Assembly (NCBI RefSeq): GCF_011303555.1
Contig: NZ_CP049868.1
Location: forward strand, 992,001 to 1,056,000
Length of the DNA stretch: 64,000 nucleotides
Reading direction: 5' to 3'
DNA from: Pedobacter sp. HDW13
Lineage (GTDB): Bacteria; Bacteroidota; Bacteroidia; Sphingobacteriales; Sphingobacteriaceae
Part shown: one piece after another, positions 1 through 64,000 of the stretch
Position numbering within the stretch: the first letter of the stretch is position 1
Layout: each line of letters opens with the position of its first letter
Position numbers and translations under genes: made by a program
The notes under the pieces: model-generated
The model's database searches: none
What the model was told of the DNA's origin: nothing
What the model saw: only the letters and a program-made list of their open reading frames with translations

Positions 1-2772
1 TCAGTTTATTCATCAGGTAACCAGAACTGGAGCATAGCAAAAGACAAAAATGGTGTAATGTACTTTGGTAATGCCGAGGGTTTATTAACTTTCGATGGCC
101 GTTACTGGCAGAAATACAGAATGCCAAACCGCCAGATTGTTAGAGCCGTTGCTACTGATAACCAGGGTAGAATATACACAGGCAGCTTTGGAGAGTTTGG
201 CTTCTGGGCTATCAAAAACAACAAATTAAGCTATAATTCACTTACCAATCTCCTCCCAAAAGGTATAAAAATAGATGATGAAGTTTGGAAAATCTATATA
301 GATCGCGACCGGGTAATTTTTCAATCTTTTTCAAAAATCTTCATCTACAAAAACAATAAAATCGAAGTGGTAAAGTCGCCTTCTTCTTTTTTGTTCTTGC
401 ATAAAGTTAATCAACGGTATTTTATAGAGGTGCTGGAGCAAGGCCTGTTCGAGCTTATTGGCAATAAACTGGTACACCTGCCGCAGAGTGAGCAAATGGG
501 CAAAGAAGGAATTCTCTCCATTTTACCTTATAAAAACAACGGACTGATTATTGGCACCAGTAAAAATGGGCTTTTTACTTACGATGGCAACAATTTCACC
601 CCTTTAAACACCCCGGCAAACAATTACCTAAAAACCTATCAGTTAAATAATGGTGTAAGTTTATTGGGCAAATATTATGCTTACGGCACCATTTTAAACG
701 GTTTAATCATTATCGATGAAAATGGCAGGGTTGTGCAACGCATTAATAAATCGAGCGGATTGCAAAACAATACCATATTAAGTTTATACGCAGATAATGA
801 GCAAAACCTCTGGACAGGTTTGGATAACGGAATCGACCGTATTGAACTCAATTCTCCCCTTTATTTTTACTTTGATAAAACAGGTCAGTTTGGTACCGTA
901 TACTCCAGTATCATTTTTAACAATAAAATTTATCTCGGCACCAATCAGGGCCTATTTTACAGCGAGTGGTCGCCGTATAATCTCCTCCCCTTCAATTTTC
1001 GTTTAATACCGAATTCGCAAGGACAGGTTTGGGAATTGGCCATTATCGATAATGAGTTAATTTGTGGCCATAACAGCGGTACCTTTAAGGTTTTGGGCGA
1101 TCAAATAGAATGGATATCAAGATCATCGGGTGGCTGGACCATTAAAAAACTAAATTCTAACCCAAATTACCTGGTTCAGGGTACTTATACAGGCTTATCT
1201 CTCTTTACCAAATCACCAGGTGCAGGATTGAGGTTCGCAACAAAAATAGCAGGATTTGGAGCTCCTTCGAGATATGTTGAGCAAGACAACAGAGGCGACA
1301 TTTGGGTGGGCCATGCTTACAAGGGCTTATTTAAATTAAGCCTTAGCCCCGATTATACCAGGGTAACGAGCACCAAATATTTTGACGAGAAAAATGGCTT
1401 ACCAGGCAATTACAACATCAATATTTTCAATCTGGAGAATAAGATTGTCTTTTCATCTGATGCTGGTTTTTACACCTACGATGAGTTAAGTAATAAATTC
1501 ACCAAATACGAGGTACTCAATAAAAACCTGGGCTCTTTCGAAACCTCGAATAAAATTATCCCAGCCGGAAGTAAAAAATATTGGTTCATCAATCACGGTA
1601 AAACCGCTTTGGTTAATTTTAGCGAACCTGGCAAGATAGAAATAGATTCGAACCAATTTAGCATTTTGGATGGCCGGATGGTGCAGTACTATGAAAATAT
1701 TAGCCGCATAAGTGATTCAATTTATCTCATTAGTGTTGATGATGGGTTTGTGATTTATAATCCAACGGCTGAGCTAAACATCCAGAAACAAAAACTACCA
1801 GCCGTGTTGATCAGGCGGATTGAAGATATTACCGATAAATTTTCGCTGATTAGCGAAACTGGCAATGGCGAGGAGCCTACTGAGATTCAGAACAGCAGAA
1901 ACAATATCCGCATTTCTTATACACTACCTTATTACAGGCAGGCCAAAGTGAAATATCAGTTTTACCTGGAAGGTTATTCGAGAACTTGGTTTGACTGGAC
2001 TTACGCTACCCAAAAAGATTTTACCAACCTAAGTGCTGGTACCTATACTTTTAAAGTAAGGGCAAAAATTGATGACAGCACAGTAAGTGCCGAAACAGTT
2101 TATACATTCACCATCCTACGCCCGTGGTATTTGAATAATTGGGCTATATTATTTTACACCATTTTATTTGTGGTGGTTTTAATTTTGGGCAAAAAGATAT
2201 ATGAAAGGAAACTGCAGCGCGACAGTCAAAAAATTACCAACCGTTTAAAGGCAGAGCAACAGGAAAGATTAAGACAGGAAGCCGAAATTAGCGAAAAGCA
2301 AATCATTAAGCTCCAAACAGAAAAACTTCAGGCCGAGCTCGCTTCGAAAAACAGGGAACTGGCCAATTCTGCTATGACCCTGGTGTATAAGAATGAGCTG
2401 CTTCAAAAACTGGCAGATGATATAACCAAGCTTAAAGATGAAAACGGGAAGAAACTTTCTGATGAGCAAACCCGCAAAATACAGAAAGTAATTAACGACG
2501 GTATGAACGACGAGCGCGACTGGCACCTGTTCGAAAACAGCTTTAATGAAGCACACGAAAGTTTCTTTAAAAAGTTAAAGGCGCAACATCCTGATCTCGT
2601 ACCTAACGATTTAAAGCTCTGCGCTTATTTAAGGATGAACATGAGCAGTAAAGAAATGTCGTCCTTACTGAACATCAGTTTAAGAGGTGTAGAGATCCGC
2701 AGGTACCGCCTGCGCAAAAAACTAGAAGTACCGCACGATAAAAATTTAACCGAGTTTTTAATGGAGCTTTAG
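1..2772 (+). CDS. Y_Y_Y-domain sensor with LuxR-type HTH (5'-truncated)
   Basis: The frame is open from base 1, so the gene begins upstream of the window; 923 residues are visible. Residues about 1-600 look like a two-component-regulator beta-propeller, with repeats of the type 'NGLFTYDGNNF' and 'NLWTGLDNGIDRI'. A Y_Y_Y (triple tyrosine) domain follows at about 639-704, one membrane segment at about 711-730, a charged coiled coil at about 732-825, and a C-terminal LuxR-like helix-turn-helix at about 867-920. There is no histidine kinase or receiver domain, so the protein probably senses ligand in the periplasm and binds DNA directly from the membrane. It lies just upstream of the SusC/SusD genes on the same strand and is the likely activator of that locus. 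The family call is firm; the ligand is unknown. Confidence 0.88.
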   Translation, partial: SVYSSGNQNWSIAKDKNGVMYFGNAEGLLTFDGRYWQKYRMPNRQIVRAVATDNQGRIYTGSFGEFGFWAIKNNKLSYNSLTNLLPKGIKIDDEVWKIYIDRDRVIFQSFSKIFIYKNNKIEVVKSPSSFLFLHKVNQRYFIEVLEQGLFELIGNKLVHLPQSEQMGKEGILSILPYKNNGLIIGTSKNGLFTYDGNNFTPLNTPANNYLKTYQLNNGVSLLGKYYAYGTILNGLIIIDENGRVVQRINKSSGLQNNTILSLYADNEQNLWTGLDNGIDRIELNSPLYFYFDKTGQFGTVYSSIIFNNKIYLGTNQGLFYSEWSPYNLLPFNFRLIPNSQGQVWELAIIDNELICGHNSGTFKVLGDQIEWISRSSGGWTIKKLNSNPNYLVQGTYTGLSLFTKSPGAGLRFATKIAGFGAPSRYVEQDNRGDIWVGHAYKGLFKLSLSPDYTRVTSTKYFDEKNGLPGNYNINIFNLENKIVFSSDAGFYTYDELSNKFTKYEVLNKNLGSFETSNKIIPAGSKKYWFINHGKTALVNFSEPGKIEIDSNQFSILDGRMVQYYENISRISDSIYLISVDDGFVIYNPTAELNIQKQKLPAVLIRRIEDITDKFSLISETGNGEEPTEIQNSRNNIRISYTLPYYRQAKVKYQFYLEGYSRTWFDWTYATQKDFTNLSAGTYTFKVRAKIDDSTVSAETVYTFTILRPWYLNNWAILFYTILFVVVLILGKKIYERKLQRDSQKITNRLKAEQQERLRQEAEISEKQIIKLQTEKLQAELASKNRELANSAMTLVYKNELLQKLADDITKLKDENGKKLSDEQTRKIQKVINDGMNDERDWHLFENSFNEAHESFFKKLKAQHPDLVPNDLKLCAYLRMNMSSKEMSSLLNISLRGVEIRRYRLRKKLEVPHDKNLTEFLMEL

Positions 2773-3144
2773 GCTTTCGCATTCCTGAATTTTTCATTTT
2801 AATTCATTGTAAGATCAGTCGCCCCCTGGTACGGAAACGTTTGCGTAAAAAACGGTTTTTATCACTTTTTTGAAGTTTTGCCCTCACCAGGCACTACATC
2901 ATTACCTCTCATAGCACTTTTTAAAGCCCCACAAAACACTTGGTGTGTTTTATACACTTACCCAAGTGTTAATGTTTTGTTAAAATTCAAAAAAACTGCG
3001 TTTTTGACCCAAAATCGCATTTGGTTTATTTAGGTGTGAAACCTTACAGCTGCTGTTGATGTATTAATGTAGAGGTAAAAACACTTGCACATCCACAAAA
3101 ACAACCCCACATTTAACTAACAATTAAACTAAATTTTAATAAGC
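2773..3144. other. Intergenic region upstream of the SusC gene
   Basis: These 372 bases hold no convincing gene. They should contain the promoter of the SusC operon, but I find no clean TAnnTTTG element. The one clear structure is the inverted repeat at 2935-2970. The last 100 bases are A-rich with few G, as expected for a long 5' untranslated region in this phylum. Confidence 0.6.
2935..2970. promoter_or_regulatory. Inverted repeat, possible operator of the SusC operon
   Basis: AACACTTGG at 2935-2943 is repeated inverted as CCAAGTGTT at 2962-2970. The intervening 18 bases contain a second partial pairing (TGTG with CAC). No T-run follows directly, so a terminator for the upstream gene is less likely than a protein-binding site. 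It lies 175 bases before the SusC start. The role is inferred from position only. Confidence 0.4.
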
Positions 3145-6100
3145 ATGAAAAGAATCTTTACAAGAATTTCTGTTCTGGCCGTATTTTGTTTACTCGCAAT
3201 TAACGTAGCATTTGCGCAAAACATTACTGTGAAAGGTAAGGTAATTGATGGCGGCGATAAAACTCCATTGCCGGGCGTATCTATTTTAATTAAAGGCACA
3301 CAAAACGGTACACAGACAGATGTAAACGGCAACTACTCCATTAGTGTGCCGGGCAACGCCACTCTGGTATTTAACTTTGTTGGCTATACAGCACAAGAGC
3401 AGGCTGTAAATAACCAAACTACAATCAATGTATCCTTAGCTTCATCAACACAACAATTAGAGCAGGTTGTGGTTGTTGGTTATGGTACGCAGAGAAAAAT
3501 TGATGTTACCGGATCGGTAGCTTCAGTTAAAGGCGAAGACATTTCAAAACAAGCGTCTGTTAATGCAGTAAGCGCATTACAAGGTAAGGTAGCAGGTGTT
3601 AATATTACCAACTCTGGTACGCCAGGTTCAACACCTCAAATCACAATCCGCGGTACAGGTACTATTTTTGGAGCCTTAGGTGTTTTATATGTAGTTGACG
3701 GAGTATGGTACGATGATATCAGTTTCTTAAACCCAGCTGATATTGCTGACATGAGTATCTTAAAAGATGCATCATCCCAATCAATTTATGGTATCCGTGC
3801 AGCTAATGGTGTTATCCTGGTAACCACAAACAAAGGTAAAACCGGTAATCCTGTAATTAACTACAACGGTTCAGTTGGATACAAAAAAGTAACCAACCAA
3901 ATTGAAATGGCTAACGCTACAGAATATGCAACGATTATCAACGAATTATCGGCATCAAACTCCGCTCAGGCATTGTTTGCGAACCCAGCCAGCTATGGTG
4001 AAGGGACTAACTGGTATAATCAGGCCTTTAGAAATGCCCTGCAAACCAATCATCAAATTTCTATAAATGGTGGCACAGAGAAAACAACTTATAATTTTTC
4101 ACTAGGTTATACAAATGAAGATGGTATTGTTAAAACCCAAAACTGGAAACGTTATACTGCTAAATTTTCAAATGATTTTCAAGTGTTGAAATCGTTAAAA
4201 TTAGGTTATTCTATCTCAGGTACGTCAATTAACTCCAATGACATAAATGGTGGTATTTTCCGTCAGTTATATGCTGCTGGCCCGGTTGTTCCGGTTTACT
4301 ACGCAGATGGAACTTATGGCGATGCAAATGATTTCAGCTTAGGTGGTGGTAATAACTTCAACCCTCAGGTAACCTTAGATTTCTTTAACCAAAAATCTAA
4401 AAACTACCGCATAAACGGTAATGTTTATGCAGAATTAACTTTTGCCAAAAATTTTACTTTTAGAACAAGTGCAGGTGGCGACTTCGGACAAAATGAAGTA
4501 AGAGGCTATACCCCTTCTTATCAGGCAACCCAGGGTCAAAGAAATGATATCAGTAAGTTAATTGTTAACAGAGATGAAAACAGAAACTGGATTCTTGAAA
4601 ACACTTTAACCTATAAAAACACATTTGGTGATCATAATTTAACTTTATTGGCTGGTACAACAGCTCAAAGAAGAAAGAATTATTATATCAACTCCAGTGC
4701 ATTAAATGTTCCATATTCAAGTGATGGCGATTTATATCTGGCTTTAGGTACAGCCTCGAATCGTGAGGTAATTGATGGAGGTAGTTTATCAACTTACCTA
4801 TCTTACTTCGGTAGAGCAAATTATTCATTCAAAAACAAATATTTATTGAACGCTACATTACGTGCCGATGCTGCCTCGCAATTTTTTGGTGGTGGCGATC
4901 TTTGGGGTTACTTCCCTGCAGTTGGTGCTGGCTGGGTTATTTCCAATGAAGATTTCATGAAAGACCAAAATGTAGTGAATAACTTAAAATTAAAAGGATC
5001 GTGGGGTAAAGTAGGTAATGCTGGAGTTCCATTAAATCCAACTACTTTAACAGTAACGCAAAGTGCTGGTTATGTAGCTATTTTTAATGGCGTAGCGTAT
5101 ACTGGAGCAAGCGTTGCTTCGTTAGTACCTTCATTCTTAAATTGGGAACGTACAACAGGTACCGATATCGGTATTGAAGCCGCATTCCTTAAAAATCGAC
5201 TGAATATTGAAGCTAGTTATTACAATAAGAAAACCGAACAGGCAATTTTCGAAATCCCGATCTTAAGCTCAATTGGTACTTCCTCAAGTAGAATGATTGG
5301 TAACCAGGCCGATTTACAGAACCGTGGTTTTGAGTTTTTAGCAACCTGGAGAGATCAACCGAAAGATGATTTTAGCTATTCCATTAGTGCAAACATAGGA
5401 ATTAACAATAACAAAGTGTTATCGGTAATTACCGGTTTAAATCCAATTTACAATGGTGGGCAAGGTATTGCTAATGGTGCTTTGGCCACACGTACCGTTC
5501 AAGGAGGTCCAATCGGATCATTCTTTGGTTATCAGGTTGCCGGCATTTTCCAAACTCCAGCGGAAGTTGCAGCCTCTGCACAAAATACTTCTGCTAAACC
5601 TGGAGATTTTAGATATATAGATCAAAATGGTGATGGTGTTATTGATGGAAAAGATCGTGTTGTATTAGGAAATCCAAATCCTAAATACAGTTACGGTATC
5701 AATACAACTTTCGCTTACAAAGGATGGGATTTGTCATTCGATATTCAAGGTGTGGCAGATGTTGATGTTTACAATGCCAACATTGCCTATCGTTTCGGTA
5801 ATGAGAACTTCAGCAAAGATTTTTACGATAACAGATGGCATGGTGCTGGTACCTCTAACACTTACCCTTCAGCGAACGTTGGTTCAACAACCAATGCAGC
5901 TCCAAACTCTTTCTATGTTGAAGATGGTTCATATATCCGTCTAAGAACAATTCAGTTAGGTTATGCACTCCCTGCAAGCTTAATGAGCAAATGGACAATG
6001 AAAAAAGTAAGGGTATTCCTTGATGCACAAAATGCAATCAACCTATTCGGTTATAAAGGTTTTACACCAGAAATTGGTTACGATGCTGGTTCAGGCCCTA

Positions 6101-6174
6101 TCTCAAGAGGTATTGATGCCAGTGTGTATCCGCTTTCTGCTATTTATAGATTAGGTCTTCAAGTGCAATTCTAA
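3145..6174 (+). CDS. SusC/RagA-family TonB-linked outer membrane transporter
   Basis: This 1009-residue outer-membrane barrel imports oligosaccharides with TonB energy. It has a signal peptide ending near AFAQ (residue 25), a carboxypeptidase-D-like N-terminal extension at about 29-110 (VKGKVID..., LPGVSILIKGT), a plug domain at about 118-235 containing VVVGYGTQ and the family-typical NGVILVTTNKGK, and a barrel ending in aromatic F (LQVQF). There is no STN domain, so it is not the sigma/anti-sigma signalling type. The SusD partner starts 11 bases after the stop, so the two are co-translated. The downstream GH144 and GH3 genes suggest beta-1,2-gluco-oligosaccharides as cargo; that part is inference. 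Confidence 0.95.
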   Translation: MKRIFTRISVLAVFCLLAINVAFAQNITVKGKVIDGGDKTPLPGVSILIKGTQNGTQTDVNGNYSISVPGNATLVFNFVGYTAQEQAVNNQTTINVSLASSTQQLEQVVVVGYGTQRKIDVTGSVASVKGEDISKQASVNAVSALQGKVAGVNITNSGTPGSTPQITIRGTGTIFGALGVLYVVDGVWYDDISFLNPADIADMSILKDASSQSIYGIRAANGVILVTTNKGKTGNPVINYNGSVGYKKVTNQIEMANATEYATIINELSASNSAQALFANPASYGEGTNWYNQAFRNALQTNHQISINGGTEKTTYNFSLGYTNEDGIVKTQNWKRYTAKFSNDFQVLKSLKLGYSISGTSINSNDINGGIFRQLYAAGPVVPVYYADGTYGDANDFSLGGGNNFNPQVTLDFFNQKSKNYRINGNVYAELTFAKNFTFRTSAGGDFGQNEVRGYTPSYQATQGQRNDISKLIVNRDENRNWILENTLTYKNTFGDHNLTLLAGTTAQRRKNYYINSSALNVPYSSDGDLYLALGTASNREVIDGGSLSTYLSYFGRANYSFKNKYLLNATLRADAASQFFGGGDLWGYFPAVGAGWVISNEDFMKDQNVVNNLKLKGSWGKVGNAGVPLNPTTLTVTQSAGYVAIFNGVAYTGASVASLVPSFLNWERTTGTDIGIEAAFLKNRLNIEASYYNKKTEQAIFEIPILSSIGTSSSRMIGNQADLQNRGFEFLATWRDQPKDDFSYSISANIGINNNKVLSVITGLNPIYNGGQGIANGALATRTVQGGPIGSFFGYQVAGIFQTPAEVAASAQNTSAKPGDFRYIDQNGDGVIDGKDRVVLGNPNPKYSYGINTTFAYKGWDLSFDIQGVADVDVYNANIAYRFGNENFSKDFYDNRWHGAGTSNTYPSANVGSTTNAAPNSFYVEDGSYIRLRTIQLGYALPASLMSKWTMKKVRVFLDAQNAINLFGYKGFTPEIGYDAGSGPISRGIDASVYPLSAIYRLGLQVQF

Positions 6175-6185
6175 TACATACGACG

Positions 6186-7670
6186 ATGAAATTAAATCAT
6201 AAAAAAACATATATTCAAAAGTTTGGATTTATAGCTTTATGCGCAAGTACATTAGTGATACCCGCGTGTAAAAAGGATTTCCTGAATGTAGATCCTCAGG
6301 CCAAACAACCAGCGGTAACATTCTGGAAAACCCAGGATGATGCCACAAAAGCAGTTAACGCTATCTATGCCAATTTAAGAACCTGGGGAAATACAGCTTT
6401 CCCGGCTTTAGCAGTGGAAAGTATCCCTGGCGATGACGCCGAAAAAGGAAGTTCTGCTAATGACGCCAGTTATTTAAACAATTTTGATAACTATACAGCT
6501 TCTTCAACAGAAGGCCAGTTTGGCGGTTTTTGGGAAGCTCAGTATCAAAATATCAACTTGTGCAACCAGGTATTAGATAATATTCCGGCTATTAGCATGG
6601 ATGCCAGCCTAAAGTCGCGCTACATTGCTGAAGCAAAATTTGTTCGTGCCTATTCTTATTTCAGATTAGTGCGTGCATTTGGTGATGTTCCTTTACGTTT
6701 AAACATACCAAAGGATGCCTCAGAATTTAACACTCCAAGAACACCAAAAGCTCAGGTTTATGCTGCAATTGAGAAAGATTTAGATGATGCTGCTGCAGTA
6801 TTGCCTCAAACATACCCTGCTGCTGATTTAGGTAGAGCAACAAAAGGTGCAGCATTAGGTTTACATGCCAAAGTTGCGATGTATTTAGGCAAATGGGATG
6901 CTGTTCTTTCTTACACCAACACGGTTATGACTTTAGGTTACGATTTATATCCTAACTTCCAGGAAGGATTCCGTACCACCCGCGAAAATAACATCGAATC
7001 TGTATTTGAAATTCAATGCGAACTATTGCTAAACAATAAGGATGCTTCTAACTCTCAATACAGTCAGGTTCAGGGTGTTCGTGGTTCAGTGGCAGGCTGG
7101 GGCTTTAATGTGCCAACTGCTGCACTAGCTGCTGCCTTTGAGACAGGCGATGTAAGAAGAAATGGAACAATTATCTTCAGAGGAGAAACTACTCCACAAG
7201 GCGATGCAATTGCAGCAACAGGCGATAACCCAATGTATAATGAGAAATCTTATGTTCCATTTAGCTTAATTGTTTCTGGCTACACCGAAGGTTCTCAACA
7301 AAATGTACGTGTACTTCGTTTTGCCGACGTTTTATTAATGAATGCTGAGGCTGCTAACGAGCTAGGCAATACTACATTGGCTAAAACATCTTTAAACAAA
7401 GTTCGCGCTCGTGCCCGTGGCGGTGTTGCCGGTGTTTTACCTGATGTTACAACCAATGACAAAGATGCATTACGTCAGGCTATCTGGAAAGAAAGACAAG
7501 TAGAATTAGCTATGGAATCTGATCGTTATTTTGATGTAATTCGTCAGGGTCGTGGTACTGCTGTTTTCGGTGCTAAAGGCTGGAAAGCCGGTAAAAACGA
7601 AGTTTGGCCAATACCTTCTACCGAGATCGATAAAAGTGCAGGTACTTTAACACAAAATCCAGGTTATTAA
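6186..7670 (+). CDS. SusD/RagB-family glycan-binding lipoprotein
   Basis: This 494-residue surface lipoprotein caps the SusC barrel and captures the glycan. The lipobox is IPAC with the acylated Cys at residue 28, followed by KKDFL, the lysine/aspartate pattern common in surface-exposed Bacteroidota lipoproteins. The N-terminal SusD-like region (NVDPQ..., FWKTQDDATKAVNAIYANL) and the C-terminal RagB/SusD domain with KERQVELAMESDRYFDVIRQG are both complete, and the protein ends with the usual LTQNPGY. It follows SusC closely and is followed by the LamG lipoprotein after 21 bases. Confidence 0.95.
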   Translation: MKLNHKKTYIQKFGFIALCASTLVIPACKKDFLNVDPQAKQPAVTFWKTQDDATKAVNAIYANLRTWGNTAFPALAVESIPGDDAEKGSSANDASYLNNFDNYTASSTEGQFGGFWEAQYQNINLCNQVLDNIPAISMDASLKSRYIAEAKFVRAYSYFRLVRAFGDVPLRLNIPKDASEFNTPRTPKAQVYAAIEKDLDDAAAVLPQTYPAADLGRATKGAALGLHAKVAMYLGKWDAVLSYTNTVMTLGYDLYPNFQEGFRTTRENNIESVFEIQCELLLNNKDASNSQYSQVQGVRGSVAGWGFNVPTAALAAAFETGDVRRNGTIIFRGETTPQGDAIAATGDNPMYNEKSYVPFSLIVSGYTEGSQQNVRVLRFADVLLMNAEAANELGNTTLAKTSLNKVRARARGGVAGVLPDVTTNDKDALRQAIWKERQVELAMESDRYFDVIRQGRGTAVFGAKGWKAGKNEVWPIPSTEIDKSAGTLTQNPGY

Positions 7671-7691
7671 TCGCTTTTAAATTTTACAAAA

Positions 7692-8519
7692 ATGAAAACA
7701 AAATATTTTTTATTGATGGCGACAGTAACACTGGGGTTATCATCCTGCCAAAAAGAATTTGATCCGGCCAGTTATGCCCCACCACTAAACATTGGCGGCT
7801 ACACCAGCTCAAAGCAAATTGCTACCAGCAGCTTAGTAGCCTACTGGGCTTTTGATGGCAGCTATACCGATAGTATTTCTAATACTGTTGGTGTTAACAC
7901 CGGAACCTCTTTTGCAAAAGGAATTAAAGGACAAGGCTTACAGGGGGCTTTAAATGGTTATGTGGTATCTAATACCCCAGCAGCGGTTCAAAGCTTAAAA
8001 AGTTTTACACTTTCCCTTTGGGAGAAAATGCCTTTAAACGATAAAGGGATTGTTGGTTTGGTAGATGTAGCTAAATCTTCTGATTTTTGGGGCAACCTTA
8101 CATTTTTCTTTGAAAATGGCGGTGACGCTACCACTGGAAAATTAGTTGCAAGAACTTATACTGGTGTTGTTAACAACGGAGGTGATAATTTCTTAAAACT
8201 AACAGATCCATGGAACAAATGGAATCAAATTGTATACTCGTACGATGCTGCGACATCTACATTTAAAGTTTACTTCAATGGATCTAAAATTGGCGAAAAA
8301 ACGGTAGCTAACTTAGGTCAATTAACTTTCCAGGATGCTGGTAAAATGGTTTTTGGAACGGTTCAATTCCAAACTACGCCAAGTTTAACTACATCAACTG
8401 GTAAGCAAGATTGGGCTAGTTATCTGGTTGGTCAATTAGATGAAGTTCGCATTTACAATAAAGCTTTAACAGCAGATGAAATCAGTGCTCTTGCAAAGCT
8501 TGAAGGTAGAGGAAAATAA
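7692..8519 (+). CDS. LamG/concanavalin-type lipoprotein, probable surface glycan-binding protein
   Basis: This 275-residue lipoprotein has its lipobox Cys at residue 19 (LSSC). Residues about 50-265 form one LamG/laminin-G-like jelly roll: SLVAYWAFDGSYTDSISN at its start and QLDEVRIYNKALTADEISAL at its end are family hallmarks. No catalytic residues are recognisable. Its place directly after SusD is where PULs usually encode the accessory surface glycan-binding protein, so I infer a binding role. A terminator-like hairpin follows it, separating it from the enzyme genes. Confidence 0.8.
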   Translation: MKTKYFLLMATVTLGLSSCQKEFDPASYAPPLNIGGYTSSKQIATSSLVAYWAFDGSYTDSISNTVGVNTGTSFAKGIKGQGLQGALNGYVVSNTPAAVQSLKSFTLSLWEKMPLNDKGIVGLVDVAKSSDFWGNLTFFFENGGDATTGKLVARTYTGVVNNGGDNFLKLTDPWNKWNQIVYSYDAATSTFKVYFNGSKIGEKTVANLGQLTFQDAGKMVFGTVQFQTTPSLTTSTGKQDWASYLVGQLDEVRIYNKALTADEISALAKLEGRGK

Positions 8520-8550
8520 AAATCCTACCTCAAAATAGGCACAATTTAAG

Positions 8551-8575
8551 GGGCTGCCAAATGGTAGCCCTTTTT
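8551..8575 (+). terminator. Terminator/attenuator inside the PUL
   Basis: A 9-bp stem (8551-8559 with 8562-8570, one G.T pair) with a tight two-base loop is followed by five T. It stands between the LamG gene and the first GH144 gene. It could reduce transcription of the enzyme genes relative to the SusC/SusD and binding-protein genes. Confidence 0.75.
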
Positions 8576-8588
8576 AAAATCTCCCGAA

Positions 8589-10256
8589 ATGAAAAAAAAC
8601 TATTTCTTTATTCTAATCCTTTCTGTTTTTTTCTTTGCTTGCAAAAAAGGCGGCACCAACGATCCCGTAATAGATCCGGTTGCACCTCCATCAACTTATT
8701 CTTTTGCCGATTTAAAAGTAAACGGCACTTACAGCGGCTTTACCTATTATGGTTTAAACAATACGCCTGTTGTTAAAATTACCTTCTCTTCTGCTATCAA
8801 CCTATCTTCTGTTAGTGGAAACATTACCTTAACCGATGCAGCCGGAAACACCGCAGCATTTACCCCAACCTTAGAAAATAACGATAATACCGTTGTAATT
8901 ACCTCTTCGACATTGCAACCTATTACAAAATATATTTTAAACATTAATACTGGCTTGTTATCAAAAAGCGGAAACAAATTGCAATCGGCAATTACAGTAA
9001 CCCTGATTACCGCAGTTGACGATACCGACAAATTTGCCCGCGTTACAGATGATGAACTACTTACCCTTGTTCAAAAACAAACCTTTAAATATTTCTGGGA
9101 TTTTGGCCACCCAACCAGTGGTTTGGCCCGGGAGCGCAATACTTCCGGCAATACGGTTACTTCAGGTGGTTCGGGCTTTGGTATTATGGCTCTGATTACC
9201 GGGATTAGCCGTAATTTTATTAGCAGAGCAGATGGATTGGCAAGGATACAAAAAATAGTATCTTTCTTAAAAACCGCCGATCGCTTTCATGGCGCCTATC
9301 CACACTGGCTGGATGGAAATACCGGAAAAGTAATTCCATTTAGCGTTAAAGACAATGGTGGCGATTTAGTAGAAACTTCTTTCCTAATGGCAGGTTTAAT
9401 TACCGCCCGACAATATTTTAACGGAATTGACGCAGCAGAGACTACTTTAAGAGCCGATATTAATTCCATCTACAATGGTGTAGAATGGAGCTGGTACCGG
9501 AAAGACAACGGCAATACCTTATACTGGCATTGGAGCCCCAATTATAACTGGGATATGAATTTACCCATTAAAGGATGGAACGAGTGTTTAATTACTTACG
9601 TGATGGCCGCAGCCTCTCCTACTTTTGCTATTCCTAAAACTGTTTACGATACCGGATGGGCACAAAATGGAGCCATGAAAAACGGCAGTAGCTACTATGG
9701 GGTTCAACTCCCGCTAGGAACAGCGAACGGTGGTCCGCTATTTTTTGCGCACTATTCTTTTATGGGCATTAATCCAACCGGTTTAACAGATGCCTACGCC
9801 AATTACGAAACGCAAACTAAAGCACATGCTTTAATCAATTACAATTATTGCAAAGCCAATCCACAGGGTAATTATGGTTACAGCGAAAACTGCTGGGGTT
9901 TAACAGCCAGCGATATTCAAAGTGGATATACTGCAAGTTCGCCAACCAACGATGTTGGAACCATAGCGCCTACAGCAGCACTCGCTTCTATGGCTTACAC
10001 TCCCACCGAATCGATGCAGGCACTAAGGTATTTTTATTACAAGCTGGGCAATAAAACCTGGGGCGATTATGGCTTTTACGATGCTTTTTCATTAAAAGAC
10101 CAATGGTTTGCCACCTCAACCCTGGCGATAGATCAGGGACCTATAGTGGTTATGATCGAAAATTACAGAACAAAACTAATCTGGAACTTATTTATGAGTG
10201 CCCCGGAAGTAAAAGCAGGAATGAAAAATCTTGGTTTTAGCAGTCCAAACCTTTAA
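8589..10256 (+). CDS. GH144-type beta-1,2-glucanase with N-terminal Ig-like domain
   Basis: This 555-residue lipoprotein (lipobox FFAC, Cys18) has an SbsA/Big_5-type Ig-like domain at about 36-145 and a glycoamylase-like (alpha/alpha)6 barrel at about 150-550. The barrel shows TFKYFWDFGHP, ADRFHGAYPHWLDG, DNGGDLVETSF (D259, E262) and YWHWSPNYNWDMN. Databases often name this fold 'glucoamylase family'. Its characterised relatives include GH144 endo-beta-1,2-glucanase of Chitinophaga pinensis and sophorose-releasing GH144 enzymes, hence the call. The next gene is a paralogue 12 bases downstream. The extra Ig domain and lipid anchor suggest a cell-surface endo-acting enzyme that generates fragments for SusC/SusD. 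GH144 assignment is from motif memory, not from alignment. Confidence 0.82.
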   Translation: MKKNYFFILILSVFFFACKKGGTNDPVIDPVAPPSTYSFADLKVNGTYSGFTYYGLNNTPVVKITFSSAINLSSVSGNITLTDAAGNTAAFTPTLENNDNTVVITSSTLQPITKYILNINTGLLSKSGNKLQSAITVTLITAVDDTDKFARVTDDELLTLVQKQTFKYFWDFGHPTSGLARERNTSGNTVTSGGSGFGIMALITGISRNFISRADGLARIQKIVSFLKTADRFHGAYPHWLDGNTGKVIPFSVKDNGGDLVETSFLMAGLITARQYFNGIDAAETTLRADINSIYNGVEWSWYRKDNGNTLYWHWSPNYNWDMNLPIKGWNECLITYVMAAASPTFAIPKTVYDTGWAQNGAMKNGSSYYGVQLPLGTANGGPLFFAHYSFMGINPTGLTDAYANYETQTKAHALINYNYCKANPQGNYGYSENCWGLTASDIQSGYTASSPTNDVGTIAPTAALASMAYTPTESMQALRYFYYKLGNKTWGDYGFYDAFSLKDQWFATSTLAIDQGPIVVMIENYRTKLIWNLFMSAPEVKAGMKNLGFSSPNL

Positions 10257-10268
10257 CAACACACACAA

Positions 10269-11633
10269 ATGAAACTCAAATTTCAACATTTATTAATACT
10301 TACACTTTTTACCCTTTCGGCTTGTGCTCAGGACAAAAAGCAAGGTTACAATCCTGATCTTAGCATTAAGAAAAACCTTTCAGATGAACAATTACTAGAT
10401 CTGGTACAAAAACAAACCTTCCAGTATTTCTGGGATGGTGCCGAACCTACTTCAGGTGCCGGCCGCGAGCGCTATCATGTAGATAATGTGTATCCCGAAA
10501 ACGATAAAAGTACTGTTGCAACAGGCGCTACAGGCTTTGGCTTAATGGCTATTTTAAGTGGTATCGACAGGAGTTATGTGACCAAAAAAGACGGTCTAAA
10601 CAGATTAAATAAAATACTCGATTTCCTGGCTAAGGCCGATCGCTTTCATGGTGCCTGGTCGCACTGGATTTATGGCGAAACCGGTAAAGTACGTCCTTTC
10701 GGACGCAAAGATAATGGTGGCGACCTGGTAGAAACTTCCTTTGTTGCGCAAGCCTTAATTTGTATCGATGCTTATTATAAAAATGGTACACCAGCTGAAA
10801 AAGCTTTAGCTAAAAAAGCTGACGAACTTTGGAAAGGAATTGATTTTAACTGGTACCGCAAAGGAGGTCAGAATGTATTGTACTGGCACTGGTCTCCCGA
10901 ATACCAATGGGAAATGAACTTTCCGGTAAAAGGCTATAACGAATGTTTAATTATGTACGTTTTAGCTGCATCCTCCCCTACCCATACCGTCCCTACCGAA
11001 GTTTACCATCAGGGTTGGGCCAGAAATGGAGAAATTAAAGTCAATTATGAAGTTTACGGCCATCCTTTCACACTTGACTATCAAGGCCAGAAAAACTTGG
11101 TTGGTCCCTTATTCTGGGCACATTATTCTTATTTAGGTTTAAACCCCAAAGGATTAAAAGACCGTTATGCCAATTACTGGGAGAATAATGTAAACCATAC
11201 GCTGGCCATTCACGATTACTGCGTAGCTAACCCAAAAGGTTTTAAAGGCTATGGCCAAAACAACTGGGGTTTAACAGCCAGTTATTCTGTTAAAGGCTAT
11301 GCTGCACATAATCCACAAGAAGATTTTGGGGTAATTTCTCCTACAGCTGCCATTTCATCAATACCCTATACACCAAAAGAATCGATGAAGGTGATCAGAC
11401 ACCTTTACGAAGATTTAGGTACCAAAGTTTGGGGCAAGTACGGTTTTTATGATGCTTTTTCTGAAACGGACAACTGGTACCCGCAACGCTATTTAGGAAT
11501 AGATCAGGGCCCGATGGTGGTCATGATCGAAAATTACAGGTCAGGACTGCTTTGGAAGTTATTTATGAGCAATACCGATGTACAAAAAGGTTTAACAAAA
11601 CTTGGATTTGAAAGTCCGGAATTGAAGAAATAA
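10269..11633 (+). CDS. GH144-type beta-1,2-glucanase, single domain
   Basis: This 454-residue lipoprotein (lipobox LSAC, Cys19) is a paralogue of the preceding gene without its Ig-like domain. The same barrel motifs recur: TFQYFWDGAEP, ADRFHGAWSHWIYGE, DNGGDLVETSF (D152, E155), YWHWSPEYQWEMN and LGIDQGPMVVMIENYR. The two are clearly similar along the whole barrel. Tandem GH144 genes suggest a division of labour, for example one endo-acting enzyme at the surface and one exo-acting or sophorose-releasing enzyme in the periplasm. The following GH43-like gene starts 28 bases later. Confidence 0.82.
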   Translation: MKLKFQHLLILTLFTLSACAQDKKQGYNPDLSIKKNLSDEQLLDLVQKQTFQYFWDGAEPTSGAGRERYHVDNVYPENDKSTVATGATGFGLMAILSGIDRSYVTKKDGLNRLNKILDFLAKADRFHGAWSHWIYGETGKVRPFGRKDNGGDLVETSFVAQALICIDAYYKNGTPAEKALAKKADELWKGIDFNWYRKGGQNVLYWHWSPEYQWEMNFPVKGYNECLIMYVLAASSPTHTVPTEVYHQGWARNGEIKVNYEVYGHPFTLDYQGQKNLVGPLFWAHYSYLGLNPKGLKDRYANYWENNVNHTLAIHDYCVANPKGFKGYGQNNWGLTASYSVKGYAAHNPQEDFGVISPTAAISSIPYTPKESMKVIRHLYEDLGTKVWGKYGFYDAFSETDNWYPQRYLGIDQGPMVVMIENYRSGLLWKLFMSNTDVQKGLTKLGFESPELKK

Positions 11634-11661
11634 GCCGGCAGTTAAAATTTTAGCATATTAA

Positions 11662-13401
11662 ATGAAAAATATTCTATTCATCATATTAATCAGCCTCACA
11701 ATCGGGTCGAAAGCACAGCAGAAAACCTATTGCAACCCGATTAATGTAGACTATGGTTATACCCCTTTCGAGTCTTTTACCGAGTGGGGCAGGCATCGTG
11801 CCACGGCCGATCCGGTTATTGTTAACTACAAAGGCGATTTTTACTTGTTTAGCACCAACCAATGGGGTTACTGGCATAGCCCTGATATGCTAAACTGGAA
11901 ATTTGAAGAACGAAAGTTTCTGCGCCCATGGAATAAAACCAAAGATGAACTCTGCGCACCCGGAGTAGGCATCGTTGGCGATACCATGGTGGTTTTTGGC
12001 AGTACTTACACCAAAAATTTCACCCTATGGGGCAGTACCGATCCCAAAGGAAACAAATGGTTTCCTTTGGTTGATTCGTTAGAAATTGGTGGCTGGGACC
12101 CGGCATTTTTTACTGATGATGATGGTAAATTTTACATGTACAACGGCAGCAGCAACAACTACCCGATGTATGGAGTAGAATTAGACCGCAAAACATTTAA
12201 GCCTAAAGGAACCCGCACCCCAATGTACCTGCTGCAAAGCTGGCGTTATGGCTGGCAACGTTTTGGAGAATATATGGACGATACTTTTCTCGATCCTTTT
12301 GCAGAAGGTGCCTGGATGACCAAACACAATGGTAAATACTATTTTCAGTATGGTGCCCCCGGAACCGAGTTTAGCGGCTATTCAGACGGAGTTGTAGTGG
12401 GCAGTAAACCACTTTTTGATGGTATTCAGGCTACACCTCAATCCGATCCACTGAGTTATAAGGGCGGTGGTTTTTCACGCGGTGCTGGCCATGGGGCAAC
12501 TTTTCAGGATAACAACACAAACTACTGGCACATTTCTACCAGCATTATATGCGTTAAAAACACCTGGGAACGCCGGATGGGCATTTGGCCTACGGGTTTT
12601 GATCAGGATGATGTAATGTGGACCAATACCGCATTTGGCGATTATCCGCTCTATCTGCCTTCCGAAAGAAAAGAAAATGGCCCTGCAGGCCCAGGCTGGA
12701 TGCTTATCAACTATAAAAAACCAGTTACGGTTTCATCAACATTGGGTGCTTTTCAGGCCAATAATGCCGTTGATGAAAGTATTAAGACCTATTGGAGTGC
12801 TAAAACAGCAAATAATGGCGAATGGATCCAGACAGATTTGGGCAGTTTAGCTACGGTAAATGCCATCCAAATCAATTATGCCGATCAGGATGCTGAGTTT
12901 ATAGGTAAGCAGACCGGTATTTTTCACCAGTACAAAATCCTTTCATCTGTTGATGGCAAAAAATGGAGTGTTTTGGTTGATAAAAGCCAGAATAAAACCG
13001 ATGTGCCACATGATTATATCGAGCTCCCCAAAGCGGTTAGAACGAGGTTCATTAAAATGGTTAATATCCACATGCCTACCGGAAAATTTGCCATTAGTGG
13101 CCTGCGTGTTTTTGGTAATGGCAATGGCGAAAAACCAACACAGATAAAAAACCTGATTGTGTTGCGCACCGAAAAAGATAAACGCAGTGCCTACATCAAG
13201 TGGCAACCGGTTAATAATGCCTTTGCCTATAACCTGTATTACGGTACAGCACCCGATAAACTTTACAACTGCATCATGATACACGATTTTAACGAATACT
13301 GGTTTAAAGCGATGGATAGCCAAAAAGCTTACTATTTCGCTATCGAAGCCATAAATGAAAATGGCGTTTCGGCAAAAACTGCAGTGAAGAAAGTAGATTA
13401 A
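11662..13401 (+). CDS. GH43-like beta-propeller with discoidin and FN3 domains
   Basis: This 579-residue secreted protein has a signal peptide ending near GSKAQ (about 19). A five-bladed propeller at about 20-340 carries the three acidic residues expected of clan GH-F/GH43: D50 in TADPVIV, D146 in WDPAFF, and E215 in FAEGAW. An F5/8-type C (discoidin) domain follows at about 350-485 (WSAKTANNGEWIQTDLG), then a fibronectin-III-like module at about 500-577. Members of this architecture are usually annotated as family 43 glycosidases. Here it sits among beta-1,2-glucan genes, so the true substrate could be a side-chain sugar or a different linkage. The fold call is good; activity is open. Confidence 0.75.
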   Translation: MKNILFIILISLTIGSKAQQKTYCNPINVDYGYTPFESFTEWGRHRATADPVIVNYKGDFYLFSTNQWGYWHSPDMLNWKFEERKFLRPWNKTKDELCAPGVGIVGDTMVVFGSTYTKNFTLWGSTDPKGNKWFPLVDSLEIGGWDPAFFTDDDGKFYMYNGSSNNYPMYGVELDRKTFKPKGTRTPMYLLQSWRYGWQRFGEYMDDTFLDPFAEGAWMTKHNGKYYFQYGAPGTEFSGYSDGVVVGSKPLFDGIQATPQSDPLSYKGGGFSRGAGHGATFQDNNTNYWHISTSIICVKNTWERRMGIWPTGFDQDDVMWTNTAFGDYPLYLPSERKENGPAGPGWMLINYKKPVTVSSTLGAFQANNAVDESIKTYWSAKTANNGEWIQTDLGSLATVNAIQINYADQDAEFIGKQTGIFHQYKILSSVDGKKWSVLVDKSQNKTDVPHDYIELPKAVRTRFIKMVNIHMPTGKFAISGLRVFGNGNGEKPTQIKNLIVLRTEKDKRSAYIKWQPVNNAFAYNLYYGTAPDKLYNCIMIHDFNEYWFKAMDSQKAYYFAIEAINENGVSAKTAVKKVD

Positions 13402-13413
13402 AAATATAGCTCG

Positions 13414-13565
13414 CGCTTGTTTATAACGAGCGTTAGAGCAGTTAAAATGAAAATACGATAGAATCGTAAAGCTATCCTGGCACGCGTTGGAAACGAGTGC
13501 CAGCTAGCAAAATGCTCGCGCTCGTTTGTAACGAGCGTGGAAATAGTAAATCGTTTATAACGATT
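13414..13565. repeat. Cluster of five short hairpins with 3-nt loops (REP-like)
   Basis: Five inverted repeats, each with a three-base loop, lie in 152 bases: 13414-13432 (8-bp arms, one mismatch), 13454-13468 (6 bp, perfect), 13477-13503 (12 bp, one mismatch), 13519-13537 (CGCTCGTT/AACGAGCG, perfect) and 13549-13565 (7 bp, perfect). Four of the five share the inner pairing CGTT/AACG or a close variant. They fill the gap between the GH43-like and GH3 genes. The arrangement resembles REP/BIME elements moved by RAYT transposases; no transposase gene is present in this window. Confidence 0.75.
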
Positions 13566-13602
13566 AAAACACAATAAGGAAAAAGAATAAAATACACATA
13601 CA

Positions 13603-15900
13603 ATGAATAGAGCGAAAATCCTGGTTGTTTTTTTTACAGCCCTCGTACTGAACGCATCTGCGCAGACCAAAAAACCGGTTTCGGCCGAAGAAGCAAAGAT
13701 GAATACCTTCATCAACAACCTCATGGCTAAAATGACGGTTGAGGAGAAAATTGGCCAGCTGAATTTGCCAAGTTCTGGTGATATTACCACCGGACAAGCC
13801 AATAGCAGCGATATTGGTAAAAAAATCAGGGATGGCCAGGTTGGTGGTTTGTTCAATATTAAGGGGGTTGAGAAAATCAAGGCAGTACAAAAGGTTGCCG
13901 TGGAAAACAGCAGGATGAAAATCCCTTTGTTGTTTGGCATGGATGTAATCCATGGCTATAACACTGTTTTCCCGATCCCACTGGGTATGAGTGCCACTTG
14001 GAACATGGATGCGGTACAAAAATCAGCACGTGTGGCGGCCATTGAAGCTAGTGCAAGCGGTATCAACTGGACCTTCTCTCCTATGGTCGACATTTCGCGT
14101 GACCCGCGTTGGGGAAGGATTTCTGAAGGCAATGGAGAAGACCCTTACCTGGGTTCTCAAATTGCAAAAGCCATGGTAAAAGGTTACCAGGGTAAATTGC
14201 AGGCCAATAACGAAATTCTGGCTTGTGTAAAACACTATGCCCTTTATGGAGCAGCCGAAGCCGGAAGAGATTACAATACCACCGATATGAGTAAGGTAAA
14301 AATGTACAATGAATACCTTCCACCTTACAAAGCAGCCGTTGATGCAGGTGCAGCCAGTATTATGGCTTCTTTTAACGAGGTCGACGGAATTCCGGCTACA
14401 GGCAGTAAATGGTTAATGACCGAGGTTTTACGCAACCAGTGGGGCTTTAAAGGCTTTGTGGTGACAGATTATACCGGCATTCCGGAAATGATTGCACACG
14501 GCATGGGCGATTTACAAACTGTTTCTGCTTTAGCTTTAAATGCTGGAATAGATATGGACATGGTTGGAGAAGGTTTTTTAGGTACCTTAAAAAAATCGCT
14601 TGCAGAAAAGAAAGTTAGCATTGATCAGATTAACAGGGCTTGCCGATTAATCCTTCAGGCAAAATACAAACTAGGCTTATTTGCTGATCCTTATAAATTC
14701 TGCGATGCACAAAGAGCAGAAAAAGAAGTTTTCAATCCCGAAAACAGAAGCATTGCGCGCCAGATTGCAGCAGAAAGCTTTGTGCTGCTAAAAAACAAAA
14801 ACAACGTATTACCACTAAAAAAATCGGGCACCATTGGCCTAATTGGCCCATTGGCCGATAATACTGCAAATATGTACGGTACCTGGAGTGTTGCAGCCTT
14901 ATTTGACAAATCGGTAACGGTATTGCAGGGTTTAAAAAATGCTTTAGGCAACAATGCCAAAATATTAACTGCCCGTGGATCAAATTTCCTTGCCGATTCT
15001 GCTTTAGAGCACCGTTATGTAAACATCCACAACCCTACCTACAAGCACGATTCGCGCACAGAAGCAGATATGATTCAGGAAGCTTTAGAGGTTGCAAAAA
15101 AATCGGATGTGATTGTAGCTACCATGGGCGAAAGTTCTGAATTTACAGGGGAGAGCAGCAGTGTTACCGATATCCAGATTCCTGAAACACAAAAAAATCT
15201 GTTAAAAGCTTTAGCTAAAACAGGCAAACCAGTGATTTTGGTTTTGTTTACTGGCCGTCCATTGGCATTAAAGTGGGAGGAAGAAAATATACCGGCCATT
15301 TTAAATGTTTGGTTTCCGGGTAGTGAAGCTGGCAGTGCTATTGCAGATGTACTTTTTGGTGATGTGAACCCTTCGGGTAAATTAAGTGCTACTTTCCCTC
15401 AAAATGTTGGTCAGGTACCACTTTATTATGCGCACAAAAATACTGGCCGTCCTTTGGCCGAAGGTAAATGGTTCGAAAAGTTCCGTTCTAATTATTTAGA
15501 CGTGAGCAATGATCCCTTATATCCGTTCGGTTTCGGTTTAAGTTATACCACATTTAATTACAGCGATATTAAATTAAGCTCAAATACTTTAACCAAAGGC
15601 AAATCCATCAACGCATCTGTTACCTTAAGTAATACGGGCAAATACGATGGTCAGGAGGTAGTACAACTGTATATCCGCGATTTAGTGGGCAGCATTACGC
15701 GTCCGGTAAAAGAACTAAAAGGTTTCCAGAAAGTAAGTTTAAAGGCTGGTGAAAGCAAAACCATCACTTTCAACCTTACCGAAAACGACCTTAAATTCTA
15801 CAACTCAGATTTAAAGTTTGTAGCAGAGCCTGGCGATTTTAAAGTATTCATTGGCACCAACTCACGCGATGTAAAAGAAGCATCTTTTGCACTGAAATAA
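13603..15900 (+). CDS. bglX: GH3 beta-glucosidase
   Basis: This 765-residue periplasmic enzyme has a signal peptide ending near ASAQ (21). The N-terminal GH3 TIM-barrel domain (about 35-370) includes SPMVDISRDPRWGR, CVKHYALYG and the nucleophile motif VVTDY with D289. The C-terminal alpha/beta sandwich (about 395-630) and the fibronectin-III-like domain (about 665-760, VVQLYIRDLVGS...PVKELKGF) complete the usual BglX layout and length. Next to GH144 enzymes it probably hydrolyses sophorose and short beta-1,2-gluco-oligosaccharides to glucose; GH3 sophorosidases are known in Bacteroides loci of this kind. The start has an A/G-rich leader and sits 38 bases after the hairpin cluster. Confidence 0.92.
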   Translation: MNRAKILVVFFTALVLNASAQTKKPVSAEEAKMNTFINNLMAKMTVEEKIGQLNLPSSGDITTGQANSSDIGKKIRDGQVGGLFNIKGVEKIKAVQKVAVENSRMKIPLLFGMDVIHGYNTVFPIPLGMSATWNMDAVQKSARVAAIEASASGINWTFSPMVDISRDPRWGRISEGNGEDPYLGSQIAKAMVKGYQGKLQANNEILACVKHYALYGAAEAGRDYNTTDMSKVKMYNEYLPPYKAAVDAGAASIMASFNEVDGIPATGSKWLMTEVLRNQWGFKGFVVTDYTGIPEMIAHGMGDLQTVSALALNAGIDMDMVGEGFLGTLKKSLAEKKVSIDQINRACRLILQAKYKLGLFADPYKFCDAQRAEKEVFNPENRSIARQIAAESFVLLKNKNNVLPLKKSGTIGLIGPLADNTANMYGTWSVAALFDKSVTVLQGLKNALGNNAKILTARGSNFLADSALEHRYVNIHNPTYKHDSRTEADMIQEALEVAKKSDVIVATMGESSEFTGESSSVTDIQIPETQKNLLKALAKTGKPVILVLFTGRPLALKWEEENIPAILNVWFPGSEAGSAIADVLFGDVNPSGKLSATFPQNVGQVPLYYAHKNTGRPLAEGKWFEKFRSNYLDVSNDPLYPFGFGLSYTTFNYSDIKLSSNTLTKGKSINASVTLSNTGKYDGQEVVQLYIRDLVGSITRPVKELKGFQKVSLKAGESKTITFNLTENDLKFYNSDLKFVAEPGDFKVFIGTNSRDVKEASFALK

Positions 15901-15921
15901 AGACAATTAGGTTTGGTTGTT

Positions 15922-15960
15922 AACCCTGTGCTATTGTAAAGTAGCCAGGGTTTTCTATTT
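15922..15960 (+). terminator. Terminator after the GH3 gene
   Basis: AACCCTG (15922-15928) pairs with CAGGGTT (15946-15952), with an inner GCTA/TAGC stem, followed by TTTTCTATTT. It lies 21 bases after the GH3 stop and likely ends the main PUL transcript. Confidence 0.75.
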
Positions 15961-16013
15961 TTGTTAAATGAAGCCACTGTAATTTATCAAAACACAAGTG
16001 GAAATAACATACC

Positions 16014-16048
16014 GTGATGCCTGTCTGCTGCAGGCGGGGATTTATCAC
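16014..16048. repeat. Short nested inverted repeat before the esterase gene
   Basis: GTGAT (16014-16018) pairs with ATCAC (16044-16048), and GCCTG with CAGGC lies inside. It stands 20 bases before the esterase start. It could be a 5'-UTR structure or one copy of a dispersed repeat; only one copy is seen here. Confidence 0.45.
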
Positions 16049-16068
16049 AATTAAAATAAATTAAACAG

Positions 16069-16848
16069 ATGAAAAAGATTTTTCTCACTATCAGTATTCT
16101 TTTTTCTGTACTCTTTTTAAACGCTCAGGATTTTAAAAAATACGACAGGGGAAGTTTTATCAAAGGCAAGGATTCTATTTATTATAGGGTGCTTTTTCCG
16201 GAGAACTTTAACCCTGAGGAAAAATATCCCTTAGTTGTTTTCCTGCATGGTAGTGGCGAAAGGGGTAACGATAATGCCAGTCAGCTGGTACACGGGGGCA
16301 AACTTTTTTTGAAAAACGATGTCCGCAAAAACTTTCCTGCTATTGTGGTATTCCCGCAATGCCCGGCAAATGATTTTTGGGCCAACATCAATTTAGATAA
16401 CGATGCCAATGGCAAACGAAAATTAAGCTTTGTTGAAGGAGGTAAGCCAACCAAAATTATGCACGCATTGCAGGGTATGATTAAAGATTTCCTGAAAAAG
16501 CCTTACGTAAGCCGCGAACAGGTTTATGTTGGTGGCCTCTCCATGGGTGGAATGGGAACTTACGAGCTGTTAAGAAGAGAGCGTCGCAAATTTGCCGCAG
16601 CCATTGCCATTTGTGGTGGCGACAATACCAATAACATTAAAAAATACAAGAAAACGCCACTATGGATTTTCCATGGTGCAAAAGACGATATTGTAGATCC
16701 GGCACTATCCATCGCTATTGCCGAACGTTTAAAAACAGTTGGCGACGAGGTTAAGTTTTCGCTTTATCCAAATGCTAACCACAACAGCTGGGACAGTGCA
16801 TTTGCGGAACCCGAGTTATTGCCCTGGTTGTTTTCGCATAAGAAATAG
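16069..16848 (+). CDS. Secreted alpha/beta-hydrolase, PHB depolymerase/feruloyl-esterase-like
   Basis: This 259-residue protein has a signal peptide ending near LNAQ (20). The alpha/beta-hydrolase fold shows the oxyanion-region motif VVFLHGSGERG, nucleophile S158 in GGLSMGG, acid D206/D207 in HGAKDDIVDP and H238 in NANHNSW. The family (phospholipase/carboxylesterase, prolyl-oligopeptidase-like) includes many PUL-encoded carbohydrate esterases. As the last gene of the locus, it may remove ester substituents (such as succinyl or acetyl groups) from beta-glucans. It has its own leader after the GH3 terminator. Substrate is inferred from context only. Confidence 0.78.
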   Translation: MKKIFLTISILFSVLFLNAQDFKKYDRGSFIKGKDSIYYRVLFPENFNPEEKYPLVVFLHGSGERGNDNASQLVHGGKLFLKNDVRKNFPAIVVFPQCPANDFWANINLDNDANGKRKLSFVEGGKPTKIMHALQGMIKDFLKKPYVSREQVYVGGLSMGGMGTYELLRRERRKFAAAIAICGGDNTNNIKKYKKTPLWIFHGAKDDIVDPALSIAIAERLKTVGDEVKFSLYPNANHNSWDSAFAEPELLPWLFSHKK

Positions 16849-16854
16849 TTTATC

Positions 16855-16887
16855 AGACCTTACAGGTTTTAAAAAACTGTAAGGTCT
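16855..16887. repeat. AGACCTTACAG-type dispersed hairpin
   Basis: Eleven-base arms at 16855-16865 and 16877-16887 are perfect complements. The core CCTTACAGGTTTT recurs at 44928-44940 and a relative (AAACCTCATAGG) at 31674-31685. It follows the esterase stop directly, so it may also end that transcript. Confidence 0.7.
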
Positions 16888-16893
16888 AAATGA

Positions 16894-16925
16894 AAAAGGT
16901 CCCAATGTTAACATCGGGACCTTTT
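16894..16925. terminator. Bidirectional terminator between esterase and YebC genes
   Basis: AAAAGGTCCC (16894-16903) pairs with GGGACCTTTT (16916-16925) around an inner ATGTTAACAT palindrome. A and T runs flank it on both sides. The genes on either side converge. Confidence 0.88.
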
Positions 16926-16945
16926 ATATAAAATATCAAATGATA

Positions 16946-17674
16946 TTACTCAGCCATATTGTGGTAAACCGCCTGCACATCATCATCCTCTTCCAGTTTA
17001 TCAATCAGTTTTAAAACATCGGCAGCCTGCTCTTCTGTAACCTCGTGATGCGATAAAGCAATACGCTCCAGTTTAGAGCTTTTTAATTCAATACCTTTTT
17101 CTTCCAGTGCTTTTTGTAAAGAGCCAAAGTTTTCGAATGCTCCCTGTGCAACAGCGATATCATTTCCTTCCTCATCGGCTTCTACATATAGTTCTTCCAA
17201 ACCTGCATCAATCAATTCAAACTCTAGTTCTTCCAGATCTAAACCATCGGCAGGCACAAAGCGAAAAATAGATTTGCGGTTAAAAACAAAGTCTAAAGAA
17301 CCTGTTTTACCTAAAGTTCCATTGGTTTTGTTAAAGTAACTGCGCACGTTGGCTACAGTACGGTTGGTATTATCGGTTGCTGTTTCAATTAAAACTGCTA
17401 CTCCGTGAGGTGCATAGCCTTCGTAAACAATTTCTTCGTAATTGGCCAGCGATTTATCAGATGCACGCTTAATAGCTGCCTCCACCCTATCTTTAGGCAT
17501 GTTTACTGCTTTAGCATTTTGCATTGCAGTACGTAAACGCGAGTTGGTTTCAGGGTGAGGCCCCGATTCCTTAACCGCCATTACAATATCTTTACCAATA
17601 CGCGTAAACTGAACCGCCATTTTGGCCCAACGCTTAAATTTTCTTTCTTTTCTAAATTCGAATGCTCTTCCCAT
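16946..17674 (-). CDS. yebC: YebC/PmpR-family protein
   Basis: This 242-residue cytoplasmic protein matches the YebC family over its full length: MGRAFEFRKERKFKRWAKMAVQFTRIG at the start (a common form in Bacteroidota, where the start is usually KW...), NMPKDRVEAAIKRA, and YEGYAPHGVAVLIE, followed by the acidic middle and C-terminal domains. YebC proteins are long annotated as transcriptional regulators; recent work points to a role in ribosomal translation of difficult motifs for some members. It converges with the esterase gene and is followed upstream by a dehydrogenase gene on the same strand. Housekeeping. Confidence 0.93.
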   Translation of the reverse strand: MGRAFEFRKERKFKRWAKMAVQFTRIGKDIVMAVKESGPHPETNSRLRTAMQNAKAVNMPKDRVEAAIKRASDKSLANYEEIVYEGYAPHGVAVLIETATDNTNRTVANVRSYFNKTNGTLGKTGSLDFVFNRKSIFRFVPADGLDLEELEFELIDAGLEELYVEADEEGNDIAVAQGAFENFGSLQKALEEKGIELKSSKLERIALSHHEVTEEQAADVLKLIDKLEEDDDVQAVYHNMAE

Positions 17675-17684
17675 TGCTTAAGTA

Positions 17685-17744
17685 TTGAGATATCAGATTT
17701 GAGATGTGAGACCTTAGGCCTTCAACCTTCCAACCCTCTACCTT
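17685..17744. repeat. Degenerate GAGAT/CCTTCAACC oligonucleotide island
   Basis: The gap contains GAGATATCAGATTTGAGATG, built of near-repeats of TTGAGAT, and then CCTTCAACCTTCCAACCCTC. It is not coding. It is one of the 'vocabulary' islands listed in the findings. Confidence 0.5.
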
Positions 17745-17748
17745 TATA

Positions 17749-18693
17749 TTATTTTTTTAAATTCTTTAACATGTCAATTGTCAGTCTCGATAAATCGAAC
17801 TCTGGTTTCCAGCCCCAATCTTTTGCAGCATAGTTATCATCAATAGAACGTGGCCAGCTATTGGCAATCTGTTGACGTGGATCGTTATCGGTGTAAGATA
17901 ATGTAAAATCCGGAATATGCTTTCTGATTTCGGCAGCTAAAACCTCTGGTGTAAAACTAACGCCCGCAAAATTATAACTGCTACGCACCGAAATCTGATC
18001 AGCAGGTGCGTCCATCAATTCGATTGTACCACGGATGGCATCATCCATATACATCATCGGCAGTTCGGTTTCGGCATTTAAGAAACTCTGGTAACTGCCT
18101 TTTTTAAGTGCATCGTGGAAAATGTGAATGGCATAATCGGTAGTTCCACCTCCTGGTGCCGCTTTCCAGCTAATTAACCCCGGATAACGGATACTACGAA
18201 CATCCAATCCATATTTCTGGTTATAGTACTCGCACCAGCGTTCGCCCGCTAGTTTACTTATACCGTAAACCGTATTCGGGTCCATTACACAATATTGCGA
18301 GGTATGATCTTTAGGCGAATTTGGTCCAAACACAGCAATTGAGCTTGGCCAGTACACTTTTGCCGTTTTATATTCAAGTGCTAAATCTAATACATTTAGC
18401 AAACCGTTCATATTTAAATCCCAGGCTAATTTAGGATTTTGCTCACCTGTTGCAGATAATAATGCTGCCAACAGGTAAACCTGGGTTGGCCTGTACTTGT
18501 GAAAAATGCCTTTAATCATTTCTTTATCAAGCACATTTACAAATTCGAATGGCGCAGAATTTTTGATGTCATAATCTGGCCTACGGATATCGCATGCAAC
18601 TACGTTATCATCGCCATATATCTTACGCAAAGTGGTAACCAATTCAGTACCAATCTGCCCGTTAGAGCCTAAAACAACAATTTTTTCTTGCAT
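17749..18693 (-). CDS. NAD-dependent epimerase/dehydratase, L-threonine 3-dehydrogenase type
   Basis: With the start at 18693 (MQEKIVVLGSNGQIG) it is a 314-residue extended SDR. A start seven codons further up is open but adds a non-homologous MLNLKKN. The Rossmann motif GSNGQIG is at 9-15, the catalytic YGISK lies at about 138-142, and VYLLAALLSATGEQNPKLAW and PGGGTTDYA are features I associate with the GalE-like L-threonine dehydrogenases of Flavobacteria. It would oxidise threonine to 2-amino-3-ketobutyrate in the cytoplasm. A general nucleotide-sugar epimerase is the alternative. Confidence 0.78.
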   Translation of the reverse strand: MQEKIVVLGSNGQIGTELVTTLRKIYGDDNVVACDIRRPDYDIKNSAPFEFVNVLDKEMIKGIFHKYRPTQVYLLAALLSATGEQNPKLAWDLNMNGLLNVLDLALEYKTAKVYWPSSIAVFGPNSPKDHTSQYCVMDPNTVYGISKLAGERWCEYYNQKYGLDVRSIRYPGLISWKAAPGGGTTDYAIHIFHDALKKGSYQSFLNAETELPMMYMDDAIRGTIELMDAPADQISVRSSYNFAGVSFTPEVLAAEIRKHIPDFTLSYTDNDPRQQIANSWPRSIDDNYAAKDWGWKPEFDLSRLTIDMLKNLKK

Positions 18694-19043
18694 ATTTTTC
18701 TTGAGATTGAGCAAAGGTAAAAAAATGAGATAAAAGGAGATAAATTATTTATACTTAGTAGATAAGTTGGTTAATTGTTTAAACTGGTTAATTGTTAACT
18801 GCAAACTGCTTAACTGGATCAGGTTAACAGTTTAAATTGTATAAATTAGTTAATTGTAAGTTGCAAACTGTTAATTGCGAATTGCTAACTGTTAACTGCA
18901 AACTGCTTATCTGGACTGATAAACATTCAAACCTTTCAACTTTAAAACATTCCAACAATAAAGTATTCCAATCTTAAAACATTCCAACTTTAAAACTTAA
19001 AATTTATACATTTACTATAATTAGCGTACAACCAAATAAACCA
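18694..19043. repeat. Intergenic degenerate-repeat island (TTAACTGCAAACTG type)
   Basis: These 350 bases lie between diverging genes. From about 18765 to 18920 they consist of variants of GTTAATTG and GTTAACTGCAAACTG. Two 25-base copies, 18794-18818 and 18891-18915, differ at one position. From 18921 to about 19000 a second vocabulary, AAAACATTCCAACTTT, repeats about four times. No gene, no regular spacing and no CRISPR structure. The promoters of both flanking genes must lie within or beside it. Confidence 0.75.
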
Positions 19044-19604
19044 ATGACTCCTTTTGAGCCTGAAAATTCTGATGATCTACTTAACCGTCTAAAATTGGGC
19101 GACAAGCAGGCTTACGAAAGAGTTTATTTCACTTACAGTAAAGAATTATTACTGGCAGCCTATAAAAAAACAGGTGATAAGGTAATTGCCGAAGAGCTGG
19201 TTCAAAACATTTTTATTTCGCTTTGGGAAAAACGAGAGGAAGCCAAAATCAATAACCTGCAGGCGTATTTGTTCGGAGCTTTAAAACTAAGTGTGATTAA
19301 CCACATCAGAAGTTTGGTTATGGAAAATAAGTATGTGCAATACCAAAGCCTTACCTATACCGAAGATCATCAGGATACCGCTAATTTGGTCGACCTTCAC
19401 GACCTTTCGGCCATTATCGAACAAGGTATCAATTCGCTCCCCGAAAAAACACAGGAAGTTTTCAGGCTCAGCCGCTACCAGCATCAATCTACCAAAGATA
19501 TTTCTACTGGTTTAAACATCTCAGAAAAAGCTGTAGAATACCACATTACCCGCTCAATTAAAAGAATAAAAGAATACATCAAAAACTTTTACATCTTTTT
19601 ATAA
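19044..19604 (+). CDS. ECF RNA polymerase sigma factor
   Basis: This 186-residue protein has sigma-70 region 2 at about 22-88 (AEELVQNIFISLWEKREEAKINNLQAYLF) and region 4 at about 120-178 (LPEKTQEVFRLSRYQHQSTKDIS...ISEKAVEYHITRSIKRIK). This is the Bacteroidota RpoE-like subgroup linked to FecR/TonB-receptor systems. The FecR anti-sigma gene begins 106 bases downstream and the STN-domain receptor follows, forming the standard cell-surface signalling trio. It probably directs transcription of the receptor and perhaps of the oxidative cluster beyond it. Confidence 0.94.
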   Translation: MTPFEPENSDDLLNRLKLGDKQAYERVYFTYSKELLLAAYKKTGDKVIAEELVQNIFISLWEKREEAKINNLQAYLFGALKLSVINHIRSLVMENKYVQYQSLTYTEDHQDTANLVDLHDLSAIIEQGINSLPEKTQEVFRLSRYQHQSTKDISTGLNISEKAVEYHITRSIKRIKEYIKNFYIFL

Positions 19605-19710
19605 CTGATTAACAGATAATTACAATTTATTTCATCTTTTTTCTCTTCCAGCTTTAGGGCTTCGCCTCCTTTGTGTTACTTGTATAGTATAAAGCCAAAT
19701 ATTCTTTCTT

Positions 19711-20733
19711 ATGGATCAGAAATCATTCTACGATTTATTAAGCCGTTACGAAAACGGAAATTGTACCGAAGCCGAAAAGCTTTGGATTGATAAATGGTAC
19801 CATAACATCAATAACAAGAATTTTAAAGATTTGTCTTCAACTGCACTCGATGAAATGCAGGCGAACACCTGGCTCAACATCAACAACATTGAGCAGCAAC
19901 CAAAAACAACCTTAAAAATTAAAAAGCTATGGCCAAAGCTGGCTATTGCCGCATCAATAGCCATTGCCTTTTTAATTGGAGGTTTATATTTTGCCCGTTA
20001 CAATCCTGCTGAGCAAGCATTCATTAGCGAAAACAGCGAATTGAACTTAGTCAGCAAAACCAATGATACTGATCGTCCCATCATTATATCGCTTAGCGAT
20101 TCAAGTACAGTAACACTTAAACCGCAGGCCAATATTCTTTATCCAAAGGTTTTTGCTGCCGGTAAAAGAACGGTTTATTTAAAAGGAACCGCTTTCTTTT
20201 CGGTAAGCAAAAACCCTAACAGACCTTTTTATGTGTACAATCAAAAACTGGTTGTGCGTGTGCTGGGTACCAGCTTTTGGGTAAAATCATCGACGGATAA
20301 AATGCCTGCCCAGGTTGCGGTAAGAACCGGAAAAGTTCAGGTTCAGGAAAACGCAAAAAGTTCTCTTTTTGGTTTCACCGCACAAAAACTGGCTAAGCCG
20401 ATTTTACTTACACCCAACCAGAAAGGAATTTTTGCCGATCATAATTTAAAGAAAACCTTAGTAAGTAAACCTATTCCTTTGGCCGAGGCCTACAATGTGC
20501 CTACAAGTTTGAGTTATAACTTTAAAGAAGAAAGTGTTAAAGATATTTTCAAAACCTTATCTGAGGCTTACGGAATTGACATAAAATCTGATAACGAGCA
20601 GATTTCCAATTACACTTTTACAGGAGATTTAAGTAAAAAAGGGCTTTATGAGCAGCTCGACCTTATTTGCGGAACCATATCAAGCAAATATTATATCCAG
20701 GGAACCAGTATAGTGGTTTCGAATAAAAACTAA
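19711..20733 (+). CDS. FecR-family anti-sigma factor
   Basis: This 340-residue inner-membrane protein has a cytoplasmic N-terminal part (about 1-70), one membrane segment at about 75-93 (LAIAASIAIAFLIGGLYFA), a periplasmic FecR domain at about 115-215 (DSSTVTLKPQANILYP..., VRVLGTSFWV), and a C-terminal DUF4974 domain at about 268-338. The architecture is that of Bacteroidota FecR regulators, which hold the ECF sigma factor until the TonB receptor reports bound ligand through its STN domain. It sits between its sigma gene and its receptor gene. Confidence 0.94.
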   Translation: MDQKSFYDLLSRYENGNCTEAEKLWIDKWYHNINNKNFKDLSSTALDEMQANTWLNINNIEQQPKTTLKIKKLWPKLAIAASIAIAFLIGGLYFARYNPAEQAFISENSELNLVSKTNDTDRPIIISLSDSSTVTLKPQANILYPKVFAAGKRTVYLKGTAFFSVSKNPNRPFYVYNQKLVVRVLGTSFWVKSSTDKMPAQVAVRTGKVQVQENAKSSLFGFTAQKLAKPILLTPNQKGIFADHNLKKTLVSKPIPLAEAYNVPTSLSYNFKEESVKDIFKTLSEAYGIDIKSDNEQISNYTFTGDLSKKGLYEQLDLICGTISSKYYIQGTSIVVSNKN

Positions 20734-20926
20734 CCAAAATATAAAAACGATGAACAAGAACCACAACACCAACAGCCCGTAACCGCGGCCCGATTTTCCA
20801 TAATATTTTTCTAAAAAACAAAGCCGACAATGTGGGGCATTGCCGGCGAGCTAAATACAAAGAAATGTATTCATGGTATTCCTATGTCCAATAAATCCAA
20901 TCATTTAATGAACAATAACCAAATTT
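20734..20926 (+). promoter_or_regulatory. Leader region of the STN-receptor gene with hairpin and mini-ORFs
   Basis: A 10-bp stem with one mismatch (20823-20832 with 20838-20847, loop TGGGG) stands about 80 bases before the receptor start. Two very short open frames are present: 20750-20782, encoding MNKNHNTNSP, and 20865-20894, encoding MYSWYSYVQ. The hairpin is the only G/C-rich element in the gap and has no T-run, so it is not an ordinary terminator. It may be an attenuator or RNA-protein site. The roles are unproven. Confidence 0.4.
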
Positions 20927-23857
20927 ATGAAAAAAAATCAACTTATTTCGCTGGCGATATATGCAATGAGAGTTTCGATTTACCAAATACTTGCAATAGT
21001 AATTTTTACCTGTGCTGCATTCGCTAAAAATGTAGGCGCCCAGGAATTCCTGAATAAACCTATTTCGATCAAAGCCGATCAAACAGATATTAAAACCATT
21101 ATCGAAAAAACCGAGTTGCTTGCAAATGTAAAGTTTGTGTACAGCCCTCAATTAATCAACTCTGACAGGAAAATTTCTGTCAACGTAGTTAACCAAAAAC
21201 TTAAGTACTTTCTTGAGAATTCGCTAAAACGTTATGACGTGGGATATAGGATAGTTAAAGATCAGATTCTGCTCTATTCTATTCCCGCCAATAACAACCT
21301 GGCATTATTAAAGGCTTTTGAAGGTATAGTTACCGGTAAAGTTACCGACAGCAAAGGTAACGCCATCCCTGGAGTATCGGTTACCGTAAAAGGGAAAAGC
21401 ATTGGTACCACAACTGATGAGAATGGTGCTTTTGCATTAAAAGGCCTCACCGTTGATAGCCGCGTACTGGTGGTAAGATATGTAGGTTATATATCTAAAG
21501 AAGTAAACCTATCTGCAGGCAATGCCGATGAAAACCTGAACATCAGTTTATCAGAAGATAACCTGCAGTTGGAAAGTGTGATGGTAACTGGCGGTAACCC
21601 GAAGAAAAAACTGGAAAGTAGCGTGGCCCTTACTTCAGTAAGCAATAAGGATATTACCAACAGGGCACCTTTAAACAGTACTGATTTGTTAAAAGCAATA
21701 CCGGGTTTAACAGTAGAAAGTACAGGTGGCGATGGTCCGGGCAACGTTTGGGTAAGGGGGTTTCCACAGCAAGGCGGTTATATTTTCCTGGGCATTCAGG
21801 AAGATGGACTACCCCTTTTGCCAACAGGCTTCAACACCAACCCATCTGTAGATCAATATTATAAAACAGATTTAACCATTCAGAATATCGAAGCGGTAAG
21901 AGGTGGTAATGCTTCTATTATTCAGGCCAATACCCCAGGCGCAGTGGTTAACAACCTCAGCTACGTTGGTGCCGATAAACAATATGGCCAGTTTAAATTC
22001 ACCACAGGGTTTTCGCAGGGTTTATATCGCTTTGATGGAAATACAGGGGGAAAAATAAACGACCAGATTAAATACAACATCGGTGGTTTTTTCCGTACCG
22101 ATAATGGCGTAGTAGATCAGGGTTTTAATCCGGCCAACCAGGGTGGGCAAATTAAAGGCAACATGACTTTTAATTTTAAAAACCATAAAGGCTTTATCCG
22201 TGTGTATGGTAAATACCTGAACGATAAAGTTCAGTTTTTGTTAACCAGTTACTACCCTTACGATGGTACTGGCAAACCAACTACTTACCGCGATTACGAT
22301 ATGGCTTCACAATCTATCGTTCCACTTCAAACCGAATGGAGTTACAATGATCCGGCAACCGGCAATCACAATTTTAGTTTGACAGATGGTATCCATACCA
22401 AATTAGGATCAGTTGGTTTTCAGTTCAACTACCTGACAGATGGGGGCTGGCAGATTGTTAACAATTTCCGTTACCAAAATACCCATACCAATTCTACTTA
22501 TACCGTTCCGGCCGGAATTGCAGCAAGAACTGCAACAACCCCCTATTATTATCCGGGTGGTACCGTAGCACCATTTGTTACCGGCGATTATGTAATTACT
22601 TCATCGGCCAATGGTCAAATCAATAGTGATGTGCAGATTGTAAATTACTTGGATCTAAAGAAAACTATTAAAAACCATAGTTTAGGTATAGGTGCAGGTA
22701 TTCATCAGTATAACCGCGATGATTTGCGCTATGCTTTCCGCTCGTTCTCAGAATTTAAAGAGCATCCGAGCATCTTATTACAATCGCCAACTGCTGGTGA
22801 ACGAACAATCCAAACCAAAAACACTTTTATTGGCGATACCAGAACATTATCTGCCTATGTTAGTGATGAGATTAAAATTTCGGAGCAGTGGCGTTTAGAT
22901 ATCGGTGCAAGGATCGATAACCAGAACGTAAAAGGCGACAGACCATATTATGCTTTAAATGCAAACGGTACGGTAAACACAACTGCAGCCGCCACCGCAA
23001 CAATATTAGGCTATACCGCTTACGATGAAACCTTAACCAACTGGTCGGCCTCTTTGGGTGCAAACTATAAAATAAACAATACCGCAAGTATTTTTGCAAG
23101 AGCTACAAAAGCTTATAATGCGCCTAACATTGGCGATTATAATGCAGCAGCCTATAATGCGGCGAATATCAAAAAACGCCCTGTTTATTTAGGCGAAGTT
23201 GGTTTTAAATATGCCAAAAACAACCTGGCTATTTTTGCTTCAGGAAGTTACTCGGCCATTAAAAATGTATCTTTAACCATCAATGTGCCAACAACAGCAG
23301 CAGGTACCCAGGCTTTAGTGGCTTTTGGCTCTACCCGTACCTGGAGTGCCGAATATGAAGTATCATACAAAATTGCCAAACCATTAAGCTTACGCTTAAC
23401 CGGAACACTACAGGATTCTAAATACACTGATTACGAAGCATCAACCAAAGGAAATGCAGCGGTACTGGCCGAATTCGGAGATCGTGTTTACAGTTTTACC
23501 GGTAAAAGAACCGAACGTGTTCCGGTTTTAAATACTGAGCTTGGCGCCAATTACGATTATAAAAACTTTAACTTATATGTAGCTGCAAATTATGTAGGCA
23601 GTCGTTTCACCTCGCCAAGCGATAGCTACAGGCTACCTGCCTATGTGGTAATGAAAGCAGGCGCAGGTTATAATTTCACTAAAAAGATTTCAGTAAGATT
23701 TTGGGCAGACAACTTGTTAAATGCAAAAGTGCTGACAGAGGGCGATGTTCGCGGAGACCAATTCAGAGATTTCTCGACCGTAACCCCTGGCACATTAATG
23801 ATTGGCAGAACATTACTTCAACGTACTTTCTGGGGATCATTGGCTTATTCATTCTAA
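20927..23857 (+). CDS. TonB-dependent receptor with STN domain
   Basis: This 976-residue outer-membrane receptor has a long signal region ending near NVGAQ (39), an STN (secretin/TonB short N-terminal) domain at about 45-118, a carboxypeptidase-D-like domain at about 132-205 (VTGKVTDSKGNAIPGVSVTVKG), a plug at about 220-335, and a barrel ending in F (GSLAYSF). The STN domain ties it to the preceding sigma/FecR pair. No SusD gene follows. This and its FecA-like form suggest a small ligand rather than a long glycan. The next gene begins the oxidative sugar cluster, so a glycoside or keto-sugar is a reasonable cargo; siderophore uptake is the main alternative. Confidence 0.92.
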   Translation: MKKNQLISLAIYAMRVSIYQILAIVIFTCAAFAKNVGAQEFLNKPISIKADQTDIKTIIEKTELLANVKFVYSPQLINSDRKISVNVVNQKLKYFLENSLKRYDVGYRIVKDQILLYSIPANNNLALLKAFEGIVTGKVTDSKGNAIPGVSVTVKGKSIGTTTDENGAFALKGLTVDSRVLVVRYVGYISKEVNLSAGNADENLNISLSEDNLQLESVMVTGGNPKKKLESSVALTSVSNKDITNRAPLNSTDLLKAIPGLTVESTGGDGPGNVWVRGFPQQGGYIFLGIQEDGLPLLPTGFNTNPSVDQYYKTDLTIQNIEAVRGGNASIIQANTPGAVVNNLSYVGADKQYGQFKFTTGFSQGLYRFDGNTGGKINDQIKYNIGGFFRTDNGVVDQGFNPANQGGQIKGNMTFNFKNHKGFIRVYGKYLNDKVQFLLTSYYPYDGTGKPTTYRDYDMASQSIVPLQTEWSYNDPATGNHNFSLTDGIHTKLGSVGFQFNYLTDGGWQIVNNFRYQNTHTNSTYTVPAGIAARTATTPYYYPGGTVAPFVTGDYVITSSANGQINSDVQIVNYLDLKKTIKNHSLGIGAGIHQYNRDDLRYAFRSFSEFKEHPSILLQSPTAGERTIQTKNTFIGDTRTLSAYVSDEIKISEQWRLDIGARIDNQNVKGDRPYYALNANGTVNTTAAATATILGYTAYDETLTNWSASLGANYKINNTASIFARATKAYNAPNIGDYNAAAYNAANIKKRPVYLGEVGFKYAKNNLAIFASGSYSAIKNVSLTINVPTTAAGTQALVAFGSTRTWSAEYEVSYKIAKPLSLRLTGTLQDSKYTDYEASTKGNAAVLAEFGDRVYSFTGKRTERVPVLNTELGANYDYKNFNLYVAANYVGSRFTSPSDSYRLPAYVVMKAGAGYNFTKKISVRFWADNLLNAKVLTEGDVRGDQFRDFSTVTPGTLMIGRTLLQRTFWGSLAYSF

Positions 23858-23862
23858 CAAAT

Positions 23863-23888
23863 AAAACCGGAGTTTACGCTCCGGTTTT
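23863..23888 (+). terminator. Terminator after the TonB receptor gene
   Basis: AAAACCGGAG (23863-23872) pairs perfectly with CTCCGGTTTT (23879-23888), followed by two more T. It separates the sigma/FecR/receptor unit from the oxidative cluster, unless read-through occurs. Confidence 0.9.
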
Positions 23889-23905
23889 TTTAATTCTAAT
23901 ACATC

Positions 23906-24811
23906 ATGACAACAAGAAGATCATTTTTACAAAAGGTAAGTTTAGCTGGTGCAGCAGCCTTTTTAAGTCCATCAATTATTACATCGGCTTTAGCCCAACC
24001 CACAAAACTTTCGAAAATCGGCATCGGCCTGTTTACCTTACGTGAACAGTTAACTGCCGACGTTAAAGCAACAATAGCACAAGTAGCTCGCATCGGTTAT
24101 AATCAGGTAGAAACTTATTATGGCTATCCCGGCAAATATGAAGTAAAAGGCTTTTGGGGTTTAGAAGCCAGAGATTTTAATGAACTACTAAAAGCCAATG
24201 GACTCACATCGCCAAGCGGGCATTACAATGTAACCGAATTTCTTTCTACCAGCGACGACAAAGTATTAAAATCGCACATCGAAACCGCAGCGACAGTTGG
24301 CCAGAAATATTTTGTTATCCCTGCCTTACCAACAGATATCAGGGCAAATGGTACATTAGATGATTACAAGCGTATGGCAGCAAAGTTTAACCAGGCTGCA
24401 GAGCTTTGCCAAAAATCGGGTTTAAAATTAGCCTACCACAACCACAACTTCGAGTTTAAAGATCAGGGAAATGGTCTTACAGGCTATGATATTTTATTAA
24501 ATGAAACTGAAGCCAAACTTGTAGGTTTCGAGCTCGATATCTTCTGGGCAGTTAACGCAGGCTTGAACCCTGTTGATATGTTTAAGAAAAATCCAGGCCG
24601 TTATAAAATGTTTCATGTTAAGGATATGGACAAAGAAGATAAGGCCGTATTTACCGAAGTAGGCTCGGGCAGAATAGATTTTAAACCCATTTTTACAGCT
24701 TCAAAACTGGCCGGTGTAGATTATATTTTCACAGAACAAGACCTGATTAAAAAGCCGCCTTTTGAAAGTATTACAGAAAGCTACAATTACATTAAAAAGA
24801 ACCTGCTTTAA
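23906..24811 (+). CDS. Tat-exported sugar phosphate isomerase/epimerase-like TIM barrel (paralogue A)
   Basis: This 301-residue protein has a Tat-type signal (TTRRSFLQK, then a hydrophobic stretch to ALAQ, 31). The rest is a xylose-isomerase-like/AP-endonuclease-2 TIM barrel: IGIGLFTLREQL, VETYYGYPG, SGHYNVTEF, LAYHNHNFEF, FELDIFW, MFHVKDMD and FTEQD. Metal-binding His, Asp and Glu residues in these motifs appear intact. It is a paralogue of the genes at 34696 and 35583. With a Tat signal, its substrate is unlikely to be a sugar phosphate; a keto-glycoside or hydroxyglycal intermediate in the periplasm fits better. Confidence 0.85.
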   Translation: MTTRRSFLQKVSLAGAAAFLSPSIITSALAQPTKLSKIGIGLFTLREQLTADVKATIAQVARIGYNQVETYYGYPGKYEVKGFWGLEARDFNELLKANGLTSPSGHYNVTEFLSTSDDKVLKSHIETAATVGQKYFVIPALPTDIRANGTLDDYKRMAAKFNQAAELCQKSGLKLAYHNHNFEFKDQGNGLTGYDILLNETEAKLVGFELDIFWAVNAGLNPVDMFKKNPGRYKMFHVKDMDKEDKAVFTEVGSGRIDFKPIFTASKLAGVDYIFTEQDLIKKPPFESITESYNYIKKNLL

Positions 24812-25092
24812 ACCCAAAATTTCTGCCGAAATAAAGGCTGTTAACGATTTACTGGTAAATAAGACATTCAATCACACTAAATGTACTTTTTACACCAAGT
24901 AAATTAAGCACAAAAACAGGCTTTAATTAGCATTAAACAAACAAAATCCATATTATTTAGAATAATTATTCGGAGTAACAATAGCGTTGCGTATCAATAA
25001 TTTAACGGTGTAACCTTAACGTTTCCATTATATTTTTTCTAATATTACTCATTCAACACATAACATAACCAATATATAAAACCATAAATACG
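24812..25092. other. Intergenic region before the dehydrogenase operon
   Basis: These 281 bases carry no gene. They are very AT-rich and probably hold the promoter of the following GMC-dehydrogenase operon. I see no TAnnTTTG element, strong hairpin or repeat family member. Confidence 0.5.
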
Positions 25093-25677
25093 ATGCATAG
25101 AAGAGAAGCACTCAAAAACGTTGCATTTTTGCTGGGAGGAGCAATCTCAGCAAGTACAATGGGCGTTTTATTTGAAAGTTTTACGCTCCCGGAAAACGAA
25201 AAAAACTTCGTACAGTATTCTATTGAGGATGAGAAGATTTTTGCTGAATTTGCTGATATCATTGTTCCAACTACCCAGTCATCTGCCGGTGCCAAAGCTG
25301 CCGGATTAGGTAAATTTATACCAATGATGATGAAAGACTGTTATCCTGCTGCCATGCAAACTTCATTCGCAAATGGATTTAAAGCCCTTCAGGCTAAATC
25401 GATGAAAGATTTCGGAAAAAGTTACATCACCTTAACCCTTGCCGACCGCAAAAAGTTAATGACCGATTTAAGAACCATCGCCATTGCACAGAAAGAAACT
25501 AAATCAGAGGAGAACAAAGATTTAGCTTATTTCTTCATTACCGCACGCGATTTAACTTTGCTAGGTTATTACTCATCCGAAATTGGTTGCACCAAAGCAA
25601 GGGCTTACGTTCTTGTTCCAGGCCGTTATGATGGCAATACTACCTTAAAGCCTGGCCAAAAATCGTGGGCTACCTAA
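25093..25677 (+). CDS. Gluconate 2-dehydrogenase subunit 3-family protein (Tat-exported small subunit)
   Basis: This 194-residue protein begins MHRREALKNVAFLLGGAIS, a twin-arginine-type signal with a short hydrophobic core. The body matches the gluconate_2-dh3 family (FAEFADIIVPTTQSSAGAKAAGLGKFI... and YFFITARDLTLLGYYSSEIG). In this family the small subunit carries the Tat signal and takes the flavoprotein partner along through the membrane. The partner GMC gene starts 24 bases downstream. It is the assembly subunit of a periplasmic sugar dehydrogenase such as glucoside 3-dehydrogenase. Confidence 0.88.
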   Translation: MHRREALKNVAFLLGGAISASTMGVLFESFTLPENEKNFVQYSIEDEKIFAEFADIIVPTTQSSAGAKAAGLGKFIPMMMKDCYPAAMQTSFANGFKALQAKSMKDFGKSYITLTLADRKKLMTDLRTIAIAQKETKSEENKDLAYFFITARDLTLLGYYSSEIGCTKARAYVLVPGRYDGNTTLKPGQKSWAT

Positions 25678-25701
25678 CATCAACTACAACGACAAAACAT
25701 C

Positions 25702-27402
25702 ATGAATTTAAATACAAATTTAAAAGCAGAAAATACTTACGATGCTATTGTTATAGGATCGGGGATTAGTGGCGGCTGGGCTGCAAAAGAACTTACCGAA
25801 AAAGGCTTACGCGTTTTAATGCTCGAAAGAGGGATGAACATTGAGCACATCACGGGTTACGAAACCGCAATGAAAAATCCATGGGATTTTAAACATGCTG
25901 GTAAATTAACTGAAGAGCAAAAACGTACCCACCCGGTACAAAAAAGAGATTACCCTTATCAGGAAGCGAACGAAAAATGGTGGGTAAACGATTTGGAATG
26001 CCCTTATACAGAAGATAAACGTTTCGATTGGTACCGTGGTTTCCATGTGGGCGGTAAATCGCTAATGTGGGGCCGTCAGAGTTACCGTTTAAGCGATCAT
26101 AACTTCGAAGATAACGCAAGGGATGGTCACGGAAGTGACTGGCCGGTTCGTTATGCCGAGCTTTCGCCATGGTACGATTATGCCGAGCGTTTTGCAGGCA
26201 TCAGTGGTTCTAACGAAAACTGGCCTACCTGTCCAGATGGGCAGTTTTTACCACCAATGGATTTAAACATTGTAGAAAAATCGGTAAAAGCACGTATAGA
26301 AGAGCACTATAAAAGAGAGCGGATTATGATGATTGGCCGTGTGGCTAACCTTACCGTTCCGCATAAAGGCCGTGGCAATTGCCAGTACAGAAATTTATGC
26401 AGCCGCGGTTGTCCGTTTGGTGCATATTTCAGTACGCAATCTTCTACCCTGCCTGCTGCTATGGCTACTAAACGTTTAACGTTAAGACCATACTCTATTG
26501 TAAACCACATTATTTACGACAAAGACACCAAAAAAGCTAAAGGTGTAATGGTTATTGATGCACAAACCAACAAAACAATGGAGTTTTATGCCAAAATTGT
26601 TTTTGTTAATGGTTCTACTTTAGGTTCTACTTTTATCTTGTTAAACTCTACTTCTGAGGCGCATCCAAATGGTTTGGGTAATGGCAGCGGTCAGTTAGGG
26701 CACAACTTAATGGATCACCACTTCCGTTGTGGTGCATCCGGCGAAGCTGAAGGTTTCGACGATAAATACACCTATGGCCGTCGTGCAAACGGTATTTATA
26801 TCCCAAGGTATCAAAACATCGGAAACGATAAACGCGATTATTTACGTGGTTTCGGTTATCAGGGTGGTGCAAGTAGAAGTAACTGGCAAAATGATGTAGC
26901 CGAGTTATCGTTCGGTGCAGACCTGAAAGAAAAAATGACCAAACCAGGCAAATGGAGCATGGGCTTGGGCGGTTTCGGAGAGATGTTGCCATATTACGAA
27001 AACAAGGTTTACATTGATAAAACCAAAAAAGATAAATGGGGACAGCCGGTATTGGCCATTGATTGCGAATACAAGGAAAACGAGAAAAAAATGCGTACGG
27101 ACATGATGAACGATGCTGCTGAAATGTTAGAAAAAGCAGGCATGAAAAACATCAAAACCTACGATAATGGTTGCTATCCTGGTATGGCCATTCACGAAAT
27201 GGGTACAGCCAGAATGGGTAACGATCCAAAAACATCGGTGCTTAACAAATGGAACCAGATGCATGAGGTGAATAACGTTTTTGTAACCGATGGATCATGT
27301 ATGCCATCTATCGCATGTCAAAACCCATCATTAACATTTATGGCGCTAACCGCACGTGCTGCAGATTACGCAGTAAAAGAATTAAAGAAAAAGAATATCT
27401 AG
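25702..27402 (+). CDS. GMC-family flavoprotein dehydrogenase, probable glucoside 3-dehydrogenase large subunit
   Basis: This 566-residue flavoprotein has the FAD-binding GSGISGG at 19-25, GMC signatures around FHVGGKSLMWGRQSYR, and the C-terminal active-site segment with H498 in IHEMGTARMG and N541 in CQNPSLT. A CQYRNLCSRGCPFGAYF segment adds four cysteines, as in sugar dehydrogenases of the GMC group that pass electrons to cytochromes. It has no signal of its own and should be exported together with the preceding small subunit. With the cytochrome c at 29796 it makes a complete dehydrogenase. The known enzyme type oxidises the C3 hydroxyl of glucosides; substrate here is inferred from the neighbours. 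Confidence 0.88.
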   Translation: MNLNTNLKAENTYDAIVIGSGISGGWAAKELTEKGLRVLMLERGMNIEHITGYETAMKNPWDFKHAGKLTEEQKRTHPVQKRDYPYQEANEKWWVNDLECPYTEDKRFDWYRGFHVGGKSLMWGRQSYRLSDHNFEDNARDGHGSDWPVRYAELSPWYDYAERFAGISGSNENWPTCPDGQFLPPMDLNIVEKSVKARIEEHYKRERIMMIGRVANLTVPHKGRGNCQYRNLCSRGCPFGAYFSTQSSTLPAAMATKRLTLRPYSIVNHIIYDKDTKKAKGVMVIDAQTNKTMEFYAKIVFVNGSTLGSTFILLNSTSEAHPNGLGNGSGQLGHNLMDHHFRCGASGEAEGFDDKYTYGRRANGIYIPRYQNIGNDKRDYLRGFGYQGGASRSNWQNDVAELSFGADLKEKMTKPGKWSMGLGGFGEMLPYYENKVYIDKTKKDKWGQPVLAIDCEYKENEKKMRTDMMNDAAEMLEKAGMKNIKTYDNGCYPGMAIHEMGTARMGNDPKTSVLNKWNQMHEVNNVFVTDGSCMPSIACQNPSLTFMALTARAADYAVKELKKKNI

Positions 27403-27403
27403 A

Positions 27404-27484
27404 AAGGTTTAAGGTGAAAGGTTTAAGGTATAAGGTTAATATCCCTATACCCTAAGCCATTTACCCTATGCCCTATACCTCAAC
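27404..27484. repeat. Degenerate GGTTTAAGGT / CCCTATACC island
   Basis: The 82-base gap holds AAGGTTTAAGGTGAAAGGTT and related GGTATAAGG words, followed by their near-complements CCCTATACCCTAAGCC and CCCTATGCCCTATACC. The halves can fold into a long imperfect hairpin. Confidence 0.6.
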
Positions 27485-28642
27485 ATGAAAAGAAAATTAA
27501 GAATGGGCATGATAGGCGGTGGAAAAGACGCCTTTATTGGTGCCGTACACCGTTTGGCCGCTAATATGGATGGCCTGATTGAATTATCTGCAGGAGCGCT
27601 TAGCATAAACCCCGAAATCGGTTACGAATCAGGAAAAATCCTTTTTCTTCCTGATAACCGCATTTACACCAGTTATGAAGAGATGCTGACAAAAGAAAGC
27701 GAATTGCCAGCTGATGAAAGAATTGACTTTGTAACTATTGTTACCCCAAATTTTGCCCACTTTGCACCAGCAATGATGGCACTGGATAAAGGTTTCAATG
27801 TGGTAATAGAAAAACCAATGACTTTAACTCTAGATGAAGCTAAACAACTGCAGGCTAAAGTAGAGGAAACAGGCCTAACCCTTTGTTTAACCCACACCTA
27901 CTCGGGCTACCCAATGGTTAAGCAAGCCAGGCAAATGGTAAGCGAAGGCGAACTGGGTGCTATCCGCAAAATTGTAGTAGAATATCCTCAAGGCTGGTTA
28001 AGTACACTTTCTGAGCGCGAAGGCAATGCACAGGCAGCTTGGCGTACCGACCCATCTAAAACCGGGAAAAGCGGTTGCATGGGCGATATTGGTACACATG
28101 CAGCGCATCTTGCTGAATACATTTCAGGATTAAAAATCTCTAAAATTTGTGCCGATTTAAACATTGTTGTCCCAGGAAGAGCTATTGATGATGACGGTAA
28201 CGTATTGTTAAAATTCGATAATGGAGCTAACGGCGTATTAGTAGCTTCGCAAATTGCCGCTGGCGAAGAAAATGCATTAAAAATTAGGGTTTATGGCGAA
28301 AAAGGTGGTTTAGAGTGGCACCAGATGGAACCAAATACCCTAATTGTAAGATGGTTAAACGCACCTGCCCAGATTTACAGAACGGGTAATGGCTATATGG
28401 GTAGTTTTGCAAAACACAATACCCGCACACCAGGTGGTCACCCTGAAGGTTATTTAGAAGCATTTGCCAACATTTATAAAAACTTTGCACTTACTGTAGA
28501 TGCAAAATTAAATAACGAGCAACCTACGGCTGAAATGCTTGATTTCCCAGGTACCGCAGATGGTATCAGAGGAATGGCATTTATCGAAAATGTTGTGGCA
28601 TCAGCCCAATCAGATCAAAAATGGTTAGACTATAAACTATAA
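27485..28642 (+). CDS. Gfo/Idh/MocA-family oxidoreductase (cytoplasmic)
   Basis: This 385-residue protein starts MKRKLRMGMIGGGKDAFIG with no signal peptide. A Rossmann NAD(P)-binding domain (about 5-140) with VTPNFAH and the EKPMTL motif (catalytic Lys of the family) is followed by the alpha/beta domain (about 145-380, CMGDIGTHAAHLAEYISGL with the conserved His). It probably oxidises or reduces a sugar carbon, often C3, using NAD. It is paired with the signal-less TIM barrel 9 bases downstream. This pairing is also seen in 3-oxo-glycoside and C-glycoside cleavage systems. Confidence 0.88.
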   Translation: MKRKLRMGMIGGGKDAFIGAVHRLAANMDGLIELSAGALSINPEIGYESGKILFLPDNRIYTSYEEMLTKESELPADERIDFVTIVTPNFAHFAPAMMALDKGFNVVIEKPMTLTLDEAKQLQAKVEETGLTLCLTHTYSGYPMVKQARQMVSEGELGAIRKIVVEYPQGWLSTLSEREGNAQAAWRTDPSKTGKSGCMGDIGTHAAHLAEYISGLKISKICADLNIVVPGRAIDDDGNVLLKFDNGANGVLVASQIAAGEENALKIRVYGEKGGLEWHQMEPNTLIVRWLNAPAQIYRTGNGYMGSFAKHNTRTPGGHPEGYLEAFANIYKNFALTVDAKLNNEQPTAEMLDFPGTADGIRGMAFIENVVASAQSDQKWLDYKL

Positions 28643-28651
28643 CAATTCGGC

Positions 28652-29704
28652 ATGACAACGATAAAAGGACCCGCTGTATTTTTAGCGCAGTTTATAAGCG
28701 ATGAAGCACCGTTTAATACCCTTGATAACATTTGCAAATGGGCTGCTGACTTGGGATTTAAAGGTATCCAGATGCCAACACTGGATGCCCGTTTTATTGA
28801 TCTTAAACAAGCAGCTGAAAGCAAAACCTATGCTGATGAATTAAAAGGCAAAATTGCAACCTACGGCTTAGAGATAACCGAACTATCTACACACTTACAA
28901 GGCCAGTTGGTTGCAGTGCACCCTGCTTACGATGACTTGTTTGATGCCTTTGCACCAAAAGAAGTACACAAAAACCCAAAAGCGAGAACTGAATGGGCCG
29001 TACAACAGATGAAATATGCGGCAAAAGCATCACAAAACCTAGGCTTAAATGCCCATGCTACCTTTAGTGGTTCGCTATTGTGGCAATATTTTCATCCCTG
29101 GCCACAACGCCCTGCAGGTTTGGTAGAAGAAGGCTTTGCCGAACTGGCCAAACGCTGGACACCAATTTTGAACGAATTTGACCAATGTGGTGTAGATGTA
29201 TGCTACGAAATTCATCCTGGCGAAGATTTATTTGACGGAGAAACTTACGAAATGTTCCTTGCAGCAGTAAATAATCACCCTAGGGCATGCTTATTGTATG
29301 ATCCATCACACTTTGTTTTACAGCAGTTAGATTACATTCAGTACATTGATTTTTACCACGAAAGAATTAAAGCCTTTCATGTTAAGGATGCAGAATTTAA
29401 CCCAACAGGTAAACAAGGTACTTTTGGCGGTTACCAAAGCTGGGCAAATCGTGCTGGCCGTTACCGCTCTCCTGGTGATGGACAGGTAGATTTTAAAACC
29501 ATTTTCAGTAAACTGGCACAATACGATTTTAAAGGTTGGGCCGTTATGGAGTGGGAATGCTGCATTAAAAACCAGCAGGATGGTGCACGCGAAGGTGCCG
29601 ATTTTATTAAAAAGAACATTATCAGCGTAACCGATAAAGCATTTGATGATTTTGCTGCATCAGGGAGTGATAGTGCTTTCAATAAAAAAATATTAGGACT
29701 ATAA
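28652..29704 (+). CDS. Sugar phosphate isomerase/epimerase-like TIM barrel (cytoplasmic)
   Basis: This 350-residue TIM barrel of the AP-endonuclease-2 superfamily has no signal peptide. Motifs near the metal site are CYEIHPGEDLFDG, LLYDPSHFVLQQ, FHVKDAEF and AVMEWEC, with Glu, Asp, His and Glu in the expected order. It is longer than the Tat-exported paralogues and clearly diverged from them. It is translationally close to the Gfo/Idh/MocA gene before it (9-base gap). The two likely act in sequence on a keto-sugar taken into the cytoplasm. Confidence 0.85.
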   Translation: MTTIKGPAVFLAQFISDEAPFNTLDNICKWAADLGFKGIQMPTLDARFIDLKQAAESKTYADELKGKIATYGLEITELSTHLQGQLVAVHPAYDDLFDAFAPKEVHKNPKARTEWAVQQMKYAAKASQNLGLNAHATFSGSLLWQYFHPWPQRPAGLVEEGFAELAKRWTPILNEFDQCGVDVCYEIHPGEDLFDGETYEMFLAAVNNHPRACLLYDPSHFVLQQLDYIQYIDFYHERIKAFHVKDAEFNPTGKQGTFGGYQSWANRAGRYRSPGDGQVDFKTIFSKLAQYDFKGWAVMEWECCIKNQQDGAREGADFIKKNIISVTDKAFDDFAASGSDSAFNKKILGL

Positions 29705-29795
29705 CTGTAACAACATGCAATGAAACCTGCATAGGCAAAACAAATTAATATTACCGCTTATGCCAGCTCGAATAAGAATAAAAACAAAACACACA

Positions 29796-30176
29796 ATGAA
29801 AAAAACATTTTTAATTTTAGGCGCTGTAGTCATTTTTATGGCGTCTTTCACGAAAGCAGATTTAGCGAAAGAGAAAAGTGCAATCGCAACAGCAACCATG
29901 GCCAACAGTGCCTTTCAATCACATCCAGGTGAAAAACTAATTAATAAATCTGACTGTTTGGGTTGCCACAACAAAACCAATAAAATTATCGGTCCAGCTT
30001 ATATTGAGGTTGCAAAAAAATACCCGGCTACCGAGAAAAACATTAACATGTTAGCCGATAAAATTATTAAAGGTGGTACCGGAGTTTGGGGCAACATGCC
30101 AATGACTGCACATGCTACTCTTAAAAAAGAAGATGCAAAATTAATGGTAAAATATATTTTGTCCCTGAAAAAATAA
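29796..30176 (+). CDS. Class I c-type cytochrome
   Basis: I place the start at 29796 (MKKTFLILGAVVIFMASF), a clear signal peptide; the open frame extends 12 codons further up without a signal. The mature protein has one haem site C54-L-G-C57-H58 and a probable methionine ligand in GNMPM, as in cytochrome c551/c552. It is 126 residues long. Placed inside the cluster, it is the natural electron acceptor of the GMC dehydrogenase, passing electrons towards a terminal oxidase. Confidence 0.92.
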   Translation: MKKTFLILGAVVIFMASFTKADLAKEKSAIATATMANSAFQSHPGEKLINKSDCLGCHNKTNKIIGPAYIEVAKKYPATEKNINMLADKIIKGGTGVWGNMPMTAHATLKKEDAKLMVKYILSLKK

Positions 30177-30208
30177 TTTAACCTCATCAGCAAATCGATT
30201 TACCTCAT

Positions 30209-31666
30209 ATGAAAACAGAGCAAGAAAATAAAACCACGAGTAACCGTCGTGATTTTATTAAAACAACAGCAATCGCTGCCGCTGCATTTATGATCGTTCC
30301 GCGCCACGTTTTGGGCGGTCCAGGTTATTTGGCACCAAGCGACCGCTTATTGGTTGCCGGTATCGGTGTTGGCGGAAAAGGCCAAAGCGATTTAGATATG
30401 TTTTACAAAAGCGGAAAAGCAGATATTGCCTTTCTATGTGATGTAGACGATCGCCGGGCCGCCAACAGTGTAAAAGCTTTTCCTAAAGCCAAATACTATA
30501 AAGACTGGCGCGAAATGCTGGATAAGGAGCATAAAAACTTCGATGCTGTCTCTGTTTCCACTCCCGATCATAACCATGCTATCCAGGCTTTGGCAGCCAT
30601 GCAACTGGGTAAACATGTGTATGTTCAAAAACCATTAACACACGATATTTACGAGGCCCGCATTTTAACTGCAGCTGCGAAAAAATATCAGGTGGTTACA
30701 CAAATGGGTAATCAAGGTGCATCAAACGATGGGCCGCGCCAAATGAAAGAATGGTACGAAGCTGGTTTAATTGGCGATGTACATACCGTTTACGCATGGA
30801 CCAACCGTCCGGTGTGGCCTCAGGGTATTCCGTGGCCAAGCCAAAAGGCCGAAATTCCGAAAGAATTAGATTGGAATTTATGGCTGGGAACTGCCCCTGA
30901 AAAAGATTTTGTTGATAAACTGGTTCCTTTTAACTGGCGTGGCTGGTGGGATTACGGAACAGGTGCATTGGGCGATATGGGTTGTCACTTAATCGAAGCT
31001 CCTTTTAGTGTATTAAATTTAAAATATGCCAAAGAAGTTGAGGCTAGTGTAGGCTCTGTATATGTGGATGAATTTAAACGCGGTTATTTCCCTGAGAGTT
31101 GTCCTCCATCAAGCCATGTTACCTTAAAATTCCCAAAAACAAATAAAACCAAAGGCGATGTAACCTTACATTGGATGGATGGTGGTATTCAGCCAGAGCG
31201 TCCTGAAGAATTAGAAGCAAACGAAACTTTTGGCGACGGTGGTAACGGTACTTTATTTATCGGTACCAAAGGTAAAATGATGTCTGAAACTTACAGTGCC
31301 AACCCTAAGTTATTGCCTTTAATCAGAAATAACGACATTAAGGTTAAGCCTAAATATGCGCGTGTGCCCGATGGCGCCAATGGCCACTATAAACAATGGG
31401 TAGAAGCAGCAATTGCAGGTTATGGTAAGCAAGAAGTAAGCTCTCCTTTCGAAATTGCCGGTCCGTTAACCGAAGCTTTATTAATGGCCAATCTGGCAAT
31501 CAGAAGCTTCGATATTCAGAAAACCGTAAATGGTAAGGTTACTTACCCGGGCAGATACACCAAAATGCTTTGGGATAACGACAACATGAAGGTAACCAAC
31601 TTTGATGAAGCCAACCAGTTCGTAAAACGCGAATATCGCAAGGGCTGGAATAATTTAACACTTTAA
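30209..31666 (+). CDS. Gfo/Idh/MocA-family oxidoreductase, Tat-exported
   Basis: This 485-residue protein has a Tat signal (SNRRDFIKTTAIAAAAFMIVP). A Rossmann domain (about 45-165, VAGIGVGGKGQSD, VQKPLTHDI) is followed by the substrate domain (GTGALGDMGCHLIEAPF with the conserved His) and a C-terminal part typical of large secreted Bacteroidota members. Export by Tat means it leaves the cytoplasm folded with bound NAD(P), so it probably works with a tightly held cofactor cycling on one substrate. It follows the cytochrome c gene by 32 bases. It is not close to the cytoplasmic homologue at 27485. Confidence 0.9.
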   Translation: MKTEQENKTTSNRRDFIKTTAIAAAAFMIVPRHVLGGPGYLAPSDRLLVAGIGVGGKGQSDLDMFYKSGKADIAFLCDVDDRRAANSVKAFPKAKYYKDWREMLDKEHKNFDAVSVSTPDHNHAIQALAAMQLGKHVYVQKPLTHDIYEARILTAAAKKYQVVTQMGNQGASNDGPRQMKEWYEAGLIGDVHTVYAWTNRPVWPQGIPWPSQKAEIPKELDWNLWLGTAPEKDFVDKLVPFNWRGWWDYGTGALGDMGCHLIEAPFSVLNLKYAKEVEASVGSVYVDEFKRGYFPESCPPSSHVTLKFPKTNKTKGDVTLHWMDGGIQPERPEELEANETFGDGGNGTLFIGTKGKMMSETYSANPKLLPLIRNNDIKVKPKYARVPDGANGHYKQWVEAAIAGYGKQEVSSPFEIAGPLTEALLMANLAIRSFDIQKTVNGKVTYPGRYTKMLWDNDNMKVTNFDEANQFVKREYRKGWNNLTL

Positions 31667-31673
31667 TAATCAC

Positions 31674-31706
31674 AAACCTCATAGGCTTTCTAAACCTATG
31701 AGGTTT
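31674..31706. repeat. AAACCTCATAGG-type dispersed hairpin
   Basis: AAACCTCATAGG (31674-31685) and CCTATGAGGTTT (31695-31706) are perfect 12-base complements. The hairpin lies between two genes of the oxidative cluster and contains an ATG (31698) in frame with the next gene, which I do not take as its start. Confidence 0.75.
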
Positions 31707-31718
31707 AATAAAAAAAAT

Positions 31719-32399
31719 ATGAAAAAAATAATCTTTTCTGCTTGTATCTTATTGGCAGTTACACAAATATCAAAAGCTCAAAAAGGCTTTAAACCGTTGT
31801 TTGATGGTAAAACTACAACCGGCTGGCACACCTATAACAAAACTACTGTAGGCAGCGCCTGGCAGGTACAAGACGGTGCACTGCATTTAGATTTAGCAAC
31901 CAAAGGAAAAGATGGTGGCGGCGATTTAGTTACCGATAAAGAATATGGCGATTACCATTTAAAATATGAGTGGAAAGTTGCACCAAAAGCAAACAGCGGA
32001 CTTATCTTTTATGTACACGAGGAGCCTAAATACCATGCAACCTATTCAACAGGTTTAGAAATGCAGGTAATTGATAACGACGGCCACCCTGATGGTAAAA
32101 TTACCAAACACCGTGCAGGTGATTTGTACGATCTGGTAAAAAGTTCTTCAGAGCCGGTAAAAGCTGTTGGCGAATGGAATAAAGCTGAAATTATTAGTAA
32201 AAAAGGTAAATTAACCTTAATATTAAACGGTGTTGAAGTGGTAAAAACTACCCTTTGGGATGATAGCTGGAAAAACCTTGTAGCAGGCAGTAAATTTGCT
32301 ACATGGGAAAACTGGGGTACTTTCAAAACCGGTAAAATTGCATTGCAAGATCATGGCGATGAAGTTTGGTACAAAAACATCTCTATAAAAGAACTTTAA
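31719..32399 (+). CDS. DUF1080 (3-keto-disaccharide hydrolase) protein
   Basis: With the start at 31719 (MKKIIFSACILLAVTQISKAQ, a signal peptide) it is 226 residues. An upstream in-frame ATG lies inside a hairpin repeat. The whole mature part is one DUF1080 concanavalin-like jelly roll: FKPLFDGKTTTGWH, WQVQDGALHL, GDYHLKYEWKVAPKANSGLIFYV and LEMQVIDNDGHPDG. This family includes hydrolases of 3-keto-glycosides. Its presence beside a GMC sugar dehydrogenase is the strongest local evidence for a 3-keto pathway. It should act in the periplasm. Confidence 0.88.
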   Translation: MKKIIFSACILLAVTQISKAQKGFKPLFDGKTTTGWHTYNKTTVGSAWQVQDGALHLDLATKGKDGGGDLVTDKEYGDYHLKYEWKVAPKANSGLIFYVHEEPKYHATYSTGLEMQVIDNDGHPDGKITKHRAGDLYDLVKSSSEPVKAVGEWNKAEIISKKGKLTLILNGVEVVKTTLWDDSWKNLVAGSKFATWENWGTFKTGKIALQDHGDEVWYKNISIKEL

Positions 32400-32411
32400 A
32401 TAAGGAAAATG

Positions 32412-32455
32412 TAAGAGGGAAAATGTATGATGTGAATTATACATTTTCCCTCTTA
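32412..32455. terminator. Long perfect hairpin after the DUF1080 gene
   Basis: A perfect 17-bp stem (32412-32428 with 32439-32455) has a 10-base loop. It lies 12 bases after the DUF1080 stop; the 3' arm is T/C-rich but no long T-run follows. It may be a weak terminator, a processing site or an mRNA-stabilising 3' structure before the permease gene. Confidence 0.5.
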
Positions 32456-32552
32456 ACAAATCCAGTTCAAATATTATAAACAGTAAGATGTGTTTTAGGA
32501 AACCTTTCCATTATCCATCTTACCTTAACCATTTTACACAATTACTGACCAA

Positions 32553-33794
32553 ATGAATAACACTACTCGCTTTAAACTCTCTGCCATGATGTTCCTGGAA
32601 TTTTTTATCTGGGGCGCCTGGTTTGTTACCCTGGGTACTTTCTTAGGAAATAATTTAAAAGCTTCAGGTGCCGAAACCGGAGCTGTATTTTCTACTCAAT
32701 CATGGGGCGCTATTATTGCCCCTTTCATTGTTGGTTTAATTGCCGACAGATATTTTAACGCCGAGCGCATTTTAGGTGTTTTACACATTGTTGGCGCCAT
32801 ATTAATGTATCAGATGTACAACGCAACCGATGTAAGCGTGTTCTATCCTTACGTTTTGGGTTACATGATCCTTTTCATGCCTACTCTTGCCCTAGTAAAC
32901 TCTGTTTCTTTTAATCAAATGAACGATCCTGAGAAAGAATTTTCTTCTATCCGTATCTGGGGTACCATTGGTTGGATTGCAGCGGGCTTATTAATCAGTT
33001 ACTTTTTCCACTGGGATTCAAAAGAAGGTACCGAAGCAGGTTTGTTGAAAAACACTTTCCTTATGGCAGGTATTGTTTCTTTAGTATTAGGATTATTCAG
33101 TTTCACTTTACCTAAAACGCCACCTAAGGTTTCATCTGATGAAAAAATTACCATTTCTGATGTATTGGGTCTTGATGCCTTAAAACTATTAAAAGACAGA
33201 AACTTCCTGATTTTCTTTATCTCCTCTATATTAATCTGTATTCCACTGGCATTTTATTACCAGAATGCAAACCCGTTCCTTTCTAATATCGGAGTTGATA
33301 ATCCAACTGGTAAAATGACTATTGGTCAGGCTTCAGAAGTACTCTTCCTATTATTTATACCTGTATTTTTTAAACGTTTCGGTTTTAAAATGACCATCTT
33401 GGTAGGCATGCTGGCCTGGGCAGTACGTTATGCCCTGTTTGCATATGGAAACGCCGGCGAACTAAGCTTCATGTTAATTTTAGGTATTGCCTTACACGGG
33501 GTATGCTACGATTTCTTCTTTGTTTCTGGCCAGATTTATACCAACTCTAAAGCGGGTGAAAGATTTAAAAGCTCTGCTCAGGGCTTAATTACTTTGGCGA
33601 CTTACGGTGTGGGTATGTTGATTGGTTTTGCAGTTGCCGGAAAAATATCTGATGCCTATAAAGCAGTAGATGGTACTATGGACTGGAAAATGATCTGGAT
33701 TATCCCTGCTGGTATCGCCTTGGTTGTATTTTTGCTTTTCGCATTAATATTTAACGATAAAACCAAATCAGAAGTAGAAGCTAAAACTGTTTAA
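32553..33794 (+). CDS. MFS permease, nucleoside:H+ symporter (NupG-like) family
   Basis: This 413-residue inner-membrane protein has about 12 hydrophobic segments. MFLEFFIWGAWFVTLGTFL near the start, GLIADRYF and FSSIRIWGTIGWIAAGLLIS are typical of the nucleoside-permease branch of the MFS. In Bacteroidota sugar clusters this branch often lies with isomerase/epimerase and Gfo/Idh/MocA genes. I infer transport of a glycoside or keto-sugar from periplasm to cytoplasm, linking the Tat-exported and cytoplasmic enzymes. The next gene starts one base after its stop. Confidence 0.85.
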   Translation: MNNTTRFKLSAMMFLEFFIWGAWFVTLGTFLGNNLKASGAETGAVFSTQSWGAIIAPFIVGLIADRYFNAERILGVLHIVGAILMYQMYNATDVSVFYPYVLGYMILFMPTLALVNSVSFNQMNDPEKEFSSIRIWGTIGWIAAGLLISYFFHWDSKEGTEAGLLKNTFLMAGIVSLVLGLFSFTLPKTPPKVSSDEKITISDVLGLDALKLLKDRNFLIFFISSILICIPLAFYYQNANPFLSNIGVDNPTGKMTIGQASEVLFLLFIPVFFKRFGFKMTILVGMLAWAVRYALFAYGNAGELSFMLILGIALHGVCYDFFFVSGQIYTNSKAGERFKSSAQGLITLATYGVGMLIGFAVAGKISDAYKAVDGTMDWKMIWIIPAGIALVVFLLFALIFNDKTKSEVEAKTV

Positions 33795-33795
33795 T

Positions 33796-34686
33796 ATGGC
33801 CTCAAACATAAATAGGAGAAATGCATTAAAGAATATCGTTGCAGGTACTGCTGCAATAGGTGTTTCTTCAGGACTATCAGCCCTTGCAATGGATAAATCA
33901 GAATCAAAAGAGCCGTTTAGGCTAAAAGGAAATATTAACCATGCGGTATGTCGCTGGTGTTTTAGTAGCTTCGATGTAGAAGCACTTTGCATCGAAGCAA
34001 AAAAAATTGGCATTAAAGGGATTGACTTAGTTGGTCCGAAAGACTGGCCTACCTTAAAAAAGCACGGTTTAGAATCGACAATGTGCAACGGTGCCGAAAT
34101 TAACCTTGTTGACGGTTTCAACGATGAAAAATTTCACGAAAAGCTCATCAAAAACTATACTGAAATGATTCCTCTTGTAGCGGCAGCCGGTTACAAAAAC
34201 CTGATTTGCTTTAGTGGTAACCGCCGTGGCAAAGACGATGAAACCGGATGGAACAATTGTGTAAAAGGCCTTAAACAGTTAATCCCTTTGGCAGAAAAAC
34301 ACAATGTTGTACTGGTAATGGAGCTTTTAAACAGCAAATTAAACCATAAAGATTACCAATGTGATAGAACCTCGTGGGGTGCTGAACTTTGCAAACGTCT
34401 AGGTTCAGAAAACTTCAAATTGCTTTACGATATTTATCACATGCAGATTGATGAAGGCGATGTAATCAGAAACATCAGGGATTATCACCAGTACATTGCG
34501 CATTATCATACCGCAGGTGTTCCGGGCCGTAATGAAATAGATGATACCCAGGAGTTGTATTACCCTGCCATTATGAAAGCCATTGCCGAAACCGGCTTTA
34601 AAGGTTTCGTTGCACAAGAATTTATACCTAAACAAGCAGATAAAATGGCTTCATTGAAAAAGGCTGTTGCTATCTGCGATATTTAA
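33796..34686 (+). CDS. Hydroxypyruvate isomerase-like TIM barrel, Tat-type signal
   Basis: This 296-residue protein starts MASNINRRNALKNIVAGTAAIG, a twin-arginine-type signal. The body resembles the Hyi/hydroxypyruvate isomerase group: GIKGIDLVGPKDWPTLKKHGL, LVMELLNSK, LLYDIYHMQIDEGDV, HYHTAGVPGRNE and FKGFVAQEFIP. Conserved Glu, Asp, His and Glu of the metal site are in place. It is a different subgroup from the three paralogues A to C. It is almost joined to the permease gene (one-base gap) and precedes paralogue B by 9 bases. The reaction is unknown; true hydroxypyruvate isomerase activity is doubtful outside the cytoplasm. Confidence 0.82.
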   Translation: MASNINRRNALKNIVAGTAAIGVSSGLSALAMDKSESKEPFRLKGNINHAVCRWCFSSFDVEALCIEAKKIGIKGIDLVGPKDWPTLKKHGLESTMCNGAEINLVDGFNDEKFHEKLIKNYTEMIPLVAAAGYKNLICFSGNRRGKDDETGWNNCVKGLKQLIPLAEKHNVVLVMELLNSKLNHKDYQCDRTSWGAELCKRLGSENFKLLYDIYHMQIDEGDVIRNIRDYHQYIAHYHTAGVPGRNEIDDTQELYYPAIMKAIAETGFKGFVAQEFIPKQADKMASLKKAVAICDI

Positions 34687-34695
34687 TCTTACGTT

Positions 34696-35571
34696 ATGAT
34701 ATCAAGAAGAAATTTTATAATAAACAGCAGCATGGCTGCAGCCGCAGCACTTTTGGTTCCATCATTCGTTTTTGCTGCTGCCGATAAAAGAGCGGTTGGC
34801 TTGCAGCTGTACTCTTTAAGAGATGAATTACCAAAAGATGTAAAAGGAACAATCGCAAAAATTGCAAAAGCTGGCTTCAAAGAAGTAGAAACCTATGGTT
34901 TTTCTATCAAAGATCAGTTTTGGGGTTTAACACCTGCACAATTTAAAAAACTGCTTGATGATAATGGATTAAAAGCTCCTAGTGGTCATTATGGTTTAGG
35001 CAGTTATTTAAACGATGGCAACACCACCGAGTTAAAAGCAGCCATTGCAGCAGCTAAAGTACTTAAAAGCGAGTATGTAACCATTCCCTGGTTAGATTCG
35101 GGTATCAGAAAAAATGCCGAAGATTACAAGAAAATTGCGGCAAGAATAAACGAAGCAGGTAAAATGTGTAAAGCAGCCGGTATCCGTTTGGCTTACCATA
35201 ACCACAATTTCGAATTTGAGAAAATTGGTGATACTACTGGTTACGAAATTTTATTAAAAGGTACCGATAAAAAATTAGTCGATTTCGAACTTGATTTGTA
35301 TTGGGTGGTACGCTCAGGAAACGATCCTATAAAATTGTTTAAAGAAAACCCAGGTCGTTTTACCATGTGGCATGTTAAAGATATGGATAAAGCCAACCCG
35401 GCCCTAAATGCTGAGGTAGGTACTGGTGCCATTAATTTTAAACCGATTTTTGCCCAGGCAAAACTTTCGGGCATGAAACATTTCTTTGTAGAGCACGAAA
35501 CCAATTACAAACCAAACCCAATGGCCTCTGTTGCAGCTAGCTGCGCTTATATTAAAAAGGAAATTATTTAA
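34696..35571 (+). CDS. Tat-exported isomerase/epimerase-like TIM barrel (paralogue B)
   Basis: This 291-residue protein has a SRRNFIINSSMAAAAALLVP signal. The barrel shows VGLQLYSLRDELPKDVKG, VETYGFSIKDQFWGL, APSGHYGL, LAYHNHNFEFEKIG, FELDLYWVVRSGNDP, MWHVKDMDK and FVEHETNYKPNP. It is a tandem duplicate of paralogue C (11-base gap) and a more distant relative of paralogue A at 23906. All motifs are intact, so each copy is probably active. Role as for paralogue A. Confidence 0.85.
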   Translation: MISRRNFIINSSMAAAAALLVPSFVFAAADKRAVGLQLYSLRDELPKDVKGTIAKIAKAGFKEVETYGFSIKDQFWGLTPAQFKKLLDDNGLKAPSGHYGLGSYLNDGNTTELKAAIAAAKVLKSEYVTIPWLDSGIRKNAEDYKKIAARINEAGKMCKAAGIRLAYHNHNFEFEKIGDTTGYEILLKGTDKKLVDFELDLYWVVRSGNDPIKLFKENPGRFTMWHVKDMDKANPALNAEVGTGAINFKPIFAQAKLSGMKHFFVEHETNYKPNPMASVAASCAYIKKEII

Positions 35572-35582
35572 TCTTTTAAGAG

Positions 35583-36452
35583 ATGAATTCAAGAAGAACA
35601 TTCTTAAAACAAGCAGGATTAGCTGCCGGAGCAGCATTACTGATCCCCTCTTTCGCATTCGATAAACCAAAGAAAAATATTGGTTTACAACTTTATACCT
35701 TGCGCGATGAATTACCAAAAGATGTAAAAGGTGTTATCGAAAAGGTAGCACAAGCCGGATACAAAGAAGTAGAAACCTATGGTTTCTCTAACGGTAAATT
35801 CTGGGGTTTAACACCAAAAGAATTTAAAGCCCTGTTAGATGCAAACGGCTTAAAAGCACCAAGCGGCCACTACGGTATGGACGATTTTGTAAGAACCGGA
35901 AAAACCGACAAATTAAAAGCCGATATCGAATCATCGGCAGCTATTGGTGGTAAATATTTTACCATCGCAGGGGCACATGTTGATACCAGCAAAGGCGCAG
36001 ACGGTTTCAAAAAAACTGCCGAAAACTTTAACAAGGTTGCCGAAATTGCCAAAGCATCTGGCTTAAAATTTGCCTACCACAACCACGATTTCGAATTTAA
36101 AAAAATAGGCGACATTACCGGTTATGATGTTTATTTAAGCGAAACCGACAAAAACCTGGTTAATTTCGAAATGGATTTGTACTGGGTAGTACGCTCGGGT
36201 AACGATCCCCTGGCTTTGTTTAAAAAATATCCTGGCCGTTTCCCAATGTGGCACGTAAAAGATATGGATAAAACCAAACGAGAGTGGAATACCGAAGTTG
36301 GAAATGGTTCAATTGATTTTAAAACCATCTTTGCCCAAGCCAAACTTTCGGGTATGCAGCATTTCTTTGTTGAGCACGAAACCAATTACAAACCCGATCC
36401 AATCGGTTCTATCAAAACAAGTTGCGATTATATAAAAGCAAATTTGGTATAG
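35583..36452 (+). CDS. Tat-exported isomerase/epimerase-like TIM barrel (paralogue C)
   Basis: This 289-residue protein has the signal NSRRTFLKQAGLAAGAALLIP. The same barrel motifs as paralogue B recur with small changes (IGLQLYTLRDELPKDVKG, FWGLTPKEFKALLD, LKFAYHNHDFEFKKIG, FEMDLYWVVRSGNDP, FVEHETNYKPDP). B and C are much closer to each other than to A, consistent with recent local duplication. It is the last gene of the cluster and is followed by a strong terminator. Confidence 0.85.
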   Translation: MNSRRTFLKQAGLAAGAALLIPSFAFDKPKKNIGLQLYTLRDELPKDVKGVIEKVAQAGYKEVETYGFSNGKFWGLTPKEFKALLDANGLKAPSGHYGMDDFVRTGKTDKLKADIESSAAIGGKYFTIAGAHVDTSKGADGFKKTAENFNKVAEIAKASGLKFAYHNHDFEFKKIGDITGYDVYLSETDKNLVNFEMDLYWVVRSGNDPLALFKKYPGRFPMWHVKDMDKTKREWNTEVGNGSIDFKTIFAQAKLSGMQHFFVEHETNYKPDPIGSIKTSCDYIKANLV

Positions 36453-36459
36453 TTTACTA

Positions 36460-36496
36460 AAACCCCGCAGATCTAAAACCTGCGGGGTTTTCTTTT
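36460..36496 (+). terminator. Terminator of the oxidative cluster
   Basis: An 11-bp stem (36460-36470 with 36480-36490, core CCCCGCAG/CTGCGGGG) is followed by TCTTTT. It lies 8 bases after the last cluster gene. Confidence 0.92.
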
Positions 36497-36687
36497 CTCT
36501 GTGGAGTCCTAAGAAACGGTCTTCTGCATTTAATTATATTTTCTTCAAAAAATCACATTACTTATTGAAAAAATAATATTTCTGCCATTAAAAGCAAATT
36601 AAATTGGTAACAATAGGGATATAAGCTTAATTTTTAGCATATTTGGGCTTACATCAAATGTTTAATAAAATATAATTAAAATTTAAA

Positions 36688-37677
36688 ATGAAAGTAGCAG
36701 TAGTAGGTGCCACCGGTTTGGTAGGCACTGTCATGTTAAAAGTATTGGAGGAAAGAAATTTCCCTTTAACAGAGTTAATTCCCGTAGCATCTGAGAAGAG
36801 TGTTGGTAAGGAAATTACTTTTAAGGGTAAGAAGTTCCCAATTGTTAGCATGGATACCGCTATTGGCATGAAACCAGATATCGCTTTATTTTCTGCTGGC
36901 GGAAGCACCTCTTTAGAGCATGCACCACGCTTTAAAGAAGCCGGAACTACAGTAATCGATAACTCTTCTGCATGGAGAATGAACCCAACCATTAAATTGG
37001 TAGTGCCAGAGGTTAATGCCCACGAGCTTTCTATCGATAATAAAATTATTGCCAACCCTAACTGTTCTACCATTCAAATGGTAGTGGTTTTAAAACCTTT
37101 GCACGATAAATATAAAATCAAACGTGTAGTGGTTTCAACTTACCAATCGGTTACCGGAACTGGCGTAAAAGCTGTAGAGCAGTTAATGAACGAACGTAAA
37201 GGCGTTGATGGCCCTAAAGCTTATCCATACGAAATCGATTTAAACGTACTTCCTCATATTGATGTTTTCACTGAAAACGGATATACCAAAGAAGAAATTA
37301 AAATGATTAAGGAAACGAACAAAATCATGAGCGACGACAGCATTAAAGTTACCGCTACAACCGTTCGTATCCCAGTAATGGGAGGTCACTCAGAATCGGT
37401 AAATATCGAGTTCGAAAACGATTTCGATTTAGCTGAAGTACGCAGTATTTTAGAAAAAGCGCCAGGTGTAATCGTTGTAGATGACGTGGCGAATTTAAAA
37501 TACCCGATGCCAAAAGATGCACACGAAAAAGATGAGGTTTTTGTCGGCCGTATCCGCAGAGATGAATCGGCTCCTAAAGCGTTAAACCTTTGGATTGTTG
37601 CTGATAACCTGCGCAAAGGTGCTGCAACCAATGCAGTTCAAATTGCCGAATACCTGATTCAAAAAGAATTGGTTTAA
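36688..37677 (+). CDS. asd: Aspartate-semialdehyde dehydrogenase
   Basis: This 329-residue cytoplasmic enzyme makes aspartate semialdehyde for lysine, threonine, methionine and diaminopimelate synthesis. The NADP-binding motif VGATGLVG is at 6-13, the nucleophile C126 lies in NPNCSTIQ, and STYQSVTGTG and the late GGHSESVN are as in the family. Length and start are standard. It stands alone between two terminators. Confidence 0.96.
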   Translation: MKVAVVGATGLVGTVMLKVLEERNFPLTELIPVASEKSVGKEITFKGKKFPIVSMDTAIGMKPDIALFSAGGSTSLEHAPRFKEAGTTVIDNSSAWRMNPTIKLVVPEVNAHELSIDNKIIANPNCSTIQMVVVLKPLHDKYKIKRVVVSTYQSVTGTGVKAVEQLMNERKGVDGPKAYPYEIDLNVLPHIDVFTENGYTKEEIKMIKETNKIMSDDSIKVTATTVRIPVMGGHSESVNIEFENDFDLAEVRSILEKAPGVIVVDDVANLKYPMPKDAHEKDEVFVGRIRRDESAPKALNLWIVADNLRKGAATNAVQIAEYLIQKELV

Positions 37678-37689
37678 TCAATATTACAG

Positions 37690-37716
37690 GCCCCGATCAA
37701 CAATCGGGGCTTTTTT
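37690..37716 (+). terminator. Terminator after asd
   Basis: GCCCCGAT (37690-37697) pairs with ATCGGGGC (37703-37710), followed by six T. It ends just before an in-frame ATG at 37717. Confidence 0.93.
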
Positions 37717-37731
37717 ATGCTCGCTCCATTC

Positions 37732-38334
37732 ATGAAAAATATTCCCATTGCCTTAATTTACTCGCGGCTGCTAATTGGTTTTACAATTGTTTTACTCAGT
37801 ATTTTTCAGGTAACCCACTACACCGTTCTAGCCATCATATTATTATCAGTTGGTTTGCTCACCGATGTTTTTGATGGAATTATTGCACGCAAACTGAATA
37901 TATCTACCGAAAAATTAAGGCGCCTGGATTCCAGCATCGATCAGATATTTTTTATTTCAGTTGCCGTAGCCACCTACATTCAATGCCCCGTTTTTTTCAA
38001 ATCCAACCTGGCAAAACTGATCGTTCTAGGTGCTTTTGAGCTTTCAACCTATGTATTAAGCTATATCAAATTCAAAAAAGAAATTGCTACACACTCTATT
38101 GGCGCTAAAATCTGGACATTAATCCTATTTGCTACACTGGTCGAAATAATGGTCCATTGTGAGCCTATTGTGCTATTTGAGCTTTGCCTATGGATTGGAC
38201 TGGCCACAAGATTAGAAATACTGGCAATTGTGTTTACCCTTAAAAAATGGATCAACGATGTACCCACTATTTATCATGCGGTAAAACTCAGACAAGGGAA
38301 AGAAATTAAACGCAATAAGTTATTCAACGGATAA
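37732..38334 (+). CDS. CDP-alcohol phosphatidyltransferase family protein
   Basis: This 200-residue membrane protein starts at 37732 (MKNIPIALIYSRLLIG); an ATG at 37717 touches the T-run of the asd terminator and is less likely. About five to six membrane segments are visible. The catalytic motif reads DVFDGIIAR...LRRLDSSID: the paired aspartates (DG..AR and D...D) are present, but the glycine expected three residues before the first late aspartate is replaced by Leu. It would join a CDP-activated lipid to an alcohol in the inner membrane; the product (phosphatidylglycerol-phosphate, other) cannot be told. Confidence 0.8.
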   Translation: MKNIPIALIYSRLLIGFTIVLLSIFQVTHYTVLAIILLSVGLLTDVFDGIIARKLNISTEKLRRLDSSIDQIFFISVAVATYIQCPVFFKSNLAKLIVLGAFELSTYVLSYIKFKKEIATHSIGAKIWTLILFATLVEIMVHCEPIVLFELCLWIGLATRLEILAIVFTLKKWINDVPTIYHAVKLRQGKEIKRNKLFNG

Positions 38335-38381
38335 TATTTGTAAAGATGTTATCATAACAACACTCACTTTTTAATTAGTTT

Positions 38382-38389
38382 TATCTTTG
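38382..38389 (+). promoter_or_regulatory. Bacteroidota-type -7 element before the PBP4 gene
   Basis: TATCTTTG fits the TAnnTTTG consensus exactly and lies 25 bases before the ATG. The -33 box is weak. Confidence 0.5.
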
Positions 38390-38414
38390 GCAACCTCCAA
38401 CAGATAAAACACCT

Positions 38415-39824
38415 ATGCGATTAAGAATATTTTCACTACTCCTTATACTTTTTACCACAAATCTTGTCATTGCACAAAACAGGATTCAAAACCTCGAAAA
38501 AGCTTTCAACAACCTGTTAAATGATGAGCAGGCTAAACATGCTCTATTATCACTTTGTGTTTTGGATGCCAATACAGGAAAAACGCTATTTGCAAGGAAT
38601 GAGCAGATTGGCTTGGCCACTGCCTCAACACTAAAAACCATTACTGCAGCCACAGCTTTCAGCATTTTAGGGAAAGATTTTCAGTTTCAAACTACACTGG
38701 CTTACACTGGTACCATTACAGCCGATGGGACATTAAAAGGAAACCTGATCATTATCGGCAGTGGTGACCCAACTTTGGGTTCGTGGCGCTACCAGAATAA
38801 AGAAAACGCCGTATTAAGCCAATGGGTTTCGGCCATAAAATCGACTGGCATTAAAAAAATTGAAGGTGCCGTAATTGGTGATGATCGTATTTTTGGCACA
38901 CAAACTACTCCTGAAGGCTGGGTTTGGCAAGATATAGGCAACTACTACGGCGCAGGCACTTCGGGCCTGGCCTGGCGCGAGAATCAGTTCGATATCCATC
39001 TTAAACCCGGCAGCGGCACAACCGAAGAAGTAAAAATTGTAAAAACTGTTCCAGCTACTCCTTATGTTCAAATTGTAAATGAGTTGAAAACGGGTCCCTC
39101 TGGTACAGGTGACAGAAGTTACGCTTTCCTGCCCCCGTACGGCAATGTAGCCTACCTCCGTGGCAGCTGGGGAATGGGAATTGGTAAAACTGGTATTTCC
39201 GTGGCATTACCCGATCCTGCTTTTGATTGCGCTTACCGTTTGCAAGACACGCTAAAAAGGCTCGGCATAAGCACCGATCAGCAAGCTACCACAACCCGCT
39301 TAATGGTCTTAAACAAGCAGTCCATTCCGTCAGTAAAGCAAAAAATAAGCACTGTCAGCTCTCCTACCCTGAGCGAAATTACTTACTGGTTTTTAAAGAA
39401 AAGCATTAACCTGTACGGCGAAAGTTTATTAAAAACCATTGCCTTAAAATCAGGGAAAGAAGCCAGCACCGCTAAAGGAGCCGAAGCCGAAATAGCTTTT
39501 TGGGTTAATAAAGGCATCGAAAAGTCGGCGCTTAACATTATTGATGGCAGCGGACTTTCGCCAGGCGACAGGATTACCACTGCAGCCATGGCAAATGTTT
39601 TGTTCCAGGCACAAAAAGAAAGTTGGTTTGCCGATTATTACAAAGCTTTTCCTGAATATAACGGCATGAAAATTAAAAGTGGTACAATAAACGATGTTTC
39701 GGCATTTGCTGGTTACCATACCGATGCGGCCGGAAATAAATATATTGTTGTAATCAACATCAATAATTATAGTGAAAGCGGCATTAATAAAAAGTTATTC
39801 AAGGTGTTAGATGAATTGAAATAA
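38415..39824 (+). CDS. dacB: D-alanyl-D-alanine carboxypeptidase/endopeptidase (PBP4 type)
   Basis: This 469-residue periplasmic enzyme trims peptidoglycan cross-links. The signal peptide ends near VIAQ (21). The active-site S71-T-L-K74 motif, DGSGLSPGDRIT (SxN-like position) and KSGTIND (KTG position) appear in the right order, with the large insertion between motifs 1 and 2 typical of S13 peptidases (AVIGDDRIF..., GWVWQDIGNYYGAG). Transcribed alone. Confidence 0.93.
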   Translation: MRLRIFSLLLILFTTNLVIAQNRIQNLEKAFNNLLNDEQAKHALLSLCVLDANTGKTLFARNEQIGLATASTLKTITAATAFSILGKDFQFQTTLAYTGTITADGTLKGNLIIIGSGDPTLGSWRYQNKENAVLSQWVSAIKSTGIKKIEGAVIGDDRIFGTQTTPEGWVWQDIGNYYGAGTSGLAWRENQFDIHLKPGSGTTEEVKIVKTVPATPYVQIVNELKTGPSGTGDRSYAFLPPYGNVAYLRGSWGMGIGKTGISVALPDPAFDCAYRLQDTLKRLGISTDQQATTTRLMVLNKQSIPSVKQKISTVSSPTLSEITYWFLKKSINLYGESLLKTIALKSGKEASTAKGAEAEIAFWVNKGIEKSALNIIDGSGLSPGDRITTAAMANVLFQAQKESWFADYYKAFPEYNGMKIKSGTINDVSAFAGYHTDAAGNKYIVVININNYSESGINKKLFKVLDELK

Positions 39825-39853
39825 GTTACTGTTTACGATTTAAATAAAAGTGC

Positions 39854-39934
39854 AGTCGTCACATCCCGATAGATCTCTCCGTACCGCTGAGCAATTAGGT
39901 GGTTCTCGACTGCATTGCACCCCGCTCAAAATGA
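39854..39934. repeat. CGTCAT-ended inverted repeat, copy A (decayed)
   Basis: Starts GTCGTCACATCCCGATAGATC and ends GCACCCCGCTCAAAATGA. It contains AGATCTCTCC and TCGACTGCATTGCACC, words shared with copies C and D, but arm pairing is poor. It lies between the converging PBP4 gene and permease gene. Confidence 0.55.
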
Positions 39935-39941
39935 ATATTTT

Positions 39942-41072
39942 TTAAATACCTAGACAATTGTCATTCAAGTAATTTTTACGAAATATCACCCAGGCTGCAA
40001 TAATATTTAAAGGGATTAATACTAAGCCTAAACCAAAAATGATAAATACATAAAAAAGCATAAACAGGCAGAAAATACCTGTTAAAAATCTTTTAACCCG
40101 TATCCTATCCGCTAAAAGTAAACTTCTAAATAAAAGAATAGCCGAAAAAGCAAACAAGATTAGTTTGAGTGAAGTTAACGACCCAAACCGGGTAAACATC
40201 CAACAAATTTCGGGCAATAATAAAACGAGATAGTTTAAGCAGAAGCCCAAAAACACCTTTACCCTACTAAAAGGAAAATTCGGAAGAAAGGATAAATAGC
40301 GGCAATTAAAAATTTTCTCCTGATAAATGAGTACACCATGAGCTATAACAATGCAGGAGGTAATGAGCATCAGTAATTTGAAATTATCTTCCAGATCAGA
40401 AAAAAGGATAAAAACACTCGAAATCAAAATCCAAGAGAGTATTTTGGTTAGTACGTAAGCTAGCTTTGATCGGTTAAAAACCTGAAAAGTATATAATAAA
40501 AACACAGGTTTATTCCATTTCCGACTTATCCTGATCAACCAATTGGGTTTATTAGCTTCGAGTAAACGGTTACTTTCTTTTAAGCACACATAAGCAGCGC
40601 CCAAAACCAAGAGCAACTGAAAGACTAAGATCCCAATAGAAATAAGATAATAACCAAACACCAACCCAATAACGATGGCATACAAAGTATAACACAATAT
40701 TGGTATAAAAATACTCGCCTGTACTACGCACCAGGCAATAAATTGGTGTTTTTTTGAACATGAAGTAAAACTATAATACAAAAATTCCTGCTGAGGCAGA
40801 GCAAGCTGACTAAACACATATTTTAAGCTTTTATAGGCATATATTGAGCTTGCAATAATGTAAAAAGCCATGATTAATGGATTACTTACCAAACTAATAG
40901 TAAAGAAAAACTGCCAGAAATCAATCTGATCCAGCATAACAGTCCCTAAGGTATTTATGAACAAACAGTAACTGATCAACATTACGAAAACAAATACCAG
41001 CATACCTGCATGGGTACGGTAAAACCCATCTACAAATATTTTTCTTACAGCAAGGTTCGAAGACAGAAACAT
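39942..41072 (-). CDS. Multispanning membrane protein, probable ABC permease
   Basis: This 376-residue protein is hydrophobic nearly throughout, with about ten membrane segments and short loops. I do not recognise a named family. Its ATG overlaps the stop codon of the upstream ATPase gene (TAATG arrangement), so the two were translated together, which makes it the likely membrane subunit of that ABC transporter. Because the ATPase gene carries a frameshift, the permease may be an orphan in this strain. Confidence 0.65.
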   Translation of the reverse strand: MFLSSNLAVRKIFVDGFYRTHAGMLVFVFVMLISYCLFINTLGTVMLDQIDFWQFFFTISLVSNPLIMAFYIIASSIYAYKSLKYVFSQLALPQQEFLYYSFTSCSKKHQFIAWCVVQASIFIPILCYTLYAIVIGLVFGYYLISIGILVFQLLLVLGAAYVCLKESNRLLEANKPNWLIRISRKWNKPVFLLYTFQVFNRSKLAYVLTKILSWILISSVFILFSDLEDNFKLLMLITSCIVIAHGVLIYQEKIFNCRYLSFLPNFPFSRVKVFLGFCLNYLVLLLPEICWMFTRFGSLTSLKLILFAFSAILLFRSLLLADRIRVKRFLTGIFCLFMLFYVFIIFGLGLVLIPLNIIAAWVIFRKNYLNDNCLGI

Positions 41073-41703
41073 TAAAAGTTCAAGGTTAATTTTTTATTCT
41101 CAATACTAATCTGTTTAAGTCCGGGCAATTTTAAATTATCAAATGGTTGATGTGACGACAAGAGAAAACTGATCCTCTCTTTCTCATGTTTTTCTTTTAT
41201 CCAACGGTATAATACTTCAAGGGATTCTGTATCTATCGTATTTAAAGGTTCGTCCAGCAAAATCAATTTTGGTTTCCCAAGAAAAGCCAGCACAAGCGAA
41301 AGCTTTTTGAGCATACCACTAGAATAGGAACCTAATGGATTATTGATATATTCAGTCATTCCTATTTCCGCAACCAGGATCTCCGCATGATCAACAGCGG
41401 CGCCTTTTGCTTTTGCAAAAAGATTGATCATCTCTGCTCCACTTAAAAATTCTGGGAACAATGGCTCTGCGGCAGCAAAATTCACCAATTTCCTATACGG
41501 AACACCATGATTTTTTAAATAGACGGGACCTACTGCAATGTCCCCTTAAAAGATAATATTCCTGCAATTGCCTTCAACAAGGTACTTTTTCCGGTGCCAT
41601 TGCTTCCTTTTATCCAAAAAATGCCTTCTGGAATCTTAATATTATCTATCTTTAAAACAAGACTATCGAAATAAGACTTTTCAAATTGATTGAAATGTAA
41701 CAT
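41072..41703 (-). pseudogene. ABC transporter ATP-binding protein with a -1 frameshift
   Basis: Read from the ATG at 41703, the first frame gives MLHFNQFEKSY..., Walker A GSNGTGKST, and then stops at 41530 after 57 codons. The continuation GDIAVGPVYLKNHGVPYRKL and the rest (signature SYSSGM, Walker B LILLDEP, switch His in LLSSHQP) is in another frame to 41074. In that frame the codon just before GGG-GAC is TAA, so the break must be inside the AAGGGG tract at 41542-41547. Adding one G restores a normal 210-residue ATPase. Most likely a one-base loss from a G5 run, either real or a sequencing error. Confidence 0.88.
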
Positions 41704-41778
41704 AAAACCATTTTATTTCTGACTTTAGTTTTCTTGAAAAGTTACAAACAGATCATAGCTTGATAAAACAGTACATGA

Positions 41779-42300
41779 ATGCAACTAATTTTACGCCCTT
41801 ACCAACCCTCTGATGTTGAAAGCCTGGTTAAGCACGCCAATAACTTTAACATTTCGAAATACTTAACCAATAAATTCCCCTTTCCTTATGAGAAAAAGGA
41901 TGGAGAGGCTTTTATTCAACTGGCATTAAGTCATAATCCTTTACAAATTAAAGCCATTGTTGTTAACGGAGAAGTAATCGGATCAATAGGTGTGCACCAA
42001 CTGACTGATCTTTACAGTAAAAGTGCAGAAATGGGCTATTGGATTGCAGAACCCTACTGGGGAAAAGGGATTATGCCAATTGCTGTAAAAGAAATGCTGA
42101 AATACGGCTTTACTACCTTTGATATCAACCGGATTTTCGCCCGCACTTCCCACACCAACCTGGCTTCGCAACAGGTACTGAAAAAAGCAGGTTTTATTTT
42201 TGAAGCAGAGTTGAAATCAACCATTTTTAAATACGGCGAATATTTCGATGAACGAATTTTTGGTTTTCGCAAACAACAGCTTACAGCGCCAAACTATTAA
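41779..42300 (+). CDS. GNAT acetyltransferase, RimJ/RimL type
   Basis: This 173-residue cytoplasmic protein has the GNAT fold: LRPYQPSDVESLVKHANN at the start, GSIGVHQL, the acetyl-CoA loop GYWIAEPYWGKGIM and the late NLASQQVLKKAGF motif common to RimJ/RimL-like N-acetyltransferases. The target may be a protein N terminus or a small amine. It is divergent from the ABC genes and stands alone. Confidence 0.88.
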   Translation: MQLILRPYQPSDVESLVKHANNFNISKYLTNKFPFPYEKKDGEAFIQLALSHNPLQIKAIVVNGEVIGSIGVHQLTDLYSKSAEMGYWIAEPYWGKGIMPIAVKEMLKYGFTTFDINRIFARTSHTNLASQQVLKKAGFIFEAELKSTIFKYGEYFDERIFGFRKQQLTAPNY

Positions 42301-42362
42301 AAGATTTTGCCAAAAACCAAAGCTTAATGCGTAAATTAGCATAAACCAAAAACAACAAAACC

Positions 42363-43211
42363 ATGAAATTATTTAAAAAATCTATAGCACTGTTTATTGT
42401 GCTATTGGGCGCAGCAAATTTAGCAGACGCACAAGGTTTAAAAATACCTCAACCCAGTAGCGGACAAACCATTACCCAGGATTTTGGATTGGGTAAAATA
42501 ACTTTAACCTATTCACGTCCGGACGTAAAAGGGCGTAAAATTTTTGGCGGTATGGAACCATTAGGCGTAGTTTGGCGTACAGGAGCCAACTCGGCTACCC
42601 GGATTAAATTTACGGAAGATGTTAAAATTGAAGGCAAAGATTTACCTGCGGGCGAATATGGTCTTTTTAGTATCCCAGGTGAAAAAGAATGGACAGTTAT
42701 TTTCAATAAAATAGCCGACCAGTGGGGTGCATACACATATAAAGAAAGTGATGATATTTTACGCGTAACAGTAAAAACAATTGCGTTAAAAGATAAAGTT
42801 GAAACGCTTACCATGCAATTTAGCGATGTTACAGAAACTGCTGCCAAATTAAATTTAATGTGGGAGAAAAGTGCTTTTACAGTCAATATGACAACTAGCA
42901 TTGACGAAAAGGTAATGGCCAATATTGCCGAGGCCATGAAAGGCGAAAAGAAACCCTATTTTGCTGCCGCACAATACTACTACCAAAATGGTAAAGATTT
43001 AAAAACAGCTTTAGAATGGATGACAGAAGCAGAAAAATCTGATATGAAGGCGCCATGGTTTAAACTGTGGAAAGGCCGTATCCAATTAAAAATGGGCGAT
43101 AAAGCTGGTGCAACGGCTAGCGCACAACAAGGCATTGAAGCTGCAAAAGCACAAAATATTGATGAATATGTGCGTTTAAACACTGAATTATTAGGTCAGG
43201 CAAAAAAATAA
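42363..43211 (+). CDS. DUF2911 secreted protein with C-terminal TPR-like part
   Basis: This 282-residue protein has a signal peptide ending near ADAQ (about 27). Residues about 28-170 match DUF2911 (ITLTYSRPDVKGRKIFGG, PLGVVWRTGANSATRI, PAGEYGLFSIPG, W..IFNK...QWG). The C-terminal 110 residues are helical and TPR-like (YFAAAQYYYQNGKDLKTALEWMTEAE). Common in Bacteroidota; function unknown. Confidence 0.85.
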   Translation: MKLFKKSIALFIVLLGAANLADAQGLKIPQPSSGQTITQDFGLGKITLTYSRPDVKGRKIFGGMEPLGVVWRTGANSATRIKFTEDVKIEGKDLPAGEYGLFSIPGEKEWTVIFNKIADQWGAYTYKESDDILRVTVKTIALKDKVETLTMQFSDVTETAAKLNLMWEKSAFTVNMTTSIDEKVMANIAEAMKGEKKPYFAAAQYYYQNGKDLKTALEWMTEAEKSDMKAPWFKLWKGRIQLKMGDKAGATASAQQGIEAAKAQNIDEYVRLNTELLGQAKK

Positions 43212-43214
43212 AAA

Positions 43215-43305
43215 GTCGTCGTTTCGACCGCAGTGGAGAAATCTATGAGTGCCATATCATGGTCTTAGATTTCTCCATTTTATTATATTTTGGTTGAGAC
43301 GAGAC
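43215..43305. repeat. CGTCAT-ended inverted repeat, copy B
   Basis: GTCGTCGTTTCGACCGCAGT with GGAGAAATCT in the 5' arm is matched by AGATTTCTCC and GGTTGAGACGAGAC in the 3' arm. It lies 3 bases after the DUF2911 stop and may serve as its terminator. The remaining bases to the enolase start are AT-rich promoter sequence. Confidence 0.75.
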
Positions 43306-43395
43306 ATCAATTGGATATAAATAATGTCCAATATTAACTTAAAATTAACCACTCATTAATTTGAACAACTCCCCTAACATTAACGCTCAAAACGC

Positions 43396-43425
43396 TTTAT
43401 TTATTTAAAAATTATACTAACTTTG
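43396..43425 (+). promoter_or_regulatory. Promoter of the enolase gene
   Basis: TAACTTTG (43418-43425) is an exact TAnnTTTG element, with TTTA at 43396-43399 at a plausible -33 distance (18 bases between). The start codon lies 68 bases downstream. Confidence 0.55.
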
Positions 43426-43487
43426 ATGTTGCGCTTAGTAATTGTACTTTGTACACTAAGCAGGTTAAGAAATCAACAAAAAATTAA

Positions 43488-44789
<1,302 letters not shown>

Positions 44790-44865
44790 TCCATTATCCA
44801 TTGAGGCGGGTTTAAACCATCCGCAATGATGCAATAATGTTAACAAGTTGAAAAACTTATTTGTG

Positions 44866-44900
44866 AAACATCCGGAGATTTTAAATCTTCGGATGTTTTT
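44866..44900 (+). terminator. Terminator after eno
   Basis: Sixteen-base arms (44866-44881 with 44883-44898) are complementary with one mismatch, ending in TTTTT. It lies 77 bases after the stop. Confidence 0.82.
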
Positions 44901-44910
44901 ATTTTAATAC

Positions 44911-44918
44911 TATATTTG
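44911..44918 (+). promoter_or_regulatory. -7 element before the DivIC-like gene
   Basis: TATATTTG fits TAnnTTTG exactly. It lies directly after the eno terminator and 62 bases before the next ATG. No good -33 box. Confidence 0.45.
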
Positions 44919-44924
44919 TTGTGC

Positions 44925-44957
44925 AAACCTTACAGGTTTTTGAAACCTGCAAGGTTT
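44925..44957. repeat. AAACCTTACAGGTTT dispersed hairpin
   Basis: AAACCTTACAGGTTT (44925-44939) pairs with AAACCTGCAAGGTTT (44943-44957) with one mismatch. It would form in the 5' leader of the DivIC-like mRNA. Relatives are at 16855 and 31674. Confidence 0.75.
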
Positions 44958-44980
44958 AAATAACGGCTTTTGAGAAAATT

Positions 44981-45280
44981 ATGAAACGTTTAATAGACCT
45001 TTTCCGCAATAAATATTTCCTTGCAACGGTTGCTTTTGCTATGTGGATGCTGTTTTTCGATAAAAACGATATGATGTCGCAGTACGAGTACCGCAGCCAG
45101 GCCAATAAATTGCAGGAAGAAAAAGAGTATTTCGAGAAAGAAACCGCCCAGGTTAAAAAGGATTTAAACGAGCTAAATACCAATTTAAATACCGCCGAAA
45201 AATTTGCCCGCGAAAAATACTTCATGAAGAAAGACAATGAAGATGTTTTTGTGATTATTCAGGAAGAAAAGAAGGACTAG
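44981..45280 (+). CDS. Septum-formation initiator family protein (FtsB/DivIC-like)
   Basis: This 99-residue single-pass membrane protein has a short cytoplasmic start, a membrane segment at about 12-27 (YFLATVAFAMWMLFF), and a coiled coil at about 38-78 (QANKLQEEKEYFEKETAQVKKDLNEL), ending in the conserved ARE(K/R)YFMKK.DE motif before the C terminus. It probably belongs to the FtsB-FtsL-FtsQ divisome complex. Location after enolase supports the call. Confidence 0.9.
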   Translation: MKRLIDLFRNKYFLATVAFAMWMLFFDKNDMMSQYEYRSQANKLQEEKEYFEKETAQVKKDLNELNTNLNTAEKFAREKYFMKKDNEDVFVIIQEEKKD

Positions 45281-45288
45281 TTAGCAGT

Positions 45289-45417
45289 TTTCAATTCTCA
45301 CTTCACAGTTGGCAATTTGTGGTTAACAATTTAACCATCCAGCAATTAGAACAATTCAATCAGCAGGTTGAATATGCAGTTAACCAGTTTAAACAATTTA
45401 TACAGTTAACCTTTCTA
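45289..45417. repeat. Degenerate CAGTTAACC/CAATTTAAC island
   Basis: Between converging genes the sequence consists of variants of CAGTT, CAATT and TTAACAATTTAACC. It resembles the island at 18765-18920. No terminator-like stem with T-run is obvious. Confidence 0.55.
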
Positions 45418-45418
45418 T

Positions 45419-46039
45419 CTAATACTCAAACTTAGGCAAAGAAAGCTTAAACCTTACTGCTACTATACGCAAAATAAAAATGAAAGCCACAACAGAAAGC
45501 TTTGCTACCACACTCTCTACATTTAATTGCACCAGTAAAAAGTAAAGCAAACCGCCAAATATGCAAGCCGTAGCATAAATTTCTCGTCTGAATACTAATG
45601 GTATGGTATTAAGAAGCGTATCTCTGATAATACCGCCGAAACAACCGGTAATCGTACCTAATGCAATGCAAATACCTGGATTTAAACCAAAAGCAATACC
45701 TTTTAGTAAACCAACCATTGTAAATAGCCCAAGACCTAAACTATCAAACAAAAACAATGTAATTTTCATTTTCTGCACATGGGTTTTAAAAAACATGGTA
45801 GCCAGTGCTGTAAATAAAATAATCAGACAAGTTTGCATATCGCGCATCCATGCAACAGGTGTATCGCCTATTAATAAATCGCGAACAGTACCACCACCAA
45901 TTGCCGTAACAAATGCTATAATGAGCACCCCGAACGGATCCAGCTTGCGTTGCATAGCAGTAAAAGTACCTGATATTGCGAAGGCAATGGTTCCCAGCAC
46001 CTCAATAATTTCGGAAGTAGAAATGTTATAGTTCTCCAT
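45419..46039 (-). CDS. TRIC/UPF0126-family cation channel protein
   Basis: I take the start at 46039 (MENYNISTSEIIEVLG); ten further upstream codons are open but lie deeper inside the preceding gene. The 206-residue inner-membrane protein contains the duplicated UPF0126 unit: AISGTFTAMQRKLDPFGVL with GGGTVRDLLIGDTP, then TGCFGGIIRDTLLNTIPLVF. Seven membrane segments are expected. Bacterial homologues form trimeric potassium channels. The start overlaps the end of the preceding gene by 14 bases. Confidence 0.9.
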   Translation of the reverse strand: MENYNISTSEIIEVLGTIAFAISGTFTAMQRKLDPFGVLIIAFVTAIGGGTVRDLLIGDTPVAWMRDMQTCLIILFTALATMFFKTHVQKMKITLFLFDSLGLGLFTMVGLLKGIAFGLNPGICIALGTITGCFGGIIRDTLLNTIPLVFRREIYATACIFGGLLYFLLVQLNVESVVAKLSVVAFIFILRIVAVRFKLSLPKFEY

Positions 46040-48110
46040 TGCGTTTACGTAAAAACCATTCGGTACCAAACAAAATCAAAATCAGGCCGAACAGCCATTT
46101 CATGTTAATCAGTTCATCGTATTTGCGGTCTTCGTAGCTAATCGTTTTTATATTTTCGTTTTTAAGAATTTCATCGGCTATTTTCAGCAGATTGGCAGGC
46201 ATAAAAAGCTTTCCGTTGCTTTGCTTAGCAATGGTATTCAATAGCTGGTGATTGGCAGTTGTTTGCTGATATTCGGCAATTAACGCATTGATGTAAAAAC
46301 TACCGACAGCATTGAATTTCTTTCCGCCTAATGTTGTATTGGCTACATACCAATAGTTTCCTGCGGGCATGGGACCAGCATCGAGCTGATAGGCATTTTC
46401 AGTTTTAGAAAAGGTATAATTGAAAACCTTACCAGTTTCATTTTTAACCTGCAAATTCACTTCAGGCTCATTTACGGCCTGATAACTGTCGTTATAAAGT
46501 GTGGCATTAAACTGTATGTTCTCATTTTCATCATATGCAGCTTTAGATGTAAACACTTTAAACCTTCGTTTATCATCTTTAACCGAAAGGTATTGAACGG
46601 TTTTGGAGATCAGATCATTTAAAACCGACTGCGGGGCTTCATTTTCGGCCTCCGAAAGTTTCCAGCGCCATAAGCCCTCTCCCATCAAATACCCGGCTTT
46701 TAATCCGTTTTCGTTCGTAAAAAACAATAAGGGCTGCTGCGTGCTTACTTTACCAATCCGCTGGTTAAAAACAGCTGTGGCACCTGCATTAACAGTTAGC
46801 CGGCCAAATGGGCTAAGCAATGGATCGAAAGTAGAGAATTGTTTCTGATCGGCCGCTGTTAGGTTAAAACTTGTAAAACCATTGGCAAAATCGGGATAAA
46901 CTTCTTGTACCGAACCATTGGCCGAGCCCAGGTTAACCTGACTTTGAAGCTGGTTAAATGCAGTTATATTACTCTGTCCACCTAAAATATACAAAATGGG
47001 TTTCTTAACCAATTTGAGCTTTTGTAAGAAGCTGGCAGATAAGTTCTGTAGATCGGGTAATTGATACAGTACAATTAAATCGAATTTAGAAGGGTCTGTA
47101 GCGCTTAAATCATCGGCAAGCACTAGTTTAGCCTCATAGTGTTTGTTAAGTGAAATAGCCTCCTTTAAAACACCAAGATCGGGATGTGGGGCAGCAGCAG
47201 CCAATAATACTTTTTGCCTTCCATCGATAACCTCCACATAAAAGCTCTGGCTGTTATTACGGATGGTCATTTCGTTAGGTAAGCTACCCAGCTGCACGGT
47301 ATATTTTTGCACACCTATTTTACCTGCATGCAATTTAACTGGAATTGTTTTCACAAAGGAATTTCCGCTGATAGCGATGTTTTGCTGTTCAATTTTACTC
47401 CCATTCTGAGCTACCGTTAGGCTGGTATTTTCGCCATTGCTCTGAAAAGCCTGCACCTGAACTTCAACCGTAAAATCATCATCCAGGTACACTATATTAT
47501 TGTAGTTCACATTTGAGATCAACACGTCGCGTTTCGGAACACTATCGCCCAGTGCAACCGTATAAACCGGCGCATTGATTTGGTTAATGCTATACAGTGG
47601 ATTGCCACCGTGGTTAAAAATACCATCTGTAGCCAAAATAACAGCACCTATGTTCCTGTTGGTATATTCGTCTTGTACCTTACGAAAAAACGCTGCAGCA
47701 TCGGTTAATTTGCCCTGATTTTTGAAATCTAAACCATCTGCAACCTGATCTGAAAAGTGATAGCTTTTTACTTCATACTTATCAGATAGTTTATCCTGCA
47801 GTGCTTTCAGGTTTTGCTCATACTGTTTTTCATCAAAACCTGCAGCTTTAACCTGCCTTACCGAAAGCGAATTATCTTGCCCGATAATGATTACGGGTTT
47901 ATCGAGCGTATAATTCAAGGTTTTAATTAGTGGGGCAAACAAAAGCCAGGCAATAGCTGTAACCACCAAAATCCTTAATACCGTGAGGGTGTATTGAAGC
48001 TTTTTATCCAGGTTTTTATTGTTTCTATACAGTAACCAGGCATATAATATACCCAGCGCCAAACAACCGAGAAAGGACAAAACAGAAGTACCTGAAAAAA
48101 AGCTATTCAT
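46026..48110 (-). CDS. VWA/BatA-like membrane protein
   Basis: This 694-residue protein has two N-terminal membrane segments (about 10-28 and 40-64), a VWA-like region at about 70-200 with a MIDAS-like DNSLS and ILATDGIFNHGGNP/VYTVALGD, a beta-rich periplasmic part, a glutamine-amidotransferase-like segment at about 300-400, and a C-terminal membrane segment (WLFGLILILFGTEWFL). This layout is common in Bacteroidota, often near Bat (aerotolerance) genes. Function is not established. Its last 14 bases overlap the TRIC gene. Confidence 0.75.
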   Translation of the reverse strand: MNSFFSGTSVLSFLGCLALGILYAWLLYRNNKNLDKKLQYTLTVLRILVVTAIAWLLFAPLIKTLNYTLDKPVIIIGQDNSLSVRQVKAAGFDEKQYEQNLKALQDKLSDKYEVKSYHFSDQVADGLDFKNQGKLTDAAAFFRKVQDEYTNRNIGAVILATDGIFNHGGNPLYSINQINAPVYTVALGDSVPKRDVLISNVNYNNIVYLDDDFTVEVQVQAFQSNGENTSLTVAQNGSKIEQQNIAISGNSFVKTIPVKLHAGKIGVQKYTVQLGSLPNEMTIRNNSQSFYVEVIDGRQKVLLAAAAPHPDLGVLKEAISLNKHYEAKLVLADDLSATDPSKFDLIVLYQLPDLQNLSASFLQKLKLVKKPILYILGGQSNITAFNQLQSQVNLGSANGSVQEVYPDFANGFTSFNLTAADQKQFSTFDPLLSPFGRLTVNAGATAVFNQRIGKVSTQQPLLFFTNENGLKAGYLMGEGLWRWKLSEAENEAPQSVLNDLISKTVQYLSVKDDKRRFKVFTSKAAYDENENIQFNATLYNDSYQAVNEPEVNLQVKNETGKVFNYTFSKTENAYQLDAGPMPAGNYWYVANTTLGGKKFNAVGSFYINALIAEYQQTTANHQLLNTIAKQSNGKLFMPANLLKIADEILKNENIKTISYEDRKYDELINMKWLFGLILILFGTEWFLRKRNGEL

Positions 48111-48195
48111 ATTGCATAAAGATGGTAAATTTGGTTAAATTTTCAAGGCCAATTAACAGCAAAGTGCCCAAAGAATTTACGTAAGGTTAAGATCG

Positions 48196-48203
48196 TAAAT
48201 TTG
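48196..48203 (+). promoter_or_regulatory. -7 element before the L,D-transpeptidase gene
   Basis: TAAATTTG fits TAnnTTTG exactly, 146 bases before the chosen start; the resulting leader would include the degenerate island that follows. Confidence 0.35.
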
Positions 48204-48207
48204 TTTA

Positions 48208-48324
48208 CCATAGAGAACACTAAGATTTGCACCGGAGAGCACAGCGTTTAAAGTATATAATTAAGTCATTCTGTGATCTCCGTACCAAGCAACAAAAAAA
48301 CGCTATGGCCTCTGTGGTTAAATA
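48208..48324. repeat. Degenerate CACAGAG/CTCTGTGGTTAA island
   Basis: ACCATAGAGAACACTAAGA and GGAGAGCACAGCG face TCTGTGATCTCCGTACC and CCTCTGTGGTTAAATACC, giving a long imperfect inverted repeat of AGAG/CTCT words. A related island is at 63761-63898. Confidence 0.6.
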
Positions 48325-48349
48325 CCTATTTTTAACCAAATCAATCTTT

Positions 48350-49099
48350 ATGAAATTAATCTGTTTAATGTTTTTGCTATCTCTAAGCCTTATGGTTAAT
48401 GCCCAAAACAATTTTAAAGCAACACAAATTAAATTTGAAAGAGTAGAAAAAGCGTATAATGAAAAATGGGAAACATTGAAAAAATTTGTTCGCGCTGATG
48501 GTTATGGTGACCAATTTTCGATGGTAATTAACGCCTACAAAAGTGAAGGTAAATTAGAAGTTTGGCTAAAGGCTAATACCGATAAAGGCTATAAATTATT
48601 CCGTACGTACGATTTTTGCGCGCATTCGGGTACACTTGGCCCAAAAGTAATTGAGGGAGACGGGCAAACCCCTGAAGGATTTTATTACATCAATGTTTTC
48701 AACCCAATGAGCAATTTTCACTTGTCATTAGGCGTAAATTATCCAAATAGTGTTGATAAATTAAGAACAGGCAAAGACCGTAAAACAGGCGGCGATATCT
48801 ACATCCACGGCAATTGCGTAACTGTTGGTTGCATTCCTTTAACAGACGAAAAGATTAAAGAAGTTTACGTTTTGGGAGTGGAGGCGCGCAATGCCGGACA
48901 AGAAAAAATCCCTGTGAACATCTATCCTTTCAAAATGACCGACGCGAATATGAAAAAGTACATTGTCCAGTTCCCTACGCAGGCAAACTTTTGGAAATCA
49001 TTACAGGTGGGGTATTTAGCTTTTGAGAAGAATAAATACCTTGCGGAGATTAAGGAAGTTAAAGGACAATACCTAGTAACGAAAGAAGTCAAGTTTTAA
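48350..49099 (+). CDS. L,D-transpeptidase (YkuD) family protein
   Basis: The start at 48350 gives a signal peptide (MKLICLMFLLSLSLMVNAQ) and 249 residues; 41 more upstream codons are open but run through a repeat island. The YkuD domain (about 45-185) includes GDGQTPEGFYYIN, DIYIHGNC and the catalytic C161 in VGCIPLTD. This Bacteroidota form is often annotated as murein L,D-transpeptidase. It acts on peptidoglycan in the periplasm. The gene's last codons form half of a terminator stem. Confidence 0.9.
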   Translation: MKLICLMFLLSLSLMVNAQNNFKATQIKFERVEKAYNEKWETLKKFVRADGYGDQFSMVINAYKSEGKLEVWLKANTDKGYKLFRTYDFCAHSGTLGPKVIEGDGQTPEGFYYINVFNPMSNFHLSLGVNYPNSVDKLRTGKDRKTGGDIYIHGNCVTVGCIPLTDEKIKEVYVLGVEARNAGQEKIPVNIYPFKMTDANMKKYIVQFPTQANFWKSLQVGYLAFEKNKYLAEIKEVKGQYLVTKEVKF

Positions 49100-49122
49100 A
49101 AAACTTGACTTCTTTAATGTTT
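49082..49122 (+). terminator. Terminator overlapping the stop of the L,D-transpeptidase gene
   Basis: A perfect 15-bp stem (49082-49096 with 49101-49115) encloses a four-base loop that contains the stop codon region; TTTAATGTTTTTA follows. Converging fabG ends 46 bases later. Confidence 0.8.
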
Positions 49123-49167
49123 TTATGCGACTGGAAGAAACCTTCCACCTTATACCTTCAATCTCTC

Positions 49168-49911
49168 TTAAAGCATCCCTCCGCAAACCGATAAAGTTTG
49201 TCCGGTTACGTAAGCGCTCATATCTGAAGCTAAAAACACGCAAACATTGGCAATATCTTCAGTTTCACCTGCACGTTTTAAAGGAATATCTTTTTCCCAG
49301 CCTTCAACCACTTTAGGATCTAAAACCTCAGTCATTTCGGTACGGATAAAACCCGGAGCAACCACGTTGGCGCGGATATTTCTAGAGCCTAACTCTTTAG
49401 CTACTGATTTGGTAAAGCCAATGATACCAGCTTTAGATGCCGCATAATTAGCCTGACCAGCATTACCTGTTACACCAACAACTGAACTCATGTTAATGAA
49501 AACACCTTTACGCGCTTTCATCATCACTTTAGAAGCTGCTTTAGTTACATTGAAGATCGATTTTAAGTTGATGTTGATTACATCATCCCAGTTCTCTTCA
49601 CTCATACGCATTAACAAGCCATCTTTGGTAATACCCGCATTGTTTACTACAATATCAATTGTACCAAATTCTGCCACGATATCATTGATCAACTGCTCAG
49701 CCTCATCAAATTTAGATGCATCAGAGCGGTAACCTTTAACTTTAGTGCCAAAGCTTTGCAATTCCTGCTCCAAAGCCTGTCCTTTTTCTACTGACGATAA
49801 ATAGGTGAATGCTACATTAGCACCTTGCTCTGCAAATTTCTCCGCTATTTTACGGCCAATTCCTTTTGATGCGCCGGTAATTAATGCTGTTTTTCCTTCT
49901 AGTAATTTCAT
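49168..49911 (-). CDS. fabG: 3-oxoacyl-[ACP] reductase
   Basis: This 247-residue cytoplasmic SDR performs the first reduction of fatty acid elongation. It has the NADP motif TGASKGIG (12-19), NNAGITKDGLLMRM, the catalytic YAASKAG and PGFIRTEMTE, all highly typical of FabG, including the usual length and the C-terminal GQTLSVCGGML. It is not beside other fab genes here. Confidence 0.95.
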   Translation of the reverse strand: MKLLEGKTALITGASKGIGRKIAEKFAEQGANVAFTYLSSVEKGQALEQELQSFGTKVKGYRSDASKFDEAEQLINDIVAEFGTIDIVVNNAGITKDGLLMRMSEENWDDVININLKSIFNVTKAASKVMMKARKGVFINMSSVVGVTGNAGQANYAASKAGIIGFTKSVAKELGSRNIRANVVAPGFIRTEMTEVLDPKVVEGWEKDIPLKRAGETEDIANVCVFLASDMSAYVTGQTLSVCGGML

Positions 49912-49917
49912 TATGAA

Positions 49918-49975
49918 ATATTGTAAAGTTGAAATGTTTTAATGTTGTAAAGTTAATACTAATAAGTTAATACGG
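49918..49975. repeat. Degenerate GTAAAGTTGAAATGTTTTAA island
   Basis: Words TGTAAAGTTGAAATG, TTTTAATGTTGTAAAGTTAATA and AATAAGTTAATA repeat. They are the reverse complement of the CAACTTTAAAACATTCC words at 18921-19000. Confidence 0.55.
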
Positions 49976-49999
49976 AAGTGCAGGCTGAAAACCCCGAAC

Positions 50000-51076
50000 T
50001 TATACAGCTGGCTCTTGCTGGCTCAGGCAATGAAAACTACCCAAACCCCAGATAATATCTACCGAATTGATACCAATTACCTTACGATCTGGAAAACAGC
50101 CCTGAATAATATCCAAAGCCTTTTGGTCATTCACATCGTCAAAAACCGGAACAATTACCGCCGCATTGGCAATGTAAAAGTTTGCATAAGATGCTGGTAA
50201 GCGGGTATCGTCATAAATTACTGGTGACGGCATTGGCAATTCAACAATGTTTAACGCACGACCATCTTTCAGTTTCATTGCTTTTAAAGCTTCCAGGTTT
50301 TCCTGTAACAGCATGTAGTTTTCATCAAGTGGATTACTTTCTACAACGGTTAAAACGGTATCTTCGTTTACGAAACGGGTAATATCATCAATGTGGCCAT
50401 CGGTATCATCGCCCACAATACCATCTCCTAACCATAACACCTGCTCCTGACCATAATATTCCAACAAATATTGTTCTATCTGCTCTTTTGTTAGGTGGGG
50501 ATTGCGGTTTTCGTTGAGCAGGCAAGCTGTAGTGGTTAAAACTGTACCTGCACCATTAAATTCTACCGAGCCACCTTCCATTACAATATCTGGAAGAAAT
50601 AATGGCAGCTCAAAATATTTCGCAATTTTAGTGGGTACCACATCATCTTGATCAAACGGTGGATATTTACCGCCCCAGGCATTGTAACCCCAATCTACTA
50701 CAGCCTTTTCATTTGCTTTTAACACAAATGCAGGGCCATGATCGCGGCACCAGGCATCGTTGGTTTCGTTAAAATAAAATTCTATCTGTGTTAAATCGGC
50801 ATCTACTTTTTTAAGTTCTGCAATTGCAAAAGCTTTCATTTCTTCATCTTTTACATTGATCCGAACCTTTTCGCCTTCGGCAACAGCTTTAATAAACTGG
50901 CAGTAAGGCGCATAAATGGTTTCGATTTTTCCGGGCCATGAAGCCTCTTTATGCGGCCAGCTTAACCAGGTAGCCTCATGCTTAGCCCATTCGGCAGGGA
51001 ATGAATAACCTTGCTGCTTGGGAGAATAATCGAATTGATTAATATTTAGTTCTTTTCTTGGCGGAAAATTTGACAT
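50000..51076 (-). CDS. aguA: Agmatine deiminase
   Basis: The start at 51076 (MSNFPPRKELN) gives 358 residues. The protein belongs to the peptidylarginine-deiminase-like family: WLSWPHKEASWPG, NDAWCRDHGPAFV, MEGGSVEFNGAGTVLTT, GDDTDGHIDD and the catalytic Cys near the end in SFHCLSQQEP. It converts agmatine to N-carbamoylputrescine. The next enzyme of the pathway is encoded upstream on the same strand at 51236, separated only by a repeat copy. Confidence 0.94.
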   Translation of the reverse strand: MSNFPPRKELNINQFDYSPKQQGYSFPAEWAKHEATWLSWPHKEASWPGKIETIYAPYCQFIKAVAEGEKVRINVKDEEMKAFAIAELKKVDADLTQIEFYFNETNDAWCRDHGPAFVLKANEKAVVDWGYNAWGGKYPPFDQDDVVPTKIAKYFELPLFLPDIVMEGGSVEFNGAGTVLTTTACLLNENRNPHLTKEQIEQYLLEYYGQEQVLWLGDGIVGDDTDGHIDDITRFVNEDTVLTVVESNPLDENYMLLQENLEALKAMKLKDGRALNIVELPMPSPVIYDDTRLPASYANFYIANAAVIVPVFDDVNDQKALDIIQGCFPDRKVIGINSVDIIWGLGSFHCLSQQEPAV

Positions 51077-51115
51077 TCGTTTAGTCTTATAATTTAAAGG
51101 TGTCACATTGGATGG

Positions 51116-51199
51116 TCGTCATCTTGACTGGAACGCAGTGGAATGGAGAGATCTCTGATAGATTTCTCGGCTGCGTTGCACTTCGCTCTAAATGACGAT
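51116..51199. repeat. CGTCAT-ended inverted repeat, copy C
   Basis: Begins GTCGTCATCTTGACTGG and ends CTCTAAATGACGAT, with GGAGAGATCTCTGATAGATTTC in the centre region. It sits between aguB and aguA and would be transcribed with them. Confidence 0.75.
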
Positions 51200-51235
51200 T
51201 TCCTAGCTTTAAGCTTTGGTCTTTAACCTTTAAGC

Positions 51236-52111
51236 CTAGTCGCCGTCAATATATCTTTTAGTAATCGGCTGATACGAATCGATTCTTCTGTCTCTTAAAA
51301 AAGGCCAGTGTTTACGGAAGAAATCAGATTCCGATAAATCCAGTTCTACTACTTCTGTTTCTTCTAAATCGTGAGAACCTAAATAGAGCAGTTTACCCTG
51401 CGCGTTTGTAGCAAAACTACCTCCCCAGAATTTCATTGCACCATCTTGCTCAAAACCTACACGGTTTACACTTACTACCGGAACACCATTGGCCACTGCG
51501 TGCGAGCGCTGAATGGTTTGCCATGCATTGTATTGGTCCTGATTGGTTTCTTCATCCTGATCGGTAGCCCAGCCAATTGCGGTTGGATAGAACATGATAT
51601 CTGCTCCCATTAACGCAGTGATGCGCGATGCTTCAGGATACCATTGATCCCAACAAATCAAGATACCGATTTTAGCAAATTTGGTTTCGAAAACCTTGTA
51701 GCCTAAATCACCTGGTGTAAAATAAAATTTCTCGTAAAAAGCAGGATCGTCAGGAATATGCATTTTTCGATATTTACCCAAATATGAGCCATCGGCATCT
51801 AAAACAGCAGTAGTGTTGTGGTACAAGCCTTCAGCACGTTTTTCGAACAGGGAAGCAATAATTACCACACCCAGTTCTTTGGCAACTACCTGCAAGGCAT
51901 CAGTCGATGGACCTGGAATAGCCTCTGCCAGATCAAAATTATCATAGTCTTCAACATCGCAGAAATACAACGAAGTGAAAAGCTCCTGCAAACACACAAT
52001 TTGTGCACCTTTTGCGGCGGCTTCCCTTACTTTTGTAATCGCTTTATCTAAATTTTCCTGCTTATCTTTAGTACAGGTCATCTGCACCAGGCCAACTTTT
52101 ACCTTCTTCAT
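51236..52111 (-). CDS. aguB: N-carbamoylputrescine amidase (carbon-nitrogen hydrolase)
   Basis: This 291-residue nitrilase-superfamily enzyme has the catalytic triad E43 (CLQELF), K116 (KYRKMHIPDD) and C153 (ILICWDQWYPE). Sequence context around LFTSLYFC, FYFTPGD and RDRRIDSYQP is that of plant and bacterial N-carbamoylputrescine amidases. With the neighbouring agmatine deiminase it completes agmatine to putrescine, releasing ammonia and CO2. Confidence 0.94.
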   Translation of the reverse strand: MKKVKVGLVQMTCTKDKQENLDKAITKVREAAAKGAQIVCLQELFTSLYFCDVEDYDNFDLAEAIPGPSTDALQVVAKELGVVIIASLFEKRAEGLYHNTTAVLDADGSYLGKYRKMHIPDDPAFYEKFYFTPGDLGYKVFETKFAKIGILICWDQWYPEASRITALMGADIMFYPTAIGWATDQDEETNQDQYNAWQTIQRSHAVANGVPVVSVNRVGFEQDGAMKFWGGSFATNAQGKLLYLGSHDLEETEVVELDLSESDFFRKHWPFLRDRRIDSYQPITKRYIDGD

Positions 52112-52117
52112 TTTTTA

Positions 52118-52195
52118 AAATTATTGGATGAGAGAATGAGAGAATGAATGCTTTGCATTATCCATTCAACCATTCAAAATTCTATCATTCTAAAT
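52118..52195. repeat. Degenerate GAGAGAATGA / CCATTCAACC island
   Basis: GGATGAGAGAATGAGAGAAT is followed by the near-complement CCATTCAACCATTCAAAATT. Same words as at 59272-59411. It lies just upstream of aguB. Confidence 0.6.
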
Positions 52196-52330
52196 CGGCT
52201 GCAAAGTTACTAAAAAGGTTTAAGGTATAAAGGTAGCGGGTGTAAGGTTTGTATAAAAATTTGAGAAAAGCAAAGGTTGTATTGGAATAATTGTTAGTTG
52301 ACTATTAGTGATAGATTAAATAAAAAGTGT

Positions 52331-52414
52331 CGTCATCTCGAGCGGAGTGCAACGTAGTCGAGAGATCTATCCAAGTAGATTTCTCCGTTCTGCTGCGCTT
52401 CAGTTGAAATGACG
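52331..52414. repeat. CGTCAT-ended inverted repeat, copy D (best preserved)
   Basis: CGTCATCTCGAGCGGAGTGC opens the copy and CAGTTGAAATGACG closes it. GAGAGATCTA and TAGATTTCTCC pair at the centre. It is 84 bases long, with arms of about 38 bases and several mismatches. Confidence 0.82.
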
Positions 52415-52450
52415 ATGACTTAGGGGAGAGGTTGCAAACGATAATAAAAC

Positions 52451-52479
52451 AAAAAGTCCCAACTTGTGTCGGGACTTTT
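52451..52479 (-). terminator. Terminator of the flotillin-like gene
   Basis: AAAAAGTCCC (52451-52460) pairs with GGGACTTTT (52471-52479). It lies 20 bases beyond the stop of the minus-strand gene, with a T-run on that strand. Confidence 0.88.
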
Positions 52480-52499
52480 CATTCTATTTTAAAACCAAA

Positions 52500-54464
52500 T
52501 TAAGGATTAATGTTATCCCTTTTAGGTTTAGTTTTGGTTTCTACAATTTCTGCTACGGCAACCACTTCCTTACGTTTTTCCGGATCCATTAACTCCATCA
52601 GTTTAAGTCCCAGCAAGCCATCCATGGCCGAACCACCGGCATTTGCATTTCCACCAATTAATACATCAGGGATCAGTTTTACATTACCTTTTGATAACTC
52701 TTCGGTAATTTTATAACGGGTGAAATTTTCACCTCCCAGAGCCTTAACCGCAAGCTCGTAAGCCTCTGCTGTAGATTTACCCACTGCTAAAATTTTACCT
52801 GCTTCGGCGCTACCTGTTAACGAAATCTGCTCTGCCTCGGCCGATGCACGTAACTTAATCGCTTCCGAATCAGCCTGTGCCCTAGCTTTTGTGGCCTCAG
52901 CTTCGGCGTGCGCACGCATTTTGGTAGCCTCGGCCTCTGCACCAACAGCCAGTTTTACCCCTGCTGCATCACCTTCCGATTTTTTAACCGTAGCACTTGC
53001 GGTTCGTTCGGCAATTTCAACGCTTTGTTGTGCTTTCACAATATCCTTCTGCATATCGGCAATAGCAGTTTCTTTTTCCATCCCCTGACGCGTTTCCTGT
53101 GCCTGCTTTTGCGTTTCGTAAGTTACCTTCTGCTCTTCGGCTATTTTACGGTCGGTTAAGGTTTTCATTAACGATTCTGGTGGCACAATATCACCAATCA
53201 AAGTATCAACCGCATTCACATTATACTCATCAAGCACCTTGCGGATATGTTCTTTTGCCGATTCCTGACGTTCTTTACGGGTACTCAGGAACGCAATTAC
53301 ATCGCTGCCCTGAGCCGAGTTGCGGAAATAGTTACCAATAGTTGGCTCTAATACCTGCGAAACCAGGTTAACCATGTTACCAAAACGGGCAATTACTTTT
53401 GGCGCTTCTGTTGTAGGAACGTGAATGATTTGCGCCACATCCAGATTAAAAGGGAAACCATCTCTCGAACGCACTGTTATAGTTGATAAATTTTTATCCA
53501 GGTTATGCGCCTCGCTGCGTGCCGATGCCCAGTTTAACACCAAATTGGTTGTGGGTACCAGCTCTACCTTCATAATGTATTTATTAATCGGGTATTTACC
53601 GGGACCAAGCGGCTCTAACCAAACCCCTTTCGATCCCTTGCCCACAATATTCCCGTGTTTAAAATCGGCTCCGGTTAAATCATTGCCATCAGTACCAATA
53701 AACGAAATAACTACTCCAACATAACCTATGGCAATTTCAGTCATCGGGATTTCTTCCAGCTGGATGGCCCATGGATTGAGGTTATAAGAACCTGCCAAAA
53801 TTACCTGCGGCTGTAAACCACGATTACCGCCTTGTTTAATAAAGGCATCAAAATCCTGGAAGTTATTGTGTCCTTCTACCAGTTTACCTGCAATCTGGTT
53901 GGCTTCGATCGGTAAACCATCCAGGGTTGTTACAATGCCTACCATACTTTCCTGAATGCGGATCATATCGGTAACCGAAACCTGAAACAACATGGTATTG
54001 ATACGGTACGAACCAGAAGTGATATAGGACGTTTGCCTACCTCGCTGCCCGCCGTTTTCGAGAAACTTAACCGCATCCTGAAAGTTATCAGACTCTACTT
54101 TCTGCCCCAAAATATTCCCTGTTGGGATCTCTGCCCCATCTTTGGCCATAATGAGGCCGATTTTACCTTCGGGAATAACGGTAAATTGCTCCATGGTTAC
54201 GCTGTATTGCCAAAACCACATCCCGAAATATAATCCCGGCGCCAGGGTTTTTCCCTGAAAACCAGCTTCGCCTTTAATGGCGATAATGCGCCCGTCGGGC
54301 AGCTCCCGATCCGATCCGAAGAGCACAAATTTTTTGGTTATTAATCCAATCCTGTCTTCGGGTACGATGACCATCCCGAATAGGAAACGTAAAATATATT
54401 TGTATAAAACTAAGCACAACAGTGCCACTAAAACCCACCAGTAATTTGAAATGAGCGATTCCAT
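52500..54464 (-). CDS. Flotillin-like SPFH-domain protein
   Basis: This 654-residue inner-membrane protein has an N-terminal membrane stretch (about 8-35), a long SPFH/band-7 region (about 40-400), and an alanine/glutamate-rich coiled coil at about 430-575 with repeats such as AEAEATKMRAHAEAEATKARA, followed by a C-terminal tail. It resembles YqiK/flotillin proteins that organise membrane microdomains. The N-terminal half contains several repeats of the form GNILGQKVESDNFQDAVKFLENGG, seen also as GKLVEGHNNFQDFDAFIKQGG. It stands alone. Confidence 0.9.
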   Translation of the reverse strand: MESLISNYWWVLVALLCLVLYKYILRFLFGMVIVPEDRIGLITKKFVLFGSDRELPDGRIIAIKGEAGFQGKTLAPGLYFGMWFWQYSVTMEQFTVIPEGKIGLIMAKDGAEIPTGNILGQKVESDNFQDAVKFLENGGQRGRQTSYITSGSYRINTMLFQVSVTDMIRIQESMVGIVTTLDGLPIEANQIAGKLVEGHNNFQDFDAFIKQGGNRGLQPQVILAGSYNLNPWAIQLEEIPMTEIAIGYVGVVISFIGTDGNDLTGADFKHGNIVGKGSKGVWLEPLGPGKYPINKYIMKVELVPTTNLVLNWASARSEAHNLDKNLSTITVRSRDGFPFNLDVAQIIHVPTTEAPKVIARFGNMVNLVSQVLEPTIGNYFRNSAQGSDVIAFLSTRKERQESAKEHIRKVLDEYNVNAVDTLIGDIVPPESLMKTLTDRKIAEEQKVTYETQKQAQETRQGMEKETAIADMQKDIVKAQQSVEIAERTASATVKKSEGDAAGVKLAVGAEAEATKMRAHAEAEATKARAQADSEAIKLRASAEAEQISLTGSAEAGKILAVGKSTAEAYELAVKALGGENFTRYKITEELSKGNVKLIPDVLIGGNANAGGSAMDGLLGLKLMELMDPEKRKEVVAVAEIVETKTKPKRDNINP

Positions 54465-54852
54465 AATTTATATGATTTTTATTGTTTTTAAGCCTAATAA
54501 ACCATTTATTAAGCATGCTATTGACAACAAATTATGTACATTGTTACCAGATTTAACACTTATTTTTAAGAAATTTTTAATTGCTTTTAAGGCCTGAAAG
54601 AAGCCTTCAGTAACGCGATCTCAGAAGTACAAACTGCAGATGACATTTTTAGGATTCTTGCATCTGAATGTTTATAAACGATTAAAAACAGGCATTTTTG
54701 TTTTACTGAATATTCGCGAAAATTTTAATTGTACTATTTACAATTAATAAAGCACAGCCGTCCTTTTTTTGACCTATCTGAATTGACCAGATTGGAGTAC
54801 ACCCATATTAGATTTGTTTACTTTTTCTACGAAGGGCAGGAAAGCAATAAGA
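54465..54852. other. Intergenic region upstream of the flotillin-like gene
   Basis: These 388 bases show no credible gene. They are AT-rich and must hold the flotillin promoter on the minus strand. The only structure seen is a weak AAGGC/GCCTT hairpin at 54589-54607. A plus-strand frame at 54729-54959 is not protein-like and overlaps the CWC gene. Confidence 0.55.
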
Positions 54853-55074
54853 TTAAGCGCCTATTTCTTCACGGTATTCCTGTTGTAATTCAAACAGGCA
54901 TTTGGCACATAAACAACCATCATACAGCTCAGAAATATGCTGCACTTCGTTTATACTGAGTTGTACTACGCTACACTGACATTTGGTGTAAGCATTGGCC
55001 TTGCACTCAATAGCCGATCCGCATCTTTCACAAGAAATGATTTCGTGTTTGGCGCTATGGATGTGTGCAGACAT
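54853..55074 (-). CDS. Small cysteine-rich CWC-family protein
   Basis: This 73-residue protein has eight cysteines in a zinc-binding pattern: C-E-R-C, then C, then C-x-C, and late C-L-C-A-K-C. The spacing matches the cysteine-rich CWC family (CERCG...ECKA...CxC...CLCxxCL). It has no signal peptide. Function unknown; likely binds zinc in the cytoplasm. A hairpin terminator was not found after it. Confidence 0.78.
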   Translation of the reverse strand: MSAHIHSAKHEIISCERCGSAIECKANAYTKCQCSVVQLSINEVQHISELYDGCLCAKCLFELQQEYREEIGA

Positions 55075-55087
55075 TTTTAAGGTTTCA

Positions 55088-55172
55088 TTGTTTGCTAGTT
55101 CATTTGTTCAGTAGTCATTACTGTATGGCAATTGAGTACTAATGAACCAATTCCTAATGAATTATTGAACTA
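55088..55172. repeat. Degenerate AGTTCATT/AATGAACC island
   Basis: GCTAGTTCATTTGTTCAGTAG faces ACTAATGAACC and AATGAATTATTGAACTA, near-complements. It lies upstream of the CWC gene on the minus strand. Confidence 0.45.
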
Positions 55173-55195
55173 AAAGCAAAAGTAAGGACAAAAAA

Positions 55196-55225
55196 TAAGG
55201 TTTTGAGCTTTTACCCAAAACCTTA
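55196..55225 (-). terminator. Terminator of the TlpA-like gene
   Basis: TAAGGTTTTG (55196-55205) and CAAAACCTTA (55216-55225) are perfect 10-base complements, 21 bases after the stop of the minus-strand gene. Confidence 0.78.
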
Positions 55226-55246
55226 CGTTACAATTGCTTTTAAATT

Positions 55247-56626
55247 TTATTTTGCTGCAAGCTTATCTAGCTCTTCATAGACCTTGCCAGGCCTATTTGC
55301 ATTTTTATTGATTAACGTACCATCTTTTCCAATGATCACGTAACGGGGAACGCCTCTTATTTCAAACAAATCATTAGCTTCTGAGATCTGGTCTGGGGTT
55401 AACAAATAATGCTCCCCCTCAATTTTAAGTTCTTGTTGAGCAGCCAACCATTTATCTTGAACATCCTTATAGCCAAAATAGACAAATACGATATCTCTTC
55501 CTTTTAGTTTCTCCCTCAATCTGGCTGCGTTAGGCATCTCCGCACGACAAGGAGCACACCAACTTCCCCAAAAGTCCAAATAGATTAGCTTGCCTTTATA
55601 TTTATTCAAAATCTGGTTTAAGCTACTGGCCTGGCTAATGTTTTCTTTTATTCTATTGCTCATTTGGCCTAATTGGGCATTTCTGGAATCTATAACTAAC
55701 TTTAATAGTTCTTTGTCTTTTACACAGGCATTAAACTGATTAAAAATCGCATTGTATGAACTATCATTTCTCAATGTCGCAAAGCTTACCATTATGCGTG
55801 TAAGCGCAACTGACCTGGTTACTTCATTAAAGTCCGTTTCATTTACAAAGGCTATAAATTTGATCCCATCAATAGGATAGCTTAGCCCATTAAATTCGTA
55901 ATGCATGTAATACGCTAAAAGATAATTGTATTCGATACAATTTTTGGCTGCATAATCGTCATTACCCAATTGTGCAGTAATGAGTTTAAATGCTGTGGGG
56001 TCTGTTATTTGCCTTTTTCCCCTTACCCATTCTATAGCATTATTATAAGGACTATATTTATAAGTTGCTTTCAGCCAATGGTAATAATCATTTGTTAGTT
56101 TGAAAGATTTCATATATTCTCCCAACATCTTTAAGTCATATCGAGACACCTCTTCCTGTAACTTTATATACTCCAAGACATCTAGTTTAGCTGTTCTAGC
56201 TGCGTAAGTTTCTGATGGATACTTTTCTCGGTTCTTTTTAAGATAATAACCAAAATAATTGAAATTGGCTGCATGAGGTCCTGTTGCTGTCGTGCCCATC
56301 ATTAAGCCATCCTCTTTGGCATCTATTAAAATGTTTACATTTTCATTCGGGATAAGTACGAATACATCATAACGGTCGCTGCCGATTTCTACCAACCATT
56401 TTGAGATCGTTTCAACAGGCAAAACAATATCGAATTTACCTTGATCATTTAATTTTGCCTTGTATCTTTTATCTGATCTGATACCTGTTATTATTGAAGC
56501 ATCGTGGCGCATAAAGGTAATGGTACTTTCTTTTGAGTTAATTACCGTACCCGTTAGTCTTAGGTCTTGTGAAAAGGCTGGTTTTATAAAAAAAAATAAG
56601 CAAATAATCGTGAGGTATTTCTTCAT
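55247..56626 (-). CDS. TlpA-family thiol-disulfide oxidoreductase
   Basis: With the start at 56626 (MKKYLTIICLFFFIKPAFSQ, a signal peptide) it is 459 residues; a further 23 upstream codons are open but carry no signal. An N-terminal all-beta/helical part (about 20-320, similar to DUF4369-type modules) precedes a thioredoxin-like domain at about 325-455 with the active site WGSWC357APC360. Members are periplasmic and anchored or soluble, reducing disulfides or serving cytochrome maturation. Partner unknown. Confidence 0.86.
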   Translation of the reverse strand: MKKYLTIICLFFFIKPAFSQDLRLTGTVINSKESTITFMRHDASIITGIRSDKRYKAKLNDQGKFDIVLPVETISKWLVEIGSDRYDVFVLIPNENVNILIDAKEDGLMMGTTATGPHAANFNYFGYYLKKNREKYPSETYAARTAKLDVLEYIKLQEEVSRYDLKMLGEYMKSFKLTNDYYHWLKATYKYSPYNNAIEWVRGKRQITDPTAFKLITAQLGNDDYAAKNCIEYNYLLAYYMHYEFNGLSYPIDGIKFIAFVNETDFNEVTRSVALTRIMVSFATLRNDSSYNAIFNQFNACVKDKELLKLVIDSRNAQLGQMSNRIKENISQASSLNQILNKYKGKLIYLDFWGSWCAPCRAEMPNAARLREKLKGRDIVFVYFGYKDVQDKWLAAQQELKIEGEHYLLTPDQISEANDLFEIRGVPRYVIIGKDGTLINKNANRPGKVYEELDKLAAK

Positions 56627-56712
56627 AGCGTTGTAATTTGCAACAAGGTAAGTAATACCAGAAAGGTGATAAAATGATTTAACAAGGCTTAACAACTTTA
56701 ACTTTTCTTAAC

Positions 56713-56748
56713 AAAAAAGGTTCTGAACTTTCGTTCAAAACCTTTTTT
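56713..56748 (-). terminator. Terminator after nrdA
   Basis: Fifteen-base arms (56713-56727 with 56734-56748) pair with one mismatch; T-runs exist on both strands. It lies 118 bases past the nrdA stop. Confidence 0.82.
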
Positions 56749-56865
56749 GTAATTATATCTTAAAGATCACTTCAGCTCTCACTAATCCGACCTCAGCAAT
56801 GACGAACAAGATTAGCAAGCTTTTTGCTTTAGTCTTTCTGCTTTTGCTTTTAAAGACCCTCTGCC

Positions 56866-59250
56866 TTAACCTGAACAGCTAATGCAACCTTCTTCCATCG
56901 AACAAACTGGTCCATCGATGATTTCTTCTGCAACCTGATCTTGTGTCATTTCAGCAGGAATAACCGCTTCAATTGCTTTACCGCCCTGATTCTCCACTGT
57001 GAATTTAACAGCTTGCGAAGCAGCCTGAGTACGTAGATAGTACATACCGGTTTTCAAACCTTTCTCCCATGCATAGAAGTGCATTGAAGTTAATTTTGAA
57101 GTGTTCGGTGCGTTTACGAACAGGTTTAACGATTGCGACTGACAGATATAGGCACCGCGATCGGCAGCCATATCGATGATGTTACGCATCTTAATTTCCC
57201 AAACAGTTTTGTATAGATCTTTAATGTAATCAGGAATTTCTGCAATTGCCTGGATTGAACCGTTGGCCAATATGATTTTGTTTTTCATATCGTTGTTCCA
57301 TAAGCCCAAGGCTACTAAATCTTTCAATAAGTGTTTATTTACTACCACAAACTCTCCACTCAATACACGACGGGTGTAAATGTTTGAAGTGTAAGGCTCG
57401 AAACACTCGTTGTTACCTAAAATCTGCGAAGTAGATGCAGTTGGCATTGGTGCAACCAATAAAGAGTTGTACACACCATCCTTAACTACTTTTTTGCGCA
57501 ATGCATCCCAATTCCAACGGCCGCTATCTGGTGTTACATTCCACAAATCGAACTGGAATTTACCTTTTGACAATGGTGAACCTTTAAATGTTTGGTAAGG
57601 ACCATGTTTCACAGCTAAATCGTGTGAAGCCGTCATCGAAGCAAAATAAATCGTTTCGAAGATATCTTTATTTAAACGTTTGGCCTCATCACTTTCGAAA
57701 GGTAAACGCAATAAGATAAAGGCATCAGCTAATCCTTGTACACCTAAACCAACGGGACGATGGCGCATGTTAGAGTTTTCAGCTTCCTGAACTGGGTAAT
57801 AGTTATGATCGATGATCTTGTTCAGGTTTAAAGTAGCCTGATAAGTTACATCGTATAATTTTTGGTGATCGAAAGCACCGTTAATTACGAAACGAGGTAA
57901 TGCCAGTGAAGCTAAGTTACAAACTGCAACTTCATCTTTAGAGGTATACTCGATAATTTCGGTACACAGGTTAGAACTCTTAATGGTACCTAAATTTTGC
58001 TGGTTGGATTTGCTGTTCGCTGCATCTTTAAACAACATGTAAGGTGTACCAGTTTCAATCTGCGAATCTAAAATAGCAAACCAAAGCTCTTGTGCCTTAA
58101 CCGTTTTACGGCCACGGCCTTCTGCTTCGTATTTAGCATATAAATCTTCAAATTCTTTACCGAAACAATCTGCTAAACCTGGTGCTTCGTGCGGACAGAA
58201 CAAGGTCCAATCGCCATTATCTTTAACACGTTGCATAAACAAATCGTTGATCCAAAGTGCATAGAATAAATCGCGCGCACGCATTTCTTCTTTACCATGG
58301 TTTTTACGCAAATCTAAAAATTCGAAAACATCAGCATGCCAAGGCTCTAAATAGATTGCGAAAGCTCCTTTACGTTTACCTCCACCCTGATCTACATAAC
58401 GGGCAGTATCGTTAAATACGCGTAACATTGGGATAATACCGTTACTTGTACCGTTGGTACCGCCAATATATGAACCAGTTGCACGGATGTTGTGAATACT
58501 TAAACCAATACCGCCAGCGCTTTGCGAAATCTTAGCAGTTTGTTTTAAAGTATCGTAAATACCTTCAATACTGTCATCCTGCATGGTTAGCAAGAAACAT
58601 GACGACATTTGAGGTTTTGGTGTAGCCGCATTGAATAAGGTTGGTGTAGCATGTGTAAACCAACGCTCGCTCATTAAGTTATAGGTTTTAATTGCGCTTT
58701 CGATATCTTCTTTGTGGATACCAACAGAAACACGCATGAACAAATGCTGAGGGCGCTCAACAATCTGACCGTTAACTTTTAAAAGGTAAGATTTTTCTAA
58801 AGTTTTAAAACCGAAATAATCGAAACCGAAATCGCGGTCGTAAATGATAGAACTATCTAAAATATCCTTGTTTTTTTCAATAATCTCATAAACATCATCA
58901 GCGATAAGAGGTGCCTCTTTCTGCGCTTTCGGGTCGAAATATTCGTACAACATTTTCATCGTACCCGAGAATGATTTAGTAGTGTTTTTATGCAGGTTAG
59001 AAACCGCGATACGCGAGGCTAACAAAGCATAGTCAGGGTGTTTGGTAGTTAACGATGCGGCTGTCTCTGCAGCAAGGTTATCCAACTCCGAGGTAGTTAC
59101 CCCATCGTATAAGCCTTCGATTACCTTTTTGGCAACATCGATCGGATCTACAAGATCTGAATTTAAACCATAGCAAAGTTTTTGAATACGTGCTGTGATT
59201 TTGTCAAATTGCACCGGCTCTTTCCGGCCATCTCTTTTTAGTACGAACAT
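56866..59250 (-). CDS. nrdA: Ribonucleoside-diphosphate reductase, alpha subunit (class I)
   Basis: This 794-residue cytoplasmic enzyme reduces ribonucleotides to deoxyribonucleotides. An ATP-cone (about 1-90, [20 protein letters not shown]) gives allosteric control. The barrel carries the conserved [20 protein letters not shown], active-site Cys in [11 protein letters not shown], and [15 protein letters not shown]. The C-terminal tail ends CISCSG, the redox-active cysteine pair. The beta subunit is encoded upstream, 162 bases away, on the same strand, so nrdB-nrdA form an operon. The gap contains a repeat island. Confidence 0.97.
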
Positions 59251-59271
59251 ATTTTATGAGATTTAAGTTTT

Positions 59272-59411
59272 GTTACTGAGTGAATGAGTGAGTTTCGAAT
59301 GAGAGAATATTAATTACCCCTCCTTACTCCCACCACAATTCATTATTTTATTTATTTCAATTGATGGACGGAGCATTCACCCATTCCATCATTCTCTAAT
59401 TCAAAATTCTA
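59272..59411. repeat. Degenerate GAATGAG / CATTC island between nrdB and nrdA
   Basis: GAGTGAATGAGTGAG and CGAATGAGAGAAT on one side face CATTCACCCATTCCATCATTC on the other, forming a long imperfect inverted repeat within the presumed operon. Confidence 0.6.
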
Positions 59412-59412
59412 C

Positions 59413-60384
59413 CTAGAAGTCTTCATCTAAAGAAAACGCCTGGGCTTTGTTATCGGCAGAGGTTAATACACCACTTTTCTGATAATCGCCAACACGTTTT
59501 TCGAAGAAGTTGGTTTTACCCTGAAGCGAAATCATTTCCATAAAATCGAAAGGATTGGTTGCATTGTATATTTTTTTGTAACCTAATTCCTGTAACCACC
59601 TATCGGCCACAAACTCAATGTACTGGCTCATTAATTTTGCATTCATACCAATTAAGGCAACCGGCAATGCATCGGTAATGAATTCTTTTTCAATTTCTAC
59701 TGCATCACTGATAATAGAGTGAACTTGTTCTTCGCTCAACTTATTGCTCAACATGCTGTACAACAAGCAGGCAAATTCGCAGTGAGAACCTTCATCTCTC
59801 GAGATCAGCTCGTTACTAAAGGTCAAGCCTGGCATTAAACCACGTTTCTTTAACCAGAAAATAGAACAAAAACTTCCGCTGAAGAAAATACCTTCAACCG
59901 CAGCAAAAGCCACTAAACGTTCGGCAAAAGTTCCGTTTTCAATCCAGCGTAATGCCCATTCAGCCTTTCTTTTTACAGCCGGAACGGTATCGATAGCATG
60001 GAATAAACGATCTTTTTCTTCCGGATCCTTAATATATGTATCAATTAACAGCGCATAGGTTTCGGCATGAATGTTTTCCATCATAATCTGGAAACCATAA
60101 AAGCAACGTGCTTCGGGCAATTGAACCTCGCTCATGAAGTTTACCGCAAGGTTTTCGTTTACAATACCATCACTAGCAGAAAAGAAAGCAAGAATATGAG
60201 AAATGAAATGTCTTTCGCCATCATTTAAATTATCCCAGTGTTTCTGGTCGTCAGAAAGATCAATCTCTTCTGCTGTCCAAAAACTAGCTTCGGTCTTTTT
60301 ATACATTTCCCAGATTGCCGGATACTTAATTGGCAAAAGCACAAATCTGTCTTTGTTTTCTTGTAGTAATAATTCCTGTTCCAT
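59413..60384 (-). CDS. nrdB: Ribonucleoside-diphosphate reductase, beta subunit (class I)
   Basis: This 323-residue diiron protein provides the radical for NrdA. Metal ligands are recognisable: acidic residue D72, E103xxH106 in [10 protein letters not shown], and a later ExxxH in [11 protein letters not shown]110 is at the place of the radical tyrosine. [11 protein letters not shown] at 36-46 and the C-terminal DEDF tail, which docks NrdA, are typical. Length is standard for the short class Ia form. Confidence 0.96.
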
Positions 60385-60837
60385 ACGCTGATGTTTTTAA
60401 ATCTAATTTTTAACAGAGCCGACAAAGGCACGCATCCATCAATTTTATATGATGATTGTAATGTCTTTTATCAAAACGCTGTAGTGAAAGTGCTAACCCT
60501 ATTACCTGGCAACAACTTGGTTTTTAGTTCGGAAAATTTAAAATTGCAATCTGAGAGATATACGCATAAATTACTAAAAACTAAGCTTTTATATTTGTTT
60601 TCAAGTGCAAGAAGTTAAAGAACTTTGTTATAACAAATATATATACGGTGGCCCTTTTTAGTGAACCAAAGTTGTTAACACCCTGCCCTGATGCTGGGGA
60701 AAAACGATCAGCCTAATATCATTTTCAAGCCAAAAAAAAGCTAATTGTTTCTTTTAAAGGGTTTAACAAACAAAAAAGAGTGTTAATAACTTAAATTCGA
60801 GGGGTGTTTTAAGCTCAAAATAGAGCTAAAAAGAGTA
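60385..60837. other. Intergenic region upstream of nrdB
   Basis: These 453 bases carry no credible gene; a plus-strand frame at 60391-60618 has no protein character. They include the nrdB promoter/operator candidate at 60624-60641 and the downstream region of the RlpA gene. No riboswitch-like structure is visible. Confidence 0.55.
60624..60641 (-). promoter_or_regulatory. Palindrome overlapping a -7 element before nrdB
   Basis: TTTGTTATAACAAA (60624-60637) is a perfect 14-base palindrome. It overlaps TATATTTG on the minus strand (60641-60634), which fits TAnnTTTG. A -33-like TTTG lies 25 bases away, a little far. The combination suggests a repressible promoter 250 bases before nrdB. It does not match the NrdR box I know. 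Confidence 0.4.
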
Positions 60838-61221
60838 CTACTCAACAGTATAACTGAGGTTAACTTTAGCAATGCCTTTACGGTAGATACCAATCTGTTT
60901 AGCAGCGCGTTCTGACAAATCTATAGCCAATCTTTTAGAGAAAGGACCACGATCATTTACCTTTACAATTACCGATTTTCCGTTAACGGGGTTGGTTACG
61001 GTAACCAGTGTACCAAATGGGAGAGTACGATGTGCGGCAGTGAGTTTTTTTGATCTATAGCGGGCTCCGCTCGTGGTGCGGTGGCCTTCAAATTTTCTGT
61101 GGTAATAAGTGGCGAGAACTGTTTTTTTAGTACTGTCCGTTTCATTTACTGATGACGCGGAATCTTGTGCATTACTGTGTAAAAACAAGAACAAACTACT
61201 TAATAACAGAAGATACTTCAT
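60838..61221 (-). CDS. RlpA-like double-psi beta-barrel protein
   Basis: This 127-residue protein has a signal peptide ending near SNAQ (19) and one RlpA/DPBB domain (about 36-125): ATYYHRKFEGHRTTSGARY, LTAAHRTLPFGTLVTVTN, VKVNDRGPF and AIDLSERAAKQIG. There is no SPOR domain. RlpA proteins cut or bind denuded glycan strands in peptidoglycan; the catalytic Asp in NDRGPF is present. Confidence 0.93.
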   Translation of the reverse strand: MKYLLLLSSLFLFLHSNAQDSASSVNETDSTKKTVLATYYHRKFEGHRTTSGARYRSKKLTAAHRTLPFGTLVTVTNPVNGKSVIVKVNDRGPFSKRLAIDLSERAAKQIGIYRKGIAKVNLSYTVE

Positions 61222-61322
61222 AGGCTAAAATTCTTTATCGAGCCCGCAAATATAAGCATTTAGTTTAAAATGAAGCTGTTAATTGGCTTTTCACCTGTAA
61301 ACGATGAGCTGTTAACCGAAAT

Positions 61323-61407
61323 ACCAGACCAGGATTACAGGTGCGAAATCGCGGCCTAACATTGCGCTAAGTACGATTTTGGGCTGTTGAAAAAAACCTG
61401 GTCTGGT
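61323..61407 (-). other. Nested inverted repeat after the sulfatase gene
   Basis: ACCAGACCAGG (61323-61333) and CCTGGTCTGGT (61397-61407) are perfect 11-base complements 63 bases apart, with inner pairings AAATCG/CGATTT. On the minus strand the first arm follows the sulfatase stop by 8 bases and is followed by seven T. It could be a terminator variant, a 3'-UTR structure or a small structured RNA. Confidence 0.4.
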
Positions 61408-61415
61408 GCGGTAAT

Positions 61416-62972
61416 TTATTTCATTTCGCGCTCTAAAACCGGAATTAAAAAGCGTGATAAGGCCGGAGTACGGTGTTCCTGCTTACTGATTTTAATCATT
61501 TTTTCGACAATATCCGGATGTTTTGCAGCCAGGTCATTTTCTTCTTTGACATCGTTCTCCAGATTGTACAAAGCCCACTTCGCATTGCCTTTGAGCATAT
61601 TTAAACGCAGCCCTTTCCAGTTGCCCAAACGGATAGCTTGCTGGCCACCATATTCAGGATATTCGAAATACAAATACGGATGGATGTTTTTCTGCTGCTG
61701 TCCCAATAAAGTTGGCAAAATGCTGATCCCGTCGACATCCTTTGGCGTGTTTAAACCAAGTAGATCGCAAAAGGTAGGCATCATATCCATGGTAGAGGCA
61801 ATCAAATTGCTTGTACTGCCTTGTTTTACCTTACCTGGCCATGAAACTATAAAAGGTTCGCGGATGCCACCTTCGTGCACAAAACCTTTACCCCAGCCAA
61901 AATTGCCATTAAATGGCCCGGCACTATTAAAAAAGGCTGGATCTACACCCGCATTAAATGCTACACCGTTATCGGCCGAAAATAAAATGATGGTATTATC
62001 GTACACGCCTTTCGCTTTCAATTCATTAATTAATTCACCTACCTGTCTATCCAGCAAAGTTATCATCGCTGCGTAGGTAGCACGGGGATAGCGGCATGGA
62101 AAATAAGAGCCATCGCCCAAAAATGGTTTTTCATCGCCAAATTTCTGATGGTAATAAGCTACCAGATCTTTTGGAGCCTGTAATGAAACGTGTGGCAATG
62201 GTGTTGGGTAATATAGGAAAAACGGCTTGGCGGCGTTTTTATCGATAAATTTTAAAGCTGCTTTGATCAAAAAATCAGGTGCATAATCTTTCTGCGCATA
62301 TTTTTCATAATTTTTCTCGTCCAAACTGTCCAGTTCTTTAGGGAAAGTCACTGTAGGTGCCTGTATTTTATTGTCTAAAGGTACCCTGTTTTCGTTTTCC
62401 CACAGGTGACCGCTGTAATAAGTATGATCTTGCCGCTGGCAGATATAGCCATAAAAATAATCGAAGCCTTGTTTTGTAGGGAAACCTGTGGTAAACGGAG
62501 CGCCTAACCCCCATTTACCCACCATGCCTGTGGTGTAACCAGCGCCTTTTAGCATTTCAGCTAGTGTAACAGTCGAATCGGGTATCGGGTACTGCCCTTC
62601 GAGGTAAGGGTTTTCTTCCATGGCCTTAAAATCCCATACCGGCCCACGCTCGCCCCACTCGTGGTTGCCACGGATAAAAGCTTTTCCGGAGTTTTGCCCC
62701 GTCATTAAAATATAACGTGATGGCGCACATACCGGATAGGCATAATGCTGGGTAAACTTCATGCCACGTTTGGCTAAAGCATCCAGATTGGGGGTTTCGA
62801 TTTTGTCCTGCCCGTAACACCCCAACTCACCGTAGCCCATATCATCGGCCAGGATATAAACGATATTTGGTTTTGCCGCTTTTGGTTGAGTAGTTTTTTT
62901 AACTGCTTTTTGGGCAAATGCCGAACAAAAGACAAATAAGACAAGGGTTAACAGTAAAATTTGGCGTTTCAT
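61416..62972 (-). CDS. Arylsulfatase-family sulfatase
   Basis: The start at 62972 (MKRQILLLTLVLFVFCSAFAQ, a signal peptide) gives 518 residues. The alkaline-phosphatase-superfamily fold shows metal ligands D43/D44 in ILADDMGYGELGCYG, and the formylglycine motif C82-A-P-S-R, so it needs Cys-type sulfatase maturation. It also has GKWGLGAPFTTG and SADNGVAF. It would remove sulfate from a glycan or other ester in the periplasm. It is not in a PUL here; no SusC/SusD or maturase lies near. Confidence 0.92.
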   Translation of the reverse strand: MKRQILLLTLVLFVFCSAFAQKAVKKTTQPKAAKPNIVYILADDMGYGELGCYGQDKIETPNLDALAKRGMKFTQHYAYPVCAPSRYILMTGQNSGKAFIRGNHEWGERGPVWDFKAMEENPYLEGQYPIPDSTVTLAEMLKGAGYTTGMVGKWGLGAPFTTGFPTKQGFDYFYGYICQRQDHTYYSGHLWENENRVPLDNKIQAPTVTFPKELDSLDEKNYEKYAQKDYAPDFLIKAALKFIDKNAAKPFFLYYPTPLPHVSLQAPKDLVAYYHQKFGDEKPFLGDGSYFPCRYPRATYAAMITLLDRQVGELINELKAKGVYDNTIILFSADNGVAFNAGVDPAFFNSAGPFNGNFGWGKGFVHEGGIREPFIVSWPGKVKQGSTSNLIASTMDMMPTFCDLLGLNTPKDVDGISILPTLLGQQQKNIHPYLYFEYPEYGGQQAIRLGNWKGLRLNMLKGNAKWALYNLENDVKEENDLAAKHPDIVEKMIKISKQEHRTPALSRFLIPVLEREMK

Positions 62973-63091
62973 TAATCCTGATTTTTTGGTTTGCATTGGT
63001 TAGTACCACTAAAATAAGGCATTAAAAAAACTTCTGTATGCTTAAAAACGGGCGCAAACGATTGACCATTTGAATTATTACAAAACGCCAT

Positions 63092-63124
63092 AAAAAAAGG
63101 TGTACAGCTCATTGCCGTACACCT
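63092..63124 (-). terminator. Terminator of msrB
   Basis: AGGTGTAC (63098-63105) pairs with GTACACCT (63117-63124). On the minus strand the stem is followed by seven T (63098-63092 region). It is 25 bases after the stop. Confidence 0.85.
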
Positions 63125-63148
63125 CTACCTAACCCTACTATACCCACC

Positions 63149-63652
63149 TTATTTCTTATCGGGCACAAAATTCATGGAAATCGAGTTTACACAATGACGG
63201 GTGTCTTTATTGGTAAAGCCTTCTCCCAAAAATACGTGACCTAAGTGTGCGCCACAATTGGCACAAACAATTTCTGTACGCGATCCATCTGCATCAGGAA
63301 TGCGTTTTACAGCACCTTTAATTTCATCGTCGAATGCTGGCCAACCGCAGTGCGCATCGAACTTGCTTTCTGAGCGATACAAGGCCGCATTGCAGCGTTT
63401 GCAGGTATAGGTTCCTTTATCTGTGGTATGCTCGTATTTGCCTGTTCCCGGATATTCAGTGCCTTTATTTACAATCACTCTTTCTTCTTCGGGTGTTAAT
63501 GGATTCCAGTTCATTTTTTTCTTGGGTATAATTTGTTCTGTTTCCTTTGCCTGTTTTGCTTCTTTCTTATCCTGTTTTTGTGCACAGGCCGAAAGCCCTG
63601 TAATCAAAACAACAGCCGAAACTAAAAATAGTTTATTTAACATCGTTCTCAT
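63149..63652 (-). CDS. msrB: Peptide-methionine (R)-S-oxide reductase, lipoprotein form
   Basis: I take the start at 63652 (MRTMLNKLFLVSAVV); 63643 is equally possible, and 15 more upstream codons are open. The signal ends in a lipobox LSAC with Cys23, so this MsrB is anchored in the cell envelope. The MsrB domain (about 50-165) has the zinc cysteines CKRC and CANC, CGWPAF (usually CGWPSF) and the catalytic Cys in RHCVNS. It repairs oxidised methionine in periplasmic proteins. Confidence 0.94.
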   Translation of the reverse strand: MRTMLNKLFLVSAVVLITGLSACAQKQDKKEAKQAKETEQIIPKKKMNWNPLTPEEERVIVNKGTEYPGTGKYEHTTDKGTYTCKRCNAALYRSESKFDAHCGWPAFDDEIKGAVKRIPDADGSRTEIVCANCGAHLGHVFLGEGFTNKDTRHCVNSISMNFVPDKK

Positions 63653-63760
63653 GTTACAATATACGTTAAAGCTATAGGTTTTGGTTTGCTGTTTCAACTG
63701 TTTGTATTAGTGTTTACTTCACCCTGACAAAGCTTGTAGTGACATGTCTACTTACATTAT

Positions 63761-63898
63761 TAACCACCTAAGACACCTAAGTGCATATGAGTGTTAACAA
63801 AAAACGCTACGCTCTTCGTGCCTCTCTTTGTACGCTCAGTAATTATACAATCTCAAACCTAAAACTTTGTGTGCTTTGCGCTCTTTGCTGTTAAAACC
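63761..63898. repeat. Degenerate CACCTAAG / CTTTGTGTGCTTTGCG island
   Basis: AACCACCTAAGACACCTAAG is followed by CTCTTCGTGCCTCTCTTTG and ACTTTGTGTGCTTTGCGCTC, a pseudo-palindromic arrangement of short words. Related to 48208-48324. Confidence 0.6.
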
Positions 63899-63910
63899 AG
63901 ACAATAAACA

Positions 63911-63942
63911 AAAAGCGCTCCGAACCTAATCGAAACGCTTTT
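63911..63942 (-). terminator. Terminator of the gene at the right edge
   Basis: AAAAGCG (63911-63917) pairs with CGCTTTT (63936-63942), with a short inner TCCGA/TCGA pairing. It lies 23 bases past a minus-strand stop codon. Confidence 0.7.
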
Positions 63943-63964
63943 CTTTATATAAATTTTAAAAATC

Positions 63965-64000
63965 TTACTTCGCTAATTCTTCTGCCATTGCAGCACCGAT
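63965..64000 (-). CDS. C-terminal end of a minus-strand gene (truncated by window)
   Basis: Only the last eleven residues, IGAAMAEELAK, and the stop codon are inside the window. A terminator follows at a normal distance, which supports a real gene end. The fragment is too short to name. Confidence 0.6.
   Translation of the reverse strand: MGAAMAEELAK

Follow-up and report, generated by a model that had tools for sequence, protein, structure and literature searches.

Twelve open reading frames lie on the + strand at 23906-36452 of the window, by which we mean the whole 64,000-nucleotide stretch of Pedobacter sp. HDW13 DNA that was analysed. Each scored above the Pfam cut-off for its stated family, confirming the twelve one-strand genes and the families given in an earlier note on this DNA. 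They encode five PF01261 TIM barrels, a PF13618 protein, a protein with N- and C-terminal GMC domains, two Gfo/Idh/MocA oxidoreductases, a cytochrome c, a PF06439 (DUF1080) protein and a nucleoside/H+ symporter-type permease. The features of the cluster and of the unit upstream of it are as follows.

19044-19604, + strand: ECF-type sigma factor (Sigma70 r2 and r4_2 above cut-off)
19711-20733, + strand: FecR-type anti-sigma/transducer (FecR and FecR_C above cut-off)
20927-23857, + strand: TonB-dependent receptor (plug and barrel domains)
23863-23888, + strand: terminator-like hairpin in the receptor/TIM1 interval
23906-24811, + strand: TIM1, Tat-signal TIM barrel, predicted accessory 3-keto-glycoside lyase (PF01261; matches 8TCD, 8BVK)
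25093-25677, + strand: Sub3, gluconate-2-dehydrogenase subunit 3 family, LacC-like, Tat-like signal (PF13618)
25702-27402, + strand: GMC dehydrogenase, LacA/GlycDH-like, predicted glycoside 3-dehydrogenase (GMC domains)
27485-28642, + strand: GfoA, signal-less Gfo/Idh/MocA oxidoreductase, predicted cytoplasmic 3-keto-glucose reductase
28652-29704, + strand: TIM2, 2-hydroxy-3-keto-glucal hydratase-like, signal-less (8RO4, 570 bits, residues 1-350)
29760-30176, + strand: cytochrome c, LacB-like, Sec-like leader read by eye (PF00034)
30209-31666, + strand: GfoB, Tat-signal Gfo/Idh/MocA oxidoreductase related to BT_2158 glycoside 3-dehydrogenases (NF058561; 8TDF, 8TDH)
31698-32399, + strand: DUF1080/3-keto-disaccharide hydrolase family, Sec-like leader read by eye (PF06439, 175 bits)
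32553-33794, + strand: NupG-like MFS permease, predicted importer of cleaved sugar (PF03825, 402 bits)
33796-34686, + strand: TIM3, Tat-signal hydroxypyruvate-isomerase/epimerase-like barrel (E176-D212-H238-E275)
34696-35571, + strand: TIM4, Tat-signal predicted 3-keto-glycoside lyase
35583-36452, + strand: TIM5, Tat-signal predicted 3-keto-glycoside lyase, TIM4 paralogue (8TCT, 8TCD, 8BVK)
36459-36491, + strand: intrinsic terminator (12-bp stem, 9-base loop, T-rich tail)

The terminator said to end the cluster is real; the folded stretch came to -19.9 kcal/mol, and the hairpin was missed by the consensus terminator scan because the loop limit of that scan was 8. When seven gaps were scanned for promoters of the Bacteroidota type, every match had 2 mismatches. 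Among 80 named loci chosen by GMC similarity, the order Sub3-GMC-GfoA-TIM2-cytochrome c-GfoB-DUF1080-NupG of genes related to those in the window was retained in 61, and the order of the first four genes in 67. The conserved gene order for which a search had been proposed is thus found as an eight-gene core, more often than by chance. On a Hymenobacter plasmid, the order was GMC-Sub3-permease-Gfo-hydratase-cytochrome c.

TIM1 is separated from the rest of the cluster by a 281-bp gap, and was found in 17 of the 80 loci; in 16 of these 17 it lay behind the gene of a TonB-dependent receptor. It therefore belongs with the upstream ECF sigma-FecR-TonB unit (19044-23857), as an accessory copy that travels with the receptor. 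In the regulation that we predict, the ECF-type sigma factor probably drives both the receptor and TIM1.

The closest solved relatives of the GMC protein are fructose and glucose dehydrogenases. Its C-x5-C-x3-C motif, His498 and Asn541 were invariant in 83/83 alignment rows. Residues R3 and R4 of Sub3 were present in all 79 rows of its alignment, and Sub3 is predicted to carry the GMC protein across the membrane. The cytochrome c, with C66, C69 and H70 in 62/62 rows, is likely the electron exit.

TIM2 matched 8RO4, a solved structure named 2-hydroxy-3-keto-glucal hydratase, over its full length (E 2.2e-170), and by this similarity it is a clear hydratase relative. Of 121 genomes from the host's family, 93 had a hydratase relative. 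GfoA, which is 46% identical to the Gfo enzyme adjoining the hydratase in Rhizobium beringeri, lies 9 bp from TIM2 in the window; the two genes adjoined each other in 67/67 named loci and in 63/67 family loci that carried both (80 family loci examined).

TIM5 matched AtOGE of Agrobacterium (8BVK), in an alignment beginning at AtOGE residue 9, as well as 8TCT, 8TCD and 8TCS. Seven TIM5 residues, H96, H166, H168, E196, D198, H224 and E264, were invariant in 103/103 rows of TIM1, TIM4 and TIM5 relatives, and the His/His/Asp/His/Glu site of O-glycoside eliminases was present in all of these rows. The AtOGE residues given in the available part of PMC10628242 are His66, His132, the catalytic His134, Glu161, Asp163, His189 and Glu233; the seven TIM5 residues line up, in the same order, with positions in a Rhizobium lyase numbered 6-7 below these, the site alignment having been made through that lyase and not against AtOGE itself. 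Judged from this alignment, the metal-site and catalytic residues known from the O-glycoside eliminase of Agrobacterium are kept in TIM1, TIM4 and TIM5. TIM4 and TIM5 are 60% identical, and in a tree of the family, comprising 53 of 102 rows, the three copies of the window fell into three separate supported clades.

TIM3 scored 95 bits against the hydroxypyruvate isomerase model TIGR03234, below the cut-off of 353.45, and its predicted fold (35 sequences, mean pLDDT 81, low confidence at residues 1-38) singled out no one reaction. E. coli YcjR, one of the nearest known comparisons, is described in part of PMC11543891 as a 3-keto-D-glucoside 4-epimerase (6WN6). We viewed the neighbourhoods of 60 of 75 phylum matches to TIM3, omitting six of its own family and nine from the weaker end. 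A GMC gene was near in 23 of the 60, which weakens the idea of TIM3 as a dedicated GMC partner; among the best 14 families, the commonest neighbours in the other 37 were a Gfo enzyme and another Tat-type TIM barrel, at 7/37. TIM3 is isomerase/epimerase-like.

Although the count of five TIM barrels in the earlier note holds, the barrels are partly paralogues (TIM4/TIM5) plus the accessory TIM1, and the idea that each of the five barrels stands for a step of its own was rejected, as TIM1, TIM4 and TIM5 are members of a single lyase family. The barrels can be assigned to three classes, three lyases, one hydratase and one isomerase/epimerase-like protein, and therefore a full set of pathway steps can be assigned.

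Export signals were called from an RR pattern and by eye. The Tat-like RR was present in TIM1 (17/17), Sub3 (77/78), GfoB (67/68), TIM3 (61/61), TIM4 (51/53) and TIM5 (30/30), and was not found in GfoA (0/67), TIM2 (0/67) or GMC (0/82); a looser count in other genera gave the same split between signal-bearing and signal-less proteins. As the hydratase and the adjacent reductase are signal-less, and the lyases carry Tat-like signals, the cleaved sugar would enter the cytoplasm through the NupG-like permease.

Taken together, we consider it fairly probable that the cluster encodes a two-compartment oxidative glycoside pathway. Breakdown of glycosides by oxidation to 3-keto forms, served by an electron exit and a permease of the cluster itself, as put forward in the earlier note, is well supported by the TIM2 match to 8RO4, the eliminase residues, the signals and the gene order. 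In the periplasm, the GMC/subunit-3/cytochrome c dehydrogenase would oxidise glycosides at C3, with electrons presumably passing from FAD through an iron-sulphur cluster bound by the three invariant cysteines to cytochrome c. The Tat-signal lyases (and DUF1080) would then split the 3-keto-glycoside by elimination, the permease would bring in what we predict to be 2-hydroxy-3-keto-glucal, and in the cytoplasm TIM2 and GfoA would convert it to glucose. Exported TIM3 may act at C4 or C2 of 3-keto sugars, beside the keto group, broadening the range of substrates, and GfoB and DUF1080 may together provide a second, Bacteroides-type entry in the periplasm. The substrates are likely plant-type glycosides cut outside the inner membrane. 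For this pathway we infer every reaction, and likewise what TIM3 and GfoB do.

Several observations count against the two-compartment pathway. TIM2 relatives occurred without GfoA in 13 of the 80 family loci, and without a nearby GMC, Sub3, TIM3, permease, lyase or GfoB in 31, some of them on short contigs; the permease was absent from 10 of the 43 GMC-bearing family loci. In the available part of PMC9007349, Price et al. report that DUF1080 gave no phenotype on lactose in their Pedobacter strain, and in that of PMC11501099 deletion of BT2157 or BT2158 left the growth of B. thetaiotaomicron on raffinose-family sugars unimpaired. As a Bacteroides lyase also shows hydration activity (PMC13273386), TIM4 and TIM5 might finish the hydration outside, 3-keto-glucose then being imported.

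It is also conceivable, if unlikely, that the cluster is mainly hydrolytic, as if DUF1080 cut in the periplasm the 3-keto-glycosides made by the dehydrogenase, while the TIM barrels and Gfo enzymes were epimerases and reductases processing the released 3-keto-hexose, the lyase/hydratase route being minor. This is how Price et al. view the Caulobacter cluster in the accessible part of PMC9007349, and DUF1080 does lie inside the run conserved in 61 of the 80 named loci. However, it would leave TIM2, and TIM1, TIM4 and TIM5 with their eliminase residues, without work, and DUF1080 was lacking from 17 of the 43 GMC-bearing family loci, though it may be elsewhere in the genome; the host genome has 12 PF06439 matches.

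Ranking behind this, and rather improbable, is the presence of two pathways for different substrates in one operon, namely the GMC-based cytochrome-linked oxidation and a Bacteroides-type GfoB/DUF1080 pathway with bound NAD trading hydride between sugars. GfoB has its nearest relatives in the BT_2158 family (483 bits against NF058561, below the cut-off of 750) and in 8TDF/8TDH, and of the 43 family loci with GMC, 37 also had Sub3, 31 GfoB and 26 DUF1080. Nevertheless, GfoB and DUF1080 are held in the one conserved run of the 61 named loci, which argues for joint use. Catabolism of inositol or another cyclitol or polyol by IolG/IolE-like enzymes is highly improbable and was rejected on curated scores, since the matches to IolE (TIGR04379; TIM1 58, TIM2 72, TIM4 48 and TIM5 53 bits, cut-off 290) and IolG (54-58 bits, cut-off 355) were weak, and that pathway is not known to involve GMC, Sub3 or DUF1080.

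The B. thetaiotaomicron BT2156-BT2160 3-keto pathway reportedly includes a TIM-barrel lyase, and no GMC/cytochrome c exit is known in it. The likeness to the present cluster lies in a GfoB-like glycoside 3-dehydrogenase in the periplasm and a DUF1080 3-ketotrehalose hydrolase, according to portions of PMC11300592 and PMC11501099.

That the pathway as such is new is not supported. As far as the available text of PMC10628242 goes, the four steps of the Agrobacterium tumefaciens pathway (GlycDH, AtOGE, AtHYD and Oxo) and their enzyme families are published, and they are paralleled here by GMC with a Tat partner, eliminase, hydratase and Gfo reductase in the same order of chemistry. By sequence, GMC with Tat-signal Sub3, the eliminase site, the hydratase and a Gfo adjoining it are all present, and cytochrome c, DUF1080, GfoB and TIM3 come in addition here. 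Whereas the Rhizobium eliminase relative has no leader and adjoins an ABC importer, the window has three Tat-like lyase copies and a NupG-like permease; the Tat-like RR in all three lyases and most of their relatives thus indicates a variant of the Agrobacterium type, not the same arrangement. LacABC/DUF1080 lactose-dehydrogenase clusters, with phenotypes of dehydrogenase mutants, are likewise published for Caulobacter and a Pedobacter. In Pedobacter GW460-11-11-14-LB5, whose TIM3 is 92% identical to that of the window, a putative lactose dehydrogenase has an important part in growth on glycosides, lactose and salicin among them (PMC9007349, in part). GMC, subunit 3, cytochrome c and DUF1080 occur together in those clusters, as in the window. 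In the available part of PMC9007349, however, the authors do not settle what becomes of the keto sugar, and they term the TIM barrels epimerases, in contrast to the lyase and hydratase assigned here.

The chemistry is thus known from other bacteria, and the two-sided compartment layout appears to be a distinct version of it. Among the papers listed by our literature search, in several cases a small share of those that matched, none was found to describe the compartment split or glucal import, which is not proof of absence, as the spelling of the compound varies and key Bacteroides and later Agrobacterium papers were outside its coverage. More tentatively, it is possible that soil and freshwater Bacteroidota cleave glycosides beyond the inner membrane and take up the reactive enone 2-hydroxy-3-keto-glucal itself by a dedicated NupG-family permease, that exported TIM3 funnels 3-keto-hexosides (gluco, galacto and gulo) into one fragment, and that one cytoplasmic hydratase-reductase pair serves many glycosides. 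Both the identity of the keto sugar that would cross the inner membrane and the role of the exported TIM3 family can be tested directly. The analysis gives likely functions to genes publicly labelled just "sugar phosphate isomerase" and, if the proposal is true, it would account for the use of very different glycosides by aerobic Bacteroidota without one matching hydrolase for each.

The twelve genes at 23906-36452 of the window, which the earlier note had proposed to be an oxidative 3-keto glycoside cluster, indeed lie on one strand and belong to the families named there, and the strong terminator was found 3' of the last gene, at 36459-36491. They encode a predicted glycoside 3-dehydrogenase (GMC) with a protein of the gluconate-2-dehydrogenase subunit 3 family (Sub3), two Gfo/Idh/MocA enzymes (GfoA and GfoB), and five PF01261 TIM barrels, of which TIM1, TIM4 and TIM5 are predicted 3-keto-glycoside lyases, TIM2 is hydratase-like and TIM3 isomerase/epimerase-like.

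19044-23857, upstream of the cluster: ECF sigma factor, FecR protein, TonB receptor
23906-36452, one strand, in this order: TIM1, Sub3, GMC, GfoA, TIM2, cytochrome c, GfoB, DUF1080, NupG-like permease, TIM3, TIM4, TIM5

The intergenic gaps are at most 82 bp, except for 281 bp behind TIM1 and 153 bp ahead of the permease. GH43-type, GH3-type and esterase-like genes at 11662-16848, upstream of the sigma factor/FecR/receptor unit, are possibly the glycoside source for the cluster.

When named genomes were scanned once with the GMC protein, at least 596 relatives were found, of which the best 80 were taken; close kin of the window's own genome may be missing from them and, since they were selected by GMC similarity, their counts are evidence on gene order and not on frequency. 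Sub3-GMC-GfoA-TIM2 opens the order of window-related genes in 67 of the 80 loci, the order continues through cytochrome c, GfoB and DUF1080 up to the permease in 61/80, and TIM3 follows the conserved run in 54 of the 67. Among the other 13, six contain TIM3, GMC and Sub3 alone of the set (two labelled Saprospiraceae, two unplaced Bacteroidota, one Thermoflavifilum, one Thermoanaerobaculia), one has TIM3-GMC, and six are others, some on short contigs. The Thermoanaerobaculia contig (L070, TIM3-GMC-Sub3) is perhaps mis-binned; by eye, its upstream gene is similar to that in a Saprospiraceae locus (L080). The core, Sub3 through TIM4, is present in Flavobacterium saccharophilum DSM 1811, the classic source of glucoside 3-dehydrogenase. 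In otherwise syntenic loci there are two classes of permease, with 57-58% or 68-95% identity to the window's (L008, L017, L034, L035, L037, L039, L072 and L078 versus the other named loci), which suggests transporter replacement.

In the Sphingobacteriaceae, a TIM2 relative (E <= 1e-60) occurs in 93/121 genomes and 19/25 genera. Of the 94 matches, 80 loci were analyzed, every one from outside the window's genus. GfoA is present in 67 of these, in 63 as the same-strand neighbour of TIM2. GMC is present in 43, and TIM3 accompanies it in 37/43, versus 2/37 loci without GMC. In 31/80 loci (the stretch examined being short in a few) TIM2 has no GMC, Sub3, TIM3, permease, lyase or GfoB nearby, so that the hydratase, often with the reductase (a GfoA-type gene in 20 of the 31), is a separable module. 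Three loci (L142, L149, L163) have TIM2 relatives (72-74%) without GfoA, adjoining, by eye, xylulokinase-like and xylose isomerase-like genes, and may represent another use of the hydratase family. Hydratase relatives (E <= 1e-80) are also encoded on 309 plasmid records, 54 of them from Pantoea, with two Klebsiella pneumoniae plasmids among the matches listed. On a Hymenobacter volaticus plasmid (L247 4077-13390), a near-complete version of the cluster lies downstream of a SusD-type gene and one of family GH65; its permease gene immediately precedes Gfo-hydratase. On a Croceicoccus marinus plasmid (L249 3978-12378), Gfo-hydratase-Sub3-GMC lies close to a TIM barrel and DUF6379 pair, which resembles C-glycoside lyase subunits; a hybrid C-/O-glycoside locus is therefore possible.

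The assignment of TIM2 is supported by its match (570 bits, residues 1-350) to 8RO4, named 2-hydroxy-3-keto-glucal hydratase. Both TIM5 and TIM1 match 8TCT, 8TCD, 8TCS and 8BVK, the last taken as the structure of the Agrobacterium tumefaciens O-glycoside eliminase AtOGE from three occurrences in the excerpts of PMC10628242. According to the same excerpts, AtOGE binds metal through His132, Asp163, His189 and weakly Glu233, and requires His134 for catalysis. TIM5 was mapped onto AtOGE not by direct alignment but through a bridging Rhizobium beringeri lyase (29% identical to TIM5), whose gene neighbours those of a hydratase and an ABC importer, and whose H125, H127, D156, H182 and E227 equal the AtOGE numbers minus 7, 7, 7, 7 and 6. 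These residues align with H166, H168, D198, H224 and E264 of TIM5, which are invariant in 103/103 TIM1/4/5 rows. TIM3 keeps E176, D212, H238 and E275 in 62/62 rows, E176 standing, by eye, in place of the strand-5 His-Asn-His of the lyases. Its best curated models, hydroxypyruvate isomerase and 2-oxo-tetronate isomerase, scored far under cut-off, and its modelled fold appears to be common to 3NGF/1K77, the 3-keto-glucoside 4-epimerase YcjR and ketose 3-epimerases.

As to the path of the electrons, C227-x5-C233-x3-C237 and His498/Asn541 of GMC are invariant in 83/83 rows. The closest solved relatives of this enzyme are a fructose dehydrogenase large subunit and a glucose dehydrogenase, in which such cysteines hold a 3Fe-4S cluster. 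CxxCH is kept in 62/62 cytochrome c rows.

In nearly all relatives, Sub3, GfoB, TIM1, TIM3, TIM4 and TIM5 carry a Tat-like twin arginine, which is absent from GMC, GfoA and TIM2. A looser count in other genera (RR within 50 residues) gave 34/39 for TIM3, 23/23 for TIM4, 23/24 for TIM5, 34/34 for GfoB and 48/48 for Sub3, versus 1/80 for TIM2, 4/69 for GfoA and 0/56 for GMC. Cytochrome c and DUF1080 start, by eye, with Sec-like leaders. The pathway is likely divided by the inner membrane, and Sub3 would carry GMC across it. With the lyases outside and the hydratase inside, the crossing molecule should be 2-hydroxy-3-keto-glucal; if the lyases also hydrate, as a Bacteroides lyase is able to do according to PMC13273386, it should be 3-keto-glucose. 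In either case a carrier would be needed.

Pedobacter GW460-11-11-14-LB5, whose lacABC genes probably lie in the order seen in the window cluster, is listed with a TIM3 that shares 92% identity with the one in the window. In the excerpted text of PMC9007349, lactose and salicin phenotypes are described for Caulobacter lacABC and for the putative lactose dehydrogenase of this Pedobacter, and no lactose phenotype for its DUF1080 genes. Excerpts of PMC10628242 describe the four-enzyme Agrobacterium pathway, calling the hydratase evidence preliminary, and PMC10066097 covers a related route for levoglucosan. PF06439 has 12 matches in the window's genome, which also contains a second GMC/Sub3 pair, in the order GMC-Sub3 (L001, G000:C1:1350515-1350895), so single deletions may be masked. 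Taken together, the twelve genes make up a Bacteroidota version of an oxidative pathway that is already known. Its probable two-sided layout, the role of TIM3 and the transport step, of which no earlier description was found in the literature searched, are testable.
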